Part shown: positions 1-64,000 of the stretch, in pieces
How the letters are laid out: the number at the start of each line of letters is the position of its first letter
How positions within the stretch are numbered: the stretch's first letter is position 1
Assembly (NCBI GenBank): GCA_963978545.1
Contig: OZ021721.1
Span: forward strand, 105,164,366-105,228,365
Direction: 5' to 3'
DNA length: 64,000 nucleotides
Source: Linyphia triangularis
Taxonomy: Eukaryota; Arthropoda; Arachnida; Araneae; Linyphiidae
Program-made: the position numbers and the translations under genes
Notes under the pieces: model-generated
Seen by the model: the letters and a program-made list of their open reading frames with translations, nothing else
The model's database searches: none
Told to the model about the DNA's origin: nothing

Positions 1-3000
1 TCATTTTTCGAAGTGAGTAGATATACCAAAGGTCCTACGAGATAGTCTTGCATCAGTTGTTGGACTGCCTGTGGAAGTTTTCTAGATTTTCTCCCATGCA
101 AATGCAGTGAAGTCCTTGATAGTCCTGTTAGAAACTCACTCTCTCCCTTAACACAAATACAATGTAGCAATGTATCAGAGGTACAGTATAGCCCTTGTCT
201 ATCTCTTGTGTCAAAAAATCCCCAATTAACCAAGTATCAGGTTGCTTCACATGTGCAGGTAAATAATAAAAATATTTGTGTTAACATTTAAACGAGGAAA
301 CCTGATAAAAAAAATGTAATTTTGAAAATCCCCTAAGTGTCCTGAAAATCATCACTTTACTTATTATAACTCCGAAAGCATCTGTTTCTATTTTTATTAA
401 AACACGATTATATTTCAAAATTTGTCTGAAAATGCATTAATGTGTCTTGCTTAGTTGGTTTCGAACGACGAACCATCCAATCGCTAGCTGATTTTCTTAC
501 CTATTGATTCACTAACATTTGTTTTACTTCACCAAAAAATTTATTTTCCATACTTAAATAAAAAAAATTTTGAATATTATTTGGTATGCATCTGTAATAT
601 AATAAGAGCTATAAATTTTTACAGATAAAATTATATATATGAAATATATTATAACGGAAAGTTTGAGTTTACCTATACCATTTTGTTTGACAGAAATATT
701 CTGATTTTTCATTTGTAAGTGAAGCATGTACATGTTTTTCCTTCAATTATCCATATGTTTACATAGGGTAATAAAAGTACGTATAACATTTGAAGAAACA
801 AAAAATTTGTTTTTTGCATTTCTCCGCATTTTGGAACATCCTGATTTGAAAAAAGTGCTCTAGAAGAAATGTGTATGTTCGTGGTCAGCATAACTCCCAA
901 ATCAATTGACCTACGATGTTCAAATTTTGTGTACAGGTTAGTGGTGGCCCTGGGACCTACAATGGTTATTGTTAAAATCGTGCATGCTTATAAAGTTGAA
1001 TTTATGAAAAAATCATGTTTTTCAGCAAATCCTAAAAAAACCCGGCTCTAACGATTTTGATTAAAATCTCTGTGATAATGCCTCTTAAGGTGTTCTAATA
1101 GTCCCCATCTCAGAAATTCCCACTCACCTCCCTATGTAAAATATATTGCCAAACTGGTCATTTTCCTTCTTCAAATGAGTGAAAATATGACAACTGTAAA
1201 TAACACCATATCAAATTTTAATGCAATGACCAATATTATTAAGTAATTTTAAGTTTTGCGTTGTTCCACACCCCTAGTTTTAGTGTGTCACTTTTCATTT
1301 TTGAGGCAGTTTTACTTTGGTTCAATGACTAGGCTTTAACTGTTGAGTAAAAAAAAATTCTCAAAGTTTTAGGGCAGAAGGTACTCTGATTTCAAGTATA
1401 TGTATGATTAGGAATTGAAATTTTACATGCAAACTTTGTAGTTTCAAAGTATATTGAAAATGACCGATAAAGTTGCCAACAAAGTTCTAAAATGTGGAGT
1501 TGATTATCACAAACACTAGCAATAATATGGCATCATAATAATTATAATTCATGCCCATTAATTTATCGGTCATATCTTAACATAAGATACTATAAAAAGT
1601 ATTGATATCTCAAAAAAAGAAAGAAAAAAAAATTGCATTGGAAAAGAACAATTGTTCAGTGCTTTCAAGCAAAATAGTCCAGCATAAAAAGTTTTGCAAT
1701 CTCAATTGTTGACTATTGTACTGTAGAATTTCATTTCTTTGGGCTATTGTTGGATTTCATACTTTATTCTTGCATGTGCTGAACTAAATTGGAATTATTG
1801 CAAACAGTTCCGAGATTATAAGGTTTTTTTTTTTTTGTTTTTTGTGTGCAAAATATCAGATTCAGTTTTATTGGAGCAAAGTTGCTCATAAGAATGAAAT
1901 GCAAATTGGGAACCAGTATTTGAGATTTTGCAATTTAAAAAATTATCTTGTTTGGCGTGTTTTTTTAACATTTTTTTTTAGTTAGCCTGCTACTTAGATG
2001 ATTTTTTAAAAAAAAATCTATTTGTAAGTTTTAGAATTATTTTTTATATTATTTTATTACATTTTTTATATCCTCTCATTTTTATAATTATAAAGAAATC
2101 TTAAACTTGAAATAAATTTGTAAAATATGAAATTGGTTTTTTTAAATTCGTTTAGTTAGGTTATATATAAACTGTAGTTTGGTTTTCCAAAAATGCCTGA
2201 CAAAGAAATGCCGATAAGTTTGAAATGCTCTGTGTTGTAAGCAAATAACTGGATTTGAATGTACCCCCTTTTTTTAAACACAGTATTGTCCACTTAAATG
2301 CCCTATATTGTTTAGTAGGTGTTCACAATTGTCCTATAAATATTTAATATGCGAATATCTAAAAAAAAAAAAAAAAAAAACATAAATCAAATCTAAAATT
2401 TTCAAAATGACTTCGAGATGTAGTAAAGGATTAGATATTTGATCAGAATGATAACGGTTGAATAGAATTGGATAAAAAATATTGCATGCAAAAGTTTTTA
2501 ATGTCCTGAGAAACTATATTGCTAATGCTTTTATCAGATTTTAAAAAGAGACAGTTAAAATCCATGAAAAGTAATTTATCCTCAAATCTTTTATTCTGCA
2601 GAATTTATTTTAATTTTATTATTGCTAGATACTTGAACTGTCAATCAAGAAATTATAAACTAATGGCAAAAGTTAAACAAATGGAGCACTTAAAATTTTT
2701 CTCTTGTGTTTGCAATAACAAAACCACATACACAAGTGGCAAACTTCATTGTAACATTTAAAATTATTCTTTGAATTGTAGTTTACTTTAGGAAGAAACT
2801 TCAATTAAATTTATGTTACTGACGCAATTTTTCTCAATTTGCCTGAATTCCAAATTTTTGAATTGCCAGTTATTGATTGGTTCTCTTAAAGTATTTGTAC
2901 AAGTGAAAGTTTTTACCTTTTCGGTTGTTTGCACCATATAATTGGAAAATGTGTGTAGATCTAGTGTTCCAAGTGGTATTTACACTTGTAATAAAAATTA

Positions 3001-3831
3001 TTTTTGGAAGAAATTTTAATCGTTTTTTAATGAATTTAGATAAAATTTTCCTTTAAAAATAAGCATTTTGATTGTGGCACTTATTAAGGATGATTCCCTT
3101 TTATTGGCCCCTCAGAAAGTGTAAAAGTTAGTAAAAAAAGTCCACATTTAAATTTTTTGTTTTGTCGTAGATAATAATATACAAATGTTTCACAAATTTT
3201 AAAGGTTTAGTCTTTCTTCTTATGACTTTCAGTTTTATATGTTTTATGATTCTTAGAAGTTTTTTCTTTTTTTTTGTTTAAAATCTTTACTTTTGCATTT
3301 TTTGTTTTCAAAATGGAAAAAAAAATTTGCCTGCATGAACAAAAAATGCAGCTATCCTTTATTTTATATTTACTTTCTTGTAGAAGCAGTTGATTGTAGC
3401 CTTTCTCGGGCAAGTAGGAAGTGATTTAAAAAGAGAACTAATTCAAATCTAATTCTCAGGTGGGTAGAAAATTAATGAGTTGGATCAAATCCTAGTTGTT
3501 AGGAAACATGTTTTAGGAGTTAAGGTACTATATGCAGATGCTCATGGCAGGAGCGATTTTCACCCTATTAAAAAGTCCACCCTGATTTGTAAAGAATTTT
3601 TTATTCCAAGTGAATGTACCTCCCCTCATAAAAAAAATTCTGGCTGTAACACTGTTCTGTATGCACATTAGTACATCATTATATTCTGCTATTTTTGTAG
3701 TTCAAAATAACGCTGCTTATATTTTCCTGTTTTTTACATTTTGATTGTTTTCACCCCTGGAAGAAGCCTTCTTTTCTTCTTCATAGACTTATTTATTGGA
3801 ATTTTTACTGATATGGATCTTTAGGGTGGTG
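1..3831. other. No gene recognised; AT-rich non-coding DNA
   Basis: I see no exon with homology, no paired splice sites framing an open frame, and no complete transposon. Open frames here are short and of low complexity. Poly-A and poly-T runs are frequent, for example around 2361-2380. The missing 5' exons of the legless gene could lie here or further left; I could not find them. Confidence 0.5.
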
Positions 3832-5603
3832 CAGTAGATAATTGGATACAACAACCCCCTCCCAAGATCCGTAACGAACGGTCGTTATAGAGGATTTAAA
3901 AAAAAATTAAAACCATAGAAACTTTGAAATAAACTATTTCTTACCCAAAAACATTATTTTTTTTACAATATGGTACATTACTATGATTTTTGGAAAAAAG
4001 TCTGTTATTGTGGATTGTTTCATTATGTTCTTCAAAGATTTTAAACTCAAATTTTCCATTTTTCCATTTCTTTCAAATTTTTGAAAAAAATCTGCAGCGC
4101 CGTTTTCTTTTTCAAAATATTGACGTAATATTTCAATTGAATCAAAAGCAGCTTTTGTGATTGGCCTTTTGAATGGATTGTCGACAGGTTCTTCTTGATC
4201 ATCATTAGAGTCCTCGATTGGATCGTTTCCAGACTCAATAATCTGGGCAATAAGTTCATCCTCGTCAAAAAACCCTTCAAGCACTGATGATTTGAGTCCA
4301 CCTCAACAAATTCATTAAAAGACAACTGGATGAGAAAATTAAGTTCAGCAAGAAGGCTTGTCAGTTTTCCATCATTGTTGACTTGTACCTGTGGAGGGGC
4401 TTTGGACAATACTGGTATTGGCGATGATGGTCAAACTTAAAGAGCTTGAATAGTTAGGGTTTCTGCATCTGTTTCCAATTCTTTAGTTTTGTAGCCAGCA
4501 TAACAAAAAAAGTTAGCTATTGCCTCCTTAGTCGCATAATTCCGTACCGATTTTGCTAAGTGCATGGCTCCAAGAACATCAATTTCATACGGCTTCTTTA
4601 TTTCAATGACAGCAATCAATCTTCTATCATTTTTCGATAGTTGGACTTAATGGTGTAAATTACTCCCTGATCCATGGGCTGAAGCACTGCTGTCACATTA
4701 GGAGGGAGAAATTGTTTCTGTTTAGTGATGATGGGTTGTGCAGTGTAGTTGTCGATAATCAACAGAATCTTTCTCTTGTTTGTGACTATTTTCCTGTCAA
4801 AATTTCTGACCCATTCTTCAATGAGGACAGTTGTCATCAATGATTTTTTGTTATTTTTTAAATCGGTGGCAAACTTTTCACTCCTTTAAAACACCTTGGA
4901 TTTGCAGACGTCCCTATGATTAGAAGAGGCAGTTTTTCTGTGACAGTCATATTTGTTGCAAGAAGTAGTGTTGTTTGACTCACTTGCTACCATATCCCCA
5001 CTCTTTGCCTTTAAGAACAATGTATTTATCCGTCAACAATTTGAAATACAAGTCAGTTTCGTCAGCATTAAAAATATCCAATTTTTAATGTATTCATTGG
5101 CTCATATTTATCAACATTGAGACTTTTTTATTATTTTCTCCATCGATTGCCTGTGTCCGTTTTTAAACTATCCATTAGATGCTTTAAAATCCACATTGAT
5201 GCTAATTTTTTCAGAAAATGTTTTGGCTTTTTACTTTAGAAGATTGCTTATCTATTGGAGTATTCGAAGAGCGCATGAGTTGCAACAATTCCACAAGGGC
5301 CTTCTCTAAAAGGGAAATTTTTATATCTCTTGTACGCACCCCTGCTTTTGGGATGCCGATCTCATTTGCAGCTGAGATTTTATTCCTATTTTTAAGATTG
5401 TAAACCGTGTACTGTTCTTGATGTCAAATATCCTTGCCACTTCTGTTTTTGAAACATTTTTCTTATTTTACACCAAAATTTTACACTTGGTATCGATTCA
5501 AATTTGATTGCGCTTATTCTTGAGGGCCATTCTGAACAAAAATTTAGGTCGTTATAATAAAGAGGTCTATATATCTAGGGATCGTTCAAAAGAGGGTCTG
5601 CTG
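3832..5603 (-). mobile_element. Decayed pogo/Tigger-type DNA transposon
   Basis: On the minus strand, successive broken frames spell a pogo/Tigger transposase. Near 5430 is a psq-type helix-turn-helix stretch (SKTEVARIFDIKNSTRFTIL). Around 5270-5340 is a CENP-B-like HTH (LEKALVELLQLMRSSNTPI). The first catalytic Asp is in FNADETDLYFKLL near 5056-5080, the second in ILLIIDNYTAQP near 4741-4775, and the third in LQPMDQGVI near 4665-4690. Several frameshifts and stops separate these blocks, so no active transposase is encoded. The acidic tail (3934-4284) ends in QSTITDFF, which fits a PCNA-interacting (PIP) box, a feature known in pogo transposase. Outer limits rest on CAG-type ends: CAGTAGATA at 3832, and CTG followed by TA at 5601-5605. 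The terminal repeats match only weakly, so boundaries are approximate. Confidence 0.85.
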
Positions 5604-5711
5604 TACTTTTTTTTTCACTTTCAAGTATCTTTTTACTCGATTACGACATGCAAAATATTGTTTTCGAAAAATATTTTTACTCATTTCAGACCATAGATAA
5701 ATTATTTCATA

Positions 5712-6545
5712 CAAAATTGTGACTTTCTTCGACCCCCCCCCCCCCCACCTCCTCAGTCATGTTTGTTTGACCTCTTTTCCTAAAATGATGTCACATTGCT
5801 ACCACCTTTCCTATCCCAAAAAAAAAATTACAATTTTATTAATTACCAGAATTTACTCAACTTATTGCAGATTAACTTCAATTAATGTGATTTTGGTAAT
5901 ATTTTTTTAACTTTAAATTGAAAAAAAAAAATTTACATTTTCCCCACAAAAGTTAAATTATTCCTTCAACTAAAAAATTCCCTACTCCTCTCTGTCACTT
6001 TCCATGTTACGATCCAGCATCTGCATGTGATGTAATTTTTATTTATGGGGGTACACACCCTTGACACAGAAATGGAAAAGATTGTGAAAATTCAACCAAT
6101 CAATTCCCATTGTGTTTTTTTTTTGAGAAGTTCGAAATTATATGTCCGAGTAGTTTAAGGAATGGGGACATACATATATTATATCATGTGATACACCTTG
6201 ACATTGAGGGGGGTGTGGGGTAATTGCTTGCGTGACATAACAATTTTGCTTTTGCTAGAAAAGTTAATCAATTTTTTTTTTTTTTTTTCAATTTAAAGTT
6301 TAAAAATAAATTAGCTTTAGGTTATTCAGAAATATTTTTTATCAAGAAACTTATTATACAATATGTTGGATTTTATTCTGATGTAATTTCAAAACTACAT
6401 AAATATACATTTTAAATTTTTTTTTAATTAAAAATTAAATTAAATTTTTTAGGAGGAGATGGCAGCATAATTGTAGGGATGGGGGTCACTCGAGAGTGTG
6501 GAGGGGGGAGCAGGGAATCGAAAAAGTGAAAATTGTGTCTGCATT
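5712..6545. repeat. Foldback (long inverted repeat) element
   Basis: The left arm begins with a TTGTGACTTTCTTCGA stretch followed by a C-run. The right arm ends in a G-rich stretch followed by a TCGAAAAAGTGAAAATTGTG segment, which is its imperfect reverse complement. An inner pair (TTTAAATTGAAAAAAA near 5912 and TTTTTTTCAATTTAAAG near 6281) is also inverted. No transposase is visible. It is probably a non-autonomous DNA element; the family is unknown and the ends are approximate. Confidence 0.5.
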
Positions 6546-8039
6546 TCTGTAATATTTTAATGCATTTCTGTAATATTGCACTTTAAATATACAACTGCCG
6601 TTTAAAAACAAATTGGCAGCAGGTAAATTACAAAAAATATTCTTCTAAATTTAATAAGAAGGCGCCGCGATTTCGTGTGTCCGAACGGAAATATCTTTTT
6701 TAAATGCTTAGTGTAAACAATTGATGGTTATACATTTTTAACTAACTTAATCAACCCTTTCAAAATCCTTTCTTCTCTGTTCTGAGAAAGAAGACATGGT
6801 AAAAATCCGGCGAAATACGCTTAATCTAAGTAAGTACAAAATGACTATCCTTGCTAATAACTAGCAATCTGAAATTTAAAGACGGCCCCCTACAATCCAC
6901 CGACTAATGATGCTTGTAATATCAACATCCGTTCAATGATTTCAATTCCTGGTATATGCGTTGGGTGTTTCAACATGAATGTGCTTGTGTGACAAGCGAT
7001 TTCAGTAAGGGCGATCCAAATATAGCGCATTGTTAGGGAAAATTCGTGCAGGTTGGTAATTTTTCTGAAAAGTGCAGGAAGGGCTTTAATTTCAATGGAA
7101 AAGAGCAAGAAGGGTGCTATTTTTAAAGAAAAAAGGCAGGCAGGGCACGCCCTCCCCCCAAAAAACCCCCCGCTAGGTGGAACTCTGTACATAATAACAA
7201 TCTCTTTTAGTATTGACAATAATTTATCATTTCAAAGCGTGTATGACATATTTAATCCCTTCTCAGATCTTCATGTTCGACAACATGGTTGTTTGAAATA
7301 TGGTACTTAAGCTTCAGGAAATGACAAAAAGGAAAATTTAAGTGTGTAATAACTTGTACAAACATCTTGCTTGTTTAATACGAATTGCAATACCTTAAGT
7401 CGAGTGTTTTATCCACAAGCGTTCAAAGCTGGATTTGAATACTAATTTGCACATAAAGAAGTCGCATAATAAAAAAATTGATCCTGAATTAGCGTTATTA
7501 AATGCAATTTCTAAATGTTTTTCTATATAAATAATGATTTTATGTTTGGTTCAAAGAGTCATAAAATTTAAAAAACACGTAAAATTTTTATGATTTTATT
7601 CAATGTTGATATATATTTTTTTATCTACAACTTGGGAAAGATTCTGTAGGTTTTGTGTAAACCTATCCTATCCCTTGTAAATATACTTTAAAAACATACC
7701 CACTTGGCTAGATGAAGCATACTTATAAAAAGTAATCCGATTAAGGTGGAGTATGATTTTAAGTTGTGGACGAGTCTCTTAAGAATGGCAAATGCGTTTT
7801 CAATCTAATGTGCTTGAATCAACTAAGCTATGAAATTGACTTGCAAGTATTCCAACAGATAAACATAAAGACTGATGTATTTTATGCAAACAATTCTTCC
7901 AGTGTTCTAGATGTGTTTTAATTCCATGATTTTTCTCATTTTGCAACTTTGTTAATGTCACACTTGTGGTTACACGATTTGAATTGTAGGGCTTGAAATT
8001 TGATCCCACGTGAATCAATTGAGGTTGACACTTGGAAGA
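6546..8039. other. No gene recognised
   Basis: Two divergent open frames near 6890-7310 lie opposite each other over a purine-rich and C-rich stretch. They show no recognisable domain. The segment from about 7800 to 8040 may be the 3' untranslated tail of the LINE-type relic that starts next to it on the minus strand. Confidence 0.4.
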
Positions 8040-9935
8040 TTTTTTTTAACATTGTTGTTGTTTCTTATTTCACTTGATCTAGAACAAGTCCAAGAGACCA
8101 TACGCCCAAAGAAAGTCTTGAACCAGCGCAGGGTTTTTAAATAGATTGCTCTTCTCCAAATCCAAACAGTAAAGCAAATTGTCCGGTGAAGCTTGATGGG
8201 AAATACACTTGAGGCACACAGGGTACTCCTTTTGTCCCTGAACATATGCAAGTGTGCGAGTATGTCCGGTGATGAGTCTGGTGATGGTGGTTTGTAATTT
8301 CCTGTCGCCTTTCAGCTCCAGGGCAACCCTAGGACGTTTTTGTTCATACCAGTCATGAGTTGGTGGAATCCTCCATGTCTTGCTGTTGCCGGCTCTGACC
8401 TCCGAGAAAATTTCCTTAAACGTAAGATGACCACAATTTTCGGATGTTACAGCAGAGCCTTCCTTAGCCAATTCCTCGGCCAAGTCATTAAAGAAGAGGT
8501 CTACATGAGAGGGTATCCACTGCAGATGAATGACATTATGCAAAGAGTAAATCTTTAGTTTGTTCACAATGTCCATGCCGAGTTTGTCGGTAATGTTTCG
8601 CCATTTGCTCAAGAATTGAATGGAGCTCTTACTGTCCGAGAAAATCCAGATATCGCAGAAGAAATTATTGGAAATCATGTAATGTAGAGCTTCGTCGATG
8701 GCTATCAATTCAGATCTAAAGACTGAACAAAAGCTTGGGTTTTGCTTGTTAAATTTTGTAACGCCATCAGGGGTTACAATTACTACTCCACTGCCTGTGT
8801 TGCCATTATCGTGTTTACTTCCATCAGTGAATATCCGAACTGCCCCTAATGGGGAACTATGAATTGTTTCTAAAGCCAATTGTTTCAGAAGTGCTGGATG
8901 CATGTCTTTCTTACTACTGAAAGACAGTAGTTCTTCATGAAAGAAAACAATTGGAAGATCCTCCAGTGGATTTAGGTTGGTTCCCAAAAGGCAGGATTCA
9001 ACTTCAGGAAATAAGAGATTTTGGTTGGCTGCCCTGCTAAAGGGGCTGTCACTTTTGAGTCTTTGATTGTTTTTCCAACCCTTTAGATAGGAAGCAGTTC
9101 GATGTTGGTCTCCAAAGCTATAAAGTTTACTAAAATATCTTGAAATGTTGGAAGACCATCTCAAGCTCAAAGGTTGAAGATTTGCCTCATAAAGAACAAT
9201 CTCATTAGGACAACTGTTACGTAGCCCTGTAATGATTTGTGCAGCACTTAGTTGGATCCTTTCGAGTTTCTTTAAATTTGTAGCAGATGCTGTTTGCAAA
9301 ATCTGATACCCATATTCCAGAATAGGTCTAATAAGGATGTGTAAGTCGTCCTGAGGGTAGACGCATCCGCCCCCCAGTCCCTACCAGAGATGTATTTTAA
9401 GATGTTTAGCCTCTTGCTTTTTTCACTAGATGGTCAATATGTTTATTGCTGGTTAGTCCTGGGTCAAGTGTAAATCCCAAATATTTTGGATATTTTTCAT
9501 ATACAAGTGGATGGCCATCAAGCAGGATCTTAGGTTGATAGTTGTAGATTTAATATTGCACTGAATGATCCTGAGTTTTTTCTTTAATGGAGACTGTCTG
9601 GTTTTTCGAACGAAGCCCTCTGCCTAGACTCCGGACTCTTCCCTGATTATCCTGCGCGACGGACGATGCAGTATTCAATACTGTAGGCGAACAATTCATG
9701 GTAAAGGAGATAGATGCTGTTTCTGTTGGTACTGGACCTTGGACGCCCGAGGGAAGAAGTCCGACTTTGTCCATTGCCTTTATGCTTTAGCTGGGTATAA
9801 TGGAATGGCCTTCAAGCCTTGGGTGACCCTGCCAGGAGAAAAAAAATCTCCAGACGTACATCGCCCATTCCACACAGTGTCACCACCCTCGCCACGATGA
9901 GGCAGCATAATAGGACTTGAGGGGGTTTAACATTG
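8040..9935 (-). mobile_element. Internally deleted non-LTR retrotransposon (RNase H-bearing group)
   Basis: The minus strand carries the C-terminal end of a reverse transcriptase and an RNase H domain. RT motifs KYLGFTLDPGLTSNKHID and RPILEYGYQIL appear near 9310-9500, with a frameshift between them. Upstream, at about 9545-9935, is a GC-richer segment with a short ATG-led frame (9550-9774) that looks like a LINE 5' leader and ORF1 start. The endonuclease and most of the RT are absent, so a large internal deletion between leader and RT tail is likely. Similarity is to the I/R1/Jockey-like assemblage of arthropods; I do not assign a clade. No poly-A tail or target duplication was resolved. Confidence 0.8.
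8079..9299 (-). pseudogene. RT C-terminus plus RNase H open frame of the LINE relic
   Basis: This is the longest intact frame of the relic (406 residues). It starts inside the post-RT region (LERIQLSAAQIITGLRN) and runs into a canonical RNase H fold. The acidic residues are visible in RIFTDGSK (about residue 158), FRSELIAIDEAL (about 192), IFSDSKSSI (about 218) and FFNDLAEELAKEGS (about 267). It ends in a Cys/His-containing tail (YPVCLKCISH) typical of LINE ORF2 C-termini. The frame is open but cannot work alone, because the catalytic RT palm and the endonuclease are missing. Confidence 0.85.
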
Positions 9936-10169
9936 TTCAAAGTGCAAGCTGTATGTTGTATGATGAAGGTTAAGTATGTAATTTAAACTAATGCGTTTAT
10001 TGAAAAAGTATTTGGTGCAATAGGTTCAGTGATATATCCTACTGTTTTAGTTTTCTCGATTCAAAAATTTTACTCTTAAAAGGGTGCTATATATTAGAAC
10101 ACAACTACAGGAATCATTACCCCCTGATCTTCCCTGGCAGTGCCCATGCTCTTAATAATATCAGTAAAG
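9936..10169. other. Short gap between the LINE relic and the SINE pair
   Basis: AT-rich sequence; I see no feature in it. Confidence 0.4.
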
Positions 10170-10302
10170 CGTTGTGGCTTTTTGCAACCACTGGGGATCG
10201 ATTGTCAGACCTTTGGTTTTCCAGCCAGATACTCTATCCACTAGACAAAAGAGATCTCTGGTGTCTAGGAGCTGTGTCTGTTATTTGTACACGAGACCAC
10301 CA
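10170..10302 (-). repeat. tRNA-derived SINE-like repeat, copy 1
   Basis: Read on the minus strand, the unit contains a tRNA-like A-box region (TCTAGTGGATAGAGTATCTG) and a B-box-like GATCCCC arm. Next to it is a non-tRNA stretch shared with copy 2 (GATCTCTGGTGTCTAGGAG on the plus strand). The two units are about 345 bases apart in the same orientation. Anticodon and acceptor stems are degenerate, so this is not a functional tRNA gene. Confidence 0.6.
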
Positions 10303-10514
10303 CATACCACCTTCCCAGTGAGTTGCAAAGGGACAAACGATTGAGTTGCTTTCACTTACGGCAGTAAGTCGCCAGAGGTTGCTTGCTGTTTTGACAGTGA
10401 GTCGCCAAAGATGTCAAAATGATAGTGTGGAGGTTGTGTGGTATTTTCAGAAGGTGCGATAAATGGCAGCAGGATTCAGTTGTCCGATAGTCGCCAATAA
10501 AGTGTAGTAGCTTT

Positions 10515-10638
10515 TCTTGTGGTCGCTGGGGATCAATCGTGAGACCTTTGCTTTCCCAGCCAGATACTCTATCCACTAGAGGAAATAGATCTCTGGTGTC
10601 TAGGAGTTGTCTCTGTTATTTGTACACTAGACCACCAC
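10515..10638 (-). repeat. tRNA-derived SINE-like repeat, copy 2
   Basis: It closely matches copy 1 (shared CAGCCAGATACTCTATCCAC and TCTCTGGTGTCTAGGAG). It ends only about 33 bases before the acceptor of the first recognised legless exon (AG at 10670-10671), so repeat sequence lies next to, and perhaps supplies part of, the branch-point region. Confidence 0.6.
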
Positions 10639-10671
10639 AATCAGTATATAATTGTATTATATTATTTTCAG

Positions 10672-10767
10672 TTAGGAACACTGAAGTGGCTTATTGATCA
10701 TGTTTATCAAGAAAAAGAAGAAGATATTGCTGATTTTCTGGATGAAAATTATTGTGCTGATGATTTG
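10672..10767 (+). CDS. lgs: lgs exon A: start of CECR2-like module
   Basis: The acceptor is TTTTCAG at 10665-10671 and the donor is GTAAGC at 10768. The exon is 32 codons, phase 0 at both ends. It encodes LKWLIDHVYQEKEEDIADFL followed by DENYCADDL, which aligns with the helical segment of CECR2 just before its GxDxxxxxYWY motif. An upstream exon must supply the preceding residues. Confidence 0.8.
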
Positions 10768-13700
10768 GTAAGCCTATATTTAACTTTTATAAATAAGTAA
10801 AAATACAATCAAGTCACTGGGGAAAGAAATAAAAGATTTCATTTGTGGGTGGAATTAAAATTTTTACTTTAAAATTGGCATTTTTAATTCTTTACTTTTT
10901 TAAAAATTAATCTTCAATAATACTAAAATGTTTTTCAGGAAATATTTTAGGAACCCTACAAAGATTTTTAGCAAACTGCATACTTTTAAAAGAAATTGTA
11001 AAAAGGGAGACTATAATTAAAAATAAAATTTAGGTATCGAAATGCATCAGGATATTTACTTTTAAGCCCCAATGCCAAAACAACAGAGCCCGCTCATCTT
11101 TATAATCTTGACGGAGTTCAGCCCAGTTTAAGCCTCCAAGCAGCTTGGGTCCTACTATAGCTAGAAACTATAATTTTAAATATTAAAAACATTTCTATCG
11201 CCAAAATATGCATTAAACTACTTTTCAAAACTTATTCATTAAAAATGAATGTGAATGTGTGCACTCATATCCAAATATCTTTTATTTGTCCTGATTAAAA
11301 CAATTTATTTTATTATTTATTCATTAAAACAATTTTGGCGACAAAAAAAGAGTTTCTTCAATGCTATTTCAGCGGGATTGGACGACGGCAAGTTTGTTTA
11401 TTAGTATTCCGTAGAAGCGCCCTGTTAGTGACAGTGATAGCCACCAAAATTTGATAAAATACATTGACATCAAATCTATCTGTCAAGTTTCAGCCCAATT
11501 GGATGACGGCAAAGGGTTAAACCCTCCGCAAATTTGCCTGCCATCGACAAGCATGCATACAAAATCTAAGTTAATATAAAGGATTAAAAAAAAACCTATA
11601 GCACTCTATCTAATAAAAATAATAGAAAGACAAATTAAACAGCCAAGATAAGAATATCGCCCAAAAAACAACTAGATGTTGTAAAAAAAGCCCACCAAAT
11701 AAAATAACCAGTCAGAAAAGTTGTGAAATCTAATCTTTGCCGCCAAGCAGCCCCGTTTTGTTTCTTTGGGGGTATTTGTACACAATGAACTAAATTGGGA
11801 TTATTAGGGGGAATCCCCATAGGCAATCAAAACTTGGCAGGCTAGAGTTATTTCCGATTAATTTCATTTCATTTGCTTCAGCTACTTTGCAACCATTGCA
11901 CTGAATTGAGTTTAATTAAAAAAAACTCTAGCCTGCCAAATACTGATTGCCTATGGGAAAGGATACAACCAATGGATATTTTATTGTGGATAATCATATC
12001 GTTGCTCTAAGAAAAAAAAAATTGTGTAAGAGACAGCACCATTAGATTCACATACTACTCTTTGTATTGAGAGTGACAATAAATATCATCATTAAATATC
12101 CTGGAGAGATTTTGGTTTGTAATCCAAATCCTTTTTGTTTCTTTTAAGAAGAAATCTTCCTTACCACAACAAGAAAAAACTTCATAATAAAAAATAATGC
12201 ACCTAATATAACTTAGAGTACAAAAACATGTAATTATATAAAAAAAAATAAGTGTATTTAAAAAATTAAATAAAACACAAAATACTTGCTTTTTATGAGA
12301 AATTGAGGATTACCAGCTTTTGCATACAAATAAATATATAAAAAAAGTTTGTCTCAAACAAACTTTCGCTTTAAATTTTAATTATAATACTTGTTATTAT
12401 TTAAAGAGAAATTCATCTAGCTTTAGTGTTGGTGTCCTTAAGATATTAGGCACGACATCATAAGGTGCATGGTTCAAATCCGACCAGATACCAAGAAAAC
12501 TTTATTTTAAACTGAAACTGGTTTTCTAAGTAAAAAGTTGAAACACGTGTTTTCAGAGCTTTGATAAGCATGCAATTTAATTGAAGAATAAGTCATTTTT
12601 ATTTATTTTTTTCGAATTACACCGTTTTAACAGTTTAACTTAAAGTATCAAAGTCACTTCTTGAAATTGAACAAGAGATGAATGTCCGAAATCTGTTGAC
12701 CCATTTTACTCCGTCATTACCCGAGCTAAAATACCATACTTCTGGAATTATTTCTGAGGGGTAAAGACCCTCTTGCGCATTATTTCATACAAAAGGCACT
12801 TCCTCTAATTAATCTAGCTTTTTTTCTTTAGCAAGAAAATACGAATTAAAACTTTATTTTGGCTGTGATAAGCAAAATTAAATTGTAAGAACTACTTACG
12901 TTCAAAATTTCGGGGTTCCCTCCCTGTGCATTGGAAGTTACTTTCCATGGACCATCAGGCAGACAAACATACTCTTTGTGAACCTTATATATACTAATAA
13001 AACTAAGTTTCTATTTCACACAGAAAATTATAAGCAATGATTCAGAATTTGAATATCTGGTTCTTTTTATTTAAAAATATGAGTTTTTAAAATTCGCATT
13101 TTTATTTTTTCCTTTGAATATTTTGTGAGCTGAAATTTTCAATATTGACAGACATGCTATTTTGAAAATTGTATTACATTAAACTCACACTTTTTAAAGT
13201 CTAGCCATAAAGCTTTATCTACAGATAAAGTGTGACTTTGAGAATTTTTAATTTTATTTGTTTCCCTTTGGTAATTGTATGTTCACTTGTATTTACAATT
13301 ATGCTGTGGCATGCAGCCATATGCCTAAGATAGAAATAATAAATGATATGCAAAATTCTGCATCGTCAGCACAATTAAAATATGAATAATATTTGGTAGA
13401 GCAATACAGATTAAAAAATCAGTGCTCTCACTATACAAGAGGATGTTACCGAATAAATCTTTCTCGTTAAAAGATAAATTTAAGAAGAAAGAAGTTTTGT
13501 TCAGGGTTCCCACGTTCCTTAAAAGTCATTGAAAGTGCTTAATGTTTTTTAACTTGTTTTCAAGGTCTTGAAAGTTCTTTGAAATGCTTAGAGGTGCTTA
13601 AAAGTCCTTAATTTTTGCAGATGTTGTGTGCCCAACTACAAAATTTATAAAAATATAAATCAGACTTGCTATCCCTATGTGACCGCCACTTATTCGCACC

Positions 13701-14318
13701 GTATAGGGATTCTCTGACATATTTGTATTATGCATGAGCCAACTTGTAACTTTTTTGGTTGAATATACTTTTTTTAAATTTTAATATAGACATGATGCCT
13801 GAAAATAAATTCTCAAAAACATTATTTAGGTCCTTAAATGTCATTGATTTTCATACTGTGATTTGAGTGGTAACACTGTCCTGTTGTTTCAAACACTTCA
13901 GATCAATAGAAGTTTGCCAATTTAACAATTTAAGTAAATGTATGAAAAAGAAATATTATGAATTATTTTGAAATTTAAAATTGAAGATAAGAAAAAGTTG
14001 CTAAAGGTATAAATAAAATTATATTTAAATGTTATTTAAGTTGTTTAATTGTCAATTGAGATTTTTAATAATATAATGTTTTGAATTTACGTGACAGTGG
14101 GATTTTTTCGCTACTAAATTATGAGGTCCTTAAAAAAAATTAAAAAGTTTAGTCATTAAAAACTACTTATTTTTACTTTTTTAAAGCTGTATGAACCTTG
14201 GGAAAGCATTATGAAATTAAAAAAATGTGTAGATCTTTTTTTGTCCTATTACCTACTGAGAAAAATTTTTTAATTTAAAAAATTTGGAAATTTTAGTGCA
14301 AAAGATAGTACTTTGGAA

Positions 14319-14394
<76 letters not shown>

Positions 14395-17300
14395 TCAGCA
14401 GTTAATGCATCGGTTTAGTGAGGCATATATATATAGTAATAAACATGAGATCAATTTGACAGGAAAAAAATTATTGTTATTGGAAGGGGGGGGGGGGGAG
14501 AGAATAATTTTTAAGTTTAATTAAATGCTGTAGTTCTTAAGCAGTGCAAGATAAAAAATTTCAGTATTAAAAAGGGGCTGTTATATTATGTCTTGATTTA
14601 AATGATAAAAGTCATTTACCATTAGTGTAGAAGAAAATTCTTGTGAAGATGATGATACGAAAAATCATATCTTGGCTTATTAAATAGCAACTGAAATAGC
14701 TTTTGTGTATAAATGTAGCTGTGAGATTTACCTGTATTTTTGTGCAATAAATGTTTTTAATTAATTTGTAATTGTGTTTCTTACTGAAGTTGAGATTAAG
14801 GGGACTTGGTACCTAGTTCAAACATTTTTTATTTTATTTAAGCCTATAAAATTATAATTTTTACATATTTAGAAGTATTACTAAGTAAAAACTAAATTCT
14901 ATTTAAAAAAAAGTTCACATAGTGCTCTAAAAAAATTCATCCAATTTCATATTCTATCTTTTTTGTTTTTCAATATTTTTTCCTGATTTTTTTTTTAAAT
15001 GTTCCTAGTAACATACTTTAACTTTTTAGGTATCGCATTTATAATTAGTAAAATAGTTTTTGAGAAAAAGGATAATTACTGTACCTATATGTAAAAAACA
15101 GGTATTTTTCAACATTTGAATTTGTAAAAAAAAAAGTTTTTATATTATTCAAAAATCCATGCCTATTTTTGTCAAATACAGATTAGGAATGACACAAAAA
15201 AAATTTCAAGTCATTTCATTCATATTTGCTGACATTTTAGCATTTTGAATAAGGTGGAAATTTCAAAAATCACAAACTGAGAAAAATGTGTTCGAAACAT
15301 CAAAAGAACTATTGCAGCAATGCTGAATTCTCCATAAAAATATAGTTTTTCTGTAATTGCAGTTATCGGATCAGCTCAAAAACTTGCCAGAATAAGGAGA
15401 CGGTTTCAAAGATTATAAACATGCAAAAAATAGAAAATTTATATTTTTATTATTTTTTGTGAAAACAAGGGGTACCAAGTGCCCTTAAAAAAAATCTCCA
15501 AATATTTCTTGGGAAATACACCAAGTTATTAACTGAACAATTATTGCTTTTACTTCAAGATGATTAAGTTTATTTAAGTATATGTGTAGCAAGAAATGGA
15601 GTACCAGTTTGACGTTTGTCGTTTAACAAATGGATGAACGTTGAATGCATAAAATAATATTGAACTCTCCTCTATTCATTGATGTATAGTATGTGGCGGT
15701 CTTTCTATTGCTGTCCATTGGAATTAAATAATTAAAACCCGATTCTTAATTTTGAATAACCCTGTATATATATAATAAGTTTGATTCTTATTTTCATATT
15801 TCTTTGTTTTAGAGAGGTATTTGTGCTGGACAAGACGCTTTTAACAATGTTTATTGGTATTTAGATGGTGAGTATTAGTGATATATTAGCACAATTTCAT
15901 TATTTGTGGTATAGCTCATAGTGCTAGTAATAAAATAATTGTATACTTAATATTAAAGAAAAAAATTCAGTAATGTTCTCCTGTTATATATAGTTATGAA
16001 AACATCTCAATATTTAATCTTTTTGCAGCTTGGCTGCCTTGCAAAACAAATTGTGTACACAGTCCCAATCACAATTGATCTATTATTATATTGTCTATAA
16101 AAAAATCTGGCTTTTACAATTGTGACAATGACTTCTCAGTGAATGTACTGAGCATAAATAATTGAATTATCTTAAAAACAATGGCTTTTGTTAATTTGTG
16201 CATTGTTTTAAAAAAATGAGGATTTTTTTTTTATAATTATTTTAATTGGAATGAGATATTTAAAAGTAAAAAATAAAATCATTGAATTTAATGAACTCAA
16301 ACCCCATTAACGCAAAATTGCTTAATATGAAATCCTGTTTAAGCTGAAGTAAAAGCAGCTTTCTTACTTAAAACTTAATGTTAATTTATTCGTTTAACAT
16401 GAAATTCGGTTAATGCGAACAATATTCGACGGCCCCTTCGACTCTATGTTAATGGGGTTTGATAGTACACACACTTATGTAAGCTTCATTAACCCATTGA
16501 CGATGGTTGGTAAGAAAATTTGCCAATCCACATGTTAATTTTTTTCTTAGCTAATAAATTGTGTTTGTGGTTCCACTTAGTGTTTTTTTTTTAAATCATA
16601 AAAATAATTTTCCAAAAAATCTGAAAAATTCTGAATATACTCTAAATGATCTAAATAAACAAAATAAAAGTGAAAAACAAGGACTTTTTATCTATTTTAA
16701 AGTCATTTTTATTGGGTTAAAGTTTTTATACGTTTAGCAAGTTTATTTCATTGAGTTAATGCAATTGAGAATTTAATTTAATTCAACTAAGCATTTAAAA
16801 TGTCAAAATACAGTTTTTTAATGATAATTGGGTGCAAAATAGCATCTAAAATTGTTTTTTTTTTTAAGCCTGTTCTTTCATTTTTGGAACCATGCTTTAT
16901 TTTAATGAATACCCATTTCTAAATTAAAATTCACTATTTGTTGTGGTTTTATTTATTAGTTGTTTTCAGGTCACTTTGTTTTGTTATAATAATTTGATCA
17001 ATTATGTGTTAGTCATTCTAGATTGTCTGTGTAACATGTTGTTGCTTTCCAGATTTAAGATTATATAGAGAGTTTCCTCATAAAAAGCAAAGTAAAAGAG
17101 ATTGGGAATGTGTCTGCCTAACCATCAATGACTGGCAATCATTTATCAAACAGTTTCGCAAGACTAGTAATCTTCAAGAAAAAGAATTATATTCTTATTT
17201 AAATTTTGAATTATTTCCCATTGTTGAACTTCAATTGCTGGTGAGTTTTAAAACTTATTTTATATTGAAGTTAATAATTGTTAAGATAGCATACATCCAT

Positions 17301-20300
17301 TTTGTTCAAAATTGATTATCAAGCTATGAAAGCCTTGTAATTTTTTCTGTAATCTGTATATCCTTCATTATTTGTATTTTCAAATGGTACCAAAAGCACA
17401 TCTAGGACATTCCAGTAGATTATTCTGCAAAACAATTGAGTGAAAAATAAATTGAATATGTGTTAGAATTCTCCTTTCGATCACTACATCAAAGAACTCT
17501 TCTAGGAAAAATTAGGCTGGCACTTATAATTGAAAAAAGCTAATGTTGAACATTAAAAAAAAAAAAAAAAAAAAAAAAATTCTATAAGAACCTCATTGAG
17601 AACTTGTCTAAAAATTAATAGTAGTAATGAATTGTCTGGTAGGAGTTTCCATACACTTGTGTTGTGTAATAGTTTTTTTTTTCTTAATCAATTTTTATAT
17701 TAGGGACATTTAAAAATGTACTTAACAGTGGTAAATAAAAAAAAAAGTCTGTGATGTGGTAAAATGGATAAAAAAAACTTTTTAAAGAAAAATTATGAAT
17801 CATCTCTTAAAATCCATGTAAATGAAATATGCCCTGTCTAAAATATTTTGTAATTTAAACTTAAAAATCACCATTTGCTTTACCCCTTTCAATGTAAATA
17901 ATATTTTTCTTTGTCAGTTAAGCACTTGAATTATAAATGGAAGTTAGTAATATAAAAGCATATTCACAAATCAGGTAATTTTCTCTGTCAATACATTTAA
18001 TAGATAATAGAGATAGAGGGGCTTTTTAAATTTTTTTTTTTTAATTAGATTAAGTAAATGTTGGTGAAATATAAAACATTTACTTCTACAAAATTTTATT
18101 ATTTTGTGCATTGTATTTTAATTTAATTGCATAACATAAAATCTTATACATTCTTGTTTTAGCATAAGAAATCTCGTCAAACTAAAGAAGAAGTTAACAA
18201 GTATTTAATAAAACGTGAGCGTGAAGATCTGGATGTCATGCTTGAAAAAAAGACATTTTTAGAATGTAATAATGTTGCTATCAAGCCAGATGTGAATGGT
18301 ACCGATTCCCTTTGTCTAGAAAAACACAATGGTGCTGCCTCACCTTTAAAAATTTCTAGTGCAAGTCCAAATGACTTTCCAGATTTTCTAGAGACTAGTG
18401 AAGAGTGTGAAAAAGATTCTGCTATGAACCATTGTGATGGTCACTTAAATATTGATGAAAGTGTTTGTTCCATTAGCAGTAGCTTAGGTGGATCTACAAT
18501 GGACATAAAACCTAATACTGAAGTAAATATGTGTGCTAATTCGTGCTCCAGTTCTAATGCTGGAAGTTGTAACAGCAACCCAGATGCTAGTGTTGTTTCT
18601 TCTAATACTAATACTATGTCTTGTGGAAAAGGAACAAGTTGTATTACTTCTCCCAGTGCAATTGCAACCACATCAGCTATGCCATTGTCTCTTGAAAATA
18701 ACCAAGAGGGTATGTAATATTTTACATTATGACTTCCATTGCTTTGATGTTATTAGAACAATGATGCGTTATTAGAAATCTTATGACAGCACTGTTAAAG
18801 TCATAAAGACAGCTGTAAAGTCATTATTATTTAAAATGGAAGTCACGATTTAATTGGTGACTGAAAAAGCTGCAATAATAGGGATCTCTATGCATAAGTT
18901 AACTACAACACATAAACAAAAATATTTAAATTTATCTCTAGTTTGCTATGCTTTTCTCATTTATGGTAATAGTTCGTATTTTTGATGGGAACTTTTATTT
19001 CATTATAAGCGATTCCTGTTGATAGATTTTTTTTTTATTCAAATACAATTGTTGTTCTGAGATTTTGGGTTCTGATAAACGTTTCTGTAATGTATTTGTT
19101 TTTTGAAAAATGAAAAAAAATTCTCAAGTTACTAAAAATTTAGTCGTATTTCGCAAAGTTTTTATGGCATGATTAGAACTTGTAAAAAACTATGCAAAAA
19201 GTTAAGTCTTTAAAGTAATTCTTTAATGCATATTTAAATTGATCATCATTGAAGTTCTTAATATAGATATGTCTAGATTATATAAATTGTGAGTAAGTAA
19301 CATTGTTAAAAATCAGATAACAAAGAATCATACTATTATTTGCAAGGTTACATATTGTTACCTGTTTTACTTAGACATCATATCACACATTAACTTACAC
19401 AAATTTTGTACACTTCGTTATAAAACAACAAGTTTGTAGCACTTTGTATGGTAACTGGCCATTACAATATTTGATTGAATCTCTATGCTCTATTTTGGTT
19501 GTTCATTCGACTATTTCAAGCATGTCACAAATTATCGAGTGTTATCGAACAGAATCATAAATGATTAATTCTTTGCATATTGCAATTATCAATAATATCC
19601 TTAGAACAGACTCCAAATATATTGCACCTTGAGTCAAGTTGGCTATGTTCATAGTTCAAGCTTCTTTCACCTGCAGTGGGATATTTTTTATTGTTTGATC
19701 TTCTGCAGCATTTCTTAATTTGTAGGTTGTAACACATTGATGGATTGTGAACCAAAGATTGTTGTATTTCACTATTTTTGAAACTTAGTTTCTAATGTTT
19801 GATAGTCTTAAAAAGTAATTTAAAGTTGATCTGTACACATGTGTTTAAATCTAATGTACTATACACTATGCATTAAATTACATACATTTTTAAAAACTTC
19901 AGACAAATATACAGTAGATTTAGCATTTTTTAAATGTTAATTTGAATTAATTTACAGTCAATAACTAAGACATTTTTAATTGCCTTAGGTCAAATGGCCA
20001 TACAAAAGAGTGGATTGCAGTAGACCAACTTTCTAAAAATGTGTGTTGTCGTAAACTATCAACACTCACCATTGCAGTATCAATTTATGTATCATACTTT
20101 GCTTATGATCAAATAATCTGGTTTTTTTTATGAACACAGCTATTTGAAATGTTTTTTTTTTTTTTTTTTTTTTTACATGATTTAGTTATTTTTTTTTTTT
20201 TTTTGTATCTTTTTTTCTTTAAATTTTTAACATAAAATTTATTGATTCACAAATTAAAAAAAAACTTTTTTAGAGATTCCCCCTATGTCAGCCATGTCCA

Positions 20301-23300
20301 ATATGCTAGGATCTGCAGCTACTCCTGCTACTACAGCATCCGTCCAGCCACTACCTAGTAATATGGTTAACAAGACTTCATTCCAAATGGAGACTCAATA
20401 TATGCAACAGCAAAGTCAAATATTTGTATTTTCTACTGCTCTTGCAAACAAAGCTGCTGAATCTTATTTGTCCGGCCATTACCCTTCTCTTATTGCTTAT
20501 CATTGTGCACAACCAGGAACAAAGTCTTTACTTGAAGTAGGTCTTTTATTCATGTATTCTGAATTGTAATTGTTTAAATCAGCGTTAGCCACTACGCGGC
20601 CCCAGGCACCACAGAAGATTTAAAAAATCAAATTTCACTGTATGGACCTTTGTTTTACATAATTGTAATTTATCTGAAATAATGTGTGCTAACTATGTAG
20701 AACAGAGTTCTCCATTACATGCCCGAAGAAACTATATGAAGAAGCTTTCAGCACGGTGCCGTTCATCAAGAATAAATACAGATATAACTTAACTGAATCT
20801 CATTCAGACAATTTATTAAAATTGATTGCAACAAATACTCTGAAAGACATTGACTCTATCATAAAATAAACTGAACGAAATTGACCGCCATTGTCTTACA
20901 ATTGATGTGGACTAAAACAGAGTAATCTGAAAGTACAATTTAAATACTTTTATAAAAAGTTAGTCAAGTCGCATTGTCACATCAAAACAATAGATTCACT
21001 TCTTTCTTAGACATTGATTTACTAATAATGAAACCTATTACTTTTTAATTATTTGAAGAAGAAAAAAGGATAAAATATCAATTGTAATTTCATTGAGATA
21101 AAAAAAAATTAATATTTCTTTCCAGTTTTCAGAAATGTTATATATTGTTAAATCAATGATAATTAAAGATACATATTTTGATGTATCCGGCCCACAAAAA
21201 TCTCCAACATAAGTCATATGGACCGCCTCTAAAAGTTAGTGGCAAACGCTGGTTTAAATGGTATTTGTAACTTCTTTTTTTTAAAGTTGTGTCCATTTCT
21301 TTAATTGATGGTAGCTATTAAGTTTCAGAAGATGAAAAGAATTTTCAAACTGAACACATCCCAAAAACAAAATATATGCAAGAAATATTAAAATGCTTTA
21401 GTATTATAATTAAATCACCGATCATCAGTTCTGTATTTAAAATTATTAATTTTAAAATTACCATTCATCTAAAATAGTTTTAGTACAATATAAACATGTA
21501 TGTATTAGATCAAACAAAATATTCTAAACTTGTAATGAATATTTCAAATAAATTTACGAAATAATTTTTTTATATATTTGCCATGGATTGCTAATAGATT
21601 TATTATGCATTGTTCAAATTTTATTGTTAAAATATGATTTAATGCTCTGAAACAAATTTCTATTTGTTGTATAGATTTACAGTCAAACCTTGTTAGCGGG
21701 ACATTGCTTTACATGAAATCTCATTTAACGCGAAGTAAAAGCAGTTCTCCGTTCTTAAAACTTAATGTTAATTTATTCGTTTAACACGAAATTGCGTATT
21801 AGCGCGAAGAACTTATGTGGCCCCATCGTCTTTGCTTTAACCGTTTTTGACTGTATTTAAATATGGTTGTTATAAATTTAAAACATTTTTTTTTTACACT
21901 TTTCTGTGTTTGCAAAATTAATTGTGTTATAAAAATAAGAGGGCTACAAATATTCTATTAGCATACTAATCTCCTAAACGTTGCTCCTTGTTATGATACC
22001 AAACTGTTGAAGACTTTTAAAAAAATTAAGATTTTGACATTCAATTACTTTTAACAGCATGTAAATTCAAATTTTTTCAATATTCCTGTAAATGTTATGG
22101 ATTGTAGAAATAAAATATTTATCAGTAGCACATGCCTTTCTTGCCTGAGCAGAGCTTTTTTTTACCATTGTTTACCTGATGTTGCTTATTTTATATTTAT
22201 GAATGTGTTAAATTCATATTTAAATCTTTTATAGAAATATGTTATTAAACTTACTTATGAAAGGATTAATTCATTTCAGAAATATCCCCTGAAGGTTCAG
22301 CAATTTAATCGGCAAAATCCAGCTGTTTGGTTAAATGCACTTGCTCAAGGAAAACAGGCTGGTCGGCAAATGAAAGCACCATTAAATCAGTTTCCAGTAC
22401 CTCACAATATGAATAATCGTTATCCTGGCCCTTCAAGTGCACCAATAATGAGCCCTTGCTCTGGCTCTTGTAATATGCATGGCCCTGGTATGTGCTCTAC
22501 ATCCCGTGGGCCTGCACCATGGCCTAATAATTGTGGAGGACCAAACATGGGTCCCTCAATGGGCAATGATTTATGCTCACAGCCATGGCCAGTGCAGCAA
22601 TTTCCTCCAGGACCATCTTCATCACCAATGAACCATAGATTTCCACTTTCTCAACAAGGTATGGGCCCAAGGCAAATGGCACCTTCAGGAAGTCCACTGT
22701 TAGGCTGCATGAATAGTGTTAATCCCAATGTCAGTGGAGCAACATTTCAAAATCCTAGCCTTAATCCCATGCAAATGAATCAAGGACTTGGAGGACCTTC
22801 CACCCTAACAGGTATTGCACACATTTAAATGTAGCATATTGTGTAGCTTTAAAAGCATGCCTATATTCCTTTCAATTTCAAGAAAAAATATTTTTTTTAA
22901 ATAATTGTTCCTGGCACACTTCTACAAGATCAGCGTCAGCCACTAGGCGGCCCGCGACAGCTTTTTCTCCGGCCCGCTGGCAGTACAGAAGAGTAAAAAT
23001 AAAATTTTGCGGAAATAATTTTAATATGTCTACAATAGTATGTGTTTCCTACCAAAAACCGCGTTTTCCATTTAGTGGCCAGAGTTAGTAAGTCTGAAAA
23101 ATCCTTTTTTTTTCCTGAGACTGCCAGAAAGAATAAAAAAAGCAATAGTTTGAATAATTATCAATGACGCATTCCTTTGCATTGCTTAGTTTTGTACTTA
23201 CGATGCTCAACCCCCTCGATTCGTGAATGGCACAATTCGATATCTGCTTTTCTGAATGTAATGGGCAGGAGTTGGGTGTTTCAATGCATACCTCTTTTGT

Positions 23301-26300
23301 TTGGACGTAACTAAAAGTATCGCGATCTCTATGACTTCAGTGCAATAATGGCTTCGAAGATTAGTTTTAAATGCAAAGTCGATAGTGAAAAGCGGACCGG
23401 CTGTCATCGTCTCGGAATTGAAGATTTAGGAGGCATGGTTTAAATATCTTTATTGATTATGAGTTTATGTCAAGTCACATTGTAATATTGTCACAAAAGA
23501 TTAACTTCTTTTATGACTTTGATTTACGATGTCAAGAAAATTATTTTTTTAATTATTTGAAACAAAAATCAAATATCAATTGTTATTTTATAAATATAAA
23601 AAAGTTAAATTATTGTTTCAGTTTTCAAAATTGTTTTATATTGTTGAATCTTTAGTAATTATCACATTTCTAACATTGAACATATGTAGTAAAGCAATAT
23701 ATTTATTGGCGTATTCGGTATAAATCTACGGCCCGCGGAAAGTTCCAACATAGGTCATGCGGCCCATCTCTAAAAGTTAGTGGCGAACGCTGTACAAGAT
23801 AGTACTTATTTCCAATTTATGGATTAGTTCTTAACTTTGAATACAATGTGAACAATTATTCCACATGGTATTCTTACTCATACTTCTTTTATTCTCGCAT
23901 GGATTTTGCCTAAAACATGCTTATTATAGATATTAAGGTTATGCTATAGTGTTTTAGCAAAATGGTATTTAAAACTTAATGTTCATAAAAATAATAAATT
24001 TTAATTTTCTTTGTATCTTTATACCTGCTTTTTATTGTATAATATTTTAATATCACTCATGAATATAGTAAATAATTACATATTTATTTAAGGGGTAAAA
24101 GTACCAGATGAAAATTTGACTCCCCAGCAAAGACAACATAGAGAAGAACAACTTGCTATGATTCGTAAAATGCAACAGCTCTTATTTCCTGAGCAGCAGC
24201 ATATGGAAGGTGCACAAAGTACAATGGGTCCTAATGTGGGACCCGTCCTAGGAGGAATGCCTCATCAACATGCTTCTCAAACAAGATTTGGACCTGGAGA
24301 GATGTGTGTTCATCCTGGAATGGATGCATGCTTTAGTCCACATCAAGCTTGTATGAGTGAGCATGAACAATCTCATCAACCTTCAGATATGTATATGCCA
24401 AACTCAATCATGGGACCTGGATTTCACCAACAAAATTTCCCTGGTGGTTCAGCTTCAGCTCAGATGGAATGGCAAAAGCTTCAACATCAATTTTATGAAG
24501 AAAGGCGTAAAAAACAAGTGTGTGGTACTCCATTAACTCATACTGTTGAATCAGAAATGCAGTTAAATGTTACACAACAAGTGCAACCATTACAAACTCA
24601 ACAACAACCAATGTCACAACCTCCAACTCCACAACAACAAAGCATTAACAGTCCTAGCCCTAGCATGGGTCTTAGTCCTGGAACAAGGATGCAAGGCCCC
24701 CCACCACCATATCACCAAACAAGTAGAAGAACTATGCCCAGTCCTCATCCTGCTTCTCCTAATACTAGTTCACTCTCATTACCTTCTCCACACATGGCAT
24801 CAGGATTACCATCACCAGCTGATCCATCCCGGCAATTTCCAATTCCTACACCCCCTGGCCCAAGGTTACCTCATCCTAGTCCTGGCCCAACTACTCCAGT
24901 TGGAAGCAATAGCTTACACACAACACCCCTCAATTCACCAAAACCTATGAGTGCTTCTGGACCTGGTTCAAACAGTGGAGCACTCACTAGAACACCTACT
25001 ACACCATCTAACACAGCATCCACACCTGCTAGCACCCCAACTAGCTCATGTGCTCCTGTACTATCTAACTCTGGTCCTGGTACTCCAGCTAGTTCGTGTG
25101 CTTCAAGTCGTAAACAAAACCAACCTTGCAGTAGTGACATTCAGGATTCCAATTCAGTTGGTTCGACAACTACTGTAAACAATGAATTTGGATCATCATG
25201 CCCTATATCAACTTCAAATAATGTTCAAGGTTAGTGAGAATCGTCTTAGTTGTTATAGAAAATGTCCCATAAAATTTAAGTATCTAGACTCATTGGTTTT
25301 TCCAGCGTAATCCTAGAAATGAAAAAGGGCAAGGTGCTCTTTTGCAAAAAAAGGCAACTCTTATTTCTAAGGGCACTTTAATAGCAGATTGAACAAAATT
25401 TAGCCGGTTTTTCTACCATAATTTTTACATTGTTTTATTTTTTTACCATGATATATACATTTAAATAATGATTTTTTTAAAATTAACAATTCTTAAGAGT
25501 ACAAATCAAAAACTTGCTGAAGATCCCTTTATAGAGATGTCTACTTGAAAGACTGACTCTTAACTCCTTTTATAATTCCTCCATTTTTTAAAAATGAAAT
25601 TATGCCTAGTTAGTTTTGATTTCTCCGTTAATTTTTTATCAGTTTTTCTTGTTTAATAGTAATTGTACTGTATTTAAAATAAATGTATCATATTTCAGGA
25701 GATTTGTTTGGCCAAAGTATGCATTCATGCAATCCATCAAAGCCAGATAACTGTGCTAATCATGGCGGAGTTTGTCCTAAAGAACCAAGTCTTATGCCTG
25801 TTCCATCTCCACAGCAAATTCAGTATAATGCTTTTGATGGTCAAGAGCTTACAATTCAAAAACAACCAAATACAAGTATCAGAGATTTAGATATCATGTC
25901 ACCAGCTAGGCAAGTGCTTGAATTTGTATACATTGTGTACTATTTTTAATATATTCTTTATACTTTAAAAATTGAGTAACATTTTGTGACAAAGTGTGTT
26001 TGAGATATTCTGTGCAACAATGATAAACTCACAAAGCACAGATTAGCCTTGTGCTAAAAAAATTAAGTGGGAAAACATTGTTTGTAGATGACCCAGAGAG
26101 TTCAGGACGGTTGTTGCTTGGAATCATATAACTTATTTGTGTGGTCTACCAGTTAATCTTTGAATTGCTGTCATTTAAAAGCAAACTGGTATAGTATCCA
26201 AATAAGCTATATGATAAGCCGGGTGAAAATACAACTCATTATTGTAAGAGATCAAAGTAGAATAGATTTATGATTGAGTTCTCTCTTGCTTCACGGAACG

Positions 26301-29300
26301 CCTCATTTGATGTGGCTGGGATTCTGCATGGAATAAATCGAGGTATATTTTATTCAGAGTGGCAACAGAACCTGGAAATCAGGGAAATGTGAGAGAGCTT
26401 TCTGATTCTTTAAAAAATCAGGGAAATGTCAGGGAACTTTTTAAATTTCATGAAAATCAGGAGAATTTTGTTTGGTTTAAGGCACGTTCATCCATATTTT
26501 GGCGCTATTTACATGGAGATTTGTAGTGGTAAGCCATTAGAAGTTTAATGTTACTGAATAATTTAAACTTTTCATTACCAGCAAAACTATTTTTTTAAAA
26601 ATTGCATATTATCTCTTGAACATACATGTTCTATTTGATCAGGGTGTCTAGACATCTAGAAAACCTAAGAAAATTGGGGAAATTTGAAAAAAGTTTGCCC
26701 TAAAATCAGGGAATTTTTTAGAAATCTGTCAGGGAAATCGGAGAATTATCAGGGAACTATTTTTCCTGAATTTTGTGGCCACCCTGTTATTTAAGTCAAC
26801 TTTAATTTCTAGGTCAAAAGCCAGAAATAAGTTAAAAACAACACAAAATATAATTAATCTACAAAACAGGTATTGAAACAGTGAAAAATGTATCAATGTT
26901 TATGACGTACCAAATGTTTTTTTCTGCCGTAATGTAATAAAATTATTTGTGAATTATGCCAATTACAAAGGAGTTTCACATTATTACATCTTAGAATTTT
27001 ATATTAAATGTTCATCTATATAAAAATCTTTTGAGTTAGTAAATTAGAAATACTTGAATTATCTCCTTAGTCTCGAATCAGGGTTTGAAATTATATCTTT
27101 CAAAGTATTTAAAATATTATAAAAGGGAAAAGTTTGCATGACAATTTGTATAGTAACAGAATAAGCACTTTTAAAATTTATATTTTTTGATTATTATGTA
27201 AGTTGATAAGAAGTGCATGTATTGCAGAACTGCGGTAAAACTATATGCTAATAATAAAAAAAACCAGCAAGACTTATTAAAATTGAAGGTGTTTATAATA
27301 TTATTATATTAGTATTTGACCCAAAAAAGTAAATTTAGTTTTAATATTTAGATAAAGTGTTAACTATCTCTACTTTCAGTCTAACTTTCAACATAAACCA
27401 TTGAAATTATTAGCAAACTTTGCTTAATGTCATGGTTTATTTCCAAGTATGCTACTTTTTTAGCAGCACTGCAATATAAAATAGAAAAGTCTCTATTTTA
27501 TATCAAGCAAACAACAAGAACAAAATTTATGTGACTTAGACAATTTTCAAAATTACTTTTTGCAAAATTTGCATTTTCAAAGTTGACAACTGCTATTTTT
27601 GGTCTGCACATTCAAAGTTACACAATGGTTAAAATATCAGGGTTCTAGATATTGTAGGAACTAAGTTATGAGGGGGCCAAAACCAGTTTGAGGTCAGTTG
27701 ATATACTATACACTGGCTGGTTCTGTCATTTTGACATTAGAGCTTGGGGGAAGGAACACTGTTGCCTTCCTTGATCTTATCTATTGAGATATATTTATTA
27801 ACTTACAAACTCTGCTACTCTTTCTTTAGTTGTATGTTATGTTCATATTTTAAAAATGTATGTTACCTAACTATCTCCTCTATTTTCAGAAGTAAAGTAT
27901 GTGGTAACCTACATAATAAATCAAACTGATAATATTTATTACAAGCGTATAATCAATTTTTTTTCTCTCATAGCATTCCTCCAAGTATGGTTATGAGTGC
28001 TGGCTCCCATTCTCAATATCAAAGTCCTGAAGCTGCATCATTTCCCAATACTCCAGGAAGCTGTCCATCGATTCTTGAAAACAGCCAAGATAGCTTATCT
28101 GGGCGTTATCCTGTATCTGCACCAGCTAGCATGGATAGCAACATGCAACGCTTTACTGCTCCAAGTCCTCAAATGCCAGGATTTGAATCTGGAACTAGGC
28201 ACATGTCTTTACAATCAAATGAGACAGGTATGCCAAGATTTCCTGGAGCTCCAAATTTAGATATGATTAGAATGCCGGGTCCTGGGTCAATGAACCACAA
28301 TCCTTTAGATGAAAGTTGTAATAGGTTTCCTGGACCTCCAGGCCAAATGTTTGGTCCAGGACCTAATAATATGTCGAGGTATCCTATGAGTGCATCCGAG
28401 ACTATGCAGAGGTTTCGTGGTCCAAGTCCTCATGCCAGTATGGATATGATGCATTCACGGTTCATGGGATCAAATCCTCATATGTCATGTGTTGATAACA
28501 TGCCGCAGTCTTCACAATTGAATAGCATAGGATCAGATGCTGTTCCCCATATGCCAAATCAATCTTTTCAAAACTCTGCTCAAGCATTGACATCTAGCAG
28601 TAGTTCTTGTGTTGGGAATAATTTTATGGTAGAAGGAAACATGCCTCATTCCCACTTGCAAAATTTGCAAAAAATGACACCTCCATTTGAAAGTATTTCT
28701 AGTAATAAGATACCCTCTGAAGTAATTTCACCCTTGGGACAATGCTCAAATTCATCTGCTAATGGTTCTAATATGAGTATGCAATCATATGATGGAAGCA
28801 ATTCATTACCACCAACCTCACAAGTAGATCCATCACAACGGCTTTCACATTTTGATCCAATTGCATCTATGGCTGCAATGAGTGAGTCAACGGTTCCTTT
28901 GGTGACTGCTGCAGGAAATGCTCAAGGTCCTCAAAACATAATCAATTCGAATATGAATATGTCAAATATGCAAATGGCTACAAACACTGGAAACAATCAA
29001 ACTAATATGATTAATTTCCATACTAATATGCAATCAATGCAAAATTCTTCTGCCTGTTCAATGCCAAATCAACGCCCTCAATTTAATGTACATAGTCAAA
29101 TGGCACACAATTCTGGATGTGGACCCCAAAATGTTAATAATACCTTTGCAAGTTCAACGATGTCTGTGCCTCAGATGAATATGCAAAATGCTAACACAAC
29201 TTCTGCATACAGTAACTGCAATCAAGATCCTAATATGAATCCTCATGCTATGCATGTAGGTTGTCCGAGTAATGGCGCTAATACTATTAGCTGTTCTGTT

Positions 29301-30188
29301 ACTACTAATCATCCAATAATGCATACGTCTGTTACGACTAGAACAAATTCTAATATGTCCATCCCTGGACCAAGGCATGGACCTCAGAATTTCCTAGGAC
29401 AACCGAATGTTCAACGAACAATTTCTCCTGTGGGTGCTGGTAGTCCAACCATGATGGCAAGGGGGGCTCCTTTTAACTCTCCAAATGTACAAGTCAAATC
29501 TGGTGCTCCAAATACAATACAGTACCTACCAGCACGGCAGCAAAATCCTAACCCGGTTCCTGGACGTGGTGGTTCAACATTGGAATTCCTCCAAAGATTT
29601 GCTCCTCCACTTACTAATCTTGATAACAAAGTACCAACGCACAACCTTCAGTACTTTCCCAATAGTGGAGGAAACCATCCACCTATTCATCCAAATGTAG
29701 GTATGAATTCTAATCCAGCCAATGTTGCACCAGGTATGATGAATAGTCAAAGGCCTGTAAATATGATGATGGGGCCTATGATGAGAGGAACTAGTCCTAA
29801 TGTGTCGCATCCAGGTGGCCAAATGTTTCCAGTAGGTGCAGGACATCCTAATGCAGATCCTATGTTTGGTCGACCTCCTTGCCCGAGCAATCAGATGATT
29901 CCTATGAATGCCATGGGAGGTGGACAAAATGTTGCTATGTTTTCAAATAAACAAATGCCATTGCCAATGGGTGGCATGGCTCCAGAAGCTACTCAGCCAT
30001 TGCCTCCTTCCATGGGTCAGTCATTTAATTATAAACAGTCTCCATTTTATGGACCCACTACTGCTGATCCAAATTATGCTGTTCAGTTTCACAATTTTCA
30101 ACAACAGTTGTATGCAACTAATACAAGAGGAAGTCAAATGAATTCTCAGAACAATATGGCTGGACAAGGATTTTTTGGAGCTAAGTAA
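10672..30188 (+). CDS. lgs: Legless/BCL9 homologue with N-terminal CECR2-like module (5' partial)
   Basis: Nuclear Wnt co-activator scaffold; in known family members HD1 binds the Pygopus PHD finger and HD2 binds Armadillo/beta-catenin. Coding exons: 10672-10767, 15813-15867, 17053-17240, 18163-18709, 20274-20536, 22280-22811, 24093-25229, 25699-25909, 27974-30188. Every junction joins in phase and the sum is 5244 bases, giving 1747 residues plus TAA. Residues 1-135: CECR2-like DDT/WHIM-type region. About 136-340: Ser/Asn-rich. 344-379: HD1 (IFVFSTALANKAAESYLSG). 567-600: HD2 (TPQQRQHREEQL...LLFPEQ). 684-702: third conserved block (MEWQKLQHQFYEERRKKQ). About 1520-1555: NTIQYLPARQ plus LEFLQRF. 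1711-1730: FHNFQQQLYATNTR. The rest is Met/Asn/Pro/Ser-rich and probably disordered. Drosophila Legless is about 1470 residues and has no N-terminal module. The true start was not found. A shorter product could begin at the ATG at 18238; that is inference. Confidence 0.93.
11815..11957. repeat. Inverted repeat with ~34-base arms
   Basis: The left arm CCCCATAGGCAATCAAAACT with GGCAGGCTAGAGTT (11815-11850) is mirrored by the right arm AACTCTAGCCTGCC with TGATTGCCTATGGG (11924-11957). The spacer is about 74 bases. It is probably a foldback remnant in the first recognised lgs intron. Confidence 0.7.
12431..12491 (+). repeat. tRNA-like relic, not a functional tRNA
   Basis: A B-box-like GGTTCAAATCC at 12471-12481, a loop containing CAT and a partial acceptor pairing (GGTGTCC with AGATACC) resemble a tRNA. 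The anticodon and T stems have mismatches and the D-arm is poor. It is most likely the head of an old tRNA-derived SINE. Confidence 0.3.
13505..13870. repeat. Dispersed-repeat-like sequence (CTTGAAAGT motifs)
   Basis: It has recurrent short motifs of the type CTTGAAAGT, AAAAGTCCTTAA and GTGCTTA, the style of arthropod interspersed repeats. No ends were resolved. Confidence 0.3.
14321..14392. repeat. (AT)n microsatellite, about 36 units
   Basis: An uninterrupted AT dinucleotide run of 72 bases. A 30-base tRNA-A-box-like segment (GCTCAGCAGTTAATGCATCG...) follows, then a second short AT run. Confidence 0.95.
14800..15484. mobile_element. TTAA-flanked terminal-inverted-repeat element
   Basis: It is flanked on both sides by TTAA (14796-14799 and 15485-15488). 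The ends are GGGGACTTGGTACC and the reverse complement of GGGCACTTGGTACC, 13 of 14 bases matching. The TTAA target resembles piggyBac-type insertion, but the termini do not begin with the usual CCC and no transposase is visible. Non-autonomous; superfamily uncertain. Confidence 0.65.
15813..15867 (+). CDS. lgs: lgs exon B: YWY-motif exon
   Basis: The acceptor is TTTTAG at 15812 and the donor is G|GTGAGT at 15868. It encodes RGICAGQDAFNNVYWYLD. The G-x-D-x5-YWY pattern is the hallmark of the WHIM-type region in CECR2/RSF1 relatives. It ends in phase 1, and the split codon (GAT) is completed by exon C. Confidence 0.85.
16296..16464. mobile_element. Short pogo-like MITE
   Basis: The termini CAAACCCCATTAAC and GTTAATGGGGTTTG are exact inverted repeats. 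The interior (AAGTAAAAGCAG, TTTATTCGTTTAAC) matches the MITE at 21680-21853. Exact ends are uncertain by a few bases. Confidence 0.7.
17053..17240 (+). CDS. lgs: lgs exon C: CECR2-like W-x6-F region
   Basis: The acceptor is CCAG at 17052 and the donor is GTGAGT at 17241. It encodes LRLYREFP, then WECVCLTINDWQSFIKQFRK and LQEKELYSYLNFELFPIVEL. These match the CECR2 pattern of R-x-Y-x-E-x-P, a WWLLC-like strand, then E-E-W-x(5)-F and L-Y-x-x-L-x(5)-P-I. The exon starts in phase 1 and ends in phase 0. Confidence 0.85.
18163..18709 (+). CDS. lgs: lgs exon D: end of CECR2-like module joined to Legless N-terminal linker
   Basis: The acceptor is TTTTAG at 18162 and the donor is G|GTATGT at 18710. 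The first 25 codons (HKKSRQTKEEVNKYLIKRER...) continue the basic tail of the CECR2-like module. The same uninterrupted exon then becomes Ser/Asn/Thr-rich and acidic, like the Legless region upstream of HD1. Because one exon carries both, the module cannot be explained as a neighbouring gene joined only by a mis-predicted splice. An in-frame ATG at 18238 could start a short form. Confidence 0.88.
20274..20536 (+). CDS. lgs: lgs exon E: HD1, Pygopus-binding domain
   Basis: The acceptor is TTTTTAG at 20273 and the exon completes a split Glu codon. It encodes QIFVFSTALANKAAESYLSG followed by HYPSLIAYHCAQPGTKSLLE. This is HD1, which in BCL9/Legless packs on the rear face of the Pygopus PHD finger. 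The donor GTAGGT at 20537 leaves phase 0, matching the next acceptor. Confidence 0.95.
20580..21251 (+). mobile_element. Internally deleted hAT transposon, copy 1
   Basis: It has perfect 8-bp target duplications GTTTAAAT at 20572-20579 and 21252-21259. The terminal inverted repeats are CAGCGTT-GCCACTA. Inside, the plus strand encodes a fragment like the C-terminal dimerisation region of hAT transposases (PFIKNKYRYNLTES...NLLKLIATNTL) ending at a stop near 20868. It lies in the lgs intron between HD1 and exon F. It cannot be autonomous. Confidence 0.9.
21680..21853. mobile_element. pogo-like MITE with TA target duplication
   Basis: CAGTCAAACC...TTTTTGACTG is flanked by TA at 21678-21679 and 21854-21855. 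It is 174 bp long with an interior related to the 16296-16464 copy. Confidence 0.85.
22280..22811 (+). CDS. lgs: lgs exon F: linker between HD1 and HD2
   Basis: It starts after TTTCAG (22279) with KYPLKVQQFNRQNPAVWLNA, which aligns with the basic stretch after HD1 in Drosophila Legless. The remainder is Pro/Gly/Met/Asn-rich. The donor is G|GTATTG at 22812, phase 1. Confidence 0.9.
22931..23792 (+). mobile_element. Internally deleted hAT transposon, copy 2
   Basis: It has perfect 8-bp target duplications TACAAGAT at 22923-22930 and 23793-23800, and ends CAGCGTCAGCCACTA...TAGTGGCGAACGCTG. The 3' half is homologous to copy 1. Near 23350 is an ATG-led MASKISFKCKVDSEKR fragment that resembles the N-terminus of GTF2IRD2/ZBED-type hAT transposases; the middle of the gene is missing. 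It lies in the lgs intron before the HD2 exon. Confidence 0.88.
24093..25229 (+). CDS. lgs: lgs exon G: HD2 (Armadillo/beta-catenin binding) and third conserved block
   Basis: It opens with GVKVPDENLTPQQRQHREEQ, nearly identical to fly Legless, and continues as the amphipathic HD2 helix (MIRKMQQLLFPEQ). About 115 residues later is MEWQKLQHQFYEERRKKQ, the third homology block. A Gln-rich stretch, then GPPPPYHQ and long Pro/Ser/Thr-rich sequence follow. The donor is G|GTTAGT at 25230. Confidence 0.95.
25699..25909 (+). CDS. lgs: lgs exon H
   Basis: The acceptor is TTTCAG at 25698. It encodes a Cys/Pro/Gln-containing linker (GDLFGQSMHSCNPSKPDNCA...DLDIMSP). The only donor that keeps the reading frame into exon I is the GC-type AG|GCAAGT at 25908-25915. 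The nearby GT (CAA|GTGCTT) gives the wrong phase. Confidence 0.85.
25910..27973 (+). other. Predicted GC-AG intron of lgs
   Basis: The donor is AG|GCAAGT and the acceptor is TCATAG. Exon I starts with one base that must complete a codon begun by two bases; only the GC donor supplies them. The intron contains a repeat at 26355-26786 and no other recognisable gene. Confidence 0.8.
26355..26786. repeat. Composite TIR repeat with AATCAGGGAAATGTCAGGGA motifs
   Basis: The ends CAGAGTGGCAACAGAA and the complement of TTTTGTGGCCACCCTG are inverted. A second CAGGGTGTCTAGACATC terminus at 26640 suggests a nested or chimeric copy. The internal motif TCAGGGAA recurs many times. No target duplication was resolved. 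Confidence 0.55.
27974..30188 (+). CDS. lgs: lgs exon I: C-terminal activation region, with stop codon
   Basis: The acceptor is CTCATAG at 27973, and the exon starts with the last base of a split Ser codon. The 737 codons are Met/Asn/Gln/Pro/Ser-rich. Conserved islands are SGAPNTIQYLPARQ, STLEFLQRFAPPL and AVQFHNFQQQLYATNTR, all alignable with the Legless C-terminus. The frame ends in TAA at 30186-30188. Confidence 0.93.
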
Positions 30189-31320
30189 CCTTTTCCCGTA
30201 ATTTTTGATTTGTGGTGCCATGTTTCAATGTTAAATATTGAACAGTCTAAAGTCGAAGAGGTGCTGGTGCCTAAATAGCACTCGTTTTTTACGTTCCTGC
30301 CACCATGGCTTTGTTCTTGTATTATTTGCAAAAAAATTTCATTTGTTCAATTTGTAAATAAGTTCACTGTGACATTAATGTAGCATAAACCATTGTACAG
30401 ACTCTTATTGTTTGTATATAGATAATTAGTTTGCCATCTGTGTATATGATCATGTGTTATTTTATTGTAATTCTAAACAAATTCTGTTGACCGCTGTGGG
30501 GTGTCAAATTGCTCAATGTTTAAAAGAACTTTAGACTGCTGTGCGGAAATATTTAAAAAAAATCCATTAAGTTGCTCTCAATGATTTGTATGGCATCTTT
30601 CAATTGTATATTAAAATGTATTTAAAATTATTGGAGCCATCAATAAGTTCCTGGTCAAATGTTACATCAGATCTTGCCCCTAACTATTTTGTGTTATTTT
30701 ATTTATCAGTCTTCAAGATGCAAGCTACTTACAAGATTTGTGCCATTGTGACTTTTGTCATACTTTATTATATTTTTATTATGTACATAATATCTGTTAA
30801 CTTGTTCTGTGATGATGAAGCTGTGTTGTGTAAATACATCTTTCTTTTTTTTTTGTCCAATGCAGTTACATTTTATTTGAAAACTGGACTGTTCAATTTT
30901 CTTAAATTGATTTTTTACTTGTTTACTACCTCATAGTCAAACAATTAAACATATACACGAATTTTTGTTTTTCTGTTTCACACCAGCATGCTCTCAGAAT
31001 GTTTCTAAAACTGTTAAATACTTTACAGCCTGTTTTTCTTTAAAAAATATTCTTTACTTAAGCCTTTTATGCTTGCATTCTGTTTTCTTTATTCACATAT
31101 GAAAATGATTTGTTTTTACAAATGAAATATGATTTGTTTTTATTGTTCATAAAAAATAAAATTGTTCTCTGATAAAATATTAAAGCTTTCATGAAGCTTT
31201 TGATACTGAAATTAAGTTTTTATACATTTAAGAAATATTTATTTAAAAAAAAAATGCTCGTCCACCTATCAAAAAATGTGTATTGTTAAAATGTACAGTT
31301 TGTTAAAAGAATAAATTATT
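30189..31320 (+). terminator. lgs 3' UTR with candidate polyadenylation signals
   Basis: After the TAA, T-rich sequence contains ATTAAA at 30944-30949 and AATAAA at 31155-31160 and 31310-31315. Which one is used cannot be told from sequence alone. Confidence 0.4.
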
Positions 31321-33225
31321 CTGATTTTTAGATTGATTATTTGAAATTCTAAAAGTTAGTTTTAGATGAAGTTGTTGGAAACATAAACACATATATTTAT
31401 TACACAATTTTATAATGAATCACAATAAGTGCAAATACATTTTTCTTCCTTTCTTTACATAACTTAAATTACAGAAAAAGCCATTTTATATCCCAACTTT
31501 GCTTAGGTTACATTAGGGTGGGTGCTCTACTATTTTGATTGTAAAAGATAAGATGTGAGAAATTGATCTTCTAGTGCCATCTTTATAAAGTAATTTATGT
31601 CTAATAATATTTGTCACATACTCACTTAAATGATACTTTTCAATCAATCTGCTTATATTGAATTAAAATTCTTTTGGCCGAAATAGACACTTTTACTAAA
31701 TTTCTATTTGATGTCAGTTAATTATGGCATATATTTTGTTGAATACTATTTCACAATAGTATTCTTTACTTCTTATTAAAATCAAACTTTCAAAATATTT
31801 TTATTACTTTTGTTATTAGAAAAAATTTGAAGAAAAGATATTTTCTAAAACGTTCTCAAAATATGTTATTTTAATTAAATGCTTATGATGCACTCGTAAA
31901 GTCTTCTTTAAGATTGTACTAGGTATGAAATGTAGATTTTGCAAAGTTTGTTAATGATTTTATAGTAACTACAAAAAAAAAGTATTTTTAATGGAATGTA
32001 ATTTTTAACAGTGATAAAATGTAATGTCCTATGAAATTGGCCTAAATGAGGTACATATAATTTAGATATTACAAGCAAATCAATACAAGCAAATATGAAA
32101 TCCAAATGGCATGTGTGCAGAATTTGAAGGGGTCATAGGTAAATATTAATTTTTTGATTTAAAAAGATTTAACTTTTTTCATACACCATTCTGATTAGGA
32201 TTCATACAAAGTAACGCAGTTAATAAATAAAATTATAGTAACATTCCATAGGAATATCATTAAAAAATAAATGTTTAAATTAAATTTTAAAATGCATCAA
32301 TTAAATTTTTGCACAACTGTTTTTTGTTTTTTTATTATTATTATTTATTACTCTGAAAAAACAAAATATATTCAAGTAATTTTGATAAATATATAAATTG
32401 TGAACATTGTATTCTATTTTAAAATATCCTCTGTCAAAATACCTTGGAAATTATATATATTAAAAAATAAAAAGAGATGAATTGAGCACAGTTAGTAAGG
32501 GTGTTCTTGCTGATAAAATGTTAGGCCCAGTAGATTAAAAATAAAAATATATATGTACTGCTACAAAGAATTTAGTGTTAGTAAATACCTTCAAGCATTT
32601 AAAACTAATTTCCAATTTTCCCTAAACTAAATTTTCTATTAATCTAAAATTTTATTACACTTATTAGATATCCCCTCCTCTTCAACACTTAATTCCTATT
32701 AGATTTTATATAAATATTTTTAATATTAAGTTTCAATTCTCTATTAAAATTCTTATGAAATTTTACTTGGAATTGGGTATCAAACCTAAGTCGAATTCTA
32801 TTTCCTAACACACAGTCTATAAAGCAGTTGATTTGCAAAATTTCTTATGGATATAGTTAATCAAATATAGAATTTCGGAGTAATCTTCTAAATAGTTCTC
32901 TATCTTTAAAATTAAGAAATTATTTTTAAATGACCTATTTGGTTTGATTGAGGAATTCAAATAATGCAGGAATGTTATGTCTTCACATGCTAATAAACTG
33001 AACATGCTGCAAAAATTCTTGTTTTATTTTTAGTTTATGCCAACAGCCTAAAGGCTAAAAAATGACAAAAACACTGAATATTACCTTAAAACTCAAAAAT
33101 TTATACTGTTCAGAAGAATGTATTTCTTTGAATCACTGAAACATTTTTAATTCTGTCGAAATGTTTTAAATATCTTGTGGATAACAGATACAGAATGATA
33201 TTGAAAACATGAAATCAACAGTTAC

Positions 33226-33535
33226 ATGGGGGGGGGGGGGGGTGAACTATTTATGTTTCCCTCAATAAATTTTAGTGCAATGGACTACAGTGAGCTGATT
33301 AAGTGGACAAAATGTAAGATTTCACTCCCTCCAGTAATAGAAAGCTTGACAACAGAGAATGTTTCATATTTTCTAGAAGAAAAAAACCCTCAAGAATTTG
33401 AATTTTCATACTCTCTTCTATAACCAAACAATTGAAAGATGTGCAAGACTTGTGGCAGAGTCCCCTGGTAAAGTGAGTGGACAAGGTAACAAAGATGTCT
33501 ATGTAGTACAACTTACTGAGGATTTTTGATGCCAA
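33226..33535 (+). pseudogene. Frameshifted fragment of an unassigned, probably TE-linked arthropod ORF
   Basis: The plus frame reads ELIKWTKCKISLPPVIESLT and ends near 33423. A shifted frame then reads NQTIERCARLVAESPGKVSG and KDVYVVQL up to a stop at about 33527. From general familiarity, an ELIDW..C.ITEPP block followed by Q-x-VER-x-VKLV occurs in repeated, uncharacterised arthropod proteins. I cannot name the family with certainty. One frameshift near 33405 disrupts it. Confidence 0.4.
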
Positions 33536-36500
33536 AATTTAATTAAAAATATGATTGATTTATAGTGGAGAATCAAAATAAGTTACCTCCCCTTTTGAAT
33601 AGTCGGATGGTGAGGTAGAATGCGTGTGGAATCCGAATTACAACCATCACTATGTGGTCAGTTCCGCGTAAATAAGCTCGCCCGAAAATCTAAATTAGTA
33701 AAAAACTAGCTTTTTATATATTTTTAATACAACATGTATCTTTGTATAACTATAAAAATATAAAAAATTCCTAAGATTCAGGAACTATAGGTTTTTGTGA
33801 CTTAAAGATATAGCATGCAATTTTTAAAAATATATTTCCAATTCAAATAAAGTACTTTCCTGTTATCAAGAGTTTAAAAACTTAATTTGTAAAATTTTAG
33901 GGTTATGGTAATATTTGGTGTTTTCTGTTGTTTCTTTCAAACTATATGCTCTTGGCTCAAACTGACGATACACATGAATGTTTTCAATTTATTTTTGTTC
34001 ATTAACATGCTAATTCGGAGATTTTCTGCACTATTAGAATTCAATGCTAAAAAATTTGCTTTTTACGACTCACCTTAGTATTCATAATGAAACATTTGAC
34101 AAACTTTGTGATATTTAAATTTGCAACTTTTTTATTCGATTAAATTGTTTTTTAAAAAGGATAAATATACAATTGTGATGCTTTTTCAATATTTTGTTTT
34201 TTAAGAGCTGAATATTTTTAGTTAGTATAAATATGGAACTTAAACATAAAATATAACAGAAGATTCATGAAATATCAATCTCAAGTAGTGTACAATAAGT
34301 TACAAGTCAAATAATGTTAATTTACATATTGAAAAAAATTACAAACTGGATATTTATAAGTTAGAATATATATTTTTTTGCAAAATAAGGTTAAATGCAA
34401 TCATTTTCTGAAGTTATTTATGCTTATTTATTTAATTTTTGAAATTAATATATTTTTTGTCATACTCTTGCCTATCATGGAAAAATGGATATCGATTAAC
34501 AGAATTTCACTATTCCTGTATTACTCAATAATATGATCTTTTTTGTATTTGAATTGTGTTCCAAGAAAACCTCATACCATTATACTTCAAAATTTGTTGG
34601 ATAAGTTACAGCTGTAATTTTAAAATAAAAGATAAAAGCATAATTTTAATTAAAAACAATTAATTTTAACTGTATCCATAGTTTAACTACACTGCTATAG
34701 ATTAATATTTTAATTGTTTAAGCCTTTTTTTTTTAAGTAAAAAAACTAAATATTTTTAAAAAGTAGAAATTTTTATATTTAGAAAAGATGCAAAATTTTG
34801 TGATAAATAACTATTAAAATAGAAAAGTAGTAAAAACAAAGAAAAATATTTAGCAATACATAGAGAATATGGTGGTGTAACAGTATGAATCAATGAAAAA
34901 AATATTTCAAAACAATTATTTTTTGTCCTGGTATTCATATTTTTATATGAAACTAAATCATAGGCTCCTAAGTATCACCTGCAAAAATTTTTATAGGATC
35001 ATTGGCACCCACTATTTTATAACTTAGCATACAGATAATTTGAAAATTAGTTTAGAGTAATAATAAAGCATAATGTGTATATTTACTGTTTTGAAATAAT
35101 AATTGCAAGTGCGTTGAATTTTAAATGGAATAAAAAAAATATTTGAAATATTTTATCGAATTAAACTTGTTCTTTTTACTTTTATTTGATGATTTATCAG
35201 TTTTATTCATCAATTATACTGATAGATATACACATTGGCATGGAATGTTTTATAAGAGTTATACTGGTGTGAAGCTCTTTTAAGTGCTTGTATTAATTTC
35301 ATATTAATACAAATTAAAATTATCGTGAGTTCATACTTCTCATGGTGATTGATGTTTTAATTTTACTTTAATTTTAATGTTTTTTTTATGTAAATTGGTA
35401 TGATATATCCTTAATTGTAATAGATGTCAAAGTTTCAATAACATAAAAAATATTTTTATCTTTCAACTATAAACTGTTTTAAGCTTTTTGTTTTCTGTTA
35501 CTTCTAGAAGTAATTTTAATTAAGAATTTCAATATGCTCTGGTTTGATATCAGATGGTTTATCATGATAATATATGGTGCTCTTTTAATTCTTTATTCTA
35601 GGTCTGCCTGGATAGCTTCTAATATTTTTTTTCTAAGTTTTATGGATTAATAATTATAGTTCTAATTTTAAGGCAGCTCAACATAAAAAAGTGTTAAATA
35701 ATACAATCTAAATAAAAATAAGAATTATTTAAATTTTGAAGTATAAACTAAAACATATAATCACATCACAAACCTATAAATGTAAACACTGTTCTTTCTC
35801 GAATTTTATGCTTCATTGGTATAGAAACTATTATTCAGAATAGTAAGATTTGTTTTTTATTTGTTCACTTTTTCAACCAATATCTTAAAACAACAACCTT
35901 AAATTTAAAATTAAGAGAAATGAAAATTGTCCGCCAGTAGCATGAAAATGCTGTAATGATTTTCAAACTAAAAGAAGTCAAATGTTACCATAATTAAAAT
36001 TCCTTGAGTTCATTCTTTGAAATTCAAAACTTTTTATGGTGTGCAATCATTGAATATATCTAAATTGTTCTAAATGGTATAAAATTTTAAATGTTCCTAA
36101 ACATGAAAAAATAAAAAGACATATTTGCAACAAAAACTATATTATCTATAAGAAAATGTATTTTTGATAAATTTATACCTTTAAAAATTGCTTTTTCTCC
36201 CAACTGGAATGTTTTACCTGTGTTGCTACTGACCAAGTCTCATTGTTTTAAAATGGCTTTTAACGCACATATTTGTGTGAATTTTAATGTATTCTTGCCT
36301 ATTTCAAGAAATGGGGAAATAAACAGATTTTATTAAAAAATGATTTCATATTATGCTTTTTTTTTTAAATACAATTCCCAAAACAGTATTAAATGTTAAA
36401 TAAAATAATTAGTTTTCTCAAATTTTATAGTATAAAATAAATTGTGGACAATGGCTACTATATAAAACTAAATAAGTTACAAGGCACTTACAAAAGTTAA

Positions 36501-37536
36501 TTGATTTAAGACTTGTTTTGAAAAATAAGTAAAATTTACAATAAATTTAAATTATAATAGAGATATAATGATTATAACTAGTGTCTACTCAGTTATATTC
36601 ACTGGCTAATGAATTATAAACTTGTGAATAGCTATGCAAATGTTAGTTTCAGACTTGAATAAGCATTAACTTGGTTGACACAAAATTAAAATGTTGGCAC
36701 AGTGTGTGTGTGTTTTCCATGCACAGTGGGATATGCTAATACAATTTTTATTTCTCAAGAGACAATGCAGAATGAGGAAACAACAGATTTCACCATTTAT
36801 TTAAAAAGGATTAATTTTGAGGGCTCATGTAGCTGGATCCACCGTTGCTAAGACAAAATAACTGAAAGTTGTGATTTCGAACGTGATTAAGAGCTGGAAA
36901 CATAACTCAGTCCTTATTAAAAATAACTTATTGAAATCATTCTTATTAACTGTTATCAAATCATTTATACTGCAAAAAGAACATCACTGTTCAGCAACTT
37001 ACAAAGTCCATTAACCAGAAACTTGTAGAATCATCCCAGACTATGAATAAATATTTTTGTCAGGTGCAAAAAAAAAAAGTGATTTTTTTTTTTACCGTAC
37101 AATTTGCCTGAGAGTATGAGTAACAAAGTCTCTATTGAATGGTTTTCCAACAGTAAGTTCTTTTTTATAAAAATTATGCATTGTTTCCAACTTGCACACT
37201 TAAAATCATAGCATTTAAGTATCCAGCTTTATCTATTGCTATTCCAGCTAAACAAGACTACAAACTAAGTTAGAATTTTTTTTATCAGTCAAATGTCTTG
37301 TATTCCTCATTCTATATAATTTCTTGTGAAATAAAAATTCATAAATATACCAATATAAAAAAATAAAAGCAAATATTTCGCCCAATTTATTCTAGAAATT
37401 TGCGTCCACAATTGCAATGAAATTTTTATGTGCATACTACTGAAAGGACAAAGAAGAAATTTCCAATGGAACAGTTACATTTTCCAAATGGCATCAGTCA
37501 AAATTTGGCTACCCAAGGATTACAATTATAATATAA

Positions 37537-38285
37537 AGGGTGTCTCAAAAAGGTTATTTCTTTTTCCATTAGTAATAGGGTATCAATGTAAATTACAAAT
37601 TGCTCAAAATAAGGAGTCATAAAAAAAGTGATTTTCACAGGAAAGCTATAGAATTTTAATTTTTAAATGGCTCCTGTTGAGTAAAAAGGTCATTTACAAA
37701 AGTGATCTTGAGGACAAGCCACGTTAATGCAAAAAAAAATACCAAAACTATCTTTAAAATTAACAAGCAAAATATGATTAAAGACAAGACTTGTAACATT
37801 TACAAAAAAAAAATATCTGATGTGGAAATGATGAAGAGGCAATAACGAAATTCATTATTTTAATTTTCAGAGATAAATGTAAGGTATAAAATATAATGAA
37901 TAATTTACATCCAAGAAATCATGTTTAGAAGCAAAGTACTATATTTTTTTGTCAACAGAAAGTTTAAACTAAACATTTTAAAACAGATTGTACAAGAACA
38001 GAATTTTTTACATTGTTAACAGAATATAACTTGTGATTTTACTTTTATAAAAGATATACCCCACTCAGTGTAAAAAAAATTATAATTTGAGTTAATTTTT
38101 AAAGTGTGTTTAATTTTTTTAATTAACAAAATTTGATCTCAAGAGCACTTTTATAACTTTCCATACAAATTGCTCATGAAAATGGCTCTATCTTTTCTTG
38201 ATTTCTCACCTTATTTTGAAAAGTTTTGCAAGTTACTCTGATGCCCTCTATCTGACAAGAAAAGAAATAAACCCTGCATAATTTT
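37537..38285. mobile_element. Foldback MITE, GGTGTCTCAAAAA family (copy a)
   Basis: The left end GGTGTCTCAAAAAGG with TTATTTCTTTTTCC is mirrored by the right arm, whose complement reads TTTATTTCTTTTCTTG, AGATAGAGGGCATCA, then CAAAATAAGG. It shares termini with 60028-60320. The right end has lost its GTGTCTC tip. Confidence 0.55.
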
Positions 38286-39649
38286 TAAAATTTTTCAAAT
38301 ATAGTTTTCATTTTGTTAAGTAAAACTACAGTTTTATTACCTGTCATCAGAAGCATTTCTAGAGAAATAACAGGTATACTTATTTTCAATTTAGAGTTCA
38401 TAATTTATTGTATATGCCTACTACTTCCAATGCTATATTTACTACCAATGTTGTTCTATATAAGCCATTTTTTATTAATCTTGAAGTTCTGGAAGGTGTA
38501 GTTTCTGGACAAATCATTATAAGATAACTACACTGCATGTGTTTACTGTTTTAGGAGAAATGCCATTACAATATAGAGTGCATCCTTGGTGCAAGATGGA
38601 GTAAGCATATCTCAATTTTAATTTAATGGATATTATTTCCATACTGAGTCCAGCAATAAGAAAATGGAAATATGGATAACATGGAAGTATCAGGGAAATT
38701 GACAATTCTGGAAATTTCAAAGCATTTATGAAATATTGCAATGTATCAGAAAATTTAATACTTTTTCATTCAAAAGTGTAAAAAAAAAAAATCCACCAGA
38801 GCAGGAAATAAAATTTCCCTAATCAACTTATATATTGCTCCTATTTTTATCTTGACACTAAAGGCACCCACTTCACTAAAGATTCCTGTGTATTTTGGTT
38901 AAATAGTTTATTTTGACTTTTATTGGATGTTTAATCAATAACTTAAAACATTCAAAACAATTTCAATTAATTTTTTATGCAATAAATTCTTTTAAGTGTA
39001 GTTTTTAAAAATCTACAAATGCAATATCATAAAAGTAGATAAATTGTCAGGAAAATTAAAAATATTTTCCCTCTGAACACCATATCATAGGATTTATAGT
39101 TGCTTTCCAACCTAATTAAAAAAAAAGAACTCATCACTACAACTTGGTCCCTAGAATTTCTTATTCCTAAAAGGCAAAGCAAACTATACAAGTTTCCTGT
39201 TTTTTAATCATATTGAGGATTGAGGGAAATTATTGGAAGCTTCTGTGCTAAGCCTTTTTAAATATATATAATATTAAAACGGTGTGCAAGTCTCTCTGAT
39301 TGTGAGCGACTCAATCTATGCAGAAACTAACTTCCAGTGTTCAGAGAACTCTGTAAAATTTTAACATAAGTAGCTTTTTACCTTTAATTTGCATTCAGAC
39401 AGGCAGAAAACTAAAATTTTTATTTTAAGTTTTAATATGCAGGAAAAATAACACTTTTTGCCATAGGCTCCTAAAACTCTCACCAGATGGCATACTACAA
39501 CCTTGATTATAGCATTAACAGGGAAAAGGTTAAAAATATCACATTGGGGGTGATTATATTATTGTATTAAGAGGAATTTCTTGTTTCTAGGGTAGGTAAC
39601 GTAACTATCTTGCTAAAGTTTGTATTATTGTAATTACCAAGGACGTTTT

Positions 39650-39870
39650 TTTTTTTTTTTGTCTCTCTATGGGGATTTGCTTAGTAATGAATCTTTTAGA
39701 GAGTGAAACAAGTCTGTAGTTACATAGCAATGAACTTTTTATCAAGCAAAGTGAACCTGGGTTTGTATAAAATCTTTCAGCAAGCAAAGCGAGCCTAGTT
39801 GCAAAAGGTAGGATCTATAGACATTGATCAGACTCTGCAACGCAGGGCCACACAGCAAGTTTTTCATAGA
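39650..39870 (+). mobile_element. Helitron 3'-part fragment
   Basis: The motifs CAGCAAGCAAAGCGAGCCTA, ATCTATAGACATTGATCAGA and CTGCAACGCAGGGCCACACAGC match the 3' half of the complete Helitron at 55341-56224, in the same orientation. The hairpin and CTAG end are missing. Confidence 0.7.
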
Positions 39871-40454
39871 GAAACACAGTTTTAAGCTTCAGAAACCTAC
39901 AGAGTGGGAGAAAGGGTTGTGAGTTGGGGCCCTTTTGATGCCCATGATAGCTGAACAGTTTTAGGATTTGAAGGTGCCCTAAAAAATTTGACAAAATAGT
40001 GATCAGCTTAGTAACAAAAATTAAATTTTTGATTTCCACACAATGTAACTAACTGTGCACTGATACGAACATCAAACTGCTGGATATCTGTTTGCAAACA
40101 CCCAGTACTCTCTGTTGACTTATCAGTATTGTATGTGACTAGAGATCCAGCAGTATGAGATTCCAATCCAAGACAGTGAATTACAGATACTTTTAAAACT
40201 TGGTACTTTTTATAGCAACTGAACACATGTGGCCCAGGTGATAGTTTGTCCCAATTTGAAATGTAGATGCAGGATAGTTTCCACTTATAAAAATCCTCTT
40301 AGAAGACATTCCCATCGTGAGTTTTGGATTAATTTCTGCAAAGATATGCTGTTCTGATACTTTAAAGCGGGGGAAATTAATGGAAAGTTGGACATTTTTG
40401 TCATTGTTAAATTCATAAAAAAAGGTATCATTTTAATTCAGATTAAAAAAAAAA

Positions 40455-41150
40455 AAATGCACTAGCTGCATGGCCTTGCATTGCAGAGACTCGCCATTGT
40501 GTATAGGTTCCAGCTTTTGATGCTTTGCAAACCAGGTTCGCTTCACTTGTCGATAGGTTATTTAAACCCAAGCTTACTTTATCCTCTGAAAGGTTCATTG
40601 CTGTACAAGCATAAGCTTGCTTTGCTCATTATAAGGTTAATTTCTATGTAAACCCTTAGTATTAAAACCACCCCCATTTGAATATAACTCCCCTCACTTC
40701 TCTGAAAATATTTTAACATTCTCTTTGTGAAAAGAAAAATTAGAAGGCCAGAACTACTTATGTTTAACATTTCAGAGTTATAAGCTAATTAAGAGGCATG
40801 TTGTAAAGGAATTTCAAGATTTTTTTTTTTTTTTAAAGTAGTTAAAATTTAATATTTTGTTTGCCAAAAGAACAATTAGAAGGCCAAAACTACTTATGTT
40901 TAAAATTTCATTGCATTTAGTAAAACACATTTTAAAAAACTAATAAAAATTTTAACATTCGGTTTGTGAAAATAAAATTATAAAGCCAAAACTACATTAG
41001 TTGAAAATTTCAGAGCTCTACACCTATTAGAAGATGTTTCATAAGAAATAAAAAAAAAAAACTAATTAAAATAAAAGTTTTACACTTATTGGAAGTAACT
41101 TTCTATAAAAGCATAAAGATAGAGCCACACTCTCTGTTCCAATATTATAG
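40455..41150 (-). mobile_element. Helitron copy, 3' truncated, interrupted at its 5' tip by the Gypsy element
   Basis: The minus strand reads TATAATATTGGAACAG, GTGTGGCTCTAT, then three tandem units with GAGCTCTGAAATTTTCAAC and TAGTTTTGGC. The 3' motifs AAAGCAAGCTTATGC and CTGCAATGCAAGGCCATGCAGC follow. All match the Helitron at 55341-56224. The 3' hairpin is replaced by a poly-A/T stretch. The 5' tip is cut by the Gypsy insertion at 41151. Confidence 0.8.
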
Positions 41151-41933
41151 TGTTACGAATTTGTGTATATTTGTAAATATTTCGTAGTGCTAATTTTGTA
41201 AATAGTAATTTATGTACAAGGCAGTGCAATAGTTCTACGTTAAATTGGTTTCCCTGCAGTGAGCATCTCAATGTTTGATAGCGGGTTTTACAGAGGTAAC
41301 TCTGGGAAGCGAGTTTTAAGGGGCAGGGCATTTAACGTTATGGTAATGGGAATCTCGCCAAATTAGCGAGATAGAGCCAAGTTGGCGACGGTTTTGGCGA
41401 CTAATTTTTGTCGCCAAATTTGGCGATAAATCGCCAAATATCGCCAAACTTGGCGACATTTTCGGTACATGTATAGGTACATGTATCCCATATCCTATAT
41501 AGGTCTTTTCGACTACTCTCTGGAAAGTTCTCCAGACATCTACCTCTCGAAGGTTCGTGAAGGTTCGCAGCCTACCCTATATAAGGACGGCCGTGAGTAG
41601 AGTTAGTCAGTCAGTAGTTAGTTGTCTCTCAACGTTCATTGTGAGAGCTGTATTCCTAACTTGAGTTAGTTCGCGGATTTTGAGTCACTGAATTAGTTGA
41701 CTGGAGATACTGAGCGAACTGTATTGCATTGTCTTTTGCGGCGATTTAGCAGTTGTTTGTCCAGTTTTTAACTGCTGTTTTGTGCTCTATTGAGGTGAAA
41801 AGAGCTGTATTGTGTCTACTAGAACGAGAAGTTCTGGAGCTGTAAGAGAACTGTGAAGAGTTATTTTGGAATAAATTCCTGCAAGTTTTGATCTGCTTTG
41901 GCGTCAAATCTTTCGAACCCGTACAACGCAACA
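41151..41933 (+). repeat. 5' LTR of the Gypsy element (783 bp)
   Basis: It begins TGTTACGAAT and ends CGCAACA (TGTT...AACA). It carries a TATA box (TATATAAG, 41579-41586), an AATAAA (41870-41875) and a cluster of TCGCCAA/TTGGCGA inverted motifs at 41353-41456. Confidence 0.97.
41353..41456. promoter_or_regulatory. Cluster of TCGCCAA/TTGGCGA palindromes in the LTR
   Basis: It includes a perfect 16-base palindrome TCGCCAAATTTGGCGA (41411-41426), a near copy TCGCCAAACTTGGCGA (41441-41456) and several half-sites. Placement upstream of the TATA box suggests a protein-binding regulatory array; function is inference. Confidence 0.45.
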
Positions 41934-41935
41934 AC

Positions 41936-41951
41936 TGGTGTCAGAAGTGGG
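41936..41951 (+). promoter_or_regulatory. Primer binding site, tRNA-Leu type
   Basis: TGGTGTCAGAAGTGGG lies two bases after the LTR. It is complementary to the conserved 3' end of animal tRNA-Leu (CAA), including the CCA tail. Identification rests on remembered tRNA sequence. Confidence 0.75.
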
Positions 41952-41956
41952 GTTTG

Positions 41957-44900
41957 ATGCCGATTACCAGAGCAATGGTGGAACAAGAGGAAAAATTTCA
42001 ACAGCTTTTTGCTTTCATGCAAGAAATGGAGAAGAAATTATCCAAAGGCCAAGAAGAGATGAAGAAAAGCCAAGACGAAATGAAAGCGAGTCAAGAACAA
42101 ATGAAAGCGGGCCAGGAGGAAATGCAAAAGAATATTTCTGCGATCACTGACGGACAGGAGGAATTAAAGAAGAATCTGTTAGCAACTATGGAAGAAAGCG
42201 TGAAACAAATAGAAGACAAATTTGAAGAGAAATTCGAGGATGTCGAAAAGAAATGCAATAGTTTAGAAGGGAAAGTCGAGAATGTAGAAGTCAAGTTTAA
42301 TGATTTGGAGAGAAAAATAGAAATTCTGGAAAAGAAGAATTTAGAAGAAAATTTGGATGAGATAGAAGAAAAGATAGACCAAATGTTAGAGAAGAGACTG
42401 TCGAGCAGAACTATTTCGGATGATTTGAAATGTGTGCCAATTACCACCCGACCTTCAATCAAGCTTTCGACTTACAATGGGAAATCTTCCTGGCAAGTAT
42501 ATAAAACTCAATTCACAATTGTCGCCAACGCCAACGGATGGGACTCAGTGACAAAAGCCTGCCAGTTAGCTGCATCTCTGCGAGCTGAAGCTGCAGATAT
42601 TCTACAAACGCTTTGCGAAGAGCAACGCTTGGACTTCAACGCACTCTCAAGTGCATTAGAACTGCGGTTTGGCGAGAAATGTGTGAAAGGCTACAGCAGG
42701 CTGCAGTTGAAATCACGCCAACAGAAGCCTACCGAAACACTCCAGGAGCTCGCCACGGATGTTGAAAGGCGCTCCCATCTCGCCTTTTCGGACTGCCCCG
42801 CTGAAACGAGAGAAATCCTGTCTCTACAGTACTTCGTAGATGGCATCAGGGATGTAGAGATACAGAAGGCCCTACGAATGGCAGATGTCAAGGATTTAAA
42901 AAGTGCTTTAGTATATGCCATGAAGTACGAAGCAGCCCAGCAAGCAACTCGTAGAGAACGCCATCCTATCAGGACTGCTACTATACAGGAGCCAGAACAA
43001 ATTGCTGCTCGTCTGGATGAATTGCAAAGACAAGTCAGTAACTTGAGACGATATACTCCGGAAAAGAAGCAGAGCCTGAAGTGCTGGAACTGTGGAGGCG
43101 AGGGCCACATGCGGAAAGACTGCCGAACCCGCCAAGACACTGGAGCTAAGACCTCTCCCAGAAAGGAGGATGGAAGCCATCTCGCCAGGCGGAGGTTGCC
43201 AGTTGTTGAGAAGCCCCATTTTAGATCTCTACAAATTTCTGCAATGAGTGGCGGCAGTAATGGACTCTTCATCATGGGACACGTAAATGGAGTTCCCTGC
43301 AATATGATCATCGATACTGGAGCCAATGTGACCATCATCCGGAAAGATTTGGCTCAACAACTGGATGGAAGACTAATCTGGACGCCGCCCTGCGTTACCC
43401 TCCAAACTGTGTCTGGCGATAAAATCAACATCCATGGAAAAACGAACATCAACATCACGTTCGGGAGTGCTTCTTATCATCACACGGCATATGTGGCGGA
43501 CATTATGGACACTTGTATACTCGGACTGGACTTTTTAAGGAAATATAATTTTTCATTAGACTTTAAAAACAATGAGCTGCATTCAGTTTCTGAAGACATA
43601 GCGTTATTTGGAATCCAAGATAGTGAAGTTAAATCCGTACATCAAATAATAGCTCAAAATGACATCACATTACCCGCAAGAACAGAATTATTACTTCCTG
43701 GATACATAGCTGAAGATAAAAGTTTCCGATATGGCATAATGGAATACCCTGAAAACCACAACAGCCCCAAAGGAGTACTGGTGGCTTCAACTCTCGTCGA
43801 CCTTTCAAGGCCTGCCATACCTGTGAGGGTTGCTAATGTGAGTGATAAAGCGAAAGTCATAAAGAAAGGTGAAGTATTAGCCACCTGTACTCCAGTGACT
43901 TGCATAAATCGAATTACCAATCCTCCAGTCACTGTGTCTTCAGAGAACTTAACATCAGAGCTTCTGCAGAATGCACCGTTAAACAACAAAGAAAGAAGTG
44001 CTGCACAACTGGTCATCCAAGAAGTCTTTTCCCGCACATCCTTGGATGTCGGACGAACAAGTTTGACGCAGCATAGAATTGATACAGGAGACCACCCACC
44101 TATCAAGCAACCCCCAAGACGACTACCGTTTGCCAAACAGGAAGATGTAGGAAGTCTTCTAAAAGAAATGCAAGATAGCGACGTGATTGAACCTTCAGCC
44201 AGCCCCTGGGCCTCTCCCATCGTCCTGGTTCGGAAGAAGGATGGTTCAACTAGATTTTGCGTCGATTATCGGAAGTTGAACGATGTCACGAAGGACAGCT
44301 ACCCTCTTCCCAGAATTGATGACACTCTGGACATTCTTTCTGGAAACAAGTGGTTTTCAACACTAGACTTAAAGAGTGGATATTGGCAGGTTGAGATACA
44401 CCCTGATGACAAAGAAAAGACAGCATTCACAACCGGACAAGGACTTTGGCAGTTCAAGGTGATGCCATTTGGATTATGCAATGCTCCAGCAACATTCGAA
44501 CGCCTCATGGAAACAGTGCTAAGAGGTCTTTCCTACGAAGCCTGTCTCGTTTATCTCGATGACATCATTATCGTGGGGCGAAGTTTCGAGGAACATCTTG
44601 AAAATTTTAGGAAAGTGCTGGGGAAATTAAAAGACGCCAACTTGAAGTTAAGTCCGGCCAAATGTAAGTTATTCCGACATGAAGTGACCTACCTCGGACA
44701 TGTCACATCTGCCGAGGGTGTACGCATAGATCCAGAAAAAGTGTCGGCAGTTAAAGAATGGAGATGCCCCAAAGATGTACATCAGTTGAGGAGTTTCCTG
44801 GGGCTTTGCACCTACTATAGACGATTCATGAAGGACTTTTCTTACATCGCAAGACCCCTTCACAGACTGACAGAGAGCAAGCAGAAATTCTTGTGGACGA

Positions 44901-46492
44901 AAGATTGTGAGGATGCATTTGACCAACTGAAGGAGGCTTTAACATCTGCACCGATCCTGACGTATCCTCAGCCCGATAAACAATTCATTCTTGACACGGA
45001 CGCGAGCAACGAGAGTGTCGGTGCTGTTTTGTCCCAAGAAATAGACGGCCAAGAACGAGTCGTAGCATATTGGAGTAAGTGCCTATCTAAACCGGAGAGG
45101 AATTACTGTGTCACCAGGAAAGAGTTGCTCGCAATAATTAAAGCCGTAGAGCATTTCCATCATTACGTCTACGGTAGGAAATTCCTGCTACGTACGGATC
45201 ATGCATCGTTGACCTGGCTTCTAAATTTCAAGAATCCCGAAGGTCAGATAGCCAGATGGATAGAGAGACTCCAAGAGTATGACATCGATATCCTTCATCG
45301 GAAAGGATCATCACATGGAAACGCAGACGCCCTGTCTAGAAGACCCTGCCCAGAGAGCTGCCGATATTGTTCCAGGGTTGAAGCGAGTTACGGGCTGATC
45401 AATCCGGTAATACGCCAAATTACATCTTCAACATCATCGGATCCAGACCCGTGGAGTGACGGAGAAGTCAGAAGAGACCAACTGGGAGATCATGACGTCA
45501 AGCCAATAATCGATTTAAAGGAGTCTTCGAATGCGACACCTACTTGGCAGGACATTTCCACCTTTAGTCCTACGACAAAGCAATATTGGGCCCTCTGGGA
45601 CTCCCTCCATATTCGGAACGGCGTGCTATACCAGAAGTTCGAATCTGATGATGGAAAGACATCTCGATGGCAACTATTACTTCCAAGGTCTCGAGTCCCA
45701 GACGTTCTTAAAGAACTTCATAGTAGTCCAGCTGGAGGCCACTTCGGAGTAATGAAGACGTTGCAAAGAGTTCGAGAGCGCTTCTACTGGAGTAAGGCGA
45801 GAGCCGACGTGGAGAAGTGGTGCCGATCATGTGATGCCTGTGCAGCCCGGAAAGGACCGAAGAAACGCAGTCGAGGAAAACTGCAACGTTACAACGTGGG
45901 AGCTCCTTTTGAACGGATTGCGTTTGACATCTTGGGACCACTACCACGATCTGCTGACGGCAACAAATACATCCTTGTTGTCATGGATTATTTTACGAAG
46001 TGGCCTGAAGCGTATCCTATCCCTGATCAAGAGGCTACCACCGTTGCAGAGGTAATGGTTCAGAGCTGGATTTCCAGATTTGGAGTGCCTCTTCAGTTAC
46101 ACTTTGATCAAGGAAGAAATTTTACCTCTGCTGTAATGAAAGGACTTTGTGATCTACTTGGCATTGGCAAAACGCAGACGACGCCTTTACACCCACAATC
46201 GGATGGCATGGTGGAGAGGTTTAACAGAACCATCCTCAATAACCTCTCACTGATGGTTTCAAGAAACCAACAGGACTGGGATCAGAAGTTACCTTTGTTT
46301 CTTCTGGCCTATCGCAGTGCTGTCCACGAGACTACCGGCTATTCCCCATCCCAGATGCTCTTCGGTCGTAACCTTCGTCTGCCGTGTGATCTGTTGTTTG
46401 GCCGCCCTCCAGATGCACCTTCATCGCCAGAGGAGTACGTCGAGGATCTTCAGGCACGGTTTGAAGATGTGCACAATTTTGCCAGAGAGTGA
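41957..46492 (+). CDS. Gypsy gag-pol polyprotein, ended by an in-frame TGA
   Basis: Start chosen at the ATG just after the primer binding site (the open frame itself extends back into the LTR); 1511 residues to TGA. Residues about 5-135: Glu/Lys-rich coiled coil with repeating Q-E-x-M-K units. Then a capsid-like region, and a CCHC zinc knuckle near 375-388 (CWNCGGEGHMRKDC). Protease DTGA near 453. RT YLDD at 866-869. RNase H acidic start (ILDTDAS) near 1013. Integrase HHCC finger from about 1253 (LHSSPAGGHFG...CRSCDAC). Integrase catalytic residues D1324 (FDILGP), D1384 (HFDQG) and E1420 (VERFNR) are all present. The same frame reopens after the TGA and runs to TAA at 46754-46756, carrying the GPY-type integrase tail. 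So this copy lacks an intact integrase C-terminus. Gag and pol share one frame, with no programmed shift visible. Confidence 0.95.
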   Translation: MPITRAMVEQEEKFQQLFAFMQEMEKKLSKGQEEMKKSQDEMKASQEQMKAGQEEMQKNISAITDGQEELKKNLLATMEESVKQIEDKFEEKFEDVEKKCNSLEGKVENVEVKFNDLERKIEILEKKNLEENLDEIEEKIDQMLEKRLSSRTISDDLKCVPITTRPSIKLSTYNGKSSWQVYKTQFTIVANANGWDSVTKACQLAASLRAEAADILQTLCEEQRLDFNALSSALELRFGEKCVKGYSRLQLKSRQQKPTETLQELATDVERRSHLAFSDCPAETREILSLQYFVDGIRDVEIQKALRMADVKDLKSALVYAMKYEAAQQATRRERHPIRTATIQEPEQIAARLDELQRQVSNLRRYTPEKKQSLKCWNCGGEGHMRKDCRTRQDTGAKTSPRKEDGSHLARRRLPVVEKPHFRSLQISAMSGGSNGLFIMGHVNGVPCNMIIDTGANVTIIRKDLAQQLDGRLIWTPPCVTLQTVSGDKINIHGKTNINITFGSASYHHTAYVADIMDTCILGLDFLRKYNFSLDFKNNELHSVSEDIALFGIQDSEVKSVHQIIAQNDITLPARTELLLPGYIAEDKSFRYGIMEYPENHNSPKGVLVASTLVDLSRPAIPVRVANVSDKAKVIKKGEVLATCTPVTCINRITNPPVTVSSENLTSELLQNAPLNNKERSAAQLVIQEVFSRTSLDVGRTSLTQHRIDTGDHPPIKQPPRRLPFAKQEDVGSLLKEMQDSDVIEPSASPWASPIVLVRKKDGSTRFCVDYRKLNDVTKDSYPLPRIDDTLDILSGNKWFSTLDLKSGYWQVEIHPDDKEKTAFTTGQGLWQFKVMPFGLCNAPATFERLMETVLRGLSYEACLVYLDDIIIVGRSFEEHLENFRKVLGKLKDANLKLSPAKCKLFRHEVTYLGHVTSAEGVRIDPEKVSAVKEWRCPKDVHQLRSFLGLCTYYRRFMKDFSYIARPLHRLTESKQKFLWTKDCEDAFDQLKEALTSAPILTYPQPDKQFILDTDASNESVGAVLSQEIDGQERVVAYWSKCLSKPERNYCVTRKELLAIIKAVEHFHHYVYGRKFLLRTDHASLTWLLNFKNPEGQIARWIERLQEYDIDILHRKGSSHGNADALSRRPCPESCRYCSRVEASYGLINPVIRQITSSTSSDPDPWSDGEVRRDQLGDHDVKPIIDLKESSNATPTWQDISTFSPTTKQYWALWDSLHIRNGVLYQKFESDDGKTSRWQLLLPRSRVPDVLKELHSSPAGGHFGVMKTLQRVRERFYWSKARADVEKWCRSCDACAARKGPKKRSRGKLQRYNVGAPFERIAFDILGPLPRSADGNKYILVVMDYFTKWPEAYPIPDQEATTVAEVMVQSWISRFGVPLQLHFDQGRNFTSAVMKGLCDLLGIGKTQTTPLHPQSDGMVERFNRTILNNLSLMVSRNQQDWDQKLPLFLLAYRSAVHETTGYSPSQMLFGRNLRLPCDLLFGRPPDAPSSPEEYVEDLQARFEDVHNFARE

Positions 46493-46756
46493 ATCAACTT
46501 GGCGACGGACAAGATGAAGACCAGATACGACACGAAGGCTACAGGACATCAATTCCAGGAAGGTGACAAGGTTTGGTTCTGGAACACGAAACGACAAAAA
46601 GGACTTTCTCCCAAACTTCAGTCTCATTGGGATGGTCCTTACTCAGTCCTCAACCGGCTGAATGATGTCGTGGTCCGAATACGTAAGTCACCAAATTCTA
46701 AACCTAGAGTCGTTCATTACGACAGGTTAGCCCCTTACTATGGCCATAGTGTGTAA
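46493..46756 (+). pseudogene. Separated integrase C-terminal segment (GPY-type module)
   Basis: It continues the gag-pol frame after the TGA. It holds WDGPYSVL and a basic tail ending in YDRLAPYY, the usual Gypsy integrase C-terminus. It would be translated only by stop readthrough or re-initiation, for which I see no evidence. Confidence 0.85.
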
Positions 46757-46968
46757 TCCCCATAGTTTGTAATTCCCATAGTTTGTAATCCCCCTAATGT
46801 ACAAAGTGTATATAGTTATTAAGACCATGGTCACATGTGTATATAAATTTTTAAGTTTATTGTTTATTTAATTGTTTATTTAATTATTTATTTATTCAGT
46901 ATTGTTTCTGTATATAAATTAGTAAGTCTTTCTTTCCGGGAACTGTACTGCCCGGGACGTGCAGTCCT

Positions 46969-46982
46969 TGGGAGGGGGGCAA
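46969..46982 (+). promoter_or_regulatory. Polypurine tract
   Basis: GGGAGGGGGGCAA lies directly before the 3' LTR, as expected for plus-strand priming. Confidence 0.85.
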
Positions 46983-47735
46983 TGTTACGAATTTGTGTAT
47001 ATTTGTAAATATTTCGTAGTGCTAATTTTGTAAATAGTAATTTATGTACAAGGCAGTGCAATAGTTCTACGTTAAATTGGTTTCCCTGCAGTGAGCATCT
47101 CAATGTTTGATAGCGGGTTTTACAGAGGTAACTCTGGGAAGCGAGTTTCAAGGGGCAGGGCATTTAACATTATGGTAATGGGAATCTCGCCAAATTGGCG
47201 AGATAGAGCTAAGTTGGCGACGGTTTTGGCGACAAATTTTTGTCGCCAAATTTGGCGACATTTTCGGTACATGTATAGGTACATGTATCCCATATCCTAT
47301 ATAGGTCTTTTCGACTACTCTCTGGAAAGTTCTCCAGACATCTACCTCTGGAAGGTTCGTGAAGGTTCGCAGCCTCCCCTATATAAGGACGGCCGTGAGT
47401 AGAGTTAGTCAGTCAGTAGTTAGTTGTCTCTCAACGTTCATTGTGAGAGCTGTATTCCTGACTTGAGTTAGTTCGCGGATTTTGAGTCACTGAATTAGTT
47501 GACTGGAGATACTGAGCGAACTGTATTGCATTGTCTTTTGCGACGATTTAGCAGTTGTTTGTCAAGTTTTTAACTGCTGTTTTGTGCTCTATTGAGGTGA
47601 AAAGAGCTGTATTGTGTCTACTAGAACGAGAAGTTCTGGAGCTGTAAGAGAACTGTGAAGAGTTATTTTGGAATAAATTCCTGCAAGTTTTGATCTGCTT
47701 TGGCGTCAAATCTTTCGAACCCGTACAACGCAACA
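46983..47735 (+). repeat. 3' LTR of the Gypsy element (753 bp)
   Basis: Same ends as the 5' LTR; TATA box at 47380-47386 and AATAAA at 47672-47677. It lacks 30 bp present in the 5' LTR, between two TTGGCGA repeats. Confidence 0.97.
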
Positions 47736-48013
47736 ATAGTTTTTTTGGTCATGCATTTTAAAACTGAATCAAACTATAAAAAGTTCAATGGTAACACTAT
47801 TACACTATATTATTCCACATTTCAATTCAGAATCTAAAATCTCCAGAAAAATAATGCCAAGAAATGGCTTTTCTATTATTGTAAAGATTTCAGAGAAAAT
47901 GATAGCAGATTGCAAATACCATCACAAGCAACTGTATAACTTACGTAAGCTTAATAAGTACAGATAATTGTAGAAGTATGGGCTATCTATTTGATGGACA
48001 GAAAAAGACATTT

Positions 48014-48880
48014 CGTAGACTCTCCCTTAACTTGCCTAAATGGGAGTGAAGATAAGCAAAAATCCGGTTAAAGCAGAGAAAATTAATTTGATAGGTATGC
48101 ATATTTTTCAAATAATTTAAATGAAAAATTTAACAAATACTTAATTTTTTTACAAAAACTTACATATTAACAGGAACCTTTAAATCTTGCAACATATTAA
48201 GAGGAATCTTTAAAGAAATCAGTAACTTTTTTTCCTGCTGAATAACGGCTAATCAGGCCGGGACCTACAGTTTAGCATGGATTCCAAATCACAATGATCA
48301 TCCACATCCCAACATCTTTAGCATACGAGGCTAAAGCACTAAGTACACAGCTATCAGGTGAGCCTGCTAAAGGTGGGAGATTTGATTACTCACAGTTTTG
48401 ACCTTTTTTAAAAAGCATCACATCAAGGAAGGAAGCTGATGTCTGCTGTTCCACTAAACATAAAGCCATTTCCAATGTTTATAACCCATTTATACGTTAT
48501 ATGATGGTTGTGATATTGTATTTGATGTCAGTATCGTCATCATTGATCTTGAGCCACATCAGTAAAAGCCCCCATGATGTTGTCATTCCATACTCTCTTG
48601 CTGGCGATCCTTATCAATGCCCAGCCACTGAATCACATCTTCAGGATCGCTGTCCTTTCATCGATTAAGACATTTAAATGCCAATATAAAGTTCTGATAT
48701 TTCTGAATTGAAAAACATGTGCAATACTGCTACAGCATAAGCTCAAGGGAAAAATTTCAATCAAGAGCAAAAAATTGTTTTAATTTTTCCCATTTTTTTT
48801 ACGTTTTGCACTGTAAAAAATTCCGGCTGGTAAAACTGCTGATCTGGTTAAATGGAGACTGGTTAAAAGGGATTCTACTG
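48014..48880 (-). mobile_element. Tigger/pogo-like deletion derivative
   Basis: The right end reads, on the minus strand, CAGTAGAATCCCTTTTAACC followed by GTCTCCATTTAACC, next to TA at 48881-48882. The left end has the related GTAGACTCTCCCTTAACTTG. Inside, minus-strand DSDPEDVIQWLGID resembles the acidic region of Tigger/CENP-B-like transposases. No full transposase remains. The left boundary is approximate. Confidence 0.6.
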
Positions 48881-49252
48881 TATTGGGTAGTGGTAATCAA
48901 CTTCTCTTCTTAAGCAGGGACAACGGGGATTATCTTTTTGAATGCTACATGTCTCGTAATAGTGTTTTTTCCTAATATGGTCAAAGAAGCAAATACTTAT
49001 GTATTATGAAGAATCTAATACTAATATATTTACTCATGCTGAAATGAATACTCTAGTAAGATATGTTCATATTAGAAAACACTGATCATGAGTATAAATA
49101 TCTAATCCTGCATATATAAATTATCCTTATCAAAAATATATAATTTGTAAAATGAATTTTTTTTTTCAGTATTATATTCATTACGTCATTCAAATGCCAC
49201 ACAGCAGTGTTTCTTTTCTCAAAACTATAACAAAAATATGCACTATAAAGGC

Positions 49253-49258
49253 TTTATT
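49253..49258 (-). terminator. Polyadenylation signal of the SMYD5-like gene
   Basis: AATAAA on the minus strand, about 95 bases past the stop codon; a plausible but untested signal. Confidence 0.5.
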
Positions 49259-49351
49259 GAAATCTACAATTACATAATATATTTGAAGACTGGAAGTTTA
49301 AAGAAATAAGAAAGTTAAGAATATCATAGTAAAATTGAGGTGGAGCTAATT

Positions 49352-49445
49352 TTATGTTACATCAGTTTCACCATCACTTGTAAAATCTTCATTACAACGT
49401 TGACTTTCACATTTTGGACAGGTACAAGTAAATAAATAATTTTCT
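49352..49445 (-). CDS. SMYD5: SMYD5 last exon, post-SET cysteines
   Basis: The acceptor is TTTTCAG. It encodes [20 protein letters not shown] and [10 protein letters not shown], then TAA. Confidence 0.93.
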
Positions 49446-52400
49446 CTGAAAATATATGAATGGGTTTTAGTTTTTAAGCAAAATTAAATAAAAATTAACT
49501 TATCCCTACAAGCACTATATTCATAAAGAAAAAGTTTTGTTAATATTTAACAATGAATTTTAATCTTTCTAAATGAGTGGCTACATCATCCAAAAGCTGA
49601 TTTTTTTTTAATAATAAGGCAAGTTTTAGCTAAGCAACAATACTTTGACTAACTTAAATTGAAAAATCCTCAAAGTAAAGATATAAATATTTTCAAACAA
49701 AGTGTGTTACTCACATATTCTCAAAATCCTTATTAAGATTAAATTTACAATAATTTTCATGAATTGAACAAAATGCAAGATGAATATGAATTATGAAAAT
49801 ATATGGAAAGATAACTTCTATGAACTTCTAGATTGAGTAACTGATTTAGAAGAATCACTTATTAGGACAAAATGAAGATGCTTTTAATAACATTTGAAGT
49901 AAGAAGTTAGATTAAATCTGATAGAGGGAGTCCCACAAATGACCGACGATTTGAAAAATCAATTAATAAAAAACCGGAAGGCGATAGAAATGTGCGGTTT
50001 GCTGCATTATGCTTAAATTACCAGGGAATTTATTCTCATCAATTTTCAAAATTGGTTACAAAAGTTGCCAACAGATGATGACTAGGAAAAACTACAAAAC
50101 CATGTTTTTAAAATAACCACCATTTTCAGCAATAACGTGGCACAGTCTGAGGACAGGTGATGGAACTCCAAAACAGTAAAAATATGCTGTTCCAGCGAAT
50201 AAACATTTTCGAAGCATACGCTAGAATGTAAAAATAATACCAATATGAAAGGTTGGAATGAGTAGGGAATAGCAGCGCCATCTGTTGCCAACTTTTGTAA
50301 CTAATTTTGAAAATTGGTGAGAATAAATTCCCTAGTAATTTAAGCATAATGCAGTAAACGGCATATTTCTATCGCCTTCTGTTTTTTTCAATTGATTTTT
50401 CAACTCATTGGTCATTTGTGGGACACCCTGTATATACTATATGAAAAAATAGTACAGCAATTTTAAGTATACAAAAAGATTAACATAAAATTACAAAATA
50501 AATTGGTAAACTGAGTGTTAAAAATTTTTGAAACTTCATAAAAGAAAACATTCTCTTATGCAAAAACAAAATTTTATGATTTTACTTAACTTAGAAATGG
50601 AGTAATTTTAGTTGTATTGATAAATAAATCAGTCCGAAAAAAAAAAAAAACTAAATATAAAAATGTCAGAATGAGGATGAAAAGGAGAAAGTTTTAGTAA
50701 GAAGTCTTAACATGTAGAAATGTATGATGAGGTGAATGAAAAAAAGTAAAGTATAGACTAACAAATTTGTGTAGCAATTGTAGGCATCATCTGCAATTAA
50801 TAGCTTTGCCACTTCTTGCACAGTGAATGCACAAGGTTAGAAAAATTCAGTTAACAAAATTTAGTTCAAGAACACCTTTAAAGAATTCAATGACCACAAT
50901 CGCATTAAAAAACATTGGTGATCATGTTCAACGTGTTTTATTTAGTGCCAAAAGATCTATTTCAGAGAAATAAATCACAATATCTATTGTATAATGTTAT
51001 CAGTGCAATCATACAAAATGGTTGGGAAAAGTATGTAGTCAACACATGAAAAGGGGACTTCTGTATTTTACTGGGAATTCCTTCTAATATGTGTTAAATT
51101 CTCATGTTGAGTCATCATTTGAAATTGAAAGGCGATTTTTGTGTTCTTTATGAAGCACATGATAGTCTTGTAAAGTTTTAATTTGATGTTGATCTCTATT
51201 ATAATCCAAAAACTTTTTTTTTTCCATCTCCTGTAAAATCTGGAAATTGTCAGAAGATCCCTTTAATATTAAGCAATCTGTATAGTCAATATAAGGCAAA
51301 ATTTAAAATTGTAAATCGTAATCAAATTGAAACTTCAATAATATGTTTCAATACACTATATTGAAAACATTGCTTTATTGCTAAGTTTGTTGCAATAAAT
51401 TTTGCCATATTTAAAATTCAAATGCATGAGTACTAACCTTAAAAGTTTTATTCGGCTATGTCTACTTCGGTTCCTGTTAACTTCATCAAGATAGCAAACA
51501 ATTATTTCCTGGCAATAAATGTGAAATTACACATTAAATTTGAACAATTTAAAATGAAATAGTTAAGTTTTAAAAATAAAAAGAGTAAAAGCTTTTTATA
51601 ATGATTACTAAAATATAAACTAAATATTAAAATTATTTCTCCAGAAGAGATTATAATAGATTGAATTGATTAAAGAAGTCTTAATTTACATTATAAAATA
51701 AACACATAGTAAATTAAAGTAATTGTTGGAGTAAGTAAACTTTTAATGTGTACAGGTTCATTGTAATAAAACACATTAACTAATCACAAAAAAATACAAG
51801 GTATCTAAAAATGGACCGATAGTTTTCATAAAGAGAAATCAAGAAAACTGTGACAGATATTAAATTTATGCTTGCAAAATATTAATGTGTGAAGTCTGGA
51901 ATTTTTTTTTGACTAGGTATCTTTTGTAGGTACAAACTGACACCAATAGATAATGCTTTGTGACCAGAGTCTGTCAATCATTTGAATGCTCATGAAAATC
52001 ATAAAGATCTTGAGATGTTTTTCAAAGTTGTAATTGAGGTTTCACATTTTTCCCAAATGATCTGTGAAAGGTCCACAAATGTGCTAATGCTACATTGGTG
52101 CAGTGCATTTTTAAAGCTATCCCACAAGAAAAAATATCATGGGTAAGGTTTTCTAATGCTATAAGGACTTGCAATGGTATTCTAATGCAAAGACATGGTC
52201 ATCAAATTATCTTCCAAGATAGTGAAAACAATGCTCTTCTAATGAGGGTTCATACCATCTTGCATGAAGCAAGTTGTTTAAGATGATTCATCCATATCAT
52301 TAAGGATGACCACAAATCCTTATGAGCTTTACATGCAATAACACGAACGTACTTGCAGGAAAATTTAGTGTGTTGATGCCAAGCTATAAGAGGGAATGAG

Positions 52401-55400
52401 CACAATGAAGGTAATTTAATAGCTCTTCTTGAAGAAAGAAGCAATGCATTACCTTCACTCAAATTATGCATTGAAAAATGAGAAAGTTGGCTAAGTAGCA
52501 ACTTGCTAAATGAACTAATCCAATTGTTGGCTAATTCAATATAAAAAAATTTAATGAAGGAAATGAACAATATGAAAGAAAATCTCTTAGAGAAAACACA
52601 AAAAAAGCTAAAAAAATGTGAAGTGTGCTTTTACTTGATAGTTGTCTTAAAAGTGTTTGTGTTACATGAGCAATTATTAATATCTCTTCAATGAACAAGG
52701 ATGTTAGCAACAGGGGTAAATGATGTGTATAATCTATTAAAACATATATTATCAGCATTCAGGATGGAAGATTCACATTTAATGAGTTGTTTGAAAAAAC
52801 TACCTAGCTGGTGATCTGAAGCCCAGCCAACATGTCAATCATAAACCAAGCTGCAGCAAAGCTTGGTTGTTTTCAGATTATCTGGCGCCGTCAGCAACAC
52901 GAGGGCTATAATGAGCCGAAACATTCGTCATTTGACAAGCCAACATACATTTACAAACACCCATGCCTAACAAGGGACTCGAACCCGCAACCTCGCGGTC
53001 TAGAAGCTAGTATGCTAACCACTATACCGTTTAGTCGGTGATGCAGCAAAGGAAAGATTGCTTTGAAGTATTATGTTTACAAATACACTTTTTGCTTAAA
53101 CGTTGATTCAATCAGCATGGAATGAAAATTATGATGAATCTGACATATCTGATATATTAAGTGACTGCTGTTAGTTATTAAACCCAAAAAATTATATTTA
53201 ATTTCGAACCTAATGGGGAAATTGTTTTTCATCTATTTGAAATCACCAAATGTTGAAGTAGTAGTAGATTTGCACAATTACAAAGGAAATTTTGAAACTA
53301 GGTAATTCAAATGGATTGAAAGAATACCTACCACATAAAAGCTCATTTATATCAACTTGATTTAAGTAAATAATGTCATTTGGCCTGATTTAATAAGTTT
53401 ATAAACCATTCAGTGGTTGTGATTTTGGCAGAAGAAGGCAAGATATTTTAAACTTTTTGTTTTTACTTATAATAATCTCCTACAGTAAAATATTAATTTT
53501 GCTACTTCATTCCCTTTCGGTACTCAATCTCTTTTACTGAAATTATTAAACTTATATACAGGATATATATATATATATACATACAACTGAAAAAATTAAC
53601 AGTGACGTTTAAATACTTACCTCCCCAGGAAGTATTTCTTTTATTGCTTCCATTACAAGAGTAAAATTATTGTAAGGGAAAGTAGCTTCAGCATTCGGCA
53701 CACAGCTATGATTACCTTAAATGGAAAAAAAAAATATGAAATAATTGCAAATATCTGTTTAACTAATCATTACCATCTTTTCCTTTTATGCCCTCGAGCA
53801 CTTTGGCACAATGGCCTTTACCCCAGATCTCCTATCGTCTGCAGTTGTCCTACTTCTTTCCAGCTCGGACTTGTTTCTTTCCCTCTCCCTTATTCTGCAC
53901 CAGGTTAGTTTGATACGACCTCTTCAACGACATTCCTCTGGTACCCAAGTAAGAACAAGTTTTAGGGTTTCATCCATACTCATTCTTAGAATATGCCAAG
54001 TTAGGCACCACCTTCTGATTTTTATTGCCTCATCAAATGATCTTAATTTTGTGTTATACAGAAGTATTTCATTTGAAATACTATTGGGTCAAAAAAAAAA
54101 TTTATAATAATTCTTAAATTATTTTTTTAAAGACTTTTAGTTCTTTTCTTTACCCAACTTTTCAAGTTTCTATGTCTGGGAACCATACAAAAGCACTGAT
54201 CTTGCCAGAGATTTATACGGATTTAGTTTGACTCTCAAATCCATGTTTAGTGAAAAATCAAACTAAAATAGTTTTAAATATCACAAAAAGTACAAAATTG
54301 TACAGTACAGTTATAGTGTTTAATATAATCAACAATGATTAAAATACATGTTTGGGATTTTGAATTCCAAAATAAAACAAAAACATAATTTTCTATTGAT
54401 TAATAATTTAGTAACTCATTAAAAAGTTATCCATTTAGTTGCTTTGCCTATTCTCCTTTTGAGTTCAGAGCAGTGGTGGCATAAATAGGAAAAACAAAAA
54501 ATTCATTTGTTAGGACATAAAAAAATTTATTCCTTTGAAATTTTAAGTGTAGTGTAGAGCAAATATTAGAAACTTTACAAGACAGCAATTAAATGTTTAT
54601 AAGATTTACTGAGTTTATACTTCCTACCAAGACAAATGAAATATATATATATATATGAAGAAAAATTAAAGGCAAACAATAAGTGCTTATAATTTCAATA
54701 TGCACAACATTTCTAATTTAAATACACTAGTGTTTATAAATAAAAAAAAGGATTCCGAGTAAAGAAACATAAAATTATGATGGTAAATACATTAATATTA
54801 AACAATCTTGAGAAAGATTTGTTCGCATAAAAAGGCAAAGCAACATAACCGTATGAATGATACATGCCAAAATTAATAAAACAGATTGTTTTCGACCTTA
54901 GGTGAAGCGTTGACAAAATTGTCCCAAATGTTGTAACTCCGTCAAAGTATAGTAGTTTTTATGTCCAATCCTAACCAAAATGTATGAAAGGCATTGATTG
55001 TACATGCTCTGCATACCATAATTCAGTAGATATTAAGATAGATTTTGCCATTTCTTATTTCGAAAATTATCAAGTATCTTTTGGTTCAATGTATTGCATT
55101 GAGTTCTTGCATATCTTTCCTAAGAACATTCCTTACGTTTTCTATGACATTAAGTTCAAGGAAATATGATGGCCACTGCATTTGGTGAATTTCTTCATTG
55201 TTAAATATATTCAAAACAGGCAAAGAAAGAGGCATAAAAGTGAAGAAGTTTTCAAATGAGCCATGAAAATTATGTACATGCACTATGAAACATTCAAACA
55301 CTAATATTGAAAATTCATTCATGGTAAAGGATTATTTCTATCTATAATAATAAAACAAGCTGTGTGTGTGTCTGTCTGTGGCTCTGTGGATCTATAGAAA

Positions 55401-58400
55401 CCTACTTGAAATTGGAGTAGAGCTCTGAAATTTTCAACATAGGAAGTTTTGGCTTTCTAATTGTATGTATGTCAAACAGAATGTTAAAATTATTATTATT
55501 TATTTTTTAATTAATTTTTTTAATTAATTTATTTTTTACAAAGTGACTTCAAATAGAAATACAGTTCTGAAATTTTCAACATAAGTAGTTTTAGCCTTCT
55601 AATTGGACTTTTGAAAAACAGAATGTTAAAATTTTAATTAGTTCTTTTTTAATTAATTTTTTTAATTAATTAATAAATGTTTTACAAAACAATTTCTAAT
55701 AGGGCAACAGCTCTGAAATTTTCAACGTAAGTAGTTTGGCTTTCAAATTGGATTTTTGAAACACAGAATTTTAAATTTTTATTTAGTTCATTTTTGATTA
55801 ATTTTTTAATTAATAAATATGTTACAAAGCGATTTCTAATAGGGCTACATATGAAATTTTCAACACAAATAGTTTTGGCCTTCTAATTGGACTTTTGACA
55901 AAAAGAAAGTTAATATTTTAATTTGTTTTTTAATGAATTTTTAAAATTAATTAATAGTTTACAAAATGTGCAAAGCGAGCTCATGTTTGCATAGCAGTGT
56001 ACCTTTCAATGAGTTAAGTAAGCCTGTGCTTACGTGTCAATGATTTTTTCAGCGAGCGAAGCGAGCTCGATTTTGCATTGCGATTAACCTTTCTGCGAGT
56101 GAAGCACCAAAAATTGGGGTCTATATATCAATGATGGATTTCTGCAACGCGGGGCCTCACAGCTGGCTAAAATAATGCACATGGTAAAATTTCGTGGCGA
56201 AGCACGGGTATTAGCGGGTTCTAGTTCATAATAAACATGGTCAGACTAGTGGTAAGCAACCCATGGCTCGCTTGATGTATGAGAGTGATACATTTGAGTA
56301 ACTCTATTCCAGAATATTTTTGTAGTTTTTTTTTCCCCTTCAATTTTTTAGGTTTTCATTATTAAAGTAATATTTCATCAGTCCAGAAATTTATACAATG
56401 TCCCTATTCTTAATAAATGGACATCAGTATATAATTAAAATCACATAGTATTTAACAACAACACTTACAAGCACTTTGAAGAGGAAATAACCCAGAGCCT
56501 TCATTGTTTAAATATGAGCCAGTTTCTATGAAAATGAATAGAGTTAAATAACATAGCAAACATAAGTATAATAAAAGAAAATTAAAATTATTTTGACTGT
56601 AACAACAAGCACTATACTTTCATAGTAATAATTATAAATGCATATTAAAGATATTCACAATAGTTATATAAAAGATAAATGATGACAACAAAGTCAACAA
56701 ACATAAAACACATCACACATTAACAGTGTGTATCTCTTAATTTGTACATTATCTGAGGGAAATTAAAGTAGTGTATCCTGGAAACTAAAAACAAAATTAC
56801 TCAATCTAAGAGAGTTGAAATATGATGGAATGTATGGCAACTGATTTAAATTTTTACAAAACTAGCCAGTGATAAAGCGTAAAAGCAACACAATCATTAT
56901 AATTTAAATTTAATTAAATGATGCAAATTTTGATAACAACCCAAAAAATCTTCAATTGCATTCTGTTATTCAAATAATTAAATTTTTGCTGTAACAATAA
57001 TTTAATATACCCAAAACTTATATTTTTACTATGGCACAGCAATTACAATTATTATAACTTACACATACCATTAGCAACAATGGTGTCAAGCATAAGCTAA
57101 AATTCTTTATTTTGTTTAGTATAGTGACTATCAACAACACATATTTAGAAAGTAATATATTCTAAGTTTCAAACATATTTGTTAATTCAAGAGCAATACC
57201 AAAAATTGTTGTCCAATGTCTTCAAGCATTTAAGTTAGGCATACAATAAGTTTCATTATTCATTTCCTTGACATATATTCCAGACATGCACAAAAATATA
57301 GGTTCATATATTTAGCGCTCACAGATGTAAATAAATAAACAGTAAGCTTTGAACATCTTTGATGCCAGTCTATTTGTCCAAAACATCAAATGTTGAATAT
57401 TTAGTAACTGATTAGATGATGTAGTTAAATGTGGTCAACATGTGTAGTGTGTACCCAAAAATCAATAAATATATGCACATTTCTTTAATTAAACTTTTTT
57501 TTTTCAAATTCGAGAAAATCTTTTTTCTTTAAGTACATTGTGCTTCAGTACATTGTACCAAATGAAAGAAACATATGAGAGGATGTCAAAAATATGCCAC
57601 AATTATGAACTGTCATGCGTTTTTCAAACATGTAGGACAATTTATATGTGTTAGACGTAAAAAAAAAACACAAATTTTTTTGTTGGAAACTACTTGCCAT
57701 AACCTTGATTTTAGGGTATCGTGTTTAATCTTTTGATCCAGTAGGCTATTTTATGGATGATTATATGATAAAATAACATATCTAATGAAAAATCAGATTT
57801 TACTATTTTCTTAAAATATAATTTTCAAAACATACTTGCAGTATAAAAAGTTAAAATGGGGAAACATAAAAGGCAGTTGGAAATTTGGATGATGCCATTT
57901 GCTGTCAATGGTCCCAAAATAATTATTATATTATTATTCAAATGGCTACTGTCTTAACAAAAAGCAGTATGTTAACTTATTGTAAGAGCTCATACACAGT
58001 GTTTGGTTACAAAATACTCAGAATGACAATCAACTAGTTTTAAGTAATATTTTCTAATTTTATCAAGCTTGATTTGTAAATCAGACAGCCATCTCTAAAA
58101 GTATAAATTCATGATCTTCAAAACATAAATATTCATTAAAATAATTTTAGTTCTTACCTGACTGATGATTTAAAACTTTCTTTGAGTAAAAACTTAAATG
58201 TTCAATACAACCATGCAGGTAGAAAGAAACCATGTACTAAAACTATAAAAATAGTTATCATACAAACAAATACAAATAGAAAAAACATGCTTGTTAGCAT
58301 GAATGATTTGTCTACAATGTTGAGAAATTTTACTAAGCATGCAAAAATGGAGAAAAAAAAACTTTCTTTGTATATGTTTTAAAAATTGTAGCGGTTCATG

Positions 58401-60662
58401 CTGAAATGGGATCATGCAGATAATACTGGATTCAAGTTACAGGGACTATTTTAGCATTGTATTACACAATAAGGGGAACAGAAGCGAATTTCCTGGGAAA
58501 GTTATAAGCCAATACCTGATCAAACTGCTTTTACTACCTGCCCTAAAAGCCTAACCAGAAGGTTAAGTACCACTGAAAAAGCGAAAAGCTAAATTACATG
58601 ACAAAAAATTTCAACCATATGTTCCTGCAGAGATTGTAGAATTTTATAGTGAAAATCTATGGTAAAATAGAGCCGAGACTGATAATTGATGCCGGCTGGC
58701 CCCAAATCAGCAACTACTCTCCCAGGCCACCGTGTTTTTCAGAGTAACTCAGAGAGAGGACATTGCTGATGTTCCTAAGAAGATTGCATTTGTTTTGCTG
58801 GGCTTGAGTGAAGTGTGTGTTAGTGCTACGCAACAAGCTAGAGTTCTAGTGTTCTTTAGCTTTAGTAATTTTGTTCTTAAAACCGATTGTTTTATCGTTC
58901 TTAAATTTCAAATAAATAACCTTATCTGTATTCCATTTGTGCTTTCTATGTGACAATATGTTCCTACAGAGATTAAAGAAATTTGTGGTGATATTTACAG
59001 GTGGATAGCTACTTTCATCTTTTTATCACGCATTTTAATTACAGAGCATACATTTAAATAGTTTTTTAGAAAGAAAATTTAATTGTGCAACTTTTTGTTA
59101 TTTTAAAATATTTATTACTGACCTAACATCGTTATATAAACAAAATCATTATCCACTCGCTCACCACTAATTTGTAAACTTGCCTTAAAGCTAAAGGGGT
59201 GAAATTTGATACAGTAAATTCTTAAAAGCTTATTAGGATATATAAAGATGTTTCTTTCTGATATTTTGTGATCAAAGGAATTAAATTACAGAAATGGGAT
59301 GAAAGGAGTATACGTCATTATATGGGGTCTACCAAATCAATTAACTAGTTTTATCTATAAGTATCTTGACCAATTTAGGTTACTAGGAACGCAATTTTAT
59401 TCTTATGTTTGCGAATAAAGAGATAAAATCGGAGAAGGCGGTGTATTGATAAGCTCATAACTCGAAATCTACAGGACCAATATTAACCAGATTTTTTTCC
59501 AAATAAGTATTTTGAGCAATTCAAAGTATCAGGAAAACAATTTTATACCAATGTTTTGTGATTAAAGGGGTGAAATCAGGATAAAGGATGAAGGAAGGAA
59601 GGTATGCCCATAACTTGAGGTCTAATAAACCAGTTTGAAACATGGTTTTCCCTGAAAATATCAATCTAAATTATCGAGAACAATGATTAGTTTTATTCAG
59701 ATGTTATTACCAAATAATAGTAGAGATAAACTTTTATTTCTCAATGTTAATTATAAGCCTCTTTTAGAATTAAATATTTTTTTTAATATCTTACACATAT
59801 CTATCCTTATAATTATCAAATTCCCTTAATATTGTGCCAATAAATGCAAATACTGAACTCATAAACACATTACCTTCAGCTGCCCGGCACAATCCAGTAT
59901 ATGTTTTTTCCCCCTTTTTTTTCTCAAGATACATTAGGCTGATCTTGTGGGGAGTGCATTTTCAAATAGAAGCATTCTAACAAATGTGTTATTGCAAAAT
60001 ATTTATACTAGAATTAAAATTATTCTACAGGATGTCTCAAAAAGATAACTGGTTTTATTTCTTTTGTTATTAGAGATAAGACATCAATGTAAATTTCAAA
60101 AAAACTTAAGCTATGGCAAGAAATTTTATAAAGAAAGTGTGAGTTTCAGGGGTAATTTTTTTTAAGTTACATTTTTAATTTTCGTACAATCTCTGTAGCG
60201 AAAAAAGGTTGATTACAAAAGTGTTCCTGATACCAAATCACAACACTCTTTAAATTATACTAATGTCTTATCTCTAATAGAAAAAGAAATAAACCCCATT
60301 ACCACCATTTGAGACACTCAATATACTAACAATAGTTCATAATATATCTTTTGATAATAAAAAACTATTTTATTATTTTATTTCAGATTTAGAGCAAAAA
60401 TCAATACTATCATAATTGATTATGTGTTTCCAGTGCTGCAGTTTAAATTTCAAAACTAACAAAGTCAGTACAAAAACTAATGTGGAAAAATTCTACTCCA
60501 GTTCCTAAACAAATAAAGAATGCAAATAATTGACATGCAAAATACAATACATTACCCCTTTCTATACTTTCATATAAATCATGGATAAAGGCATTCAACT
60601 TCTCTTGCTCCTCTTCTGACATATCCAAAGAATCACAATTTTTCACCCAGAAACCAAATGCA
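49352..60662 (-). CDS. SMYD5: SMYD5-like SET-domain protein, C-terminal part (5' partial)
   Basis: SMYD5 is a MYND-less-canonical SET methyltransferase; substrates reported for the family include histones and ribosomal protein eL40, so its exact target here is unknown. Exons on the minus strand: 60662-60556, 56525-56469, 53715-53621, 51508-51438, 49445-49352. All junctions are in phase and give 140 residues plus TAA. The order of motifs matches SMYD5: [40 protein letters not shown] (the NHSC cofactor-site motif), a PGEEI-like turn, [19 protein letters not shown] with the catalytic-type Tyr, then [12 protein letters not shown], the zinc-binding post-SET cluster. The acidic tail is much shorter than the Glu-rich mammalian tail but keeps a similar ending. 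The N-terminal half, including the split SET and MYND-like parts, is not found here. The gene converges with lgs. Confidence 0.92.
49924..50430 (-). mobile_element. 507-bp foldback with ~150-bp inverted arms (mariner-like)
   Basis: TA flanks both ends (49922-49923 and 50431-50432). The arms share TCCCACAAATGACC, GAAGGCGATAGAAAT, GCATTATGCTTAAATTAC and GGGAATTTATTCTCA in inverse orientation. The centre encodes, on the minus strand, [15 protein letters not shown], similar to C-terminal ends of Tc1/mariner-superfamily transposases. It lies in the last SMYD5 intron. Confidence 0.8.
51438..51508 (-). CDS. SMYD5: SMYD5 exon with the SET tyrosine
   Basis: The acceptor is TTGCCAG and the donor is GTTAGT. 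It encodes [20 protein letters not shown] and KLL. The Tyr of CYLD corresponds to the catalytic Tyr of SET proteins. Confidence 0.93.
52805..53041 (-). repeat. tRNA-derived SINE
   Basis: The minus strand starts with ACGGTATAGTGGTTAGCATAC (tRNA D-arm/A-box type) and GCGGGTTCGAGTCCC (B box), a tRNA head of about 70 bases. A non-tRNA body of about 165 bases follows. The head is well preserved but followed by unrelated sequence, so this is a SINE rather than a tRNA gene. Confidence 0.75.
53621..53715 (-). CDS. SMYD5: SMYD5 exon with NHSC motif
   Basis: The acceptor is TTTAAG and the donor is GTAAGT. It encodes [20 protein letters not shown] and [12 protein letters not shown]. The NHSCxPN motif binds S-adenosylmethionine in SET domains. 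Confidence 0.93.
53790..54260 (-). mobile_element. LINE relic (reverse transcriptase C-terminal end)
   Basis: Broken minus-strand frames give [30 protein letters not shown] and [14 protein letters not shown]. These resemble the post-RT segment of RTE/CR1-like elements (LLYGSETW, LGHVLRM, RGRPKKTW type). It has many stops and sits in a SMYD5 intron. Confidence 0.6.
55086..55322 (-). pseudogene. Tc1-like transposase C-terminal fragment
   Basis: [19 protein letters not shown] matches the WPSxSPDLNPIENLW block around the last catalytic residue of Tc1 transposases. The canonical SPDLN is changed and no upstream domain remains. It abuts the Helitron at 55341. Confidence 0.65.
55341..56224 (+). mobile_element. 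Complete short non-autonomous Helitron
   Basis: It starts TCTATAATAATAAAAC after an A (55340) and ends CTAG before a T (56225), the A|T target rule of Helitrons. Just inside the 3' end is a hairpin, CGTGGCGAAGCACG. GCGAGCGAAGCGAGC motifs and four tandem units fill the interior. No Rep/helicase is encoded. Confidence 0.9.
55417..55970 (+). repeat. Four tandem ~130-145-bp units inside the Helitron
   Basis: Each unit repeats CTGAAATTTTCAACATAAGT, AGTTTTGGCCTTCTAATTGG, ACAGAATGTTAAAATTT and a TTAATTAATTTTTT tract, with moderate divergence. Three related units occur in the minus-strand copy near 40730-41060. Confidence 0.85.
56469..56525 (-). CDS. SMYD5: SMYD5 exon
   Basis: 57 bases, with acceptor CATAG and donor GTAAGT. 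It encodes [19 protein letters not shown] plus the first base of the Cys in CNHSC. Confidence 0.9.
58620..58955. repeat. LTR-like unit with a short second copy of its start
   Basis: The unit starts TGTTCCTGCAGAGATT and ends TGTGACA. Three bases later TGTTCCTACAGAGATT restarts, and about 45 bases stay similar. AATAAA occurs near the end (58910-58916). It could be a solo LTR or a partial tandem duplication; no target duplication was found. Confidence 0.45.
60028..60320. mobile_element. Foldback MITE, GGTGTCTCAAAAA family (copy b)
   Basis: The left arm CAGGATGTCTCAAAAAG with TATTAGAGATAAGACATC is mirrored by GATGT-like TAATGTCTTATCTCTAATAG and TTTGAGACACTCA on the right. The inverted arms are about 60 bases, and TA precedes the left end. 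Confidence 0.75.
60556..60662 (-). CDS. SMYD5: SMYD5 exon (first recognised)
   Basis: The acceptor TTTTAG lies at 60664-60663 and the donor G|GTAATG after 60556. It encodes [20 protein letters not shown] and [14 protein letters not shown]. It begins with the last base of a split codon, so an upstream exon exists beyond it. Confidence 0.88.
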
Positions 60663-62059
60663 CTAAAATATTTTTTTTTTTATGAAAGAATTAGAGAAAG
60701 TTCTATAATGTTTAAAAGTTTCATAAGTACAAAACTTTTATTAAAGAAATTCATTTCAAGATCCATACAATGCAATACATAAACTTAAATTTTAGAACCA
60801 TTTAAAAAGTTATTAAGATGATTATAGCAGAAAACTAACTTCTATACAACAGTTATAAAACATTAAGTTCTTACAGGAACTTAATTAACTATCGTCTTTC
60901 TAGAATAATTATCCTAAATCTTTTTGCTCATTTGAATTTCTTTTTATGATATAAGATTTCAATTCACACACAATAATTGTATTAGTTATTAGTGAACAAA
61001 ATGTTGCTTTACACACTTTACATGACATTACACACACTTTAGATGATATTTTAGATACTTTTAACTAAATCATTGTTGCAGAAATTTTTAATGAAGGGTA
61101 AATACAAAGTTTTTTTGCAAACAATAATTGATATGCAGTGAATGAAAACCGTCCATTGAAAATGACAGTCCACCCAAAATAAATTTTGATAGTTTATTAA
61201 AATAAAACTCTATACTAATGAATGCACCGATTAATAGTTTAAAATCAAATGATTTATTTGGCAAATTTGCTAGTAGTTTTTTAGGCTTTGATCATGAAAG
61301 AAGGTAATATTCTTCAAATTTTGTAAGGATAAATATAATTTTTTTTCCAAAATGTGTAAAATTAAGTTTTATGTATGTATTTAATTGTGGAAAGGGTACT
61401 GGAGCTGATGTTCTTATTGTCAAAACAACTAGTTCAAAAAAGATACTTTTAATTAATTGTCATTTGAAAATTCAATTATTATTTGAAAATTCTATTATAG
61501 GACATAATAATTTGACGATTGAAAAACTCAAAATTCAAAAACAAGAAATAAACTTTCAAATGTAAGGATTTTACAATGGGCAATAAGATTGTATTTAGTC
61601 AAGTTATTTTTCAAGTTAACTGTCAGTTATAATAGTTAAGGATTTATGAATATGTTGCAGATGTATGAAATCAAATGACCCCACAAACATTATTACTGAC
61701 AGTTGCTACAAGAATAGAAATATACTAATCAGTTTTGCTTATACTAATTGCAGTTATGAGTTTACTTTTTGATTTTGAAATTATAGTTTTTTAAAAGTAG
61801 TTTTTCCTCATACATTATCATATACATTATATTTTAAACTTTTTTGGATCCTATATGAAGAATACAATTATGTTTAATGTTGAAGTGATTTAATAAGCAT
61901 TCTGCAGAAAATGCATCATATGATAGAATTACACTAGTATTAATTTTTACTCAAATACAAGACAAGATTGCATGAACATCACTAAGTTTTTTTTAATTTT
62001 CACGTATGCACAGTGAAATTTGTAGATCCCAGCAAATATAGGCATGCTCACTAAGTATG
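60663..62059. other. SMYD5 intron or upstream region, no further exon recognised
   Basis: AT-rich. I looked on the minus strand for the next upstream SMYD5 exon and found none with convincing residues. Confidence 0.4.
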
Positions 62060-63720
62060 TGGCTTAGTGTTAAAATTTGGCAACCAGCATTTAAAGGATT
62101 ATAACAGACTGCAACTGAAAACGAGGCAGGGGAAGGCCAGTGAAACTTTTCAAGAATTGGCCTAGATGTGAATAAATATTACTTCTGGCATTTCCAGATT
62201 GTCCCTTGGATGTACGAGATAATCTGTCTCTACAGTATTTTATAGACGCTATCAAAGATTTCAATGCACAACAAGCTACAAAGATAACAGAAAGCAAAGC
62301 CTTGAGGTCTGTCCTCATGTGTGCCATGAGAGTTGAAGCTGCATAGCAAGCTTCTAGAAGAGATTAACGATTTGTTGAGGCATTGACTGAGTATTCTTTT
62401 GAACTTTTCACAAGAAAGCTTCGAGAAATAAAAGCAAAATGGAAATAACGATGAGAAATGTTTGTAGGATCAAGTGTTTGGAAATCCAGAGATGCTTACT
62501 GGTATTCTAAACAGGAAGGATATCTAATATGTGGCTGCCCTGAATTGCATAAAGAAGGGAATAATGCTACGGGGAACATAACATACATACGGAATTGTAA
62601 CAATTCAAGATAAGAAGATGCCATCTCGTTGGACAGATGTTGATGTGTAGAGAAGATGGTTCCCCACTCAGCCATTTCCCATTTCATCCTATCAAGGAGG
62701 AAACCAGTGTTTATTTCTAAAGAAAGAGATTTACAGAACTCCATGCTGTCTGATCTTTGACTAGAGAGTGAATGCAACAATCATACAGATGAATGTAACT
62801 CGGTGCATGAGCAGCCGATTCCTCTATGCGATTCCTTTTGTTCTGCTACAGACTGTGATCAGTGACTTCTGTGCATGGGAAATTAGAAATCAACATTTTC
62901 CTTGGATTAAGTATTTAACACATAAAATTTAAGTCATCAAAATTATTGACTCTTGTATTCTCGGTGATAAGTTTTTGGAGAAAATGGAATTACTTTAAAT
63001 TTTGGAAAAGGCGAGCTTCAAATATGGAGAGGAGAAATCCCACCGAATGATTTGAACACAAAAGAGCTGTGCGTATATCGGATTGTAGCTCTTGAAGACG
63101 TCACCATTCTGCTTATGACAGATTTAGCTGCAGAAAGGCCTGCAGATCTTCCGATTTGGAGCGACAAACTTTAACTCTGCGAGAAGTATCCTAATCTAAA
63201 ATTAGAGTCGGAGAGAGAGAGAGATGTTGGATACCAGATCCCCAACCCCCTTCCTTTAATGTCCAGTATTTAGATGATCTCAAGGCAAGTTTGGAAAACC
63301 TGCATCAATTCACCAGAGAAAATCAACATCATAATGGAGCGCATGAAGATCCGATCCGATACCAAGACCACGGACCAATCATTCCGGAAAGGTGACGGGA
63401 CAAATGGAACCCTAAACCTCAGAGAGGATTCTCCCCTGAGCACCAGACGAACTGTGAAGGACTGTATGATGCCCTTAAGAAGATCAACAATGTCGTAGTA
63501 AGGATCCAATGGATATCTTCCAGTGAACTTAAAGTTGTGCATTACAATAGGCTAGCCCATTATTATAGTAGTAGTGGTTAGATGAAATTTCTTCTTAAGT
63601 AACTTCACTACCAGGAACATGCAGCCTTTATAAGGAGGGGGAAATGTTACATAATTTTCTTGTATAAAGTAATTGTAAATAGCTCAGATATTTCTTTTTG
63701 ATGTTCTATTTTATTAAATT
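62060..63720 (+). mobile_element. Decayed, internally deleted Gypsy relic related to the complete element
   Basis: At 62060-62370 broken frames match the gag of the complete element (RLQLKTRQGKASETFQELA; stops follow). At about 62840-63030 fragments match the protease region (IIDSCILGDKFLEKMEL). At 63260-63580 matches the integrase end (YLDDLKASLENLHQFTREN, ...KVVHYNRLAHYYSS). RT, RNase H and the integrase core are missing. A purine tract GGAGGGGGAAA precedes TGTTACATAATTTT at 63645, the start of a degraded 3' LTR. Confidence 0.8.
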
Positions 63721-63726
63721 CATTTG

Positions 63727-63951
63727 TTAACAATGATAATACCAGGGTTCCATTGAAATCATAGATTTAAAATCAAGAATTTTAAGGACCTTCGAAAATT
63801 TGTTTTCATGCATCAGGTATTTAATGTGTGACTTTACAGCTGCTTTTCTCAGAGCATTAATATCAAAATCTTTCATGCACAATTTGTATTTTGTCTTATA
63901 AATAAACTTTGATGATGGTCTTTGATCTTTGGGCTCGCAAAACGTAAACAC
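63727..63951 (-). pseudogene. Possible transposase N-terminal fragment, unassigned
   Basis: The frame includes FDINALRKAAVKSHIKYLMH, a helical stretch that resembles the LRKxVxxF-type segment of some arthropod DDE transposases. The match is weak, and the frame is cut off from any catalytic domain. Confidence 0.25.
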
Positions 63952-64000
63952 TAATCTTACATGTTCGTCTCAAATAATATAGTGTGTAATTAAAACCAAA

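Follow-up and report, generated by a model that had tools for sequence, protein, structure and literature searches.

A spider Legless/BCL9 gene whose predicted protein begins with a DDT+WHIM module, very likely of the CECR2 branch

What is a piece of a chromatin remodeller doing at the front of a Wnt adaptor? The question is raised by the lgs gene of the spider Linyphia triangularis, nine of whose coding exons lie in the 64,000-nucleotide stretch of DNA analysed here (the window; 105164366-105228365). The textbook picture of Legless/BCL9 rests on the fly and human versions, and neither Drosophila Legless nor human BCL9 is known to have such a module. What stands out here is a Legless/BCL9 whose predicted protein starts with DDT+WHIM, the kind of domain used by remodelling proteins to hold the ISWI motor. 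The literature was searched, and no description of a module-bearing Legless/BCL9 was found.

There is little doubt about the rest of the protein. Its sequence makes the gene a Legless/BCL9 orthologue, read in a single frame, because of matches to HD1 and HD2 and the presence of an HD3-type helix. HD1 in exon E matches BCL9 HD1 chains in the PDB (3zpv, E 1.6e-9; 2vpe, 1.3e-4; 2xb1, 1.8e-3), some of which also name Pygopus homolog 2. HD2 scores 60.9 bits against PF11502 (56.9 bits in the whole protein; cut-off 25) and matches BCL9 chains 2gl7 and 3sl9 (E 0.0024-0.0026), both from beta-catenin complexes. The helix in exon G, EWQKLQHQFYEER, has by eye the W and F/Y doublet that passages of PMC5352222 give as a feature of HD3; among PDB chains it had no match. 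HD1, HD2, the HD3-type helix and the C-terminal blocks come in the order usual for Legless/BCL9/BCL9L, the adaptor of the Wnt enhanceosome, and several relatives are named BCL9 homolog. The spider protein differs by the DDT+WHIM module before HD1, which the fly and human proteins are not known to have.

The preliminary description of this DNA had claimed an open frame of nine exons, and it was right: exons A to I join in phase over 1,747 codons plus TAA (Table 1), with AG acceptors throughout and GT donors except at exon H. The intron after exon H is apparently GC-AG (donor AG/GCAAGT at window 25910, the slash marking the splice). Also as described, the module runs unbroken within exon D into a Ser/Asn-rich linker and then in phase into the HD1 exon, and the motifs of exons A to D are present (GQDAFNNVYWY, RLYREFP, DWQSF...LYSYLNFELFPIV). 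The description had placed the N-terminal module in those four exons, which is true of its second half only. Its beginning lies before the window, in further exons of the same contig and strand that stand in the expected order. The likely start exon has as its support eight residues and its phase; its pattern matches once within 40 kb upstream plus the exon-2 stretch. The whole gene as predicted spans about 131 kb (105063618-105194553), with 13 coding exons for a protein of 1,860 residues.

Table 1. Predicted coding exons of the spider lgs gene. Exons A to I are in window positions, the others in contig positions.
Exon	Position	Strand	Content or support
Coding exon 1 (likely start exon)	C14:105063618-105063642		ATG-MPRKLKSQ
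Coding exon 2	C14:105087900-105088006	same as lgs	whole-genome search with Parasteatoda N-terminus; splice sites read
Coding exon 3	C14:105147817-105147911	same as lgs	whole-genome search with Parasteatoda N-terminus; splice sites read
Coding exon 4	C14:105163320-105163431	same as lgs	ends 934 bases before window; splice sites read
A (coding exon 5)	10672..10767	+	end of DDT/WHIM1 helices, LGTLKWLIDHVYQEKEEDIADFLDENYCADDL; phase 0/0
B (coding exon 6)	15813..15867	+	WHIM GxD/YWY segment RGICAGQDAFNNVYWYLD; phase 0/1
C (coding exon 7)	17053..17240	+	WHIM strands and helix, DLRLYRE...WECVCLTINDWQSFIKQFRKTSNLQEKELYSYLNFELFPIVELQLL; phase 1/0
D (coding exon 8)	18163..18709	+	charged helix past module, then Ser/Asn-rich linker; phase 0/1
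E (coding exon 9)	20274..20536	+	linker end and HD1 (Pygo-binding element), QIFVFSTALANKAAES...
F (coding exon 10)	22280..22811	+	HD1 region end, Pro/Gly/Met-rich linker
G (coding exon 11)	24093..25229	+	HD2 (beta-catenin-binding) and HD3-type helix
H (coding exon 12)	25699..25909	+	GC donor
I (coding exon 13)	27974..30188	+	C-terminal region, VNNT and NTIQYLP blocks, TAA stop

The start of exon A is 95% identical to Araneus over 20 residues (tblastn), and residues 163-229, in exon C, are 85% identical to Parasteatoda (E 5.9e-32 in the whole-genome search). A chance origin of the N-terminal frame is excluded, because a search with the first 300 residues, counted from exon A, finds matching proteins in other species with E down to 3.9e-150. 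It is nearly certain that the module and Legless are fused in one predicted frame.

The first 225 or so residues are very likely a DDT+WHIM module of the CECR2 branch. Here the preliminary description had ventured a likeness to CECR2, to be judged against CECR2 and RSF1 profiles, and similarity was found. The profile of CECR2, made of two rows, aligns over 208 columns at 26% identity (hhalign probability 99.5, E 2.4e-22), as against a weaker E of 2.1e-5 for RSF1. RSF1 and Itc1/ACF1/BAZ1A have the same order of DDT followed by WHIM. Itc1/ACF1 own a WAC domain as well, and ACF1 also PHD fingers and a bromodomain, unlike Lgs (in passages of PMC12093815). The fold predicted for an orthologue's module aligns best with Ioc3 of yeast ISW1a (2y9y, 2y9z), spanning both halves at 14% identity; Wnt-related parts are not known from Ioc3. 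Ioc3 was absent from the fold matches listed for a flatworm module model (pLDDT 81.6). Pfam is less generous. Its DDT profile (cut-off 22) gives the module 19.4 bits and the whole protein 15.8, and CECR2, a known member of the family, at 20.1 likewise falls below. The GxD signature of WHIM is present as GQD in exon B. Neither WSD nor KIAA2026_hel in Pfam matches the Lgs module, whereas the spider's own CECR2 matches KIAA2026_hel and, weakly, WSD. A tree of modules gave no resolution of the branching order.

CECR2, the ISWI partner in the CERF complex, shares with spider Lgs the N-terminal DDT+WHIM, the GxD/YWY signature, the W...F...L-Y...L-P helix and two intron positions with their phases. 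Lgs differs in running on into HD1, HD2 and HD3. As a candidate CECR2 orthologue it was rejected: a Pfam scan of the 1860-residue protein returned BCL9 and a weak DDT alone at E <= 1, with no bromodomain. Nor can lgs pass for the genome's CECR2 gene. The separate gene that the description had thought worth seeking has a better candidate at C1:13713642-13717686, the sole other place in the genome reached by the module query at E <= 1 (E 0.0076 and 0.32). Human CECR2 meets that locus in five collinear stretches. Three reach an E value near 1e-4 or lower (58% over 11-41, 47% over 98-135, 45% over 139-169); the other two are weak, at E 0.031 and 0.21. Within 140 kb around it no bromodomain was found. 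The DDT-core exon has matching boundaries in lgs and the C1 gene, at residues that align with each other: a phase-0 intron (LTTQ/DLEEAL in one, FEIA/ELESAI in the other) and a phase-2 intron (DI-TT/A-IANF; DV-AG/A-YDNW). The remaining module introns differ. The coincidence of two positions and phases supports common descent of the Lgs and CECR2 modules.

Is the module under selection? In the three retrieved species compared, its constraint is close to that of HD1 and far above that of the linker. Identities to Araneus, Parasteatoda and Uloborus are 92%, 85% and 81% for the module, 92%, 90% and 86% for the HD1 region, and 72%, 52% and 54% for the linker; the Uloborus model starts inside the module, giving 194 of 225 residues for comparison there.

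I propose that the module would hold ISWI by wrapping around its SLIDE tip, which is what the DDT/WHIM modules of Ioc3, Itc1/ACF1 and CECR2 do, and that Lgs would thus itself be the regulatory subunit in an ISWI complex. HD1 would hold Pygo (and, via Pygo, H3K4me), HD2 beta-catenin and HD3 ChiLS, the three bindings given in passages of PMC5352222. The remodeller would thereby be placed, most likely, at Wnt-responsive enhancers. Homology tips the balance toward ISWI docking onto the Pygo/beta-catenin complex: passages of PMC7948406 have the DDT domain of CECR2 needed for binding SNF2L/SMARCA1, and in the ISW2 and ACF models, according to parts of PMC12093815, SLIDE touches DDT, WHIM1 and WHIM2. 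Several results count against this mechanism. In Paramecium, by the account in passages of PMC11789628, ISWI binding was not found to need the GxD motif. The missing Ioc3 match of the flatworm model, the lack of KIAA2026_hel and WSD matches in the Lgs module and the lack of resolution in the module tree weigh on the same side. An unlikely but serious alternative is that the module is a real part of Lgs and no longer binds ISWI, serving instead to anchor the Wnt complex to chromatin by binding nucleosomes, linker DNA or another protein. WSD motifs contact linker DNA too (PMC11789628), and the module has diverged from CECR2 to the degree given above and lacks a WSD match. It would then have to be explained why the predicted fold matches an ISWI subunit over both halves and why the whole module is conserved nearly to the level of HD1.

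If docking is true, several protostome groups would unite in a single polypeptide two systems now treated apart, the Pygo/BCL9/beta-catenin complex and ISWI remodelling. The Legless of a spider, tick or annelid would be a natural covalent link between the Wnt complex and the ISWI side. Loss of acf1 in flies derepresses Wingless targets (PMC3820798, citing Liu et al. 2008), and the passages on it name no physical means by which the Wnt complex would reach ISWI.

How old is the arrangement? Three protein searches, limited to candidates within a length window that have five-residue words in common with the query, retrieved 15 of 2,129, 15 of 738 and 30 of 775 candidates, altogether 36 different proteins, named at source BCL9 homolog (several), uncharacterized protein (others) or collagen (one dragonfly). 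The GxD-YxY segment is in 33; P0014, P0018 and P0034, which lack it, are models whose first residue falls within the module or beyond it. Other chelicerate lgs genes, where the description had suggested looking for this N-terminus, do have it in spiders, horseshoe crabs, a tick and a sea spider. The module accompanies HD1 or a canonical HD2 in the spiders Araneus, Nephila, Uloborus and Parasteatoda, in the horseshoe crabs Tachypleus (three loci) and Limulus, in Rhipicephalus and Nymphon, and in the dragonflies Ischnura and Hetaerina. Parts of it remain in the models from a mayfly, Ephemera, and from another dragonfly, Ladona. The annelid Owenia combines it with BCL9 at 51.8 bits, the bryozoan Watersipora with BCL9 at 23.8 bits (cut-off 25); HD1 was looked for in the Watersipora protein and not found. 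The module is thus not peculiar to this genome but is found in several protostome groups. All three BCL9-type loci of Tachypleus (P0005, P0006, P0016) keep it, which speaks for its importance. Among the 36 (P0013, P0018 and P0030 bearing no species name) there was no named neopteran insect, crustacean, mollusc, vertebrate or cnidarian, which in a search by words and length window is not proof of absence.

The same N-terminus across groups, conserved near the level of HD1 and far above the linker, argues that this architecture, from module through linker, HD1, HD2 and HD3 to the C-terminus, probably goes back to early protostomes, to the ancestor that arthropods, annelids, bryozoans and flatworms last had in common. 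A single ancestry of the fusion is likely. Loss of the module in flies and vertebrates is plausible. I would suggest, tentatively, that ancestral BCL9/Legless may have been an ISWI regulatory subunit tied to Pygo, beta-catenin and ChiLS, of which the adaptor-only Legless of flies, and perhaps vertebrate BCL9, are stripped descendants. The canonical model of the Wnt enhanceosome would then have been built on lineages that had lost a built-in dock for a chromatin motor. Our view of the parts of ancestral BCL9 changes accordingly if so. Taken as a whole, the best explanation, and a fairly probable one, is a Lgs with a CECR2-branch module, an early-protostome architecture and ISWI docking.

Single ancestry has a rival in the flatworms. 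Fifteen of their proteins look like divergent BCL9 homologs, and it is quite improbable that the fusion arose more than once, in arthropods, annelids and bryozoans and separately in flatworms. The Schistosoma module is 28% identical to that of Parasteatoda, flatworm modules sit on a branch of 2.81 in the module tree, and in 14 of 15 proteins 1-2 of 300 shuffles score as high on the HD2 HMM as the protein itself. HD1 exceeds all 320 shuffles in just 5 of 15, all tapeworms (one by gene prefix only), and HD3 exceeds shuffles in 2 of 15 only. Against this, the N-terminal position is alike and so are the partner blocks: besides those five HD1, VNNT and NTIQYLP each outscore every one of 300 shuffles in 13 of 15. 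Flatworm modules also have LRLYR, preceded by DD or D, in common with most other Lgs modules, and both spider CECR2 and human CECR2 differ at that site.

Could the module have come from the KIAA2026/BRD10 branch and not from CECR2? The bryozoan protein reaches 26.3 bits on KIAA2026_hel (cut-off 27.8) and the annelid a weak 13.4, but human CECR2 scores higher, at 41 bits, and therefore KIAA2026_hel does not separate the two. The spider Lgs module fails to match that model at all, and I regard such an origin as improbable. The nearness of Watersipora P0035 to the cut-off hints at a single group that takes in the modules of Lgs, CECR2 and KIAA2026. As for two adjacent genes wrongly joined, a truncated CECR2-like gene and an lgs to which exons A to D do not belong, the introns are long and the partial Stegodyphus model P0014 begins after the module, but this idea has next to no chance, largely contradicted as it is by the same junction in annotated proteins of many species, by an open exon D that holds the module's tail as well as the linker, and by phases that agree throughout.

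Repeats lie in and around the gene. In the intron before exon A, an open frame of 433 amino acids (window 8079-9380, minus strand) matches RNase H and RVT_3, a piece of a LINE-type retroelement. Just upstream of exon A are two copies (about 10187-10304 and 10523-10637) of a repeat that by eye resembles a tRNA-derived SINE, and a long TA dinucleotide run occupies about 14321-14392 between exons A and B. Downstream of lgs, 41846-46492 (plus strand) is an open gypsy-like gag-pol frame with protease, reverse transcriptase, RNase H and integrase.
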